Assembly (NCBI GenBank): GCA_021904315.1
Contig: CM038914.1
Coordinates: 1,054,001 to 1,118,000 of the forward strand
Source of the DNA: Sphagnum magellanicum
Lineage: Eukaryota > Streptophyta > Sphagnopsida > Sphagnales > Sphagnaceae
Direction: 5' to 3'
Length of the DNA: 64,000 nt
How positions within the stretch are numbered: position 1 is the stretch's first letter; the number at the start of each line of letters is the position of its first letter. Below the pieces are notes generated by a model. That model saw only the letters and a program-made list of their open reading frames with translations. It did no database searches and was not told the origin of the DNA. Position numbers and translations under genes: made by a program. Below are positions 1 to 64,000 of the stretch, one piece after another.

Positions 1-32
1 AATTTTTAATGCTGAATGTGGCAACAGTTTTA

Positions 33-154
33 GTGTAGGGTATAATGCCTGAGGGCAGGAGTGTTCCTGAATAATGGTCTCCTGAGGCTGGAGACCGAGG
101 GCTCATTATCTTGGGAATGCCTTGGCCTGAGGCCGTTGCATGGCATAATGTGTG
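33..154. repeat. Short foldback element, family A copy 1
   Basis: The left end reads GTGTAGGGTATAATGCC and the reverse complement of the right end reads CACACATTATGCC, so the segment can fold on itself. It shares an inner CATTCCC-type motif with the copies near 0.9, 14.8, 37.4, 59.2 and 63.9 kb. No coding capacity is seen. The family resembles a non-autonomous MITE, but no clear target duplication is visible and the superfamily is unknown. Confidence 0.45.
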
Positions 155-911
155 CTCGGCATAATGCTTGCTCAATGAAAACCTGTGAAATGCTCAATGA
201 GACCCCCAACAAAGAAGTGTAATCCTTGATGCGCAATGAAACCCCCAACAAAGAAGTGTAATCCTTGATGAAGAAACCTAAATCCCCAATGAAGGTGTGG
301 AATTCCCAATGAGGCACTGGAACTCCCTCCCAGGAGAGGGAAGGGAAATTCCATTTTGTACCAGCTGCTCCTCCTAGAGTTGAAAAAACCGGTCAAGGGT
401 TTTATGTGGTCAAAAAAGTATTCCTTGGTTGTTCACCCTTACAACAGGTAGCCAGATTGCATGCGCTTTCTATCTTCACAGTAAGTACACACCAGTGCTG
501 CGTTGCTGGGCAAAAACCGTTCTGGTTTAGTATGAACTGCAACCAGTTCTTATTTTATATGTGGAACTGGCACCAAGGTACATGATTCCGAAAACAAAAA
601 AATGACCAGAACTGGGGTAAATTGGACATTAACCTCCTGATGTGGTCTCGGTTAGTGAGAACAAGAGTAGAACCAGACTTGGAATTCCTTTGTATATGAT
701 GTACCGAGAATCAAGAATGTGTGTGGAACTGGAACTGAGACAGTTCTGATTTATTTTGAAGAACCAGAACTGGAGGTTCTTCATAAAAGTAAAACAAGCA
801 ACGTGGTTGCCTTCAGCAGTCTAGAACCTGCACCATTTCGGAGCGGTTTCTTCCATTTTCATGCAGATCTTGGCAGTAGAAAGAAGAAGAAAAATTCTAT
901 TGCAACTTTCA
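155..911. other. Intergenic, no gene recognised
   Basis: A 39-bp unit containing CCCCCAACAAAGAAGTGTA is repeated twice in tandem at about 195-272. From 500 to 790 the sequence is rich in AACTGG and CCAGTT words; a similar style recurs near 15230-15330, so this may be a dispersed repeat. No supported reading frame was found. Confidence 0.5.
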
Positions 912-1028
912 GTGGGGTTAACACCTTCAGACAACGGCATTACTAGAATCACAGGCCAGCACGGGTCCTGCTTCCCCTTGCCATCGTCCTTGGGCATTAC
1001 CCTACATCCTGGGGCCGTTACCCTACAC
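912..1028. repeat. Short foldback element, family A copy 2
   Basis: The left end GTGGGGTTAAC and the inverted right end GTGTAGGGTAACG pair imperfectly around a 117-bp segment. The length equals that of the copy at 14824-14940. The ends match the GTGTA(A/G)GG consensus of the family. It is non-coding. Confidence 0.4.
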
Positions 1029-1079
1029 TTGAGCATTGTTAGTTGTATTCGGTACCATAATAGCTGTCAATTGAGTGGG

Positions 1080-1500
1080 GATTACTGGGAAGACGTTAAA
1101 TTAGCCAAGGGTCCTTATTGAAGGGTCCTTATTGCAGGCAGTACAAAAGTACTGCCTTCATTTTTTTCCCAAACTGCCTAGACATGTAAGTCTAAACCCT
1201 AAACCCTAAACCCAGACACATATTGGTGCTGCCCAGACATGTAAGGCCTGTGCTATGCACATTTTGGGCCTGTGATGGACCCTAAGTAGAGGTCCTCTTG
1301 TGATCGTCACATGTACTTAGTGTCCATCACAGGCCTAAAATGTGCATAGTATGGGCCCTAAGTGTGTCTGAGCAGGATCCATCTTTTGGGAGAAAAAGAT
1401 GGATCGAGCCAAGGGCAGACAAGGGAAAAAGAAACAGGCAGTACTTTTGTACTGCCTTCAAGAAGGACCCTTTGCTGATTCAACGTCTGCCAGATTATGA
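1080..1500. repeat. Large palindromic (foldback) element
   Basis: Two arms of roughly 200 bp are inverted copies of one another. The motif AGGCAGTACAAAAGTACTGC near 1137 is mirrored by AGGCAGTACTTTTGTACTGC near 1436. GGGTCC blocks, a TGCACATTTTGGGCCTGTGA-type block and outer GACGTT blocks also match in reverse complement. The loop is about 1286-1310. The left arm carries an extra tandem AAGGGTCCTTATTG. No coding region is present, so this looks like a MITE or foldback transposon. The outer limits are approximate because homology fades gradually. Confidence 0.7.
1192..1213 (+). repeat. Short telomere-like repeat (AAACCCT)n
   Basis: About three AAACCCT units lie inside the left arm of the surrounding palindrome and are missing from the right arm. 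This equals the plant-type telomere repeat (TTTAGGG on the other strand). Similar short runs occur near 12890 and 58795-58850. Confidence 0.6.
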
Positions 1501-1509
1501 GTGTATTAG

Positions 1510-3340
1510 GAGATAAGGGCAGAGATTATAGTCAGGGCCTTACTTAGTACACACACACACACATATGGGAGAGTACCACATGAAGCTTTTGCTTATGACA
1601 CTTGTGCTTTTGGAGCCTTTCATGGAACATGCCTCTGAGTGAGTACCTTGTAAAAACTTCACCTCAAAATACATCATGATAAAACAGTAGTGAATGACAA
1701 GTGGGTTTTCGGTATGTACCTGAATGTTTCATGTAATGAAAGCATGAAATGACAAATGACCAGCTGGTGCTTGTGCGTGCAATTTCCTCATCACCCCCAT
1801 AACATTAGCGGCCCAACAGATCAAAATGTATAAGGAACAGTGGATGTATAGTGGGTTTTTTTTGGTGGCAAAGTTTCCTCATTTTTCAACAAAGAAATTG
1901 GGAGGAAAAAAATTCTAATGTAAATTTGATTAATTTTGTTAATTCTTTGTTAAGTTTTGCCAAATTTTCAATATCAGAAGAGTTTTTAAAAAGAAACACT
2001 GGACTGGACTGCTTAAACTGTAAGATTGTCAGCCTTTCAAAACTTATTGCAACCTTTTCCTAATTTTCACTCCAGATAAACTGCTACTTCAGATGAGCTG
2101 CTTCACACAAAACTTGTGCAAAAACAAAACTTGTTCCAGCTCTTTCCTCCTAGGTGAAAAACAACAGCTTAAGCTTTCATTGTTCAGAGTTCATAGTTTA
2201 CATAAAGCCCCCAGACAAATTTCCCAAAATATTTGGACAGCGCCTTCTATCCATAAATAGCCCTCTCAGAAGAGAGGAGGGATTTTACTTCTACTCCTTG
2301 AGAAGTGGTGGGGGGTAGGGTTTAGGCTTTAGATCTTGTAGGTGTACAAATAAAGAACTCTCCCCCTCACATGCCTTGTGGTCAGCCTTTTTTTTATTGG
2401 CTAGTAATTGACAAAAAGAAAAGGAAGAAAGTGCCTTGGGAAATCGATTAAAGGAAAAAAGGGTAAAAACAATGAACAAATCGCCATATCTTGTTGGGTT
2501 CACTGAGCTAGATTGCCACAGTGCAATGTAAACCCTAACTTAGATGACCTAATGTACATTGGTTGTGATGTAGAGCTCATCACCAACTTGCACCATTAGA
2601 TCTAGGTTGATCATTGACTAACTCCATGAATAATGGAACGTTTGCCAACAAACCATGATTCATTACAATCTTTTGTGGCCACTACTTATGGTGATTACGG
2701 AGTAGCCATCATCACTTCATGCATTGATTATGGAGCAACCATCACCACTTCCTATAATAATTATGGAGCAACCATTGCCATTTCTAGCGATGAGTGCTAG
2801 AAGTTGAAGAATAAGAATGGAATTGTGAAATAATGATTTGGAGTGATGGGTGCGCATTTTTCATCACCAAATTTAATTGCTTGTGAATGCAACTGAACTT
2901 CGAAATGTAGGTATGGTTTCAACTTTTTTTGTTGTGTATTTTTTTTTAAAAAATTTAATAGTGTTTTTTTGGTCTTGTGTTTTGTCACTTGTTTGTTTTG
3001 AAACTTTCTATTGTATGTTGTGCAAATGCCATGGCTTCAACATGAAGTGGGAAGTGTAAAATGGATAGTGCCTTGTTTTTTTCTTTAAGTTTAGTTGAAA
3101 TCATGAGAACTCATTTTCTTTGGTGATTGTGTTTAATTTTTGACTGCTGCCATCTTCTAAGGTGAATGAACTTGAGTGGAGGCAAAGTTGATTCAAACTC
3201 ATAATCGAGGCACAACAATCAAACGATGCAATTGGTGTGTTTGAGTAGTTTGCCCATTTCATTCCTCCTACACCTAATGTGCGTGAGATCCACATTTTAC
3301 CAATCGAAGGAGACAAACCATTGTCAAAAAAATCCTAAAA
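1510..3340. other. Intergenic, with a 33-bp tandem repeat
   Basis: A short AC run lies near 1550. A 33-bp unit containing GATTATGGAGCAACC starts at about 2693, 2726 and 2759, in three imperfect copies. Homopolymer A and T runs are frequent. The open frames here are short and show no recognisable domain. Confidence 0.5.
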
Positions 3341-3344
3341 ACAA

Positions 3345-5450
3345 TTACCATGTCTTTTGCAAGTGTAAAGAAATTTGGGCTATATAATTCCTATGGGCAA
3401 AAATGTTCAAAGGTGATAATGGAGAAATTAATTGTGTGAAGTGCATTGTGTGTTTGGCTATGAAGGGGAAAGATGTCATTTGAAATTTGAAATTTAAAAT
3501 GCTTGAAAAACATGCAAGAAAAATGAAAGTTGTTTGAAACATGCCACATTCGGACAAGACAAATGTGGAAGTTTATGTGAACAAGAAATGCAACCATGCC
3601 AAAAATGAGGTAACATATTCTCAATGAAATCATGTTTCCAGTACTAAACATGTGGTTCATGGAAGCTTGAAGGGGGAAAGATTTAGGGAGAAACAACAAT
3701 TTGCCACAATTTTTCATCTATTACAACATGGTCGACCTATGCGAGAGTTTGAGGCCACAAAATCATTATTTTCCTTTCCAATGTTTCCATGAACCTTAAA
3801 AATCATTGGAATGATTCTATGTTGAGCAATGACTAAATGCTTACATAAGCAAATGTTTAAAAAATTACGAAAAAAAGTTGTATGTTCAAAATATTTTCCA
3901 CTTTCATTTGATGAAGTCACCATGAATGATAACCAATTGTGGGTTTCAATCCATTGTTATGTCATTCAACATTGGTGTCGTTTGCACGTATTTATTTTTT
4001 TAGGGCATGTCAATTAAGGAGAGGTTTTTGATAATCTAACCAAGGTTATTATGGATATTTTGAAAAACTATGCAAGTGCTTTTAATGCAGATGTTGTAAA
4101 AATTATGTCATTTGGTGTTGAGAATGTAATGTTTTCCAAGGGAGGTGAAAAATGGTGTTATTTTCCAAATATAAGATAAACTTGAGCTCCCCACTTGGAA
4201 TACACTCATTGCATGGCACATCACACCAATTTAACAATGCAAACTTTATTTCAAATCCCTATTGTGAAATATATTGAGGATTTGCTTCAATCATTTTATT
4301 TTATTTTTTTGTTATAGTTCAAAAATTCATCTTGATTTTTTAAGCTTGCAAATTTTATGAAAGCAAAGGGAAATAATATTTTGTGGAATGTAAAAACACA
4401 TTAGATCAATATGTTTGGTCTAGCTAAATGGGTTATGTCCATACTGTCACAACCCCATTTAGAGGGAAGTGTGAGGTCGCCACTCACATTCCCAAAAATG
4501 GGACTTGGGAGTCCTCCGAGACTCCCGAAAACTTAGAGCGCAATTGCAGGGGCCAAAACACCTCGCATTGAAGCATTTTTTATACCGTTGGAAAGGTCTT
4601 GAAGTTTAGATATCCAAAATGGCCTCACATGAGCCATTTGAACATTTGTAGCACAAGTTATGGTCGAAAGAAGGGTCGGGAGTCAAACTGACAGTTTGAT
4701 TCCCGACCATTAAAAGTCAAGAATCAACCCGATCCCGAAGCGTGCAGGTGGAGTGTGACACACCATTGGAAAGCTCTCAAGGAGAGCTACAACTTTGGTT
4801 TAGACCTCGCCCTGATTAGAGCTTGGGGTGAAAAGTTATGAATGCCCAAAGTCCCGGGAGTCCAAATGGGGACAGTTTCGAGATTCCACTTTGGGAGTCC
4901 CGGGAAAAAGAGCCATTTGGATGCAAATGGGGTGGAGAGTTGCAGACAATACTATATGGGGGAAGGTGGTGGCTTCCCCCGAGTCCGGGCCATGGTGAGT
5001 CAAGTGAGTCCAAGGTCGCCCGTGGCTTGTTCCAACATTGAAAGTGTGCAGAATGAGTTCTAACCAACTTGTTGGTTAGATTTGGATGCAAGACCGAATA
5101 ACTAAGTAAGTTTGTCCCTCTTCCTAGTCTAATCTCGGAGCTTTTAGCACGCCCTTCTCACCCCCTTTAGTGCTGGAAGTTGGGAACGTGCCCCAAGTCC
5201 CCACATTTCCGCAACTTGAGTGACTTAGCCCCAACTTGGGGCTAACTAGGGACTTGGGAGCGCGTCACATACAACTTTCATAGGTTTCCAATGCTTCATG
5301 TTGTTTAAGTAGTGGCACAAATGCCCGCAAAAGATTAAAAGTTGAGTTCTTTTGCCTTTTGACCAACATCCAAGTCTTGAATTGTAGCTTTCATTCTTTG
5401 ATTGAAATGATGTTCATTGGTCCAAAAAGCTAATATTTAACATACCCAAG
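3345..5450 (+). pseudogene. hAT-like transposase relic, split by a solo LTR
   Basis: The + strand gives a degraded protein spread over several frames. Recognisable blocks in order are WAKMFKGDNGEINCVKCIVC (a possible BED-like CxxC finger, 3377-3455), VNKKCNHAKNEVTY (about 3580), FHLLQHGRPMREFEA (3712), KNHWNDSM (3798), FPLSFDEVTMNDNQLWVSIH (3898), a segment around DNLTKVIMDILKNY (4031), THCMAHHTNL (4206) and IEDLLQSFYF (4273). The FDEVT...WVSIH and HCMAHxTNL blocks are what I know from plant hAT-type (zinc finger 862-like) transposases. Stops and frame changes occur throughout, for example after FPMFP and after FLGHVN. An LTR interrupts the frame at 4445-5267; weak similarity may resume near 5340. 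The family assignment is from memory of motifs. Confidence 0.65.
4445..5267. mobile_element. Solo LTR of an LTR retrotransposon
   Basis: The 823-bp block begins TGTCACAACCCC and ends GAGCGCGTCA, giving canonical TG...CA ends. It is flanked by an identical 5-bp direct repeat CATAC at 4440-4444 and 5268-5272. No internal coding region or second LTR is present, so it is a solo LTR left by LTR-LTR recombination. It is clearly more GC-rich than its surroundings. It sits inside the hAT-like relic and is therefore younger than that insertion. The TGTCACAACCCC start recalls plant Ty3/gypsy LTRs, but the family is not proven. Orientation is undetermined. Confidence 0.85.
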
Positions 5451-7959
5451 GCCCCCATATCATTTTCCATTTCCCCAAAAAAACTGACATAACATTTGAA
5501 ACTTGTAAAAAATATTTTAATAATTTTTTGGTCCAAGTTGTCTTCTTCAAAACTTTGAACATGTCCCTCTAAGGATGGTGACCTATAATATCATTTTTGA
5601 GTCTAAATATGTTATGCCCTTGAGCCCCAATTGTATTGCTAATTGGGGTAATCAATTTTGTTGAACTTTATGTGGCTATAACTTAAAACTATATTTAAAA
5701 GGAACTTGCATCCACCCACCAAGTTTTGCATGGCCAAACACATGTGGTGGCTCATTGTAAATACAAAGAAAAAGGAACTATTAATCTCCACCTTGATTTC
5801 ATTTTCATACAATAATTGATGGAACAATTTCAATGATTAATCTAAGAAATGTTTGCAATAGTGTATACTCAAGTTTCAACCTAAACCTTGTTCAAATCTA
5901 ATCATTATGGTCAAGCAATTTAATAATCAAGTAGCACCTAAGTAATGGTCATAATGATGTGTAATTTTGTTTCATGTTTAACCATTAATCACACCAATTA
6001 CAACCCCAAGGTTCACTTACAATTAACATGTGTGGGATGATTCATAACCTTTCACCTTGGGTTTCATGTGTTTTAAAATACGCATAAATTTTCAAAACAT
6101 CAACCTAAAAGAGTGTGTTTCTTTTTAGGTTATAGGCTATTAACACACAACTCGATAAACCCACCTACCTCCTAAAAATAATTAATAGCCCCAATTAACA
6201 TAATGATAAGAAACATGCACATAATTCAACAACACCAATGGAAATATTACACAAGGAAGAAGTTGACATGCATGATTACCCTTCATTCTATAGTCCAAAA
6301 CTATTTGATTTACTACAAAAAACTATTGTGAAAATGTAAAGTTGACAGTGTGGCTACACTTTTATTAATTGCACAACATTCCATTACCTATGTGTTAAGT
6401 AAGTAATGCTTACCTACACACTTGAACTTGTTTGTTAACAACTTGTCAACTTGTGCACCACTTCATGAACCATGACAAAAGGAAAAAAACCTTATAAATT
6501 TGTGTTTCTAAATGAGTTGAAATTTCACACACACATTGTCCTCCTCTCCTAGACTCCAATGATGTAGATAGCTTGGAAACCCCATATGACTAAGTTATGT
6601 CAAAATAAATTCTTTACTTGAATTCACTTTGTAAGCTTACTTTTCTATTCTTGTCCTTTATATTTTGAAGGGAAACATTTATTTTTTCATGGTACCCAGG
6701 TTGCTTAGTTCACAATGCCCACCCCTCAAATGTGTGTTGATTGAGAATGAAAATGTGAAATTGTTTAGATTATGGATGAAATTTCATCCTCATGAATGAA
6801 AACCAAAAAAAACCCTCAAACCCAAGCTTATTGTTCAGGTGTGAACCCAAGAGTTGAACCTTGCAAACCTCCCAAATTCTAAGGTTTGGAAGGAAGCTCT
6901 GCATGCTCAAAGTGATGGCGAAAATACTTGCCACCATCATCCAACTCCAAGTTGCACACAACATGATGTCTATAGTCTCATTAGTTAGCAATTGACAATG
7001 GCACCTAAGCTTGACAAAACACCCCTAAGTACTGTAGCTCTTGTTGCTATTGCATTTGTTGTTGTTTCATATGAAGGCAATGATGACAAGGATAGGGCCC
7101 AATTGCCATGCAAGAATCCAAGTTCAAAGCACAACAAAACACAATCATGATTCTCTTTGTGTGTTCTAGAATCTTAAAACACAAAAGATGAGACTCCAAA
7201 GGCATGTCAAGAGAATAAACCCCCCAAACATGAAAAAGTTGAAACTTTGTTCACACTAAATTAAGTTCTAAGAACACATAACAAATTACATAAAATTACT
7301 ATCTTGCATTAAATACCTAACATGACAAAACTGGTCATTCTTGTCCCCTAATCGGTGGACTTTACAAATAACTTTATTGCTTGCAAAACTTTTCATAGCA
7401 TTTTTTGAACTTCCAATGGTTGAGTGTTGAGTCCACTTCACCTTTACATCACACTCTGAAACAACAAACTTTCAAAACAATGGCCAATTGCCACAGAAAG
7501 GATGATGCCATTCATGCCTGTACCTCTTTTGCCATAGGATGTCTCACAATATTTCTAACAGCCCATACAAATGTTTCAAATTTCACTTCCTTGTGAGTGA
7601 AACATATATCCATAAACACTGGGAACTTCTCCATCCTTACAGTTAAGAACCTGGATGACGAAACCCTGGTAAACTTCATTAAACAAAGCACCCAATGAAG
7701 GGGGAAAGGAAGGTCATTAAGAGGTCACATATATTTAACATAAGACAAATCAGCTGCCTCTTCTGTTCACTAGAATTACTATGATATCTGAATGGAATAC
7801 CAAATGCTTAGTTATTTTGCCCAGTGGACATTTCCTGGTTGCCAAGTCCACAATGCTAAAATGTTTGAAACACATAGTTGGCTTGGATAACTTTTCCTTT
7901 TGTTCTTTTCTCTGCAGCTAATCCAATTGAAGAGGGCTCCAATTAGCAACCTACCCTCC
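5451..7959. other. Intergenic, no gene recognised
   Basis: This is AT-rich DNA with short broken frames on both strands. The first few hundred bases may hold the eroded end of the hAT-like relic. Nothing else could be assigned. Confidence 0.5.
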
Positions 7960-8420
7960 TACCTAGTGTATTGACCAAACTAGCTATCAACAAATGTTAC
8001 CTAGTGTATCTATCTATTTACATGTCTACCTACACCTACCTAGCTACTTATGTACCTAGGCACCTACCTACATAGGCTGGCCACCCACTTACCTTGATTA
8101 TCAACATATTTACCCATTAAATCTACCTACATAGGATATCTACATATCTACCTATCTCCTTTATTAAGGTGTTAGGTAGGTAGGTTGGTAACCAAGGTAG
8201 GTGGGTGGGTAGCATAGGTAGGTAGGTGGGTTGGTACACTAAGTATTGGGGTAGGTCTTCAGTTGTTAGGTGGTGTTGGTGACAGTGTAGGTTGGTAACT
8301 TAGATAGATGGGTAGATTGCCTAGGCAAGTAAGTAAGTAAGTAAGTAAGTAGGTTGATAACCTAAGTAAGTAGGTAGGTACATAGGTATGTAGCCTATGC
8401 AAGTAGGTAGTTATGTTGAT
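7960..8420. repeat. CTAC/GTAG tetranucleotide arrays in inverted arrangement
   Basis: From about 7960 to 8160 the strand is dominated by CTAC, CTAT and CCTA words. From about 8165 to 8420 the same strand is dominated by GTAG and GTAAG words, the reverse complement. The pair forms a long imperfect palindrome of degenerate microsatellite. CTAC-rich blocks also occur near 38450-38700 and 53440-53500. Confidence 0.7.
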
Positions 8421-8594
8421 ACACTAGGTAAGAGGGTAGGTTGCTAATTGCAGTCACCTCCCAGACCCCCCCACCCCAAAGAGAAAAGAACCAAAAAAAA
8501 AGAAATTTTTTAGGTGACCAAGGAATAAACTTTAGACATTGAGCAGCCAATTTTTTCTTTAAAACTTGGGCAGTTTGAAGAGCATTTGGGCAGC

Positions 8595-8735
8595 CCACCA
8601 AATGAAGTTGACTTGGAAAGTTAGCAATGTAACATTGGCCATGTGGAGTTGATGATTTGGCAATGTGGAGTTGGCAATTTACAATGAGAGAGTTGGCAAT
8701 TTACAATGTGGAGTTGGCAAGTTACAATGAGAGAG
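8595..8735 (+). repeat. Short tandem repeat (GGAGTTGGCAATTTACAATG-type)
   Basis: Variants of a unit of about 20-25 bp, GTGGAGTTGGCAATTTACAA or GAGAGAGTTGGCAATTTACA, are repeated four to five times. No coding signal is seen. Confidence 0.6.
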
Positions 8736-9875
8736 TGGTCCAATGGACATGAGGGAAGGAACTCAAAAGTATTAATAGCTATGATAATCAGTATTGCAGA
8801 TTGTGAATATTACAGAGAGATCCTAAGATTAACAGTGAATCATATCCACATGAGTCATGATGCAGTAAGTACCACAGAGGACATGAACCCAAATCAGTAG
8901 CACCCATGACATCTGAACTCTCTGCAATGTTGGATTCAGGTAATAATAAGGATGCTAGACCATGTGCTACACAAACATGCAAAATTCCACACAGTAGTTT
9001 TCCATCACACACTACAACATAGTATTCTAGACTCACACAATTCCAACCCGAAGGCAAATGAATTTGAGCACAAGAAATGAAAACTCAATTGCAATTTCTT
9101 ATAAGGTGCAGTTATTCAAACAAATGGCAGTACTTAAGCAGCTATTCCTGTAACAAATGACAAGGGCACACATCCAGAACAAATTAACTAAGGTCAACCA
9201 ATGCCTTCAAGCCATACCTGAACAATTTTTTCCAGAACAGCCAATAAAGCAATAACACATACATAGGAGCTCTGTACATCTACCCACTTCAGTCATCCCT
9301 TCATTGATTCTTCAAAATAAGAGCAACAATGAGTTATATTCAAAACTAAAAATGGATTGCTGCTAATAATTCCAAGACTACAGCAGACTGGACATTGACC
9401 ATAGCAAGTATGATGCCATGATGATAGTTCCACTTCATATGGTCAAATTTGAACTTTCAACTTTGCCAAACTGCCAGCAAGATACAATTTTGAAACCCTC
9501 TCAAAATAGAACATCACATCTAAATTGAAACTATGAGTAGTCAATCTGGAACATCAACAATATTGACAGTCACATACTTGTAACACAACATACCAACATT
9601 GCAGTAGTTTCACAGGTTGCTGTGGTCAATGTTCAGTCTGCCAAATTTAGACTAAAATTGTATAGCACTATAATTTCAGGTATCACCAAAAAAAATTGGT
9701 GATAAGTAGAATGGTCAAACCAACAGAATTCAGCTATGCTTTGGCCTACATCTATCATACCTCAAGGAGAGTTTTCATTTTGCCCTGCACCTTCAAAAAT
9801 ATGGTTCTCATGCAACTGTACATCACTATAACCAAAATTAGCATATCTAGTCACTGAAAAGCCAAATTGTTGTCA
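8736..9875. other. Intergenic, 3' flank of the PPR locus
   Basis: The base composition is less extreme than elsewhere, but no conserved reading frame is visible. On the minus strand this is the region downstream of the PPR stop codon and may include its 3' untranslated sequence. Confidence 0.4.
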
Positions 9876-12062
9876 TCACCAACAGTCCATGCAAGAGCAA
9901 ATACCATCTTCAAAGTGATGAAAATGATTGGCATCCCGCACAATAATTGCTCTTCCAACTAATTTTGATATGAACTTCATCAAAGTGTGGGAGTCGCCAC
10001 ACACCCGCAGAATTTTTGTTATGCAGAATGGTGTACCAGGATCTGAGCTGATGAGTCCATATGCAATAGCCTGTTTCTCACTATGGTGACACAAATGGAA
10101 CATCTTCTCTTCTTCCTCCACATCATGCAGCACAAATTTCATATCTGGCACATATCCTGCATCATGCATCAACCTTAACAGTCTCTTCAATTCTGCACAG
10201 ATCTCAATAATCTGAGGGTGATTTTGATCATTTTTTACAAATGTGTGCACTTCATATTCACTTCAATCCAGGTGCAACCTGGCTCTTTCTTCACACCTCT
10301 TTCCTTTCTCTGTTGTTGAACATTTGCACTGAGATCCGAGTTGCCAGCAGTAGTATATATGTTTGATGGCAGCACATGACCCACAACATTTTCAGGATCT
10401 AGTTCAAGCACCTGTTGAGCAGCACGTTCTCCCATCGCCACATTGCCATGAATTCTGCAAGCACCAAGCAAAGACCTCCACACATCTGCATTTGGTTTAC
10501 AGGGCATCATCTTGATCACATTTTCTGCCTCCTGTAGATGGCCAGCATGGCCAAGAAGGTCAACCATGCAGGCATAGTGCTTCAATTTTGCAGAAATCAT
10601 GCAATTTTGAGTCATGAAATGATAGAACTGCATTCCTTCATCAACCAGACCCGCATGGCTACAGGCTGATAGTATACAAACAAAAGTGACATCTTTTGGC
10701 TCTACAACTTCTTCAGACATCTGTTCGAAGTGTTCAAGAGCTTTGTTGCCATGCCCATGCATGGCAAATCCTGGAAGTATGGCATTCCAAGAGATCACAT
10801 CTTGTGATGACATCTTGTTGAAAACTTTGCAAGCATCCTCCATGCTGCCACATTTTGCATACATCTCAACCAGGCTATTCCCCACAAAGACATCAGACTC
10901 ACAACCATTTTCAATGATCCGCTCATGAGCCCACCTACCGTTTCCAAGAGCAACTACTCTGGCACAAGCATTCAGCACACCCACAAAAGTCACAGGGTCT
11001 GGCTGCACACCTTCCTGCTGCATTATCTGAAATAGCTCCAATGCCTTCTGCCCCTGTCCACATTTCACATGTCCAAATATCATAGCATTCCAAGTGACGA
11101 GATCTCGTGTATGCATCTTATTGAACACTCTGCAAGCATTCTCCATGCTCCCACATTTTGCATACATGCTAACCAGGCTACTACCCACAAAGATATCTGA
11201 ATCCCACCCACATTGCATGATAAGCTCATGAGCATGCCTCCCCTCATCAAGTGCAACTGCACGAGCACATGCATTCAGCACCCCCACTAAAGTGACAGGG
11301 TTCGGCTCTACACCTTCCTGTTGCATTTGTTGAAATAGTTCCAGTGCTTTTTGCCCTTTGCCCACATTTCACATGTCCCAATATCATGGCATTCCAAGAT
11401 ACCACATTTCGTGAGGGCATATTGTTGAACACTCTCCTGGCATCATTCATGCTCCGACATTTTGCATACATGTCAACCAGGCTACTCCCCACAAAAACAT
11501 CTGATTCACAACTGTTGTGAATAATCTGCAAATGAGCAAGCCTGCCCTCTTCAAGAACCAGTACACTGGCACATGCGTTCAGCACCCCAACAAAAGTGAC
11601 AGGATCTGGCTGCACACATTCCTGTTGCATTTGCCAAAATAATTCCAATGCTTTCCAACCTTGCCCACATTTCACGTGTCCAAATATCACTGCATTCCAA
11701 GTGACCACGTTTCGAGATGGCATCTCATTGAAAGCTCTCCAAGCATCATCCATGCTTCCACATTTTGCATATATGTCAACCAGACTTCTCCCCACAAAGA
11801 CATTAAACTCGGTACCACTGGCAATTATCTGCTCACGAGCATGCTTGCCCTCTTCCAGTGACCTTACACTAGCACATGAATCGAGCACCAAAACAAAAGT
11901 GAAGCTGTCAGGATTTGTTCGTTCAAGCTGCATTTGATGGAAAAGCTCCATTGCCTTCTCATGTTGCCCAGCCTTGACATATCTTGCAAGTCTTCTGTTC
12001 CACAAAAACCTGTCCAATTGTACAGCCCTGGTGCCATTGCAGCCAACTTCGCTGCCACCCAT
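9876..12062 (-). pseudogene. PLS-DYW pentatricopeptide repeat gene, probably recently broken
   Basis: The locus encodes a DYW-class PPR protein, a family that binds organelle RNA and performs C-to-U editing in chloroplasts and mitochondria. The start chosen is the ATG at 12062 (MGGSEVGCNG). Repeats of about 30-35 residues follow, with MYAKCGSM, VVSWNAMI and LELFQQMQQEGV wording. Then come E/E+ segments (HYACMVDLLGHAGHLQEAE, LLGACRIHGNV) and a DYW domain with HxE in HHSEK. Two single-base changes break the frame: an extra base near 11355 in the KCGQGQKAL repeat and a lost base near 10245 in EVNNEVHTF. Two key domain features are altered: the usual CGDCH reads CGDSH, and the ending reads MDCW instead of DYW. 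The locus is intronless. A catalytically dead or pseudogenised copy is likely; sequencing error could explain the frame breaks but not both substitutions. Confidence 0.85.
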
Positions 12063-14823
12063 GGGGAGTTCTGGTTGTCGACAACCCAGAGTGCGTCTCC
12101 TGTCTTCTTATGCTTGAAATCCGGGTACCGCACATCACCTTCTCTGGCCTACTATCCAGCCACTGCGAAGGATTCGAAAAGAACTCCGTCCAAAGATTTC
12201 CTTTCTGGCCTGCCGCCGCTGGTCCAACCTCTCTACCCCGATAAGAGGCCAACATTCCTAAGCAGCGCAACTTAAGGTCGAGTGTATGGCGCAATCTCAT
12301 TCCCATCAAGAATCGAAGATGCACCAGATTTGAAGGACTTTGAATTCGCCGCTGCCCCGGTGATATATAGAAGGCATCGCAACTAAGACAGTTTCAGCCA
12401 ACTGGTAGAAATCACAGCTCAACAAACCAATTTTCCGTGCAAAACAGTCGCATTATTAATTACACGACCGCAGCCTCTCGCACCGAATAGCTGGGATCTA
12501 TCGATCGAGGCTGGAGAAGGATACAGTTCTCATCGGGATACGGAAAACCGTCTACCTTACAACAACGTACCATGTGGGATTCCCTTCCCAAACTTCGAGA
12601 AACGACAGAAAGAAACAGATGCTACTAATCTGAACTCTGAACAGTACAGCATCGAAGCTGCTTAAATATCGACCACTTCTCCTACCTCCATAGGGAAAAC
12701 ACAAAACATTGACCCACAAACAAGATACATGGAACCTCTTCAAAGTTCAGCAAACCTCGAACAAGTATTAAATACAGACGAACGGCTCCAAAACAAGCTC
12801 CACGTGTAGAGAAAATCTGCAAAAGGGAAGTAGACAGAGTAGTAGGCCAACATTTTCTACTAACACGAAAGCAAATTTAACCTTAATCCTAAAACCCTAA
12901 ACCTTTGGGTGGAGGCTGGGATGGGGGGGGAGTTTAAGACTGCGTTTACAGAGTCTTAGGCCAATTTAACATTTTTGGGGGTGGGGTTAGACCCAAGTAG
13001 AACTGCACGATTAGATTACATTAAATATCATTCCCACTTGATATTGAAGAAAAAAGAAAAAGGTGAGAATTGACCAACACTAATTTGAACGTGAAAATCT
13101 CAAGCAACTTCAGTCAAGAGAATCAAGATGAGAGCTGAGAGTTAATGATAGTGTGTAACAAAAAAGGAGGCTACATACAAAGATTGATTGTTATTGAATA
13201 TAAGTGTGAACTAATAACACATAATGTATGAAAATCAACAATGTCTGTGAAGTCCTTTTTAACTTTTTTATCAAACCGCTCCATTGAATTGCAAACATCT
13301 AACACACTTAGTTTGCAAACAAACAAAAACAACCAAATACAAACCAAAAAAAAAAAAAGACATTAATAGAAACTGAATTTTTAGCATTCACAACTTCTCA
13401 TGATGCTCAATTTTCTTTAATTTGTCAATTTTGTCATTCATCCATCACCAATTAAGGTTGCTTTCTTCCATCCATCCACGTAGAAATTTTGACATTAATT
13501 CTATGTCACACATGATTAAAAATTGTAAGACTGGTGAATCAGATCCCTCTAAACTCTCTCTTTAAGCTATCTGGGTGTCAATTGGCATCAATATGACCAA
13601 CATTATATATTCCCCATCTCTAACATCACTCCCCTGAATTTGAAAGGATTATTATATCTGACAATATTGTCATTGACATATTTCTTTTTCCCTCAAGCTC
13701 TATGACATTGCTCAACTCACAATCTTGAAGTTCCCAACACAACAAAACTAGGTCTCTTTCCCAAATGTGTTTTTCCCCAAATATCAACCCATTGACCCAA
13801 AATTCCCCAAAGCACATGTTGATGTATTCCTCCAACTAACATGATGTCCCATAATGATCTTCATCATTTTCACTAGTTTCCACTTATTTTATCCACCAAT
13901 GTTTTCCTACCAATGTCTACCTTCCTGACTTTAGTGCGAAGTGGAAAAAAACACAAGTCAGGAAGAATCCCAAAAAGAAATTGTTAGGCATTCCTTCCAA
14001 ACAATTCGACGAGCAAGAAAATTAAACAACATTAATCTACTAAAAATGCATCACCATACACAAAATGCGATGGAGCATAGGTTCTTAGCTTTCTGCAATT
14101 TACTATTTATCCTTTCCATTTCGCATATTCCTTTTAAAAATCATGAAAAGAACATCCCATTGATCTCGTCATGACCAGAATTCATCAATGGCATTGCAAC
14201 AAACAAACGGCCACATACATAGACACATCAACTACCCAACATTTTGTCACAATCTTCTTTCAATTATGAAGGTTGCCTTTTCATCCATATTAGAAAGATA
14301 CATCCACCCTTTTTCATCCTACAAGTGATGCCTAGAATTGTCATCCCTTAATAGTTTGTAAATATTTAATTAGATATTATTTAATTGACGTACCTAATTT
14401 TTCATCTAGGTAGGTTACCATATGTGAAGTGGGGCTTCATTAAAGGTAATCATGGGCACTCAAGCTTTCTAACCTTGATTATAAAATACAAGTGTAATGC
14501 CTTGCCTTGTAACCAGGGCTTTCTCCTATGCACAAACCACATTGAACCTACTAAGGAACCCATGTTGGCAATCAATTCATTTAACTCTTACTTATGAGTT
14601 GATCCACATTGTGAATAACACATTGAAATTTTCGAAGTGTATATGGAGGGCACATTATATCCATGTGAATATCCCTCTTAGGATCTTTACACCTACTCCA
14701 TCAGAATGGGATGGATCTTATGCCTATAAACAGGCATAAGATCTTTCCCTCTCACAATGGGCATAAGAATCTTTGGCATCTTAGGCATTGTTAACTATAT
14801 GTGTTTTACCTTGTCCTTTATGA
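12063..14823. other. Upstream flank of the PPR locus and intergenic DNA
   Basis: 12063-12560 is relatively GC-rich and may hold the 5' leader or promoter of the PPR locus; overlapping short frames there have no domain support. A short AAACCCTAAACC run lies near 12890, followed by a G-rich stretch. From 13000 the sequence turns AT-rich, with no assignable gene. Confidence 0.45.
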
Positions 14824-14940
14824 TGTGTAAAGCCCAAGGGTGGGTGGTGACATTCCCAAAATGTGGGGGCATATTGCCTACTTCCCCATCCTAGGCTCCT
14901 TATTTTAGGGCTGCTCCCACCCTAAGGCCTTACCCTACAC
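14824..14940. repeat. Short foldback element, family A copy 3
   Basis: The left end GTGTAAAGCCCAAGGGTGGG pairs imperfectly with the inverted right end GTGTAGGGTAAGGCCTTAGG. The inner CATTCCCAAAATGTGGGGGC block matches the copy at 37.4 kb. The 117-bp length equals copy 2. It is non-coding and behaves like a MITE. Confidence 0.6.
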
Positions 14941-17699
14941 ATCAAGAAGTGGTAGAATTTTTCTAGTGTACGGTGTGCATGTGCTCTATCTCAACAATAA
15001 AATTTTCTACTTCAATAAGGGATGGCACTTTACATGTAAGGTTCCATCCTTCTCTCAAATGAATCACAACTATCCATTTATGAAACAAAAATTCTACATG
15101 TTTTTTACATTTGGTAAGGACCTCGACTAGGGCCATTTTTGGAATTTGAGCCTTGTGTTTGGTTCTTGCCTTGCACATATCCCTCATTCCCAAAAAACCC
15201 CCTTGAGGTCCTTACTAGGTATACTTGTTAAAGCAAGTAAGAACTGTTGGTTCCAATTCCAGTTAGTAAGAACTAGATGTGAACATAAGAATCAAAACTA
15301 GAACCTAACTAGACCTGAAACCGAGTTCCTAGTTTTTATTTACTTGTGGAACCACAATTGGACTATAATTAATATTCTTGAAAAACAGATTGGCAAAAAA
15401 GATTGGCCAATAGGAGGTTAACTAGCAACGAGTTGATGTTTTGGTATGGATTATTCTGACAATGAAGTTGATAATTGGTGGGTCTAAAGTTTCAATTTTT
15501 GGGGATATTGATACCATGTGTGGTTCAAAAATATATAAGTAACCTACTCGGTTGATTAGGAAAAAAAAACAATGATCAGCCCATACTAGCATCAATATCA
15601 AAATTTCCCCCAAAAAAATACCTATTTAATATAATTTTCATTGGCAAACTAATACCCCCACTTACCAATTTTATTATTATTATTATTATTATTTTGATAA
15701 TAGTCATCTGTTATGCATAAGAGTTCATTATCAAATACCCACTTGTTATATTGCCTGGGTAAGGTAGGGTAGGAACCCAAGAATTATGTGGGCTCGGTGC
15801 TCAAAAGTGAAGAACAAATGTTTAGATTTTTTCAAAAAAAGGGGACAAAGAGAGAGAAAAAAATTTGACAAAAGTAACATTGAGAATTCACTAGAATGGC
15901 AATTCTATGATCCAAAAACACCCAACTGCAAATGTACTTTGTTGACATTGCACCATTTTCATTACAATTTCACACTTTTCAAAAGTAAAAAATGTTTTTA
16001 AAAAAAATCTTCAAATCACCTTTTGCTCTCCACAAGAGTCAAACTTTTTTCTTGTTTCTCACAACCCCCCCCCCAAGAGACTAGGATATCTAATAACCCA
16101 AAAGCTCACCAAGCTCATGAGGTCACTCCAAAATTGGGGAAACAAATAAAACTATAGCAAAAGTTGAAAACATGTAATTGAAATTTGAATACATGTTAGC
16201 AGAAGCCAAGATGAATACAATATATATACACAAAAAGTACCTAGAGGAAGCAAGAAAGAAAATAATAAAAAATGGAAGAAATGATGAAAAAGGTTAGTAG
16301 AAGAAGGAGATTCCAAATTGGATCAAAGGTTGAATGAGTTTTTGCATGGCTGTGATTCTGGAGTAGAGGAGCAAATCAAGCTTAGTCTTGTGCATCAACC
16401 AAGAGACACCTGGAACAATAAAAGTTAACACCACCCAATTATGTCTCTTTCTTTTTGTGCAATAACTTAAAGTAGGTTCATGGGTAGGTAGGCTTAATAA
16501 ACTCTACTTTGATCCATCAAGTAATGTGAAAATGGGTTTGGACCATTTTTTAAAAAATTATTGTCAATTTTTTATCATAAATAAGTTTAGGGTTTTAAGA
16601 TTGATAACTTATTTGGATGAAATCTCAATCATGTAGGTAGGTTATTAAAAATTGAAAACCAATACATGACCCTTTGAGGGTTTTATCCATTCTTTAGATC
16701 TTATTTACTAGGCAATAGGTTCTTTACCTAATTTTAAAAACATCAATAATCATTAGGAAACAAATTAATAACCTTATGGACAATTGGGTTGTTTCTTGAT
16801 AACTAGTGTTTTTTTTGGCAATTTTTTTGCAACTTGAAGAATTGTTTTCAAAAAATTAAAAAAAACACAAAAAATTGTCACTTTTAGTGATTTTTTGTCA
16901 TTTTTTGAAAGACAAATAATTAAGTTAGCCACATATACGCATTTCCTAGGTTGCCACTTGTAACATCACTTTTGTAATAAAATTTATAGCTCACCTCGGA
17001 TAGTCACCATTTAATGCTAGGGATTTTGGCTAGTCAGAGGTACTTGCGGGATTTGAAAAAGAAACCTTGGTTTGATTTAAATTTCTGTTTTTGGGGGTCA
17101 AAATAAGTGTAGGGTCTTAGTATGCAATGAAGCAACCCTATGTTTTAATATAGGGGTGCCTCAACTTGTGTAAAGCATGAGGTTTATGATAAAGATATTT
17201 GTATGAATTTATGTAGGATTTATGATAAAGATTTGATGGTTTAGATTTAACAATGCACAAATTGGTTGAGATGTTTTTTTGAATTATGTACATTTTTTGT
17301 TTTCATAATCCATGCTCAACCTTTTAGTTTTAACAATGCAAAATTGGTTTAAATGTAGATGTTTTTTGAACTTGTAGAGGTTTCTCTTGGAGATATTTTT
17401 GTATTCAATGCACCCTTGGAGACAATTGTTGTTTTGGTTTTCTATATTTTGCAAATTTTTTTGCATGGAGAATATTACCAATGTTTTGGGAAGGTCAAGA
17501 AAATGAACAATGTCAAAAGTGTGTCAAACCTCTATTTGACACATCTTTAAATGAACGGGTTACAAAATCTTTCAATTCTAGAGTTGCAAAGTGCAATGAA
17601 TCATACCCAAACCCTTTTGATTTAAGATTTCTCTAGTTATTTTCGAATTGCAATCTGGTCATGTAGTTTAAGATGACTCACTACCAATTTGTGTCAAGC
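14941..17699. other. Intergenic with simple repeats
   Basis: An (ATT)n microsatellite lies at about 15669-15695 and a C-run at about 16066. 15230-15330 resembles the AACTGG-rich block near 0.5-0.8 kb. A dispersed-repeat copy is present at about 16590-16815 (see 21095-21640). No gene is supported. Confidence 0.5.
16590..16815 (+). repeat. Dispersed ~230-bp repeat, copy 1
   Basis: Blocks TTGATAACTTATTTGGATGA, AATCATGTAGGTAGGTTATT, a CCATTCTTTAGAT-type block and TTTCTTGATAACTAGTG appear in the same order in two neighbouring copies at 21095-21335 and 21400-21640. The identity of the parent element is unknown. Confidence 0.5.
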
Positions 17700-19160
17700 A
17701 TGTGAGTAATGTAAATCAAATTGAACATGATGTTTTTTTATGAGTCTTTTGTACCACATGGAGAGGAATTTTATGAGGTGAATTGTAAAGTAGATGATGA
17801 AGGTGTCAATCTTTGTCCTTTTGTTGTTTATGATGAGGGTAGTAGGTTTCGCAATGTAGATCCAAAAAAGTTTGAACATGTAATGAACGAGGATGTCGAA
17901 ATTCCAAGCATATCAAAACTTGGGTTGAAAAGGCCTTTCGAGATTTCCAAAAGCATCGTGGGTCTCTTGTTGAGTTCAACATCATTGATTTGTCAAACAA
18001 GAAAGATGTGACGTCATTTGTAAACATGTTTGTTCTTTTCATGATTCAGATTATGAAACAAGATAAGTCATTATATCCTCCAACTAGCATTTCTAACATG
18101 TTTCATGTGGTTGGTTGTCTCATATGATCTAGGTAATAACAACATATAGTAGAAAATGGTGTAGTCCTAAAACAACATTCAACATTCTCACTGATGTTGG
18201 TTATCACAAAGTGAAATTAACAATAGATTAGGTTATCATGCGATCTTGTAAAGCCAGACTCATACATACTATTACTAAGAATGACATTCGCACAATTGAT
18301 CAAGAAGCTATAATGCTTGCTTTTGATCATTATTCATTGAAAACTTTTGAGAGATTGAATAACAAGTTTGTTTACTTGTGCATGTGCTTGTTCTTCATTC
18401 AAGTTAGTCGAAAGATGTGTCAGGTGGATGATTGCGACTTTGCCCTTCATGTTGTTGATGATTTTGGAGAGTTTTTACAATATATATCATCACCATCAAA
18501 GAATTGGAAAATGGATGTGAATCAGTGTGGTGTTGAGAACTAACATCCTATAATCAATTGCCCAAATCCGACAATGATTGAATGTTACAAAAAAATTGTG
18601 AAACACCAACTAGTTTGGAAGGAGGATGAAAAAGGTCCACACCTTTTCTTATTGGCTCCAAAAACTAAGGTGAAAGTGAATAACAATGTTTGGTTTGTGA
18701 AGCCACTAATGGGGAAAAACACCTTGGTTGCCACCACATGGCATGTGACACAAAATATTGAAAGTTGAAGGGAAACAAATTACAAACAAAACAAGTTGCA
18801 CAATTAACATCACAAGGATGGAACACGCATCGGTTCTAATTGACTATGGAACGCAAAAAACTAGTCATTGGGATACTAAAAGTTACAACAAATATAATCA
18901 ATCAAAGAAATTCATTGTGGATCCGATTATGCAACGAATCATAGCTAGTGAAACTTTGAATGGAAACAAATTAATGTATCAAGAGGCTTATGAAGAAGAA
19001 TGTGCCAAGCATCAAACTCTTGTGATATGTTTTGGAATTTCCATTTGCAAGATTGCATCCTATTATTTTTTGTTATTTATCAAGTTTGATTATGTAATTT
19101 TAACTAGTTATTGTTGCTTGTATGTATGTTTTGGTTATTTGTTTCTACGAAGTTAAATTG
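17700..19160 (+). pseudogene. Crypton-like tyrosine recombinase relic (DUF3504 type)
   Basis: Several + strand frames carry consecutive blocks of one degraded protein. In order they are FVPHGEEFYEVNCKVDDEGV (about 17745), KAFRDFQKHRGSLVEFNIID (from about 17928), QIMKQDKSLYPPTSISNMF (18048), DDCDFALHVVDDFGEFLQYI (18428), a PHLFLLAPKTK and MGKNTL segment (18640-18725), and finally KTSHWDTKSYNKY (about 18858). The SLYPPTS, DFALHVVD...LQYISSPSKNWK and GKNTL...GHxSxxxY order is that of DUF3504/Crypton tyrosine recombinases, DNA transposons that integrate with a tyrosine nucleophile. Here the HxxR box is not intact (NKTSCTINITRM) but the terminal Tyr region is recognisable. At least three frame changes make it non-functional. 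The assignment comes from remembered motifs; a DIRS-type recombinase is the main alternative. Confidence 0.55.
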
Positions 19161-19186
19161 AAAGAGGTGGATTGTACTAAGGGAGG

Positions 19187-19422
19187 TGTATATGTAGAAA
19201 TGGGACATATATCAAATACTAAGATTGGATAGAATTATTCGATCCTTCTCTCCTTCCACTCTCGAGTGGAGGGGATAATAAAAAGATGGGGAAAAAATTA
19301 TTAAATTTATGTGATAAATTTAATAATATTTTCCCCATATGTTATATATATAAATTTTCAAACCCTTCCTTTTTTTTGAATGAATAAATTTAAGTTTTTC
19401 ATAAATTCATTCAAGCAAAACA
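19187..19422 (+). other. LTR-like block (uncertain)
   Basis: A purine run AAGGGAGG is followed by TGTATATG. The block contains a TATATATAAATTTT motif and ends TTCAAGCAAAACA, giving TG...CA limits of about 236 bp. No target duplication and no matching second copy were seen. It may be a small LTR remnant or the 3' flank of the Crypton-like relic. Confidence 0.22.
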
Positions 19423-20127
19423 TCTTACAATGTCATGATGCGCCCATTCTCATGGTAATTCCTTTAATTTTTTTAGCTTTTGGAAGTATTTTTGTAGGAT
19501 ACTTGGCCAAAATGTGACTTATTAGCTTGTCCTAGTACTATTTCAACTGATGAAATACTCTTCAACTTGATAAGGGGAGCCTTATGATGGGCAATCTCTC
19601 ATGATGTTGGTAATCTCTCAAAGTAAGATTAAAATTTTGTATAATTATAACAATGAGGTTCTTTAACGCTATCAACTTGCGCACTTTGGTATGCAGAATG
19701 GCCATATTTTGTTTTGTGGGCTAGGTAGGATTGTGATATGGTAACGATTTATGTTCAACAACATGTTGTTGAACTTGGAGCGAAGCTAATAATTTGAATA
19801 TCCTTAATCCTAAAAGACCTTGCTGAATACTACCTTGGTTTTGGCCTCCTTGAAACCAAGATCGCATTTTTGTTAAAATTTTGCAACTACCAATTTGATT
19901 ACTTTTGTCAAGAAGGTTAGCAAGTCAACCTCAGTGATGACAAAGTTGTATGTATATTTTTTCATGTTTCCAACCATTTCATTTATGCCATTCAGCCAAT
20001 CAATCAGGATTAGGCTGCAAAATTATGACTAGGCTCTGAAAGGGAATATAACAAAATATTATGATTCAATTGACCACCAAATTTTGATAAATAGAAGAAA
20101 AGATAAAAAACAAGGAATACGACTCAT

Positions 20128-20620
20128 TTGGAAGGTGCTACGAGTGAGATACATGAAGACTACAAAAAAGAGCTGGACCCTCAAAAGTGTTTATGTACTA
20201 TTAAGGTTCCAAATGTTCGGAAAGGTGTAAAGGTTGAAGACAACATGCCTACTACTAATTCAAATAATGATTTTTGGGAAACCCCAATTGAATTGAAGAT
20301 GATGAATGATATGGTGGAGAAGCATGAAAAAAAATTAGCAAAAGGCATTTGAAAAAAACAATAAGCATATGAAAAAAAGGTGTTGATCAATACATGTAAT
20401 AAGTCTCATCCGGGCTTTACTAATCAAAGTGGGCATCAATTTCGTAGTTGTTAGAATGTCAATGTGATGGTGATGGATCCAACTATGTTGGTTGGTCTTC
20501 TTAGAAATGGTAAGGTTCTTGATATTTCCTCCATGATGCCAAAGTTGCTAAACACCAACATTTATGATCCAAAGTGAAATTTTCACAAAACTTACAAGCC
20601 AATGAAGGTACATGAGAATT
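20128..20620 (+). pseudogene. Degraded reading frame of unknown family
   Basis: An open stretch contains NDFWETPIELKMMNDMVEKH followed by AKGI. After stops and frame changes, protein-like segments continue in the same direction (HPGFTNQSGHQFRSC, DPTMLVGLLRNGKVLDISSM, NTNIYDPK). I do not recognise it. The charged, helical N-terminal part and persistent coding-like text suggest a decayed transposon protein, possibly the partner or tail of the Crypton-like relic 1 kb upstream. Confidence 0.35.
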
Positions 20621-22199
20621 TGAATTGAAGCTAGTGAAATATTCTACAAGGCGTGATTCATTTTGATTTGGAAACATTGGAAATAAAAATCAGCCAATCT
20701 AACTCTAAAATATGAGTTCATTGAGCATGGGTGAAAATTGTTTCAAATATGCTAAATATTTTTTAAAAATAAAATAAAACAAATGTTCATTTTTTTCTAT
20801 GGAACCTTTATTGCATATTTTATCATGATGTTAATTAATGGTCTGAATTTATAGTAATCTAATTGGATTTTTAAAAATAGTCATCATAATTTATGTTTGG
20901 ACTCCGATTATGGTTTTTAATTAATCGAAAATGTATAGTTTAAAAAGAGGTTTAAAGAAATTTATTAAAAAACAGTTGTAAGGAAAAGAAATGGAAATCT
21001 TCCCAAAAAAAACCCTCATGAGACCCTAAGGCAATCCACCATAATGGTCAAATTCCCATATTTGATGTGCCTTACAAATACACTATTCATTTCATTGGAG
21101 TGCTTTATGGGTTGATAACTTACTTGATGAAATTCCAATCATCTCTGCAGGTTAATAATTATTGAAAACTCAACACCGAGTTCATAAGAGTCTTGTTCAT
21201 TCTTTGGATGCTACCCACTAAGCAAGTAGGCTTTTTGCCATTTAAAAAACAATCCATAACCACTAAGTAAGAGTTATTAATAACCATATTCATAACTAGG
21301 TGTTTCTCAATAATTGACCAACACTGATTCAAATCACTTTTTTTTTTATTGTTTATTTATTTATTTATATATATTTTTGGTGTTCCCTAAATACATTTAG
21401 GGTTTTTCAGAGTGATAATGGAATCCCAATCATCTAGGGAAGTTTTTATGGAAATTATTAAACACTGAAAATTCAATGCTTCGATTCATGAGGGTCTAGT
21501 TAGTTCATTGGGTGTTACCCATAAAGTGGATAAATTCTTTACTTGGTTTATTAAAAATCATAAATCATTAATAAATAAATTATTAATAGCCATATTGATA
21601 ACCATGTGTATTTTCAATAACTTGTCAACACTGGTGTTTAGGTATAAGAACTTGACTTGACCGGATCTAAATATTAGGAACTTGATGTAGATTTTTATTA
21701 GTGAACCATTGATATTGAGGTAAAACTCGAAATTTTTTATTCGCTTATTTTTATTGGAGGAAATTGTTGGGGACCTCCTTAGGTTTTGGTGTTTTAGATA
21801 GGAACTATTAAGGTTTAGGGTTTCTCTTATCACTTTGATTAAAAAATCATTTTCATGAGTGATCATAGGATGGTAAAATTTAGAGCATAAATCATAGCTT
21901 CCATATCATTTTTCAGTTACAAACATATTTTCAATATGCAAATATGTGATATGTACTTTGATGTTTTTTTTTTGGGTTATTTATGTAAAGTTTTGTGACA
22001 ATCTATGATGCATAGGAAAATTGAACGATAGAATCAATCAATTTGAAACAAATGAATACTTTTGAAATCATAACCCTAAAGCTTAACCATATCCAAAATT
22101 GCATTCACTTCAACAACCCTAAATCCTATACTTGATATAACCAACATAAGTTTTTTTTAAAAAAAAACCTGTACTCACATGTTCTGAAATATATTTTTT
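20621..22199. other. Intergenic with dispersed repeats
   Basis: Apart from the two repeat copies at 21095-21640, the stretch is AT-rich, with a degenerate TTTATTTATTTATATA block near 21350 and no supported gene. Confidence 0.5.
21095..21640 (+). repeat. Dispersed ~230-bp repeat, copies 2 and 3 in tandem
   Basis: Copy 2 (about 21095-21335) and copy 3 (about 21400-21640) are direct, diverged repeats offset by about 310 bp. Both match copy 1 at 16.6 kb. Shared words include CCAATCATCT, a TTATTGAAAACTCAA-like block, GTTCATTCTTTGGATG or its variant, and a terminal CAATAATTGACCAACACTG or CAATAACTTGTCAACACTG. Confidence 0.55.
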
Positions 22200-22481
22200 A
22201 AAATTCAAAACTCTACCCAAAAGGATAACCAAAATTACAAAATTCAAAACTCTACCCCAAAGGATAACCAAAATTACAAAATTCAAAACTCTACCCAAAA
22301 GGACAACCAAAATTTATAAAATTCAAAACCTTACCCAAAAGGGTAACCAAAATTATAAAATTCAAAACTCTATCCAAAAGGGTAACCAAAATTATAAAAT
22401 TCAAAAAACCTTTCCCAAAAGGGTAACCAAAATTGTAGAATTCAAAACCTCACCCAAAAGGGTAACCAAAATTATAAAATA
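22200..22481 (+). repeat. 39-bp tandem array, about 7 copies
   Basis: The unit AAATTCAAAACTCTACCCAA followed by AAGGATAACCAAAATTAC repeats about seven times with few changes. Later copies drift to AAGGGTAACC and lose or gain one or two bases. It ends about 340 bp before the acetate kinase start codon. Confidence 0.85.
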
Positions 22482-22824
22482 TGAAAGTGGAGAGATAGCT
22501 ATGTGCCACCTCGTGTTTTTATGACTACACATCTCATGTGCGAGGCAGAAAGCATGAGCACTTCACGCAATGTTGGCTTAACCCGCATCTCAACATCGGA
22601 TGTGTGATGTGATTCCATCCATTCAAGCTCTCTCTACGACCTGATCGATCGATCCCCAGTGGGCTTTGCTGCTGTGATCCGGTTGATTTTTTCATCCATC
22701 CAGCCATCCATCCATCCACACTCTCTTCGACCTGATCGAGTGTGGGCTTGCTTGCCTGCTGTGAGACGAAGACGTGGGCCGGAAGAGGACAGAACGAACA
22801 CCCCGGAGCTTGAGTGCATAGGCG
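22482..22824 (+). promoter_or_regulatory. Promoter and 5' leader region of acetate kinase
   Basis: This gap between the tandem array and the start codon is markedly more GC-rich than the flanks. It contains CATC/CCAT-rich tetranucleotide stretches (about 22612-22720) and two copies of the word CGACCTGATCGA. No convincing TATA box was identified. The promoter role is inferred from position only. Confidence 0.35.
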
Positions 22825-25774
22825 ATGGCAACATCGAAATCGGTATTGGTGATCAACTCCGGCAGCTCATCTCTCAAGTACTCTCCTTTCCCTCTTTATT
22901 GTGCATATCTTTTTTTTTAAAGGTTTTTCTGTTTGTTTGGGGACCTCTTTTGCAACTTTCTCCCGAGCTTTCTTTGATTTGCTCTCCTTTTCTGCTGTTT
23001 CTCTGTCTCCGTTTCTCAATTTCCAGGGGGTTGTTTCTATCATGATAGCAATTAAAAGTTCAGAGTCATGCACATGTCTTTGGATTTTTTCTTCTTTCTT
23101 TAGGAATTCTTTTCTCTTGCTCCGCTTGACTGCTCGAACTGATGATTGCTTTCGACTCCTGCTCTCATTCCGCTGTTTAGCGAGTACATCATTTATTTTT
23201 AGGTCTCTTTTTCAACTTTCTCCCGAGATTCTTTGATTTGCTCGAGGATCGGATTTCGGAAGCTTCTCTCAGTTCAATTCCGTTCAGAGTATCGTTCAGA
23301 GTCGTTTGTTCCAACTTTCTATTCTTTTCTTACTTGGAACCCTCTCTCTCTATGTCAGGGTTTTTGGGACGCAATTTTGGAATGCGTGTCTCATGCATAT
23401 CTTGCCTTCTACAATTTCTTTTCATACCTGCAGTCTGTCTGTCGGTGTGAAAATAGTTCCCTATCGTCTGTTTGTATTGTTGTTTGAAAATTTTTAATCT
23501 TATCTTTTCAAGTGTTGGTGAATCTTTGTAGGATTGTGCATGCTCAAGCAGTCCTATGAAAATGTCTGTCCTGTGACACTTGGATTGAATTCTGTTTTCT
23601 TCAGTTCTGTCAAGAATTATATGCTATAGGCTGGGGGTTTAGTGCCATAATCACAGCTAGAGCTAAATGCAATTTCTAAGTGTCAATCAGCTCCTGCGCA
23701 TGTGAAGATGTTGAAGGCTGGGTGCTTGTTTATGATAATATCCGAAGCAAAATAAGAATGGGAGCAATTAATGTCAAACTTTGGTTTTCAAACTTTTGAT
23801 TTTCAGGTATGCATTGTTTGACCTTGGCAAGACAGCAACATGCATTTATCAAGGCTTGGTTGATGGAATTGGTACCTCCAAAAGCTTCATTTCACACAGG
23901 AATGTCCCAGCTTCCCATGACATCAAATTGCAGGTGGGCATTGCATCACCAGCCTTTGATTTTGCAATCAAATCAGGAATGAACTTTTACATACATGGTC
24001 TCTCTATTGCCATTTGCTCACAAAAACTTCCCATTGCAACTGCTTGTCTTCTGGGACCTTGTATGGCGAGGTGAAACCTCAAAGGCTCAATTTTCAGCTC
24101 ATCATGAGGAACATAATGTATGGAATCATTTGTGTAAACATTTTTTTTTATGTTCCAATCTCTTCTACTGTTGCTTGGAAGAGAAAAACTGGTGGAGAGT
24201 TTTTATTCTCGACCCATCCAAACAAATCATGAACATTTTTTACAGGCAGCAGACTGTACAGACCATAAACAAGGGCTGAAGAAGGTGCTGGAGCTACTTA
24301 ATTTTGGCAAAGGCTACAGTGGAATTGCAGCTGTCGGGCACCGAGTTGTGCATGGAGGGGAGACTCTTACAGAGCCCACTATTATCACAGATAGAGTGAA
24401 ACGGGCTATTGAGAAAGCCATCCCACTTGCACCCCTTCATAACCCTCCAAACCTCCAGGTATGAAAGCCTGTGATTGATAAAAGAGCTTGCTTCATTCAT
24501 ATTCTAACTTAATAAGTGTTGCAGAGGAGATATGTGGCAGTAGCAATCAAGCCTTCAGTTTCTCTGCAGGCCCAAAACAGGTTTAACAATCATATACTCT
24601 TCCTGTCAGACTTTGAACCGATAGTACAGTTGTATCCTTGTGCCGAGTGTAGATTTGAGATGAGAATGTAGGGTCTAGTAGCCAACAAGCACAGTTGAAA
24701 GCGTGAATGGTGGAATGTCCAAAACAACTAGAGATGAAACCTTTATTGTGTTGTATACCAAGAGTGATAGAGAGGTGGCATATGTATTAAAAGATGTCAG
24801 CACACATTCAAGGGTCCATTGAGGAAGGTGGCTCTTGTTGTCTTCTCAAGTATTCAATCAGGATGACTTTCACAAAAAGTGAAACTCAGAAACACACATT
24901 TGTATCTATGCTAAGAAAAGTCATGTGCATCCAGGGAATAAGGGATGCTGAGGAGATTTTTGATTGTCCACAAGTGGCTGTATTTGACACAGCATTCCAT
25001 GGAACAATGCCCCCCAAAGCATACCTGTATGCAATCCCATTCCAATTCTACAAAGAGCTGGGTGTTCGGCGCTATGGATTCCATGGAACAAGTTATGAAT
25101 ACCTTCTGGGACAGACAGAAAATGTTCTCAATAAGCCCAAGGATGACTTAAACTTGATCATTTTCCATCTTGGAGCAGGGGCAAGCATGGCAGCAATTAA
25201 GCAGGGGAAATGCATAGACACCACTATGGGGTTAACTCCACTACAAGGCTTGGTAATGGCCACCCGGTCTGGTGATATTGATCCTGCTATTTGGCAAATG
25301 CTAGCAACAGAGAAGGGGCTAAGTAATGAAGAAATAAGCACTATGTTAAATAAGGAGAGTGGCATGTTTGGGCTTTGCGGAGAAAAAGACATGCGAGCTG
25401 TATGGGATGCAATTGAAGAAGGAAGCAAGCAACACTTATTAGCCCTTGATGTTTTCATACACCGCATAAGGACATATTTGGGTGCATATTTGGTGCACTT
25501 GCAAGGGCAGGTTGATGCCTTAGTTTTTAGTGCAGGAATAGGTGAGGCATCAGCCCGAACAAGGACATGCATTTGTGAAGGGCTTGAAGGGTTTGGAATT
25601 GAAATTGATCCAGGAAAAAATACAGAAGGCAAGAGCAAGAAGCCAATGCAGATTCACAAGGAAAGTTCTAAAATCAAAATTCTGGTCATTCAAACAGATG
25701 AGGAGCTGCATATTGCACAGCAGACATTACAGGTTATAAATAGTCATCATCAAACAACTTCCAGGGGAGCATAG
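22825..25774 (+). CDS. ACK: Acetate kinase, four exons, 410 residues
   Basis: This enzyme interconverts acetate plus ATP and acetyl phosphate plus ADP. Exons are 22825-22877, 23807-23933, 24246-24458 and 24935-25774. All introns are GT-AG and all joins keep phase, giving 1233 nt, the usual family length. Family motifs are the N-terminal NSGSSSLKY (residues 11-19), GHRVVHGG (91-98, Arg93), VFDTAFH (147-153, Asp149), [10 protein letters not shown] (176-185, His181), HLGAGAS (209-215), TRSGDIDP (241-248, Arg242), GIGE (332-335) and TDEE (385-388). Two positions differ from the commonest bacterial form: HLGNG reads HLGAG and FHGTSH reads FHGTSY; comparable variants occur in some bacterial and fungal members. 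The phosphate-binding motif starts at residue 11 with no transit peptide, so a cytosolic product is inferred. The start is fixed by the phase of exon 1 and the motif position. No phosphotransacetylase or phosphoketolase partner is nearby. Confidence 0.93.
22940..23250 (+). repeat. Partial duplication inside acetate kinase intron 1
   Basis: Two related segments, near 22940-22985 and 23199-23245, share CAACTTTCTCCCGAG followed by TTCTTTGATTTGCTC. They lie in the 929-bp first intron. The repeat is non-coding and may reflect a local tandem duplication of pyrimidine-rich intron DNA. Confidence 0.55.
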
Positions 25775-28700
25775 GTATTCAAAGCTGGAATGCACCTGAG
25801 CAATAAGTAGTTGATGGCAGTGTGCATTTCATCTCATCTTTGGTGGGCAGCCAGTTTCAAATCAATATCTTGTTGGGAAGCAAACTACAGTTTGGTAACT
25901 CATCTTGACAAATTTCTTTCCTGGCATTAAATTATGTGAATGATAAATCTATCTTGGTACATATGTTGTTTACAATGTAATTTTAGGGGAAAGATATTGA
26001 GAATCTGTGTACCAGGTGCCATGTACTAGGTTTGATTTCTGTACCAATTTGCTAATCTAGCCTGCACATTATGATGTGAAAGTATGGAGTTTGCAATTTG
26101 AACATGGAACTTGAGATGGATTTGCATGTATAAGGTCAGTACTGTGAGTAAGATAGCTTTTGTGGTCTTCAAGTCAGATCAGTTGGAGTTTCTGAAGACA
26201 ACTCAGGAAATGTGGACTTGGAAACTGAAAGAGGCAGCAGCCTAGGAGACTTCTCTCACAACTGAGCTAAAATGCAAGGTTGGACAAGAATGACTGTTAG
26301 ATGAAAGTTGATGAATGCATACAGATGGATGGATGAAGCAACGATGGAATAATATTGGCCTTATAACTCCTTTCATTCTGCTCCCATTAAACTGTAGTCA
26401 CTTTCATTGCAGTTGACCCGAGTATTCCTTATATGCATTGGCCTGAAGACTGAAAGTGGATACAGGAATTTGAACAAAAAGACCTCACCTTTTGGATTTC
26501 CAACTGTATTTTTCTTTCAAGTTTTGTAGTGGTATGATAGGTACATCGTCAATGTCTGGGCTCAAGTGAAGTAGTACATTGGATTTGTCACTCAAATAAT
26601 CTTATAATTGGGCTCAATACAGTAAAAAGAAGACAAGAAAACTAAACTAAATGCTCAAAATCCAAAGCCTTAATATTCAATGCTACAATTATGATGGACA
26701 AAAGCTCAACAAGCAAAAGCTCAAAATTTCCAAGTAAAAATTAAAAGAACATGTTCTCCAATTGTGAATTATGAAATTGATGGAAGTTGCAATTTGCATT
26801 TTTGTGAGAAGTTGGATCATCATTGTCATCATTGCCATTAGTAATGTGAACATGTAGTGCAAATAAATTTTTTGGTCAAAGCTCCACATCACCTTCCAAA
26901 CCAAAAACATGTTGACTTTAGTAGATCATGAAAAACACACAACAAGAGGGTTTGAAAAAGCACAATTTTTTGGGTAAAAAAATCGTTGTGTTAACAATTG
27001 GAACTAAATTCTTAAAACATGTTGCATGTTACTTGAGTCACAATGTAACATGTATACCTATCTACCAATTGAAAACATTCAACACATGTTCCCCGATTAA
27101 TATGCAGCATGGTATAATAGGATTTAATGTGTTATAATATGTTACATTAGTTTTTTTTTGGTTGCAAATTTACTACATAAAAAATTGTGTACATTATATG
27201 TGATATAACAACTAGGATTATATTCTTATAACACATGTAACATGTAAACCATTGTTATACAAGTGTCATAGCCTAAAATAATGATTCAAAAAAATTGTGC
27301 TATAAGAGATGACATCGTCTAACTCACCAATTGTTGGCACATTTTATGTATTCAAATCCATGTTACATTATGGTCATTATAATTGTGATGGTGATGTTAG
27401 TATCATCTCAATAGTCATTAGTACCCATCAAGGCAACTTTTGAATAAGCCATTGTTCACCTTAGTAGATCTTAGGGCATTATGGTCTATAAAGCAAATCA
27501 TTTTCCCATATGCTATCCCCCACCATTGTAAATCACACTCACATTTGAGTGCATTCTTTCTATAATCTCTTAGAATTTGAATACTTAAAAGACCCAACTT
27601 CTTGCAATAGGTCTATTTGCTCAAACTCACAAATGTGTTACATGGTTTCCTTTTGGTCTAAAAGTAGACTTTGTCACCTAACCCTTATTTAACATTAGTT
27701 AAAACAATATTAGACTATTAGGAGTTCCATTGAGTTTTCATTCATTCATGTCATTTTAAAAGATGTCTATTAACATGCATATATGTTTCCTAGTTAGGGA
27801 GTGTTTTGATGGCCTTTGTCTTATCAAATCACCCATCACATGTGTTATGTTATTTACCTTCTTCTTTCACATTCTTAGACCTTTTTTTTATACTTTGGCT
27901 ACTTTACAAGTTTTGAGGTGCCTTTTAGGTCCAAAATCCTTTGATAATTTGAGTGAACTTTTAGTCTATAACAAGTCTAGCACATTAGTGAAAGGATTCA
28001 TTTATATAGAATGTGTCAAACAATGCATTTCTTTTGAAAAGTGATGGGACCAAGTGATGTTATTGGAAGATTTGAAGCAATCAATTCTCATTGTTTGGAA
28101 TGGATACCAACACCCATGGAATTAGTTGAGAAAGGAGGAAATGTCATTTTTAGTGTAACTTGTGAATTTGCCAAGGAGCTTATATGGGAAGGACATAGAA
28201 AAAGGATATGGTAAAAATAGGATTGCAAGAGGGACAAATAGTTGAGGTTGATGGTGCTCATCAAGATAAAGTCACTATGAACTCAAGAGAATGGGTATAA
28301 TTGGGTTCTTTCAAGAGTGTAAACTTCTATTTGGAGTTGTACTTGACTAATCAAAGTGATCAAGAAAGGATTTTGAAAGGAAATGTATCATTGAGTTCTT
28401 TTCACAATAGCTAGTTCCACACATTGTACTTTTCATAATGGAAGATGTTGGTTTCAAACAAACATTAATCACAAAGTTGGTTCCACGAATGAAGGTTCTT
28501 CAATTTCATCTATTTTGTGAATATAAGGGATGGGAACACATAATTAAAGGACAACTTGGTTGTCAAATGATTGTCGAAAGCAAAAATTAGAAAAAAATTC
28601 ATGAATTGGTTATCTAAGGATTGAAATGGGTTTCTCTAGTTGTCAAAATGGGGGCACGTATTGCAATGGAGCTAGGGGATATTGTTCCAAGTCCTAATTT

Positions 28701-30555
28701 GGAATACAAAGGTGTTATCTTTATGTTTAGTGAAGGTGTTGGAAAAGACCCACCAAGGAATGGGCCATTGTTATTCTTGAAGAACTCGTGACATATCATG
28801 CATTTGCCATTATAATTGCAATGCAATTTCTAGATGATTGATTTGGGGAGTTTTTGAAGGATAAAGTCATTTTTTTAAAATCAAGTTATAAAGGGTAGTC
28901 TACAAGGACGTGCAAGGGAGAAAAACAAGAGAGTTGAAATGTATTTGTAGAAAACATTTCAATGACAACATGCAAATCGAGGAGTTAGAAAGATTTCCTT
29001 GTACACCAAAATGATTGACATCTTTGTTGGTCTTGCCTTAGTAGGCAAGGATATTGTGTTTGGATTCATTATAGAGTATAGTAGCTTAAGGGATTTTGGG
29101 CCCCAAGGTAGTAGGTCTATTTTTATGTGAGGATTTTTGAAATATGATATTTTGGCTTGTGTTGAAATTGGAGGTTAGTTATAGAGTTATAATATCTTGA
29201 AGGATTTTGGTTTCTTTTAGAGGATTTTTTTGAAGATTATATTTTGGCATGGTGAAATATTTGAATTTTCATAATTCTTCTTTTGGCTTAAGATACTTTT
29301 TAATGTAAATTTGGCAAGGCCACAATGTGACACAACCCTTGTTTAACTTGAGAGTTCCTCATTTTGGATCAGTTAGTTGGTTCTTGGGCTCTTTTGTTGT
29401 TTGGACATAGTATCCCACTATAAGTTTTCAGCAACTATGTTTTTTGGGTGCTTTTCAACATCATGACTAAGACTTCATGTTACTTCTAAAAAGGTGACAA
29501 ATGTTTTGCACTCGTTGTTGTGTTATTTTCAAAGTGTTTGTTGTGGAGTTTTCAATAGTTGAAAAGTCATCGAAGTGTATAAAAGTCACCTACAAGGAAA
29601 CTAGTGATGGTTGATATTTTTGTAAATCATTGCCAAGAATGCATGTTTTTCCAACCAGGGATTAGGCTTGCAAAAACTTAGTTTACTTGCAAATTTAAGT
29701 TGATTAATTTGCCCTAAGAAGTTCAAAATTCCACATTCCTAAGTTTTTCCGGGGAAGAGTTAATGCCTCCCCGGTGAATCCCAACAAATCTAGTTGTTAG
29801 TCTTGAAAAATGTTGAGTAGATTGACCAACTAGTTTGATAAACTAGTTACATACCTACTTTGCAATGGTGGACTGGTCTAAAGAAATCTCCTCGATTTCC
29901 ACCAATTTTTGTATTTTACCCTACTTTGTAATTTCCTTAAACTTCGACAATTCAAACAAATAATTTCTAGAAAATTCAACATTTTCAAAAATTGTTTAAT
30001 TACTGTTGAACCTGAAAAGGTGCTATGGGGACTGTGATCATTTTGCCTTTCCAAAATACATCAAGGAATACAAAAAAGGAATAACTTTGTGATCAAAGAA
30101 GAGTGGCAAATTACTTGCTCCTTCCTTCACATTGTGCAATCCCCAATCATATGGGGCTTGCAAAATCTCTTTTCGGTGTTGTCATCCTCTTCCACAATCA
30201 AGCTCCATGTGGCCCTCCAGTACAGCCAATGCATGTGATATTTTACACATTTGTCACATGAGATGAGAAAGACATACATACAAGTGGGAACCCAAGTATG
30301 TGCCTGAATCAGCTTGATTTATCAACACAAGAGTAAGTGTTGAGCATAATGAGCACAGAGTTGGGAATCTCCCTCAGTAAAAAACCATGAGCAGATTGAT
30401 TGCATGACATACTCCCCCAAGCTTTAGAGGAGGAGAAACAACAATGACAAAAACAACAACAAGAGGGTGTTGAAAAGTCAAGCATATTCCTTCATGGAAA
30501 TCTGCAAATCAAAGCCAGTGACCTACAAACATGAAAAAGGGTGTCAAGATTGTTG
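25775..30555. other. Intergenic; 3' flank of acetate kinase and unassigned relics
   Basis: The first 300-600 bases probably include the acetate kinase 3' untranslated region. Between about 28030 and 28860 the + strand has short protein-like pieces such as MGARIAMELGDIVPSPNLEY in broken frames; no family was recognised. The remainder is AT-rich without a supported gene. Confidence 0.45.
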
Positions 30556-31581
30556 TCAAACTTTGCGGAATTGACTGCCTGCAAAGACAATCAAGGTGGT
30601 CATTACAGCAGAATAGATGGGTTTGGGTGCACGGCGCACAATTGGACCCACAAGTGGAAGTGATTCAGCACCAGGCCTGCTCCACACAACTATGGTGGGG
30701 ATCACAATTGAGAATATCAGTATGTTGGCGCTCACACGAGCTGATACATTTTTGGTGAACTTTTCCAGAAATGCTGCAAATTCGGTGCGGTCCAGCATCC
30801 CGTCCTCATTCCTGTCAAAAGTCTGTGACAGACCCACCAAAGGTTCCCAATTCATAATCAGCACATGTCCCTCCATTGCTAAAGTAACTATATTTCTGCA
30901 ATTTGCTATTTCAGATGTAGTCCAAGGAGTTGCAACCATAGGCACCAAAAGCAAAAAAACACAGCAATGTGTGTTGTTAGAACAAAAAAAGAGGTGACGA
31001 AAAGAAGAAGGGTTGCACCACACCTCCAAATACTCCTCCACCTCTTCTCTTGTTGGTGGGTCATTGAATGGGCCTGGCAGCTTCTTGTTAATATCACTGT
31101 ACATATGTCAGAGATGCAAGGTTTCATGAACCACTGATGAAATCTCTTGCAGAAATCTCTTGCAGTAACCAGCTTGGATCACACATGACCCATTCACATA
31201 TGTTAGGTCTTTGAATCTTAGTTTGAAGAATGTATTGGAATTGCTCTATTTCCTGAAGCTAGAAGGGGAAGATGTATGGAAATATGATAAGACTTGAGAT
31301 TCATTTCACATTATGACTGTAGAGGAAACAATATGTGTGAAAATTTGCAGAGAAATCTCCAGAACAACAATTGCAGATTAGGACAACAATCACAGATTTC
31401 TTCATTATACTTCTGCTAAAGCTGGCAAAGAAACAAGAGAAGAGAATGTATTACTTGTACACCAGCAAGATGGCACAGTAAAGGTCCTGCAATCCAAGTT
31501 TCTGAGAATCGCTGGTACTTGTAAAGCGATCCCAGACTCGATCAACAATCTTCTTCACTTGCGGATTCTTCTGTTCCTTTG
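30556..31581 (-). CDS. EF-hand protein with hydrophobic C-terminal region (3' exons; 5' end not resolved)
   Basis: Three minus-strand exons join in phase: 31581-31455, 31096-31034 and 30895-30556 (stop). The introns are GT-AG. They give about 175 residues running from KEQKNPQVKKIVDRVWDRF through LGLQDLYCAILLVYN and the proline-rich KKLPGPFNDPPTREEVEE to TFDRNEDGMLDRTEF. The last block contains a canonical EF-hand loop (Asp1, Asn3, Asp5, Asp9, Glu12). After it come FLEKFTKNVSARVS and two hydrophobic stretches (ILIFSIVIPTIVVW and AVMTTLIVFAG) that could be membrane segments. The predicted role is a calcium-binding, possibly membrane-associated protein; no specific function is assigned. The first exon shown may start further upstream, since a 73-bp duplication covers its 5' edge. 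An ATG at 31860 (MTLQGIADELTEAEIKEKG) is a candidate start exon, but its phase could not be matched. Confidence 0.7.
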
Positions 31582-31708
31582 CTGCCTCACATCCACCACC
31601 ACCACACACAACCACACATGAACCTCAACACTTACAAATTCTTCTGTTCCTTTGCAGCCTCACATCCACCACATACAACCACAATCAACCTCAACAGTTC
31701 AGCATTGC
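31565..31708. repeat. 73-bp tandem duplication over an exon edge
   Basis: ATTCTTCTGTTCCTTTG followed by a CCTCACATCCACCAC segment occurs twice, 73 bp apart (31565 and 31638). On the minus strand it covers the start of the first visible EF-hand exon. The upstream copy is followed by a strong GTAAGT donor-like site, so it could act as an alternative exon boundary. Confidence 0.65.
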
Positions 31709-31879
31709 TACAGACGTAGGAAACAAAGTATGACAAAATGAAAGAAGCTGTGTGGCAGGCAGTAACTAGTGTGATAAAATGGATCAAACCCTAATTTTCG
31801 CCTCCCCTTCTCCTTGATTTCAGCTTCTGTCAGTTCATCTGCTATGCCTTGCAATGTCATAAGGTTAAAACTTTCCTTG

Positions 31880-32150
31880 CAAACCCTGAAGAGTTTTGAA
31901 GAGTTTTGAAGAGTTTTGAAGAGTTTTGAAATGAATTTGAAATGGGTTCTTGCAATCTCAGCTCAAAAACTTAACTGCAAAATCTGAAGAGTTTTGAAAT
32001 GAGTTTGAAATGGGTGCTGGCAATCTCAGATCAAAACCTAGCTGCGAACTCTGAAGAGTTTTGAAATGAGTTTGAAATGAGTTATAGCAATCTAAGTTCA
32101 AAACCTAAATGCAAACTCTGAATTTTTTTTGAAACGAGTTGGAAATGATT
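31880..32150 (+). repeat. Nested tandem repeat (10-bp and about 70-bp units)
   Basis: At 31890-31930 the 10-bp unit GAAGAGTTTT is repeated four times. It lies inside a longer repeat of about 65-70 bp containing GAAGAGTTTTGAAATGAG, GGCAATCTCAG and CAAAACCTA, present in about three to four diverging copies. Confidence 0.75.
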
Positions 32151-32158
32151 TCTGGAAT

Positions 32159-32182
32159 CTCTCTCTCTCTCTCTCTCTCTCT
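32159..32182. repeat. (CT)n microsatellite
   Basis: An uninterrupted CT run of about 24 bp immediately follows the nested tandem repeat. Confidence 0.9.
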
Positions 32183-33226
32183 ACTGTTGCAAAAATCTTC
32201 CCATACAGAGAAGAATAAAGTTTAGATATTCATAGTTATAAAACCCTAAGTCTCGTCAGTGGCAAAATGAAGAACTAAAAACCAAGTAGTAGGGATATGC
32301 AAACATGAAAGCTTGACTTCGTTGAATCAAAGTTGTCTTTCAATTCACCGAGGATGAATCCATTTCTTTTTGAGTAAATTCTCAGAACCACTCAGAGGTA
32401 GGTGTGAGCATAATAAGTCTTCAGGAAAGTTGTCATTGCCAGACAAGAGGACTAGAAGAAGTTTTGAGGACAGAGATGCTCACACTTGAGGTTCCCCATG
32501 GGCAAGAGCTTGAGCTTCCTTCCTCTGGACCTCCCACAAAGCAAAACTCAGCTCAACATCTCCAAATGCATCCACAACACAAACAAAACCTGCTCATAAC
32601 TACGCCAGATGTCCAAATCCCATGTACAGCAACAAAACCCTGTGATCTTCTTCACGTGTCAGATGGGTCCCATGAGACAAAAAAAGTTTCTGAGTGTGGG
32701 AGAAAATTCGGGGAAGAACACAGTCAGGAGGAAAAAGAAATCCTGTCAGCCAATAAGACAAGGGAGCCAGCAAACAATGTATAGGAACTAATCAACATAA
32801 CTAACAATAGGTACTACTAATAATATTAAAGCAATTTTAGTGATAAAAAGTCTTTGTCACATTTGGGAGATGATGATAAAGTTGTTTGGTTTTTTTTTCA
32901 GGATGGAGTAAGTTTGGCACAAAAACTACTAGCCTAGACTTGAGGATCTTGCAGCAGGAAATCAAATGGAATATCACATGATGCAACCCTGCAAAACTTT
33001 ATTTATAAACACACCACAGATTTGGAAAATGTACAAAGGAATAAGAAGAAGGAAAAGTGAGAATTTACAGGACGTCAAGTTAGCTCAAGCTAGATGTCAA
33101 AATCTCCCAATGTCGAAAACTGACCGCCTGTAGATCCTATATAAGTACTGATGAAGAAGAAGCAGAGTTGTAATCTGTATGTTGTACAAGAAGTTGCCTT
33201 GATTTGTCAGTACCTATACAATTGAT
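32183..33226. other. Intergenic upstream of a PPR relic
   Basis: A + strand open frame at 32404-32784 (126 codons) shows no recognised domain and is not called as a gene. A CTATATAAG word near 33138 lies about 90 bp before PPR-like sequence begins, but no functional promoter is claimed. Confidence 0.4.
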
Positions 33227-34588
33227 GTGGGCAGGCGTGCTCATGCACAGATCATTCAAACTGGTTGTGAGTCTCATGCCTTTGTGAGCAGTTGCCTGGT
33301 TGACATGTATGCCAAATGTGGGAGCATGGAGGATGCCTGCAGAGTGTTCAATAAGAGTCGGTCATGTGATGTGGTCACATTGAATGTTATGATATTTGGA
33401 CTTGTGAAATGTGGGAGGGGCACAAGGCACCTGCCCCAGGACTGTTTTGACAGATGCAACAGGAAGGTGTGCGACCAGCTGCCTTCTTTTGTGGGGGTGC
33501 TGAATGCATTTGCCAGTATAGTTGCGCTTGATGAGGGCAGGCATGTTCATGAGCAGATTATTGAAAGTGGGCGGGACCCAAATGCCTTTGTGGTGAGTAG
33601 CCTGGTTGACATGTATGCCAAATGTAGGAGCATGGAGATGCAGAGAGTGTTTAACAGGATGCCATCTCGAGATGCAGTTGCCTGGACATGGCATCCATGG
33701 GCATGGTAAGGAAGCTCTTCAACATTTTGAACGGATGTGTGAAGAAGGTGTACAGCCAGATGATACCACTTTTATGTGTCTTCTTTGAGCTTTGCAGCCA
33801 TACAGGTTTGGTGGATGAAGGCCTGCGTTGTTATTCTTCAATGAGCACAGTTTACATGATTTCTGGAAAATTGGAACACTATACCTACATGGTTGAGCAT
33901 GGTTGACCTTCTTGGTTGTGCTGGCCATCTACAAGAGGCAGCAAATATGATCAAGGCCATGCCTGGTAAACCAAATGTGGCTGTTTGGAAGGCTTTGCTG
34001 GGTGCTTGCAGAATTTGTGGTAATGTGGAGATGGGAGAATGTGTGGCTAAACAAGTTCTTGAACTGGAGCCTGAGAATGTGGAGGGTTATGTGCTGCTAT
34101 CAAATGTGTATGCTGCTGCTGGCAACTAGGATCTCAGTAAGAATGTTGAATGGCAGAGAAAGGAAAGAGGTGTGAAGAAACAGCAAGGTCACACCTGGAT
34201 TGAAGTGAATAATGAGGTGCATACCTTTGTATTGGATGACAAAAGACCATCATCAGATTGTTGAAATCCATGCAGAACTGAAGAGATTGTCAGGGCTGAC
34301 ACATGATGCAGGGTATGTGGCAGATACTAATTTTGTGCTGCAGGAAGAAGAAAAGGTGTCTCATTTGTGTCACCATAGTGAGAAACTCACTATTGCATTT
34401 GAGTTCATCAACACAGTACCTGGTACTCCACTCTGCATAGTCAAGAATCTAAATCTGAGGTTTGTCATGATTGCCAAACTTCTGCAAAGTTCATTTCAAA
34501 GATAGTTGGGAGAGCAATTATGGTGAGGGATGCAAACCACTTTCATCACATTGAAAATGGTATTTGTTCTTGCATGGGCTACTGGTGA
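33227..34588 (+). pseudogene. DYW-class PPR relic, 5' truncated
   Basis: The sequence begins in mid-repeat (GRRAHAQIIQTGCESHAFVS) with no N-terminal leader. It then runs through PPR motifs (VDMYAKCGSMEDACRVFNK), E-type segments (VDLLGCAGHLQEAANMIKAM, LLGACRICGNVEMGE, LSNVYAAAGN) and a DYW tail ending GICSCMGYW at the TGA at 34586-34588. Breaks include disturbed frames near 33420-33470, a frame change near 33695, a stop right after AAAGN (34127) and further frame changes in the DYW part. It is closely similar in wording to the minus-strand copy at 9.9-12.1 kb and is non-functional. The missing N-terminus suggests a partial duplication. Confidence 0.85.
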
Positions 34589-37399
34589 TGCCAGTAGTCG
34601 TGTCTTGTCAGTTACTGGAGTAGGTTAATTTTGTTTGTAACATATCTAGTAATATTATAATGTCGTCATAGTCAAACTTGGCTAAGGGTATGGCTGCTGC
34701 AAAGATTCTGTCATGCAAGAGACTGAAGTTTTTGGGAACAGAAAGAGCTTAGCCAAGGAGCTTAATGGTGAACATCTGACCAAGAAGGATGGTGGGGGAA
34801 CGACAGCAATTGTCTAGGTGGTGTGATTGTGTCAGTGTGCTTGGAGTTAGGGTGTAGCATTACATGGCAGAATGTCAAGCCCCAACAAGCCTACAGCCTT
34901 GCTAATGATACCATGCTTCTGCAAGCCTATCATTCCAGTTCTCTGGGGGCAAGAAATAGGACCTGGCTTCCTCTGTGAGCCTGCTTTTGCTGCAGCCTCT
35001 GATGGCAGCTCCATCAAAGAGACAATCCAACACTAATTGTTAGAGCCTTCTTGAAGGTAGATATCCTTCAGCAGTGTTTTCCTTTTACATGGTAACACGC
35101 AGCATCAGCAGCAAACATTGTCTTTCAACTTTCAGTTTCGGTTAGGGGAACTGTGTACTGAAATCCATATACCGAGATGGGTTTCCAGATTCGTATCATT
35201 TCACTACTTAGAGTTTATGCAATGGGTGAAATGCAGTAGTTGCAAAGAAGTGCGGTAATGTAATAATACTATTGCATGAATACTGAGCTGCACCTGTTGA
35301 TGTCAATCATTCCCCCGTGCTTGTGTCTCCATCTCTGTTTCCTTTCTACCAAAAGGATTGCATATTTTAGCAAGCATCAAGCTTGACTCCAAAGCTATTA
35401 ATGCATATGGAATCCTTAGAAGATGGCAATGGTTGTAGACAATGAGAAGATGGGTCAGAGAAATGCATTCCTCAGAATTGCTATTAGGCTAAAACAGGAT
35501 ACTTCTTCCTTGCATTCAATGGAAGTGTTGAAGCTATAAAAATCATTAGGTTGAATGTTTGAAGCATTTGAGAGGGGGGATGTCACAAAAATGAACTGAA
35601 CAACTTGATTGAGAAATTAGCTAGGGTATGTGGAGGCCACCGTATATTCATAACTAAACATCTATTATCTGTCCTACAAAAGAGGACAGATATTAGAGTT
35701 ATCCATAAAGTAACCCTGTCTTCACCCTGTCTTTGGGCCTCCTTTCACCCCCTATACCCTCTTTCTGCGGTCTCCGCAAAGTATGGAAATTTTATTAAAT
35801 CGCAGTATGAAAAACTCAGCATTCAATGCACGAGGTTCGAGGGTTGTACATGTAGGAGCAATGAAAATATATGTAACAGCAGTGGAGGCGCTCAGGAAAA
35901 AGGAAAGACAGGATGAAACTTAGTTTACTATCAAAATTGATGGTTTTTCTGAGTTTCACCTTTCCCCCCCTCTTGAATGCTAATGTACTTTTTTGCAGGT
36001 TTTTTTTTAATCTCACCCTGTGTATGGTTTTTGGTGCTGTGTTTTCCTTATTTTATGGATAACTCTATTGGAGTTACTCTTTAAAAGTGCCTACGAGGAA
36101 GCATAAGATCATTTGCACACTCTTTAGGAGTAGGTGTAACTATGACAAGACAGAAAGGCAATCGGATAATGCTCTTATGTGAACATGGCAAGTTTTTAGG
36201 GTTTTATTTTTTATTTTCAGCGGTCATCAACTTTCTGAATGTTAATAGTGAAAATTATTCTATCATTGTTTGTTAGCTGCAACAATTATTGTTTCAAAAA
36301 AGCTTGTGAGCATGGGTAGGAAGTTTGTTTGTTTGTGTGTTATGAAAAACAAATTGACACCAAGTTATGGATGGTTTAGGAAGTTGGAGCATTGAATAGA
36401 GGTTTGCATAGTAGGATGGTGGAAAACATGATAAGAGAAGAATTTGGGAACAATGCAAGCAGGCTTTTTTTCTTTTTTCATCAGTTTCAGGAGATGATAG
36501 GTTGGACTTGTTGTGATTAGTAATTATTAATTTTCGTTGCGCCAATGATTACACTATGGCAAACAATATGTCCCTAGTAATTTAAATTCTATAAGGGGTT
36601 GATGCTGAGGATTGATGATGAAAAGAAGGAAGTCTGAGTTGTAGAAAAAAAGGCATGTAGAGAAACAAGTATGCATTTATAAATGGGAACCTTTGTTGCA
36701 TCTCTCTTTAATCCATGTCGTAAGACATATGTATGAGTGAATGTTATAAGCTTCAATGGGGTGTTCTTGGGTTGGGCTAAATGAGATAAATGAGGACAGG
36801 AGTGGGAAGTTCATAGAAATATATCTACAAACTATACATGCACAAAAAAATTTGTCTTTCCTAAATCGTTTTAAGTAAACCTAGTATACATCATTCATAC
36901 TTTGATCCAAACATGGAAATCCAAATGTTTCTGATGCTAAGGTTTATCAAATAAAGAACTTAATGATCCTCTGCATTGTTGCATTTATTGGAGAAGGGTT
37001 AATAGCTCATATGGATTGAAAGAACTTTGAGAGTTCTGACCTCAAGCTATACCTCAGTAGATTTTAGTTTTTTAATGTATGGTTTTGTACATGGCAACTA
37101 ATTGTTTGCTACCATTATGACAAGTTTGCGAGATTTCACATGTATGTAACAATTTGCAATTCACATATAAAATATTAAACCTTGTTTTGACAAAATAATA
37201 GCACCCGTGGAATTTCTAGTAACATTGGGTTTATAGTTCTCAACTATGTAAGTTGTTGGAATTAATAGTGTTGTAAAATTCCTAGGTTTTATGTTTCTAC
37301 TTTGAGTTTCTTATGCACAATATATTGATTTTTTTCACCTTTCTTTTAGTTACATAATCTCTATTTCCAATGTGTAAAAGCTCGTATTTGCCTTGGGCT
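34589..37399. other. Intergenic, no gene recognised
   Basis: The 3' flank of the PPR relic and AT-rich DNA. A 103-codon + frame at 35605-35916 has no recognisable domain. The word GAGGTTCGAGGG near 35830 recalls a tRNA B box, but no tRNA fold or A box could be found. Confidence 0.45.
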
Positions 37400-37526
37400 T
37401 TACATTTGGTAAAGGCCACAAATGGGGGACATTCCCAAAATTTGGGCCCATATTTGGTTATGCATTGTCTTAGGCCCCTTGTTTTGGGAATGCCTCAACC
37501 CACCTTAGTAGGGCTTTGCATTACAC
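37400..37526. repeat. Short foldback element, family A copy 4
   Basis: The left part, with GGTAAAGGCCACAAATGG and CATTCCCAAAATTTGGGCCC, pairs imperfectly with the inverted right part GTGTAATGCAAAGCCC and CATTCCCAAAACAAGGGG. It matches copy 3 and the half copy near 63.9 kb. The true right limit may lie further out, near 37690, where another inverted GTAAGGCC-like end occurs. Confidence 0.5.
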
Positions 37527-39020
37527 TAAAACCCCCTCCTTGTCCTCTTTTTTTTCCCAAACTTATTTTCTCCTTCATAGGAAACGTAAGTTGATTAATG
37601 AAACCATTTCAAAATTTAACAATGTTAAGGACTTCAACCTTTCCCTTCCCACCCTTGGGCCCTTAAAACCTCATCCAGTGGCCTTACCTTATAATTGAGT
37701 GATTGGTAATTAGCAGAATTTTTCTTAATTGGAAAAATTGACCCAAAATGTGAAATTAGAAATTAAAATTTTGAGAAAGAAGTGTTTTTAAAAGTTTTGG
37801 TTGCTTGAAGTGAAAAAAAATAAAAAATAAAAATGTTAAATTCAAATATTTGATATTGATTATGTAGCCAAAAATATAGAAGGATGATTTTAAAAATAAA
37901 TTAAATTTCTGGTTTCCTAGGGTTGACAGCCACTTTGGCCACAAACAAAAATTCCTTAAAATTATTATTTTTTGAATAATAATAACATCAACATTTTTTG
38001 GAATAATTATTTGGAGGTGGGGTGGGTTTGGCACTAGGCATGTAGTTCTTACTTTTGGAATATGTCTAATTATGCAATTTTTTTAATTAAAAAAAATTGG
38101 TGGATTAAAAGGCATGTAATTGATATAAGTGGTTACTTTTTATTGGTGGTACAGTGCTAGTAAAAAGGAAATAAAATAAAATAAAATCAGTTTTGGGCTA
38201 GGTCGAATGGGGAACCGGATCCGGTTGGGAACTGGACCCGCGTATGAATTTATTTTAAAGAACCTAGAACCAAGGGGCAGAGTGAACCAGCAGCCACTAA
38301 TGCACCAGTTGGCCGTTCTATCCACTGGATGGGGTGCATTTTTTCATTTGGCACCAAGATGGGGTTCATCACAATCCATTTTTTTTTGTTGCTGACCACT
38401 GTATCTTTTTTTTTTTTTTGGTTCTTGGCCATTTTTCCCATGGACCTGACTTGCCACCCTGCTCACTTTCCTACCTCCTAAGTCCTGCACCAACCTTCGT
38501 ACCTTATTTATTATCCCCTATTGACATAGCTACACTAATAACTAATTATGTTATTGACCTAGCGACCTAGCTACTGTACTAACCACCTACCCTGCTAACC
38601 TAGCTACCTTATTAATTACATACCCTACTAACTTGCCTATATACCTAACTACCTGTCTATCTATGTTTTTTTCATAGTCAAATACCTAATTAACTACCTA
38701 CTCATTTTTTTCACCCCCCTTGTCAATCCTACCTATCAATTTATTAAAGTTCGCCTTAGTTTATGGATGATGAACATAAGTTCCCATATGTAAATATTTT
38801 TTAAAAATTATAGTGGAAACAATGCCATAATTGCAGCCATTTTGGTTTAGTTTATGCATATTTTATTAAATTTTGTTCACCTAATTTATTATTGAATGGA
38901 CATTACAATACATCTTTTCATGTAATTATTATAAGTATGTACTATTGGATTATGGTTTAAGTTTAGAGTTAGGACACATAAATTAATTAATAAAATTTTC
39001 ACAAATGTATAGTAATTAAT
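37527..39020. other. Intergenic, AT-rich with a CTAC-rich block
   Basis: A run of CTACCT/CTAACC words at about 38450-38700 resembles one arm of the 8-kb tetranucleotide palindrome. T-runs are common. No gene is supported. Confidence 0.5.
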
Positions 39021-39021
39021 C

Positions 39022-39150
39022 TAAAGTAGGCTAAATTTGGGGGGAAATTTTAGGGTTTACACATATGTGAAGTAATACAATTTCATTTTATATCTTCTTC
39101 AAAGATAATGGAAAAAATTAGGTTGGAGAGATCACACAAAGGTAAAAAAC
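39022..39150 (+). repeat. Direct repeat, left copy, preceding the MULE
   Basis: A segment of about 120 bp containing TTGGGGGGAAATTTT and TTTCATTTTATATCTTCTTC recurs in the same orientation at 44180-44295. Here it includes an ATG followed by a lysine/arginine-rich start (MEKIRLERSHK) and a GT donor, so it could be the first exon of the MULE transposase gene. Confidence 0.6.
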
Positions 39151-40218
39151 ATATCTTCTCTTTTGGTTTTGTACTTATTTGATTGTTATTAAAGTATTTT
39201 CTTCCAGTCAATAAATATTTATAGTTTAAATCTTTAAATTTTGGTTTCTAAATTTTTTCTTATGTTCTTTTAAGTTTGTTTATTTTGCATTATATAATTT
39301 GTATAATTTGTAAAGTTGTTTAGGTTTAGGGCATTTAGGGCATACATTTGGACTTTTTTTTGTTATGGTTTGTATAGTTAGGGTTGTAGTAAGGCTTATG
39401 GCAAAATATCATTTGGATTTTTAGGGTTATGTTTTATGATTTAGTGTATAAGAATTTGGTTCATATATTTCAGAGCCTAAAGTTTATACTCTAAACGTTG
39501 TTCATTGTATTGGTTTTTTGTCTTATCACTTGTTTAGATCTATACCATAATTATAAATCTGTTTTGTTTCCATATGTTCCATGGTTGTTAGAGTTTAATA
39601 TTTTTTAACCCACTTTTGTATGAGTTGTGATCTTTTAGGGTTGCATTTTCAATTGGGACTACAAACTTTAGTGGAACGTTAACATCTTTTATTCCTAAAG
39701 GTATGCATTTGTCTCTTGTTATTTTTTTTTTTCTGTTTATATTTTCATAGTTCAACCTTTTTTCATTTCCAAGTTATTGGATATAGAAAAGGCATCAAAT
39801 TTCATTAAATACATAACCATAAATAAAGGTTTTATACCTTTACACAAATATTTCATATTCAATATCTCTTTGTAGTTTGATTTTTTCATACCCATATGTG
39901 AATAATGCATTGACTCCCCACAACTAGTGTGGGTTTTATGGCCCAAGGCAAGTATTGCATTTTTGACCTCTCAAACAGTGTGCATTAATTATCATTATGT
40001 GGGTATTATTGCATGGGGTTTTTAGACATTGTGGGCTTAAAGTACAATTCGAGTATTGCATATGTGAATAGTTTCAATGATGGAAGGGTTTAATAAATTA
40101 ATGTGGGCATTGCCAAAATTTGTTTTAATATATGGGTTCATAATGTCATGTATGTATTGCATTTTGGGTTTTTGTTCAATGATGAATGTTTACATAATTA
40201 TAAATTATCTTGGTGCAG

Positions 40219-42881
40219 GAATTTGTCCTACTTCCTTCAATCATGGGAAGGGTTCCAAATTCCATTCCATTCATGTCCAAAACCCCACCAAGTCCCTTTT
40301 TTCAAACAAGGATTTGGTGTGGAGGTCTGGGTTATGCCATGGAGGGCAAAATAAAGTGACCATTCAATTTGCTTATGTTCCATATGCTCGCATCTCGGAA
40401 TTCTTGGAAGGTGAACGAGGGGATATGGGCACCCCTATGGAATGGAATGTTTACAAAAACTTTCCAAGCCAAACAGATGTCAAGCAACCAACTATCAAAA
40501 ACCACCTCGGGCATACGTGGTAAACATTTATGGCGTTAACCTTTTTTATTTCTTTAATTCATATACCAAGATGTAATCATTTGCATTTTGAAATTTTTTT
40601 GGTTTAGGTATCAGTGTGGATATGGACCAGAGGACTATCGGGAAAATTCAACCCACACTCGATTTATTAAGCGAAGATGCCTAGCGTCATTCTCAATCAA
40701 ATGTCTATACACACGACCTGATGTGGCTGAGATCACAATTTATCATAAGGCCCATACACGAATTGATGGGTCATTCGCACATGGTGAGCATGACCTGGAA
40801 TCCATTTATCGTATGTCTCGTTATGCTCCACACATGTCACAAGCATTGAAGGACCACATATGGGCCCAACTAAATTTAAGTTACACAACCAAACAAATAT
40901 ATGACAAGCATAAAACAATTTGGTGGGAACGTGTGAATGCAGGTCAAAACATGACACGAGATGATTTCATTTGGCTTCAAGACATTGCATATTTGGATCA
41001 AAAACATAAAAAAGGGAGTTGGCATTTACACACCAACCCTGCAATTTCAATTCGGTCTTGGGCTCTCCAACACCCGAAAGATGTATTCTTTCTCCAAGAT
41101 GTTGGTGAAATCAACAGGACTCAAGTCCCATTCACCATAGGTATTCAAACATCAACTCAATGTGAGTCCATGCTATCATATGGTCATAATGGTGCCATTT
41201 TTATGGATGTCACATTTGGCACAAATGACATGAAATTCCATCTATTCACCTTGATGGGGTTTGATGATCATCACATGGGTGTCCCTTTAGCTTAGATCAT
41301 TACAAGTAGGCAAACAATTTAGGATTTGATCGAATGATTGAAACCATTAAAAGATAAGATGTTATCACACATGCCACATTGGAAACCATCATGTTTTCTC
41401 GTTGATGATGCACCTCAAGAATTGAAGGCATTACAATTAGTTCTATACCTAGGACCCACTTTGTATTTATTTCCTTATATGTTTTTTGATATCTTTCATA
41501 AAATTGTTGATTACTTCAAATGCATTTTATGTTATATTAACCCCATCCACTCATGGAGATTTTATTGCATGTGTCCTTATTAGGGTTGTATGGGGTATGG
41601 ACAAGGTTCCCATCTACCTTTATTGTTGGCATGTTCTGAAAGCATGGCGCTTATGTGGTACTGAAAAAATCAAAGATGTGGAAGTGCGAGGTGGAATCCT
41701 CCAAGACCTTCGTGATGTGATGTACATGTCCATCAATCATGGAGAAACAATTGATGACTTCAAAGAGCGTGGGAGGGTTGTTGTGAGAGAAAGCTTTCAT
41801 AAAAATAGGCCTGGTGATGCGTGGACAAATTATTTCTAGACTTATTACCATCAATTTGGTAAATGATAATATTTATCATGGTTTAGTATTCAAAATTATT
41901 TTGTAATAATGTTATTCATCCTTGTGCATTATGTTCATGTTTGTAGAATTATGGATGGTGGGTGTTCGAAAAGTGCCCCATTCCAACCAAGACACCCAAG
42001 TGAGCATTGAATCATATCATGGTGCATTGAAACGTTGGTTTGCTCTTAACACAAAAGGCCTTAGAGGGCGTAGGATTGACTGGTTGGTGTGGCGATTAAC
42101 AACAACCATTGCACGACATTACATGCACACATTGGAAATGAAAAAAAAGGGTTTCATAAAAAACAAGGTTATGGAGGCCATTATTACACAAAATGTGGAA
42201 AAGGCAACCCTTATTCTACGCACCCATGTGTACCAACCAACCCTTGAAAGTGATGGAGCTTGGGGCGTAAAGAGCCAACGCCTTCCCAATGTTATTTACG
42301 CGGTGAAATTCCCATTCACCGAAATATTTTGTTGCACATGTGAATGGGCATTACGAGGGAACATGTGTAAACACCAAATTACAGTCATTCTCACATGCAC
42401 ATACATTTCTCAAGAGGATATCATTCATTACTATGGAACATGGTATGGATCACATCGTGGAGGGTTGGGTCACATGTTTGCAGACCCACGACATATTCCA
42501 AATGGTATGGAGTCCAATGATGACGAAGAAGATGAACATCTTGAAGGTGATGATGGGATCATGGAATTTGATGGGCTCATGAACATGGAGCAAAATGATC
42601 TCCCTATGGGTACCATTGTAACGTCTAATGACACAATAAATTCATTAACCCCAATGGAAAGGGTGCTTGCACAATTGGTCACTACAATGCAAGAGATCAC
42701 AAATGAATGTAAAGAAGGCGATGTGACATTTTGTGAACATGCCACCTCACACATGAGAATATTGGCATGTAATATTCATAACATACACCTCACAAAGGCA
42801 AATGTAATTTCACACCCAAGATTAATGTTACACTTCGTAGAAGATGGGTTGGGAAATAGTGTCAAACGGCTCAAAGATTGA
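40219..42881 (+). pseudogene. MULE-type transposase with SWIM zinc finger, intron-containing, nearly complete
   Basis: A + strand Mutator-like transposase in several exons. The clearest join is 40519 to 40608 across an 88-bp GT-AG intron, which keeps phase (HLGHT-WYQCGYGPEDY). Other exons are about 40608-41430, 41584-41859 and 41947-42881. The MULE domain covers FMDVTFGTNDMKFHLFTLMG (candidate catalytic Asp), CFLVDDAPQELKAL (second Asp region) and GMDKVPIYLYCWHVLKAW. The SWIM finger CTCEWALRGNMCKH (CxC...CxH) is at about 42333-42374. An acidic stretch NDDEEDEHLEGDD follows. Stops interrupt at 41293 (after GVPLA), in the next 50 bp, and after DAWTNYF. Such elements move by cut-and-paste of DNA. 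Long terminal inverted repeats were not found. Decay is slight, so it inserted fairly recently. Confidence 0.8.
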
Positions 42882-43175
42882 CATGAAACAATGTTCAATC
42901 ACACAAATGTACGTACTAAACAATGTCATGAATAAATGTCTCAATTACTAATCAAGATTATTGCCATTGGCATTAAGAATTTTGTTTTATAATCAATTTT
43001 GTATGGAGGAAACCATAGCCCAAATTTTTTGAACATCATCTATTCAACACACACATGAAGTCTAATATGGCACAAAGGTTATTATTGTTTCCAAGTAATA
43101 AACACAAAAAGTGTGAAATGCAAATACACAATGAAAGTGATAATATTAATGTTGAATGCAAGTATTATAACTAGG

Positions 43176-43440
43176 CCCCAAAATCCTAGTTTGTAGAAAT
43201 AAGTACAAGTGCAAATATTACAATTAAACCCCAAAATTCCATTTGGTAAAGGTACATACGAGTTTAGGTATTATAATGAAACCCCAAAATTCTAGTTGGT
43301 AAAGGCAAGTGTGGGTGTAGGTATTGCAATGAAGCCCCAAAATTCCAATTGGTAAAGGTAAGTACAAATGTAAGTATTACAATGAAACCCCAAAATTCCA
43401 GTTGGTAGAAGTAAGTATAAGTTTAGGTATTGCAAGTTTA
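43176..43440 (+). repeat. 53-bp tandem array, five copies
   Basis: The marker CCCCAAAATTCC (variant CCCCAAAATCC) starts at 43176, 43229, 43282, 43335 and 43388, exactly 53 bp apart. Between markers, units share GTTGGTAAAGGTAAGTAC and a TAGGTATTACAATGAAA-type block. The array lies just 3' of the MULE transposase and may be part of its subterminal region. Confidence 0.85.
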
Positions 43441-44943
43441 AATAAAGAATCAACCTTAAATGCAATAGCCACTTTTTTAAAAAACTCATTTAGATGGTTT
43501 GGATACCCTTAAGTGAAGACCTAGCCCTAAACACAATACCCACATGCAAAATCACTTTGAAATAACCCAACCCTATATGTAATACCTGCATTCAAGGTCA
43601 TTTCGAAATTACGTATGTGGGGTTCAAGCCTCTTTAAATGAAGATCCTACCCAAAATGCAATACTCACATTTTGGGTCACAAAATAATTAGTTCATTTCA
43701 AAATAGTATGCTAACAAAAGTGTGTATAGAGGTTGGGGTTGTTGATTAGGAGTTCCATGATTCTTACTTTGTTTCATTGAATTTGGGAAGAGGTTATATT
43801 GTTTGTGGAACAAATAATACAACGATAATTATGATTAAGTTTATCTTGGTGTAGGAATTTTTCAAGGAAATTTTGAATTAGCAATCTATAATGTGAAATA
43901 ATTATCTTAAATAATAATTTCAATAACTTATTAAAACAAAAGTATAATTAAGTTAATCAATCAAATGTTAAATTAATCAATTTGATTTGTAGATCCAACT
44001 TTTTATTATCCAAGTAAATAAAGTTAAACCAAATGATTAGTTAATTATTTTAAATAAATAATTGATTATTTAATTATTGATAATTAATCATTTAAATTAT
44101 CCGAAATATTGGTCTATTAGTTATTTAATTATACGACAAAATTTGGTGATAATTCATTAATTATCAAAAATAATTTACATTAAATTGGGGGGAAATTTTT
44201 AGGGTTCAAACATATGTGAAACAATATAATTTCATTTTATATCTTCTTCAAAGAGATTGGAAAAAATTGGTTGGAGAGGTCATGCAAAGGTAAAAAGAAA
44301 ACCTTATGTGAAAGCCCAACCCTAAATGTAATACAAAGTTTGTTGAGATCAAAAAATTAAAAGTTCAAGCTTAAAATTTCTTCAAATATGTTCATATTTA
44401 TGTTTTTTTCCCTTTTAAAGTTGTAAACTCATTTCAAAAAATATATATATAAAGTTTTTAATTCAATAAGATTTTAAACAATGTTTTAAAAAAAATCAAA
44501 GCACATAATTTTCTACTTTTTTTTCGTTTCACATAATAATAAAAATCATCTCTCCCACATATTAATCCTATGTTTGATTAAAATTTTATTTTATATTTTT
44601 CTGATATATAGTAAATAAGTTCTTAGTTAAAATAATCATATAGTGGGTAAAATATATATTATATTTTATACATATATAACACAAATCCTTAGGTAAAATT
44701 TATTTTTTATGATGTATAATATTGGTTTAAATATTGGTCTAAATATGTTGTTACTTATAACACATAATATATAAATAATGATATTATGGAATTATATCGT
44801 CGATCCATTTCAATACATATAATATTTTCATATTTATTATATATATATAAACCTATGGTTATGTATATTGTGATTTTTAATGAACTTTGTTTTTAATGCG
44901 AGTTTAAAATTTCCAAAAAATTAATAGTTAGGTATGAAAATGT
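43441..44943. other. AT-rich intergenic DNA
   Basis: 43490-43700 contains reverse-oriented words similar to 39920-40070 (GCAATACTCACA versus TGTGGGTATT), possibly subterminal repeats of the MULE. 44300-44940 is extremely AT-rich, with TATATATA runs, and contains no gene. Confidence 0.45.
44180..44295 (+). repeat. Direct repeat, right copy, following the MULE
   Basis: It matches 39022-39150 in the same orientation, with few differences over about 115 bp and lower similarity outside. It includes the same AAAAAATTGGTTGGAGAGGT-like text, so it looks like a second, truncated copy of the element's 5' part. Confidence 0.6.
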
Positions 44944-46190
44944 TCATAAGTTCTTCGACATCATGCTAGAGTTTGTGTAGATTTGAAAAGTTTTGTGAGG
45001 GCCAAGGTGTTTTCCATTATCCAACTGCACATATTCGTAGAAGGTTGTAATTGTTTCTCTAAAAGTTGATGTACCTCTAGGTGTATTAGACACAACTTGA
45101 GTCAAATTACATGGTACCTCCTCCCCCCCAACACTAAGAGTGAAATGTAGAATGTTGAAGATAGGCAAGTGTACTTGGTCGGGGTGCCATGTGGTTGCAT
45201 CGCCAAAACTGCAAGCTGATTGAATCAGTGTTGGTGTTGTGTACATTTGAAAAAGTACACAAGTTACCAACAACCGTGTAAGGGAGTTTAGGTCCATGCC
45301 TCTCCCTAGTAAAACATTACACTCCAATCTAGTCACCTTAGTGTGACTAATAGTGCCAATTTGGAACCCCATAGCCCTTTCTATTTCTTCTGGGCTTAAT
45401 TCATCCCAAGTGGTTGAAGCATGACGATACACCAGGCCTGGTCCATCTCCCTAAAAGGCGTGTGCTCCTAGGAAGGAGACAAAGGTGGGCCAAGAACCTC
45501 TTGGTTTTCCTATTGTGTTCGTAGGAAATCAAGGAGGTTTCTCTTGCCTTATAACTGGTTGGCAAGAACTTTGATCATTTAATATGTGAGAAACTTGCAA
45601 GTTGGGGTCTCTGATAGTGTATTTTAGAGCTAGCTGGAAAACTGAGAGTGGTGTTAGGTTGGTCCACTAGTTGCACAACTGGTGCGCATAGGAACCGCAT
45701 TGTGCCACATCAAGTAGGAGCGGTTCTCCAAGGTAATGCTTGACCAATGTGTAGTGCTCCTGGACTTTTTCACTCTGATCAAACTGAAAAGGGGTGTTCT
45801 CAATTACATAACCAAGTGTAGGAGAAATGGATTGAGCCTAGGTGATCAATCGTATCATGTCCGTGAAAATACCAGATCTTGTGTCACTCAAGCCTTTTCC
45901 AAATCCAGCCATTGAAAATCCTTGTCACTCCCAACCTAAAATGATGAAGTCGACGGGGCCAAGTAATTCCATATGTTTTTTCTGAATTAGTTGTATGTTA
46001 GAGGGCAAAAATGTGAAACTAGCCTTCCATGCGGTGGTTGCAAACTGTTGTGGAAATCTTGTTGTGAACTCCCTCATTTTCGATGCCGCCATTTGCCTTG
46101 CAATAGGATCAATGTTTACGTAGAAATACCTTCGAACCACCATCCCTGACTATAGTAGGACTTCGAGACCTGTACCAATACCACCAAAGA
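44944..46190 (-). pseudogene. Cytosine-C5 DNA methyltransferase domain within the retroelement (fossil)
   Basis: The family transfers a methyl group from S-adenosylmethionine to cytosine C5 in DNA. Visible landmarks, in family order, are the SAM-binding motif I (LELFGGIGTGLEVLL), an acidic motif II region (YFYVNIDPIARQMA), the motif IV neighbourhood (GPVDFII), a motif VI-like VIENTPF, an AHxLxN-type segment, then SPEEIERAMGF and LLGRGMDLNSLTRLL, resembling motifs IX-X. These occur in the right order over about 400 codons. The text directly continues the retroelement protease and linker rather than standing as a separate gene. It is broken. It does not resemble host MET1, CMT or DRM, because no BAH, chromo or UBA parts were seen. 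Confidence 0.7.
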
Positions 46191-46599
46191 GCTCTAGTAA
46201 TGTAATCTCTTCTTAAGGTGGTGTCTAGGTGATTAGTTGATGAAGTAATGGCTTAATCGGTTCACCATGGCTCTCCATGCTCTCAAAACTAGACAAAGTT
46301 TTGACCAAGGGCTTGTGGGCTACTTTGAACCTTTGTAAAACCTCTGGTCCATGTTGAATGTTAGTAGGAACCACCCTCAAGCTTTCAATAGCTTGAGCAT
46401 AAGCTATCTCCTCTTCATCTCCTTCTATCCACTCGTGGCTAGCTTGTTAGATGTAGGAAATGGTGTGTGCGTCCTTGAACATACAATGGTGAGCCATAGG
46501 ACTATGGTTCCCATGTAAATCAAGAGGTATGTATCCTAGGTGGTGGCCATCAGTCTCCCAATCCACTCAGTAGTACACATGTTCGAACCAGTTGTCAAT

Positions 46600-46900
46600 T
46601 ATGAAACCTGGTGGAAACAAGGCCTCTTGCCCAATGAGCACATCATAACTAGTGGCATTGGTGACTAAACATCTGACCTATAAGCAAAGCTCCTAATTTG
46701 TACCTTCATTGAAATTAAGTGCAATCAAATTCGAACTTTCCCCAAGTACCTCCTCTACGCTCCCACTAGCGGTGCGAATTTGCCACATAGAACTCTGTAG
46801 TTTGGAGTCAAGCATGCCCATCTTCTTGGCGAATTGAATTCCAAGAATCACTGGTTGGGCACCTATATCATGAAGTACCACTCTGGGTGTCTATCCTCCC
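46600..46900 (-). pseudogene. Retroelement aspartic protease region (fossil)
   Basis: MVLHDIGAQPVILGIQFAKK resembles a retropepsin active-site region (hDxGA pattern). Downstream VTNATSYDVLIGQEALFPPG resembles the flap/C-terminal part. It lies between gag and the methyltransferase domain on the same strand. It is broken. Confidence 0.55.
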
Positions 46901-47529
46901 ACTTGGATTGCTGACCCAGTATTGTCAACAATGGCAACTCCGATGGCAATGGAAGTTCTCTCACTAAACACCACCTTCAGAAATGAATGAGAAACTTTGT
47001 GGAGAAAATGACTATCCACAACCTTTATTGAGTAACAAATCCATAAGTGAGGTGTTCTTAACTCCCCTGATATGAGAATGTAGAATCAGAAGTAGGAAAG
47101 CCCACTAGTTTAACCATGCTAGAATTAGTGACCAGATTACGAATGCCATCTACAACACGTGAGCCAATTGAATGTTTTTCCAAGGTGTTAGATGGGACCT
47201 TTATAACATGTGGATCAGGGATTGGTAGAGGACATGATGTAGTGTTCAGGGTATCCTCTAGTACTGCAATTATGTCCATGGTGCTTAACTTCAAATCTTG
47301 AAAACTAAACAATGGTGTATTCACAAGCTTTTGCACCACTTCATGCATTTGAAGTTGGCATTCCATAAGCTGATCAATGGAAAATTGTGTGTTTTCCTTA
47401 TATACATCTACTCCTAGGACACAGGAATTTGATGCCCTAACAGCTTGTGGCGTAGTAGTCTCCTCCCCCCTCGCTAACAAGGTGCGTTCTTCTTCCGTGT
47501 TGAGAGGATGAAAAGATTGTGGCATGACT

Positions 47530-49356
47530 ACTCAAGCTCTTCTAGCCTTGGTAATAGGACTTGAACCAGATGCGAGTCCATTAGTCTGAATTACCTACCT
47601 AGTGGCAGAAACTATGGGTGCCACATTAGCCTCTTATGCCGCAACATAGGGAGGGCAAAAATAAATAGCAAATTATGGTGTGAGACTAGAATTATGTGTA
47701 GTGGAAATAACATACTCCCCAACCATGGCATCGTGTGGGAGGCCATAGAACGACCTAAGAGGTCCCTCTCGTGATCCTGAACCTTGTACAAGTTGGGCAT
47801 GACTAACTGGTTGGGAGGACTTGCTTTTTAGATCAGCAAGTTGGGCCTTCAATGATTCAAATTCATTTTGTAAAGTCTAAACTTGAATTACATGGGCTTG
47901 AAGCACCTCTTTCTTGTCAGCATTGTGCTTCTTCTTCTTAGCATTCTTGTTGGAATTACCCTTGGTGGGCAAAACATGAGTGGAAAGTTGAGGTGCCTTG
48001 GCTTTTGGTTAAGGGACAACGAAAGATGCTAGTAGATTTTGCCATGGTAATCGAAATTGCTTCTGTTTTGGGAACTTGGCAAAATAAACAACTTTTTGAT
48101 GTCCTTTTTTTCCCACAATAATCACAAAAGAGATCCTTGGAAGGAATGTTGCATTCACTAGCTTTATGGGCATAATTGTCACAATAGTTGCAAGAAAATA
48201 AGATGGGTGTAGCCGAGTGCACTGCTTTAGCCCTTGAAGAAGAATGTGATGATCTAGTTGGCGCAACTGGCGTAGGTTGAGGCCTTGAACATGATGGAGG
48301 CCTCATAGTATTAGCTTCATAGTGTGCATGAACCAGTTCCAATTTCTTAGAATTGTTGTACACATCAAGCAAAATGTATGAGTTTCCAAATTTTGCAAAA
48401 ACCCGTTGTAAAACCTTCGCATGGAGTGTTGGAATACCTTCCAACGAACGAAAATACCGGTGGGCAACTTCCAAGTCTATGATGCTCTGGGTATCCTTTT
48501 TGAGTTTAAAAAGCCTCATGTAGAGCATCTTAAAGGTTTCAGCTTTTAGTCGAGAGAAGGTAGCAAGCTATAAAAAAATTTCAGAACTTTTGACTGGAAA
48601 TTCCAGTTCAAGAACTCAAAAGAATTCCCCCATTAGATCAGCAAAAGTTGGCGCATTGGTGGTGGGAGAAATGTTTGTAATAGCAGCAATGAATTGTTGA
48701 GGAGAAAGGTTTATTGAGGTAGGTACCGGGTCTAGAATATTGGGCATAGTCCCGTGATGTGCAATTGCAGCTTGCAATGCAACTTGAAAGGCAGTGGCAA
48801 TGGCTGTGGCGTAAGTTGGATTAGGAATTTGGGTGACTCCCAAAATCCTTGTAGAATGTTGTTCGTAGACATCTAATGCCTCATAGTGCACATAATGGGC
48901 CAATTGTTTGAATGCAAATGCCTTAGTGTAATTAACACCATACTTGAGCTCCAATTCACAAACCACAGTTGAGAAAGTTGCCTTGAACCCCCTCAAAGAA
49001 ATGGTACCTGGCCTTCCACAAAAATTTTCAATTCTCCCAAAAGAATTGTTGACCTCCATGGTGTATATGGGTGTAGAGGTTACGGCTTGGAGCGGAATAT
49101 ACGGTGATGGTGTGAAAGCAGGTGTACCCCACTGATTAACCCCTCCAAATGGACTTTGATGTATCGTTGATGTAATGTAACCTAAACCTGAATTCCTCGT
49201 ATGAGTTGTACTAGATGACAGTGGTGCTATAGATGCTTGATAGTACCGTCGTGAAGATTGTGAGTTTAAAGAAATCGGCTCAAAGGATTGTGTGTTACTT
49301 CGTAATTGATACCTAGGCTCTAATTAAGCGGTAGTGCTCTCATCATCCAAAGACAT
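47530..49356 (-). pseudogene. Retroelement gag region with CCHC zinc knuckle (fossil)
   Basis: The likely start is the ATG at 49356 (MSLDDESTT). A central portion has gag-like helices (MEVNNSFGRIENFCGRPG, then KYGVNYTKAFAFKQLAHYV). A CNYCDNYAHKASEC knuckle (CX2CX4HX4C) is followed by a second CDYCGKK-type cysteine pair. This is the typical nucleic-acid-binding part of gag. It is broken in several places. Confidence 0.6.
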
Positions 49357-49369
49357 GGTGTTGTCCCAT

Positions 49370-50750
49370 GCCCCAAAATTTTGTGATAATATACAACACT
49401 AGTTACAAAATTCTAACACAACGTACGGTCTGAAGAATATAGTGCGTCCTTGGGAATGACCCGTGATAGATAGATGTCGCACGGAGGTCAAACGAACATC
49501 TAACGAAGGTCGGACGAAGGTCAAATGGAAGTCAAATAGACGTCGAATGAAAAGGCAGGATGGCAGAACGGTAAAACACATGACGACAAAATGCAGGACG
49601 ACAATGGCGTATGACAACAAGAAGACTTGCACAAGACGCATGGCAACACGACACAGGACGAAAGTTCGATGAACGTTGAACGGACTAAGGTCAGCCGCCG
49701 CTGTTGTAGTGGCAGCGTTACCGGTCGTAATGCTACAACGATGGTGATGCGACATTACAACTTGCAACACTAGAGCAATGGCTATAACACTATAGCTCGT
49801 AACACTAAAGTGATGGTTATGGCACTATAGCTTGCAACGCTAGAGCGATGGTTGTGGTGTTGTTGTTGCTACTGTGGCGCTGCAGTGCTATTGTTACAAC
49901 GATGGCAATGTAACACTATTGTTATGGCATTGCTGTAGCGATGGCAGTGTGATGTTATTGTTACGGCGTTGTTGCTGCGACGTTGCAACTCGTGACATTG
50001 CGATGCTACAACAATGTGGCGTTGAAGCTCGCGACATTGCATGTTACAACAATGTGGTGCTGTAGCTCGCGTTGCGGGAGCACCGCAAGCTAGCATCGCG
50101 GAAGTAATGTTGCTTTGCAATAGGCGGTGTTATGTTGCTCTACAGCAATGGTGGACGCCATTACCTAAATTTTTTTTAAAAAAATTATATTCGATAGTCG
50201 CCACAAGAGGGCGCGTTTTTACGCGTGAAAGAAAGAGAAAGAAAAAAAAAAGAGGGGGAGCTTTTAAACCTATCAAGGATCTCGCCTCTATTAGTTAATA
50301 GGAATGTAACAACACACGCTCCCTCCGGTAGTAGCAACACCAGCAATAGCAACATTAGGAACAACACGAATTCAAAGGCAAAAGAAATTTGTCCCTTTCA
50401 ACATTAAACAACAAATATTAGAGTTTTTCTAGAATTGAATGAAAGAAAGAATTGAATTGCAAAGAAAGAAGAAGATGTAATGTATGTAAATAGTGGCCGT
50501 GCAATGGCTGTCGTGAGCATCTAGAATTCCTATCTGATTATGAAAGAAACTTTCCTAACAAAGGAATTTTAGAAAAACTAAAAAAAGAAAGGAAAGGCTT
50601 GACCTTTTATATAGTTGTTAATAAACTAAAACCCTAAGTACCTAATAACGTACAATCACCTAAAACCGTACATTAACCCTAAAAGCGCACATGGGCATGC
50701 CCATAATTGGCCATCATGTATGAGGCCATGTACGAACATGACATACATTG
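49370..50750 (-). promoter_or_regulatory. LTR or leader-like region of the retroelement
   Basis: On the minus strand a CTATATAAAAGG TATA-like box lies at 50603-50614, pointing towards gag. A purine/pyrimidine-rich tract and a GC-rich repetitive part (about 49440-50160) follow. A candidate LTR start TGTCATGTTCG lies near 50750. A matching copy on the far side of the element was not found, so the LTR identity is inferred from position and composition. Confidence 0.4.
49767..49860 (+). repeat. 35-bp minisatellite within the retroelement leader
   Basis: Units beginning ACACTAGAGCAATGG, ACACTAAAGTGATGG and ACGCTAGAGCGATGG start at 49767, 49802 and 49837. Looser repeats of GTTGTTACAACGATGGCA-like text continue to about 50130. 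This is the most GC-rich part of the surrounding 10 kb. Confidence 0.6.
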
Positions 50751-51289
50751 GTGCCTTCACCTTTTCGATTGAAATCTCTCAGTGTCTGTATTTAACCCAT
50801 AAAATGTTAAATTTGTATTGTGATACCTTGATTTACAATTCCCATAGTATGTTTATAATGCAACAAAAAATTTCGGGTTTTTACCATTAGACCCAACTAT
50901 ATGTGTAGGTGTTCATTATGTCAAGGTTGTTTTTTACCCACTTGATTTTCTAGCTGAAGCACACAATAGCCATTAACTAATCCCATAATTTGTAAGGAAA
51001 CCATGGTTTTAATTCAAAACAAAAGTGTAGAAAATTGGTCTTCAATTTTCATAGTTTCAACATCCATTTAATTTCCAAAATAACCCATAAGTACATTAAA
51101 AATTAAAGAAACACCAGACTTAAGTGTTATAAAGGCAAAAGCATGAAACCAAAACTCCAAAGAGGCTCCATGGCCACCTTTTCATTGGTACCACATTTGA
51201 TAATGCTAATGAACATTGATTTTATTACAATACTAAACATGTTACAAACAAACTGAATTTGATATAATGATTAACAAGACATACTATTG

Positions 51290-51650
51290 CCATCATCGAT
51301 AATCCATGCAAGAACAAACATCATCTTCAAAGTGATGAAAGTGATTGGCGTCTTTCACCATGATTGTTTTCCCAACTATTTTTGAAATGAATTATGTGGA
51401 AGTGTGGCAATCTTCACAAACTTGTAGACTTGTTATTATTTGAAAAGGAGTACTAGGAGCTATGTTGATGAGCCCAAATCAATAGCCAATTTCTTGCTAT
51501 GGTGATACAAATGGAACACCTTTTCTTCTTCTTCCACATCCTACAAAATAAAATTGGTACAAGGCACAAACCTTACATCCCACATGAGCCTTGCCAATCT
51601 TTGTAGTTTTGCATGAATTTCAATCATTTGAAGGTGGTCTACTATTGAGG
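51290..51650 (-). pseudogene. DYW-domain fragment of a PPR gene
   Basis: The minus strand reads HLQMIEIHAKLQRLARLMWD, then EEEEKVFHLYHHSKKLAI, then [20 protein letters not shown] and CSCMDY. This is the C-terminal E+/DYW part only. It is interrupted by stops and frame changes, and the HxE glutamate has become lysine (HHSKK). It lies head-on against a plus-strand PPR relic starting only a few bases to the right. Confidence 0.8.
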
Positions 51651-51654
51651 GGAA

Positions 51655-53240
51655 TCACTTTGTTGAAATATATGCAAAATGTGGGAGCATTGAGGATGTT
51701 TGCGAAATGTTCAACAAGATACCATCTTGAGATGTGGTTACTTGGACCACCATGATATTGGGACATATGCAATGTAGCCAAGGGCAAAAGGCACTCAAAT
51801 TATTTCAAGAAATGCAAGAAGAAGGTGTGTAGTCAAACTTTGTTACTTTTGTGGGGGTGTTGAATGCATGTGCCATTGTAATTGCCCTTGAAGAGGGTAG
51901 GATTGTTCATGATAAGATCGTTGAAAAAGGTTGTGAATTTGATGTCTTTGTGGGGAGTAGCTTGGTTGACATGTATGCAAAGCTTGGGAACACAAAGGAC
52001 ACTTAGAGAATGTTCAATAAGATGCATTTTGAAATGTGGTCACTTGGATTGATATGACATTGGGACATGTGAAATGTGGGCAAGGGAAAAAGGCCTTGGA
52101 ACTATTTGAACATGTGCAATAGGAACATGTGCAACCAAACTTTATTACTTTTGTGAAGGTGTTGAATGTGTGTGCCAACATGGTTACACTTGTAAAGGCA
52201 TGTGGGCTCATGAACTGATCATTCAAAGTGGTTTGGAATCAAATGTCTTTGTGGGGAGTAATTTGGTTGACATGTATGCAAAGTGTGGGAACATGGAAGA
52301 TGTTTGAAATGTGTTCAACAAGATGCCATCTTGAGATGTGGTAACTTGGACTACCATATTTGGAGGATGCACGATGCATGGGCATGGTAAGGAAACTTTT
52401 AAACATTTTGAATGGATGTATGAAGAAGGTGTAAAGCTAGATGATATCACTTTTGTTTGTATTTTCTCTTAGCTTGTAGCCATGCATGTATTGTTATGTT
52501 TCAATGGTCACAAATTATATGATTTCTACTAAATAAAAATGCTACACTTGTATCGTTGACCTATTTGGCCATGCTAGGCATCTATAGGAGGTAAAGAATA
52601 TGGTCATGGCAATGCCCTACCTACCACATGTGGGTGCTTGGATGACCTTGTGCAATGCTTGCAAAATTCATGGTTATGTGGAAATGGCAAAATGAGTTGC
52701 AAAACAAATTATTGAATTGGAGCTTGACAATGCTACCAATTATGTGTTGTTGTTAAACATCTATGTTGTTGTTAGCAATAAACATTTTTGTGACAATGTT
52801 GAATGACAAAAAAAGGAAAACGGTGTGAAGAAATAGTTGGGTTACACTTGGATTGAAGTAAATAATGAGGTACATATATTTGTAATAAATGATCAAGACC
52901 ACCCCAAGATGATTGAAATTCATGCATAATTACAAAGATTGTTAAGACTCGTGCATGATGCAAGTATGTGCCTTATATGAAAAAAAATTTGCATGATGTG
53001 GAAGAACAAGAAAAAGTGTTCCATTTTTGTCACCATAGTGAAAATTTGGCTATTACAATTATCAACATAACTCATGTTATTCCTCTTTGAATAACAAAAA
53101 AGTCTACAAGTTTGTGAAGATTTCCACATTTCCACAAAGTTCATTTCAAAAATAGTTGGGAGAATGATCATGGTGAAGGATGCTAATCATTTTCATCACT
53201 TTGAAAATGTTGTTTGTTCTTGGATGGACTATTGTGATGT
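51655..53240 (+). pseudogene. DYW-class PPR relic, heavily decayed
   Basis: PPR text starts in mid-repeat (FVEIYAKCGSIEDVCEMFNK) and continues through VTFVGVLNACAIVIALEEGR, VFVGSSLVDMYAKLGN and a later GSNLVDMYAKCGNMEDV-type motif. It ends in a DYW-like tail ([32 protein letters not shown]). Many stops are TAG or TGA where the sister copies have CAG or CGA, as expected from C-to-T decay. It is the most AT-shifted of the three PPR loci and therefore probably the oldest relic. Confidence 0.8.
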
Positions 53241-53439
53241 TAATAGTTTGTCTTCTCAATCATTGTCTCCTTTTGTTTGTAGCACATGATATTAGGTTTC
53301 AAGTTTAGGGTTTAAGGTTTACAACATATGAACAAGTGCACTAGGAGTCTTTAAAAAAAAATGACATTTGGAACAAACCAATAAAAGAAGGTTTGGCCCT
53401 AAAGGTTAAACCCAAATAAAATATAATAATCCCAAATGA

Positions 53440-53770
53440 CCTACCTAACCTAAGCCTACCTATCTACCTAGGCATAACTACTACCTACCTATTGACCTAA
53501 AAGTGCCACAAATTAACATCTTATTGCCTTAAGTTGAATGACATAAATTAAATTAATAAAAATATTAAACATTAAAATAAATAAAAAATTCCCATGTGTC
53601 TATTGATGATTTATCGGCACATCATTGTCACATCAACACATTATTGCTTGTGTAGTTGCAACATGTTGACACAATAGTTGCAATATAATGGCACAATAGT
53701 AACAACATAATTACATAGTAGTTGCAACATAGTGGCACAATAATTGCAATGATCTAGTTGCAACATATCA
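53440..53770 (+). repeat. CTAC-rich block and a GTTGCAACAT tandem repeat
   Basis: 53440-53500 is rich in CTACCTA words. From about 53645 to 53770, AGTTGCAACATAGTGGCACA and variants recur about five times with a spacing near 22-25 bp. It is non-coding. Confidence 0.6.
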
Positions 53771-55702
53771 CAAGTTATATATGTATACAATTTCATATAC
53801 GGTCAATTGTGCCACCACAACTTTTGCAACTCATGCAAGTGGTTATTGTGATTCAAAATTGCAACTAAAACCTAATTGCAAGCCTAATTACAAAACACTT
53901 ATTTTCTCATAGTGTTGGATATTGGGTTGCCTCGTTGCTTTGCTAGTAAATGACTTTAAAGTTCCATAATTGTTGTAGACAACATCCTATACCTTACAGT
54001 TTGCTCCTCTATCTTGGGTATCATTTGCATTATATTGTACTTTTTTTGGAATGTGAAAATGTGTTGCATCATTTACTAACTATGGTTCCACATTTATTAC
54101 ATCATTTGTTGCATTTTGCTGAATTAAAACCTAGTTTAATTGTCTCTACAAACTTTAGGTCATGATGCGATCCATGCTCATCCTTGTTCCATGGTTCTTC
54201 TCGATGAATAAATTGTTATAGATCAAATCTTCACAACTATTTTGCTCAGATTTGAATCCTAGCAACCCTTTGACCAATTGTGAATATATATAAACAAAAA
54301 AAAAAATCTTTATAACAACCTCTCTATTCTTCAACAAAACAACAAGAAATAAAAACAAACAATCTGTAAAATTTTGATTTCCTACCCCAAATTCATCCTA
54401 GGGATGGTTACCAAATGGTAAATGCTAATTTATTCTGCTCTTCTAATTGAAATTTTTGTACTATCATATTGTAATTCAAAACATTAGAATTTGCAAACAA
54501 ACATAAAAACTACAGAAAAAACTGAGAATCAAATCTGATAAAATATTCAAAACTCCAAATCCGCTCTAGAAACCATTCCTACAGTTGATTGAAAACATAA
54601 TTCAATCAGTATGGATCCATGACAATGCTAGCACAACACCATGCATATTGTAGACTTTGCCTAGTACTGAAGGGAGATGCCAAACACTTCAAATTCTTAA
54701 GAGAAGTGAACCGGGAGATGTGCAATGTGGGTGGCATTTGCAGCCAGCCAGTGAAAATCAATAATAATAATGAACTGTTTTGTTGGCTCTCCCCTTCAGG
54801 GTAGAGAGTAGAGACATTGGGATGCACCCAGAAAGAAAGGGGCCAAAGTTTGGTATCCCTACATTCTAGCTGGGTCATGTGGAGTCCACTGTAGAAATAT
54901 TTCGAGCATAACTGACATATCCACTAAGGTTTCACAATGCTAACCACCATGTGTTTTCAATTTATTGTGTTCTATACCTATCAACCTTATGAATGCCATT
55001 TGAAGGGCAGAGCCATTATGCAACAAGTGCCTTGTTTATTTATTGGTTGTTGCTTTAAGAATTGTTGTTGAATTCAAGCATTTGAAGCTCTGGTGCCTTC
55101 CCTCTCTCTTTTGGAAGTATTTTCCTTTCCCAAGTGCTTTCTTGCTTGCACTGTAGTGTTTTCCCCACGGTTTCAGGGATTCTGTAAATGTTTTGCCCCT
55201 CTGTCCGGTTTTCAGTGATTCTCTAGTTGGGATAGTGCGTGCATCAAAGGCATTTTCAGGGATCTCCGGTTTCCATTAATGCCGGAATAGCTTCATTTCA
55301 TTTTGGAGCCAGGTTCCGCTGGAGAGCGCTTCTTTGATTAGAATGATTATTAAATATGATTTTCCAACTTCTCCAACAGTCTGTAAATCAGCTTATATTG
55401 TCCTCTTCTTGGAGCATTTAGAGTTTTCTGGTCCAAAATCACCAAAGATCGTTCGTATAAAAAACAGCACTAGATGAAGCTCTCAACATACCGACACCAA
55501 ATCGTATCAACTGCTGGTGAACAATCTTCATGATGAAATAAAAATCACATGTTAGTACTTTAGAACCACAAACAAACCATGTATATTCACCATGCGACCC
55601 TTAAATTGCACCAAATAGAATGTCATTTTAAAGTCCAAATGCTACGCCAATGAAACTCCTGTCCACCTTAAGCAGTCACTCCTGCACACATAATCTGAAG
55701 GC
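53771..55702. other. Intergenic, 3' flank of alpha-tubulin
   Basis: AT-rich on the left, becoming mixed on the right. A 90-codon minus-strand frame at 54606-54878 has no recognised domain. The last 100-200 bases before 55703 are probably the tubulin 3' untranslated region. Confidence 0.45.
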
Positions 55703-57810
<2,108 letters not shown>

Positions 57811-57814
57811 TTAT

Positions 57815-57818
<4 letters not shown>

Positions 57819-57848
<30 letters not shown>
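57819..57848. promoter_or_regulatory. (CT)n / GAGA repeat upstream of alpha-tubulin
   Basis: A CT run of about 30 bp (GA on the tubulin sense strand) lies about 290 bp upstream of the tubulin ATG, within its probable promoter or leader. GA repeats are common near plant transcription starts; a regulatory role here is inference. Confidence 0.4.
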
Positions 57849-57851
<3 letters not shown>

Positions 57852-59223
57852 GGGTCTTCCCCACCGCCGCTCCCGGTCAGTGTTTTTTTAGGAATTTTTT
57901 TGTTCGTCGCCCAAGCACTGATTTCTTTTGTGGAGAATTTTCGCCATTTTTCGAAAAAAATTGGGAAAAAAGTACCCTGTCTCAAATTCACTGTTTTAAA
58001 TTTTTGGATCGCCAGAAATGACTATTTCTATTTCTAAAATCGGAAAAAAAAAATCACCACAATTGCTAAGGATTTTCCACTTTCATGTTTTGCATATCGC
58101 CAAATTTGGATAAATATAGTTATGGTGATAATCACCACTTGAGCAACATCACAAAATGGGAAAAAACAAACTGAACCAAAGCGGCGGTCATCCTTGGGAA
58201 GATTTAGCCAACTCTGGCTGTAAACCAAAAATGAGGTACTAATCTTTAATCATCCTTCTAAATTTTAGGTTACACACTGAAAACCAAATTAGTTCTTTTT
58301 CGTATGTGACGATTTTTACTTTTTCCTTCACTTTTGGCGACTGAAAACCTCCAAAATCACTTCTTTTTCGAATTTCGAGTTTTTAAAATTTTCTCCTTTT
58401 GGCGAAATTTCACCAGTTGAAAAAAGGGCTGCGACTCCCGGTCGGCCAGCGCGCTTTTCGCCATCAGTGACCGGTTGGAACCAGTCTCGAATTAGCGGCT
58501 ACTGCTTACGAAGATGGACGCAATCGCGACCGTTGCGGCCAGAAAGCGGGAAACGGAAGCGGTGGACGAGTGGCCGTTGGATTAAGAAACTGTTTGAAGG
58601 TGGCTGTCAGGTACGACAACGTGAAACAGCTACCTATTCTCACTGACAGAAAGTTATGCCACATGCTTCGACTGCGCCGGGCTCAGTGTTTGAAACTTTG
58701 AACCCTAAAGTTAGGCCCGCTTTAAATGTGGTCCTTCAGGATCCAAATTTGTAGGAACCAGTTTGGATACTCATTTGAATCCTTGAGTTGGATTTAGGGT
58801 TTAGGGTTCAAACTTTAAACCCTAAACCCTTGCCTTAAACCCTAGCCTGCATCTTAGTTCTTCAAATCATGACCTCTCCTTTTCTTTTCTTTTGTTTGTT
58901 GGGGAGGGGAGGACGGGTTCGAACCAATTGATTTTCCCTCCCAAATGGTGCCTTGTAAATTTAGCCTCGATTTGCCACTTTTTGGTCTAGGTCCCTCATC
59001 TAAATGCCACGGGTCCAATTTATGGCTCTCATCCAAGAAGATTGATGTATCTCATTGGACCTTAGACCTTGGATCCTCATCTAAAGTGACCCTTAGTGTA
59101 CCTAAGTTTGTTGGTTGTACCTGCCATTTTGGTAAGGTTTTAATCAGGTACCTTTAAATAGCAGAATCGGCATTTCCTACTCATGTCATTATGCTATTGT
59201 AAGACCTATAAGTGGTCCTTTAC
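57849..59223. other. Upstream region of alpha-tubulin and intergenic DNA
   Basis: 58430-58620 is unusually GC-rich for the window and may be distal promoter or a relic. Telomere-like TTTAGGG/AAACCCT words cluster in both orientations at 58795-58850. No gene was found. Confidence 0.45.
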
Positions 59224-59327
59224 ATGTAGGGTAAAGCCCCAGGGGGGCCAGATTTACCCGAATAAGGGCCCTCATGTGGAGCTGAGGGTGGTTTGGTAAC
59301 CCCCAAGGATGTCACACGGCATAACAT
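59224..59327. repeat. Short foldback element, family A copy 5
   Basis: The left end ATGTAGGGTAAAGCCCC and the inverted right end ATGTTATGCCGTGTGACATCC carry the family wording and GGTTACC/TTTACC inner blocks in mirrored positions. It is the most diverged full copy. Confidence 0.35.
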
Positions 59328-60729
59328 AAAAATGGTAGCAGTTTTTTTCATTAAATTTTTCCTTAGATACCCACCAGGTACCCACCAGATATAATGGGAG
59401 AAAAAATTGGCGACAGGCTTTACAAAAAGTGTTAAGCCTTTGTAGGTGGGCATAAAGCTGTCACATTATTACAGTCAGTAAGGTGCTGTCATAATACACT
59501 AACAAAAACTTGCCATGTTTTTACACCAAGGGATATATGCCCCTACTTAATGGCTGGCCACATCTGGTGGTAGTGATGGTGTTAAAGGACAATGTTTATG
59601 GTGATACAAAAAGTATGGCAGTCCACACTTGTAATGTTAGCTAACAATGAATCCTATGTGGCAGGTGACATGGCATTGGTGTTAACTTAATGTTAGCACC
59701 CAGTGTTTACTAACAATTAATTTTTTTAATATGTACATTTTAGGAATCATTTTTGGTGTTATGAAAACTTTCAAAAAAAGAGGTTTAACTCAATGTCGGC
59801 ACTTTTTTTTTCTCTCATTTTTCATCCCACTCTTTTTTTTCTTTCTTTTCATTCATTTTTGCCTCTCTACTTGTGTACAAGTCTCTTCATTTATTCCTTC
59901 TTTTTTTCATTTTTTCTTTTTTCTTCTTGCGTCCAAGTCTTTTCCTTCATTCTTTACTTTTTTGCTTGTGTCCAAGTTCTACTATAAATCCATGTCTACA
60001 ATCTTTTATCACAAATTTTATGCCCAAAGTAATTCAAAAAAAAATTCTATTAAAAATTTCAAGAAAAGTCTCTATTGAAAGTTTCAAGAATTTTTTTTTA
60101 TAATTTTTATGCAAATTTGTATTTCTTGTGTTGTGAAAATTCAATGTCCAAGGTAGTTCCAAGAAAAATATTATTTTTACTACAAGTTCAAAATCTATAC
60201 CCTACATTCAATTGCAAAGTTCCAACCTAACTATGTATAGATAGGAGCAAGTGCAAGTATTTGGACTATAGTCAAGATGCAATCCTCTAACAATGGCAAA
60301 TAAAGTGGCTTCGAGAGCCTCCAATGAGTAGCATCACCAACAATCAACTTACCACCTTTTGATGATGAACAAAATAGCTTCAACCAGCCTCACCCAATGC
60401 CAACTACAACACTAACAAATAGTGCTACAAATGTTGTTATAACATGTATTATTGAACTTTTCACTCCATTTTTATTAGATTCTTGTATCCATCTTTAAAG
60501 AACAAAAAGAAACCACATCAATATTATGAAATATGTGATGAATATTAAATTTCATGAACCCATACATAATTTCAAATTGAAATGCATTGGGAGTGATGTA
60601 AAAAATTTGTATTGAATTGCATATATTATAAACCTTTGTGATGACATCACAAGAACATCAGGAACAAAGGCAAATGAAAAGTTTTTGTAGATTCAAATTC
60701 TACATAAATCAAATAAAAAAACTAAGACA
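59328..60729. other. Intergenic, T-rich low complexity
   Basis: 59800-60000 is T-rich and carries the phrase CTTGTGTCCAAGTCT (or GTACAAGTCT / CGTCCAAGTCT) three times at irregular spacing. 60260-60480 may include an upstream exon of the Myb/SANT-like frame (text rich in Asn, Ser and Thr), but no splice sites could be fixed. Confidence 0.4.
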
Positions 60730-61285
60730 ACCAAATTGAAAGAATTTAGAAATCCTAACATAGATCAAAGCAAAGAAGCAAGGCATGAAGCAAGCTTGGG
60801 TGCGGTCAATTCAAGAATTAGCATGGAAACATCAATCACCAAATGGAAGCGCATCCCAACAATTGTAATGGGTAATGGTCATTCTGAACATTTTCGCAGT
60901 GGAATGGCTTATAAGGATAAATGGGGGTCTTTGTATGGAAACTACAAAAACATCCAATGATTACAAAAGTGTTACAAGTCATAATGAGGACTATTGGGAG
61001 ATGTCCACAAAAGATAGGCTTGCACAAGGATTGTTTGGGAGTTTCATCAAATCATATTTTGACCTCATACATGATTTCATGCATAACAAACCATACTTTA
61101 ATCTTCCACATTCACAGAACTTAATGGATTCAAAAGATGAGATGTATCATACACAACCTTACGCACAAGGTTCTTCACCACATGATGACTTTAGTTTTCA
61201 TGAGGAAATACGAATGTGTGAAAATGCCATTGAAAGAGCACATCTCCCCTCCCTTTTAATCTTGATCCCATCCTACACTATGTAA
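60730..61285 (+). pseudogene. Myb/SANT-like DNA-binding protein frame, one frame break
   Basis: The first part (60736-60957) includes SITKWKRIPTIVMGNGHSEH and MAYKDKWGSLYGNYKNI. The second, in the next frame, continues NDYKSVTSHNEDYWEMSTKD and then YFDLIHDFMHNKPYFNLPHS. Together the wording (W...RI...GHS...CKDKW..LYGDYKKI...DYK...NE.YW.M) is that of plant Myb/SANT-like or trihelix proteins, often linked to PIF/Harbinger transposons. A frame change near 60950 separates the halves, so the copy is probably inactive unless a short intron removes it. No DDE transposase was seen nearby. Whether it is host or transposon derived is unresolved. Confidence 0.5.
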
Positions 61286-61364
61286 AAGCTTTTCAAGAAA
61301 AGGTATAGTTGGGTATTGTCATCAATCATCAAACTCTTAGCCAAAATACACCAATTTGGAAACA

Positions 61365-61960
61365 TGGAAAATTATGTGGAAAACATTGAGCATGGAAAGC
61401 ACCAAGTTTGAAGACTATCAAAAGTGGAGAGAATACCACAAAACAAAAAAAGGGAGGGAGAAAAATTACATGTTGATGCAAGCTTAAATGCATTTTAGAT
61501 ACCAACTTTTAGAAAGGAGAAGCTCCCTTAAGCTCCAAAGAAGCTCCAACACGTTGCACAACAAAATAAAAGTAGAAAGAAAACAAAAAATAATTTGAAC
61601 ATGGAAAACACTAAAAAAAACATTGAACATTGAAAGCATCAAGCATAAAGAATATTGAACATGGAAAGAATAACACAAAATAAAAAAAGGAAGGAGACAA
61701 GTTACTTGTCGATGCAAGTCTAGATGTGTTTGAAATAACAAGCTTGAAAAAAGAGAAGTTCCTTGAAGCTCCTAAGAAGCTCCAACACATTGCACAATAA
61801 AACAAAATCGAAAAGAAAATAGAAACACTTTAAACATGGAAAACATCGAATGTTGAAAACATTGAACATGAGAGAAAACACAAAACAAAAAAAAGAGAAA
61901 AAGAAATTACTTATTGATGTAGGTATGGACACACTTTAAATAACAACCTTGAAAAATAGA
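61365..61960 (+). repeat. Tandem array with a 205-235-bp unit, about 2.5 copies
   Basis: Copies begin near 61466, 61701 and 61906 with ATTACATGTTGATGCAAG, GTTACTTGTCGATGCAAG and ATTACTTATTGATGTAGG. Each contains AAGAAGCTCCAACACGTTGC (or ACATTGC) and a chain of GAACATGGAAAACA-type sub-repeats. It is A-rich and non-coding. Confidence 0.7.
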
Positions 61961-64000
61961 AAATAAGTACCAATTGTTGCTTGGTCTAGATAGATCACAA
62001 AAAGGCAAAAGGTTGGTGTTAATGTTTCATGATGTAAATGCCAACAAAGGTGCCACATCATGATGATAAGGTGTAACAAATTTTAACACTACAAACCTAA
62101 CATAAAATGTGGTCGACCTTTTAAAGTTCCTTTCCATTAATTTATCATATCCCAAAGTTCTTAAAGTGGGGCATGCATCACAATATAAGGTGGGATCATG
62201 GTCTATTTTTTTAATTTTTTTTCTCATTGAAAATTGGTGGGTATTAAATTACATTGTACTTAGTTCATTACCTAGCTCTTGAAAATTGGTTACATGTTTG
62301 AGATTTCAAAAAAAAATTGATACCCCTATGAAGCAACAAAGTTCAACTTACATGAATTATGTTCTAGCTTTAAAAAAATTAATCTAATGTATAATGTGTT
62401 TCATATTTATTAGAGCCATAATATATTGGTAGAAAGACCACTCAATATAAAGTACAAAAAAAAGGTACACATTTAATGGGAGTTAGTTTTTCAATTCAGT
62501 CAATGTAAAACCTAAAAATGTGTGCCTTATTTTTGGCATAAGAAAAGAATTTTAAAAGAGAAATTTGGAAATTTTGAAGAGGATTTTGAATAATATGAAC
62601 TTGGGCCACTATAAAGTTTTGCAAATAAATTGTAGTTTTACATCAAAATTTTTTTTTTTCAAAATATCTTAAACTTTAACACAAAAATGTTTTCATTTTG
62701 AGAAAATTATTTTTAAAACTTTGATTTTATTAGGCTATGAAAACGACATTAAATAACCAACTATGTTTAAATTTATGAGAACCACCATTTTAAGAACCAA
62801 TTAAATAAAACAAAATGTGATACCTTGGTCATTTTTCTAAAGCCAAGTCAATTTTTACAATGTTTCAAAAAACAGAAGTTGTCGATTTAAAAAATAAAAT
62901 GAAAATTACCCAACATTATTCATTACACACAATATGATGACAACAAGGTAATGGACAACATTGTGCGATTATTTGAATATTTAAAGAACAAATTTAGTTA
63001 AGTCATGTTTTAGTTTTTTGAAAAAATTAAAATCAAAGAAACATCAATTCCATTTAGTTCAAAAAAACCTTTAAAACTTAAGGTTTTATGAAACGACTAA
63101 CCATTTTATGGCTAGTTATTTGATTTTCTAAAAATGATAACCATGATTATTTGGCTTTTTGGAAACCATGGCTACAAATCTTTTAAAAAATCCCCATTCC
63201 CCATGAACCATGAAAGGTTTGTTTCTAATAATTGCCCAACAATGATAGTGGAAAGTCATTGAAATCATGTCATGTTTCTTGTTGCATGGACAATAACTTT
63301 TCATCAAAGGTATGCAATTGCATTAACAATATGTAAGTAATTAACATTGAGAAGATTTTAAGTCAAAGATATCAACCATTTATGTCAAATCATGAAGATT
63401 TAATGAATTATTGTTAGTACCATTTCATCATTTGAACTTGCTTTGTCATTGCAACTACATTGTCACTACAATATTGCCACAAAACCGTTTTCCAATTTGA
63501 GTGATAGGTTTATATCTATGAAGTTTATTGCGAGAAACTTTGTAAAAAACCTAAAAAAGAATATATGGACACATCAAAAAATGATAAATGTCATCTTTTA
63601 GTGATTCATAGGTTGATTCTTAGTTTTCACAACTTTTTATTTTGACCAATGTTTGACATGTATAGTTGAACCATGATTATGAAAACAACTGCAAGGAAAA
63701 CAAATGTCTAACGGAAAGTTGTTTTTTGGGGAGAACTTTGTGATCATAATGGCCTAATGGAAGGAGACCCTTGTGAACTTGCATTCTACCACTTGGTTTA
63801 CCCATGTATCAATAAATATCCTTCTTTAAACAAAAAAATATTTTCACAATTAATCTTTAAGAATGGGACAAATATCATTTCATCCCAATGGGCCTCCTAT
63901 GTTGGGATTGTCCCTTCATTTGTGGGCTTTACCCATTGTATAACATAAAACAAAGATTATCATGAAGTTAAACATGTGTAGATCATGAGGCATTGAGTGA
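61961..64000. other. Intergenic, AT-rich, no gene
   Basis: Runs of A and T dominate and no reading frame is supported. A half copy of foldback family A lies at about 63880-63943 (see separate entry). Confidence 0.5.
63880..63943 (-). repeat. Short foldback element, family A, half copy
   Basis: The reverse complement reads CAATGGGTAAAGCCCACAAA then GGGACAATCCCAACATAG, closely matching the left arm of copy 4 at 37.4 kb. The opposite arm was not recognised, so this is a truncated or diverged copy. Confidence 0.45.

Follow-up and report, generated by a model that had tools for sequence, protein, structure and literature searches.

The minus strand of the region 44944-50750 probably carries a dead, 3'-truncated retroelement, most likely an LTR element of Gypsy-like kind, in which a DNMT3-type cytosine-C5 methyltransferase would have lain between the protease and a reverse transcriptase (RT) since lost. 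Within the window, by which we mean the whole 64,000-nucleotide stretch analysed, a gag-like frame, a retropepsin-like stretch and a C5 methyltransferase follow one another in that order on this strand (Table 1), and the host is probably a land plant, possibly a vascular one as an earlier note supposed. The earlier note had described gag and protease running into a methyltransferase on one strand; this arrangement is borne out, and protease and methyltransferase prove to share one reading frame as well.

Table 1. Minus-strand features of the putative retroelement, in window coordinates
Feature	Position	Strand	Basis or remark
Upstream stretch, possible leader/LTR	49399..50750	-	TATA-like box, tandem repeats
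Gag-like reading frame	48010..49398	-	frame 2; candidate start ATG 49356; 3 stops
CX2CX4HX4C zinc knuckle	48151..48192	-	motif search of six frames
Gag-protease linker	47030..48030	-	frame 0, i.e. other frame than gag
Retropepsin-like protease relic	46507..46959	-	PF13975 match below cut-off; PF13650 match
C5-cytosine methyltransferase relic, DNMT3-like	45223..46212	-	PF00145; DNMT3A best PDB match
Coding-like continuation beyond methyltransferase, to apparent truncation	44944..45222	-	stop count

The methyltransferase relic and its affinity

When the 330-codon methyltransferase stretch was translated with X at stops, PF00145 matched with E=5.4e-5 and 23.2 bits, above the curated cut-off of 22, and all five of the ordered motifs named in the earlier note (among them IDPIARQ, GPVDFII, VIENTPF and ERAMGF) lie in minus frame 2 at 46197-45364, in the order given there, which is the canonical one. 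When all three minus frames of 44941-54900 were scanned blind (E up to 0.1), the same family came up in a 3320-codon frame with E=0.0013 and 18.7 bits, below that cut-off, the sole other family being the DYW domain in a PPR stretch nearby. The relic holds 6 in-frame stops, a count as low in 1 of 500 surrogates. Because one of these stops (45925-45927) replaces the catalytic cysteine expected in motif IV by alignment to the PC of DNMT3A, this copy is dead and encodes no working enzyme. NCBIfam TIGR00675 scored 25.2 bits against a cut-off of 100.65, and AlphaFold run without an alignment gave a mean pLDDT of 38.5.

Among PDB chains the best match is DNMT3A, with E=2e-4 for the whole sequence, an i-E of 0.22 for the best single domain and a value of 1e3 for the C-terminal piece. 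The 39 sequences matched at E up to 10 are headed by DNMT3A and 3C, followed by HhaI (0.11) and DNMT3B (0.2). DRM chains are not among these 39, though the set searched contains them and a DNMT3A query finds them; DNMT1, CMT and MET1 chains are likewise missing, which says little because DNMT3A itself reaches none of them. The C-terminal half alone found no C5 methyltransferase in the PDB, its three matches being at chance level (E at least 0.67).

It has also to be considered that the enzyme has a bacterial or viral origin rather than one in a host DNMT3, a source that would be compatible with the rest of the preferred reading and that we regard as unlikely. It draws on a tblastn search of 50,697 phage records (E up to 1e-3), in which three records matched at 24% identity, each across the first (N-terminal) 46-48% of the query and at a place annotated as a C5 methyltransferase. 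A degenerate motif IV pattern extended this comparison; its longer form matched nothing and its shorter form 40 loci, 26 of which match the fossil by tblastn (E up to 1), the readable methyltransferases among them looking bacterial-type. Requiring more than 220 codons and AGWPCQG followed by any residue and then S or R kept 26 phage ORFs and dropped 14 of the 40 loci, including L026 and L032, both tblastn matches. By phmmer, DNMT3A ranks sixth of 27, after five phage ORFs from this set chosen by a shared motif, and the best bacterial-type ORF (L012) reaches 31.6 bits vs 23.4 for DNMT3A. Over the N-terminal half, 10 of the 26 exceed the z of DNMT3A; however, selection for GWPCQG inflates this half. 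Over the C-terminal half, in contrast, DNMT3A is the best of the 27 (z=3.9, the next being L023 at 3.4), and in motif X the fossil reads LLGR like DNMT3A, a reading present in none of the 26 phage ORFs. The pattern GN[ASG][IVM] occurs outside motif IV in 17 of these ORFs. The Klebsormidium elements are, moreover, DNMT3-related (PMC5890265). In the preferred model the enzyme would derive from a host DNMT3.

Gag, protease and their common frame with the enzyme

The gag-like frame has 3 stops over 463 codons, where surrogates average 20.7 and none of 500 has so few, and the linker between it and the protease, in another frame, holds 7 in 333 codons (mean 17.2; 2 of 500 as low). The CCHC knuckle claimed for gag stands, being the sole CX2CX4HX4C of the window in all six frames, against a mean of 0.15 and a maximum of 2 in 40 first-order Markov surrogates; the gag itself matched no retroelement family in Pfam, and its putative assignment comes from the knuckle and its position. 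A second knuckle-like stretch, frameshifted, was read by eye directly after the first. Upstream, 49400-50750 is non-coding sequence and a candidate leader or LTR, with a TATA-like ctatataaaagg at 50614-50603 and tandem repeats of 35-38-nt units at 49764-50071.

The retropepsin-like region of the earlier note survives in part. PF13975 matched it with E=0.0021, but at 19.1 bits, below the cut-off of 28.2, and PF13650 with E=0.028; the relic reads HDIGA where D[ST]GA is expected and YDVLIG near its end, and its 4 stops in 151 codons are equalled or undercut in 46 of 500 surrogates. The blind scan of 44941-54900 in three minus frames (E up to 0.1) did not see it, an NCBIfam search returned no family and a PDB search no protease. 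The stretch is weakly identified as a protease, and the miss in the blind scan led us to lower our confidence in the preferred reading slightly.

Gag-protease and methyltransferase could be two separate relics that came to adjoin after a rearrangement, which we consider improbable. A single copy is known here, from this window, and the 98-codon linker between protease and methyltransferase is not significantly stop-poor by itself (3 stops, a number equalled or undercut in 101 of 500 surrogates). However, strand and frame are common to both parts, and the base composition shows no break across the element at 500-nt steps. Minus frame 2 from 46998 to 44944, a frame and bounds picked after reading the translations, holds 14 stops against a surrogate mean of 35.3 (0 of 500 as low), with 38 and 43 stops in the other two minus frames. 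This stop-poor common frame argues against a chance junction. Random junctions would retain the frame in about one case of three. Beyond the methyltransferase, 44944-45222 has a single stop, in the final one of its 93 codons; surrogates average 4.6 stops and 29 of 500 have as few, which is weak alone.

The common frame also bears on a further scenario, in which a host DNMT3 gene left a relic or retrocopy beside an unrelated gag-protease relic. True DNMT3 genes do exist in non-flowering streptophytes (PMC6453930). However, the plant DNMT3s described there continue into a DUF3444, which was not found in the minus frames of 35001-54900, where a decayed one could escape, and the methyltransferase shares its frame with the protease. 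We regard this scenario as very improbable.

The missing 3' part

The methyltransferase had been said to occupy the place of RT. The copy ends soon after the enzyme, so RT may have followed, and in the preferred model RT, RNase H and integrase would originally have done so, their loss being attributable to 3' truncation of a Gypsy-like element. The three minus frames of 25001-44940 yielded no family of RT, RNase H or integrase at E up to 0.1, a negative that is weakened, like the protease call, because the same kind of blind scan missed the protease. Alternatively, the element may have been non-autonomous, never possessing RT and being moved by a helper. The same negative would fit such an element, as would the end of the coding-like frame close to a drop in G+C below 44800-44900. 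However, no repeat matching a 5' LTR was found after 44944, so the end looks truncated, and the Klebsormidium enzyme sits in a Gypsy Pol ORF (PMC5890265); a non-autonomous origin is accordingly held to be rather doubtful.

No LTR pair was found, the repeat pairs spanning the element being copies of PPR genes. A 117-nt direct repeat (39032-39148 / 44181-44296) was tried as LTRs and rejected, as it lies wholly downstream and its two copies flank a MULE transposase of opposite orientation. The initiator-Met pattern, the sole tRNA tried for a primer-binding site, gave 19 matches vs 41 expected, not above chance. Peptide patterns built from the methyltransferase, from the protease, from a single piece of gag and from a two-row alignment matched 2, 6, 4 and 138 stretches of viral contigs, respectively, and the two-row pattern matched 81 stretches in genome contigs, none being confirmed in either set; these negatives are weak because the patterns derive from decayed letters or only two rows.

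Relation to published elements

The precedent named in the earlier note, capture of methyltransferases by retrotransposons of charophyte algae and dinoflagellates, is real (PMC5890265), and the present element probably adds to a recognised though uncommon class of mobile elements reported from green algae and dinoflagellates. The closest likeness is to KnitGypsy-Dnmt3 of Klebsormidium nitens, in which a DNMT3-related, non-rearranged and intron-less methyltransferase lies inside the Pol ORF of a Gypsy-type LTR retrotransposon with a DIRS-like arrangement of its repeats (PMC5890265). Here, in contrast, relics of gag, protease and methyltransferase stand alone, with no RT, integrase or repeats found, in a land-plant-like host. 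SymbioDIRS-Dnmt3 and SymbioLINE-Dnmt, presented in the same paper as an independent acquisition, resemble it as retrotransposons bearing a C5 methyltransferase but differ in retrotransposon class and host. PMC12344493 mentions reports of DNMT3 members inside LTR Copia and DIRS elements of streptophytes and dinoflagellates, whereas PMC5890265 classes the streptophyte element as Gypsy. Plant DNMT3 genes (PMC6453930) share the DNMT3-type domain and occur in non-flowering streptophytes, but are host genes with a C-terminal DUF3444, whereas the domain here follows a protease-like stretch. No report of a vascular-plant retrotransposon with a methyltransferase was among the matches listed, which comprised titles and abstract starts with subscription journals mostly outside the search.

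We tentatively entertain, at somewhat less than even chances, a land-plant LTR lineage with a DNMT3-type enzyme directly behind the protease, obtained by descent from streptophyte algae or through a new capture, that marked its own cDNA or insertion sites and is a fossil here. Membership in one family with the Klebsormidium elements would be a further step. In live copies, the enzyme may have been carried inside the particle and have methylated the cDNA of the element or the site where it inserted, a role suggested for the algal and dinoflagellate elements, and the idea that such an element could alter the methylation of its own copies would be of this kind. DNA methylation is a main defence of land plants against transposons. 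If copies confirm the reading, methyltransferase capture by retrotransposons would reach land plants, beyond algae and dinoflagellates, and it would become testable whether such elements exploit de novo methylation for themselves and whether the elements of Klebsormidium and of land plants belong to a single ancient lineage. CpG depletion was considered as a methylation scar and rejected as not specific, the observed/expected ratio being 0.34 both for the element and for the window as a whole.

A probable shared protease-methyltransferase reading frame

The fossil appears to be a minus-strand gag-protease-methyltransferase relic (44944-50750), and all five C5-methyltransferase motifs quoted for it in the earlier note were found in the minus-strand reading frames, in the order stated. 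When profiles were searched with X at stops, the methyltransferase call was confirmed by PF00145 (E=5.4e-5, 23.2 bits vs a cut-off of 22); the retropepsin call is weaker, PF13975 being matched at E=0.0021, with a score of 19.1 bits, below its cut-off of 28.2, and the proposed gag found no profile counterpart, its pieces matching no retroelement family. When the three minus-strand frames across 44941-54900 were scanned blind (E up to 0.1), PF00145 came back (E=0.0013, 18.7 bits, under the cut-off there) and the protease did not, the only other family being a DYW domain from the adjacent PPR stretch. Apart from the knuckle at 48192, no CX2CX4HX4C motif occurs in any of the window's six frames; across 40 surrogates from a first-order Markov model the mean was 0.15 and the maximum 2.

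Pieces of the fossil, in order of minus-strand transcription
Feature	Position	Strand	Basis
Gag-like frame	49398-48010	-	reading frames
Gag-protease linker, different frame	48030-47030	-	reading frames
Protease-like stretch	46959-46507	-	reading frames; PF13975 match under cut-off
Linker, protease to methyltransferase	between 46507 and 46212	-	reading frames
C5 methyltransferase	46212-45223	-	reading frames; PF00145
Short continuation past methyltransferase	to 44944	-	reading frames

Across 46998-44944, frame 2 holds 14 stops in 685 codons vs a surrogate mean of 35.3 (0/500 surrogates as low), frame and bounds having been picked post hoc, after inspection of the translated frames; the other two frames hold 38 and 43 stops. 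In frame 2, G peaks at codon position 1 (0.279, 0.171, 0.201). Taken by part, equally few stops occurred in 46/500 surrogates for the protease, 101/500 for the linker, 1/500 for the methyltransferase and 29/500 for the tail. The linker by itself proves nothing about a single frame, and a chance junction of separate relics would still preserve frame one third of the time; taken together, the four segments from protease to tail appear to have once been a single reading frame.

Extent and decay of the copy

Six stops interrupt the methyltransferase stretch, one of them (45925-45927) at the expected place of the motif IV cysteine. G+C in 500-nt bins is 0.41-0.45 across 46800-45301, 0.35 in 45300-44801 and 0.19-0.21 below. 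Because the frame stays open past the enzyme to codon 93 (29/500 surrogates as low), we infer that the methyltransferase was internal to a longer polyprotein and that the copy is 3'-truncated. Scanning the minus-strand frames across 25001-44940 at E up to 0.1 brought up no family at all, and so no reverse transcriptase, RNase H or integrase; the sensitivity of this kind of scan is limited, as the one over 44941-54900 missed the protease. Among repeat pairs spanning the fossil, only PPR copies and no LTR pair were found, and the single pattern tried revealed no primer-binding site. Upstream, a TATA-like ctatataaaagg at 50614-50603 is compatible with a 5' LTR. Immediately upstream of the gag-like frame, 49400-50150 contains short 35-38-nt tandem repeats, with a CpG observed/expected ratio of 1.25 vs 0.34 for the whole window.

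Affinity of the methyltransferase

In a PDB search that matched 39 distinct sequences (E up to 10), the best matches were DNMT3A (E=2e-4), DNMT3C, HhaI (0.11) and DNMT3B, in that order, although within the DNMT3A match no single domain did better than an i-E of 0.22 and the C-terminal piece alone was non-significant. No DRM chain was among the 39, and of the absent classes this absence alone is informative, because a control query with DNMT3A reached DRM chains and no DNMT1, CMT or MET1 chains. The motif order of the fossil is canonical, whereas DRM enzymes are permuted.

A bacterial-type source is a less likely alternative. A tblastn search of 50,697 phage records (E up to 1e-3) returned three, each at an annotated C5 methyltransferase, the matches covering the N-terminal half of the enzyme. 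In a phmmer comparison with DNMT3A and 26 bacterial-type phage ORFs, the latter selected by a shared motif, DNMT3A ranked 6th of 27, and over the N-terminal half 10 of the 26 so selected scored above it (z of 19.0 for the phage ORF L012, 14.2 for DNMT3A). Over the C-terminal half DNMT3A ranked first (z=3.9; next 3.4), and the fossil shares with it the motif X LLGR, present in 0/26 phage ORFs. On sequence grounds, a DNMT3-like enzyme is the better reading, though not a proven one.

Published counterparts and surrounding DNA

The closest published counterpart is KnitGypsy-Dnmt3 of Klebsormidium nitens, its enzyme described as DNMT3-related, non-rearranged, intron-less and encoded by the Pol ORF of a Gypsy-type LTR retrotransposon (PMC5890265); DNMT3 members are also reported from retrotransposons of streptophytes and dinoflagellates (PMC12344493). 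The fossil resembles these elements, KnitGypsy-Dnmt3 included, in layout, and may belong to the same family. What may be new is that the host is probably a land plant and that the methyltransferase directly adjoins the protease. By analogy, in live relatives the methyltransferase would be produced within the gag-pol polyprotein, freed by the protease and packed in the particle, and once packed it could methylate cDNA during reverse transcription or afterwards. Retrotransposon DNMTs are reported to perform de novo CG methylation, and cDNA self-methylation has been proposed for them, its benefit being left open by the authors (PMC5890265).

Elsewhere in the window, 9827-11959 (PPR by Pfam), 33219-34660 and 51222-53264 are related at the DNA level, partly with internal repeats of ~300 nt and partly inverted, with a DYW domain at 51490-51299 (-; PF14432, E=1.1e-18). 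PPR-DYW expansion is a mark of land plants. Such stretches, along with the tubulin and MULE transposase matches given next, suggest that the host is a land plant; a fern would be compatible with this. Tubulin gene pieces at 55703-57178 (-; PF03953 and PF00091), alpha type by eye, are split over two ORFs. A MULE transposase match at about 41197-41445 (+; PF10551, E=3.5e-6) is flanked, within 39032-44296, by two repeats of ~117 nt, 88% alike, which are direct, not inverted, and thus odd for a MULE. An acetate kinase-like ORF at 24791-25774 (+), matched by PF00871 at E=3e-104 over positions 126-392 of the 392-position profile, sits in a window otherwise resembling plant nuclear DNA.
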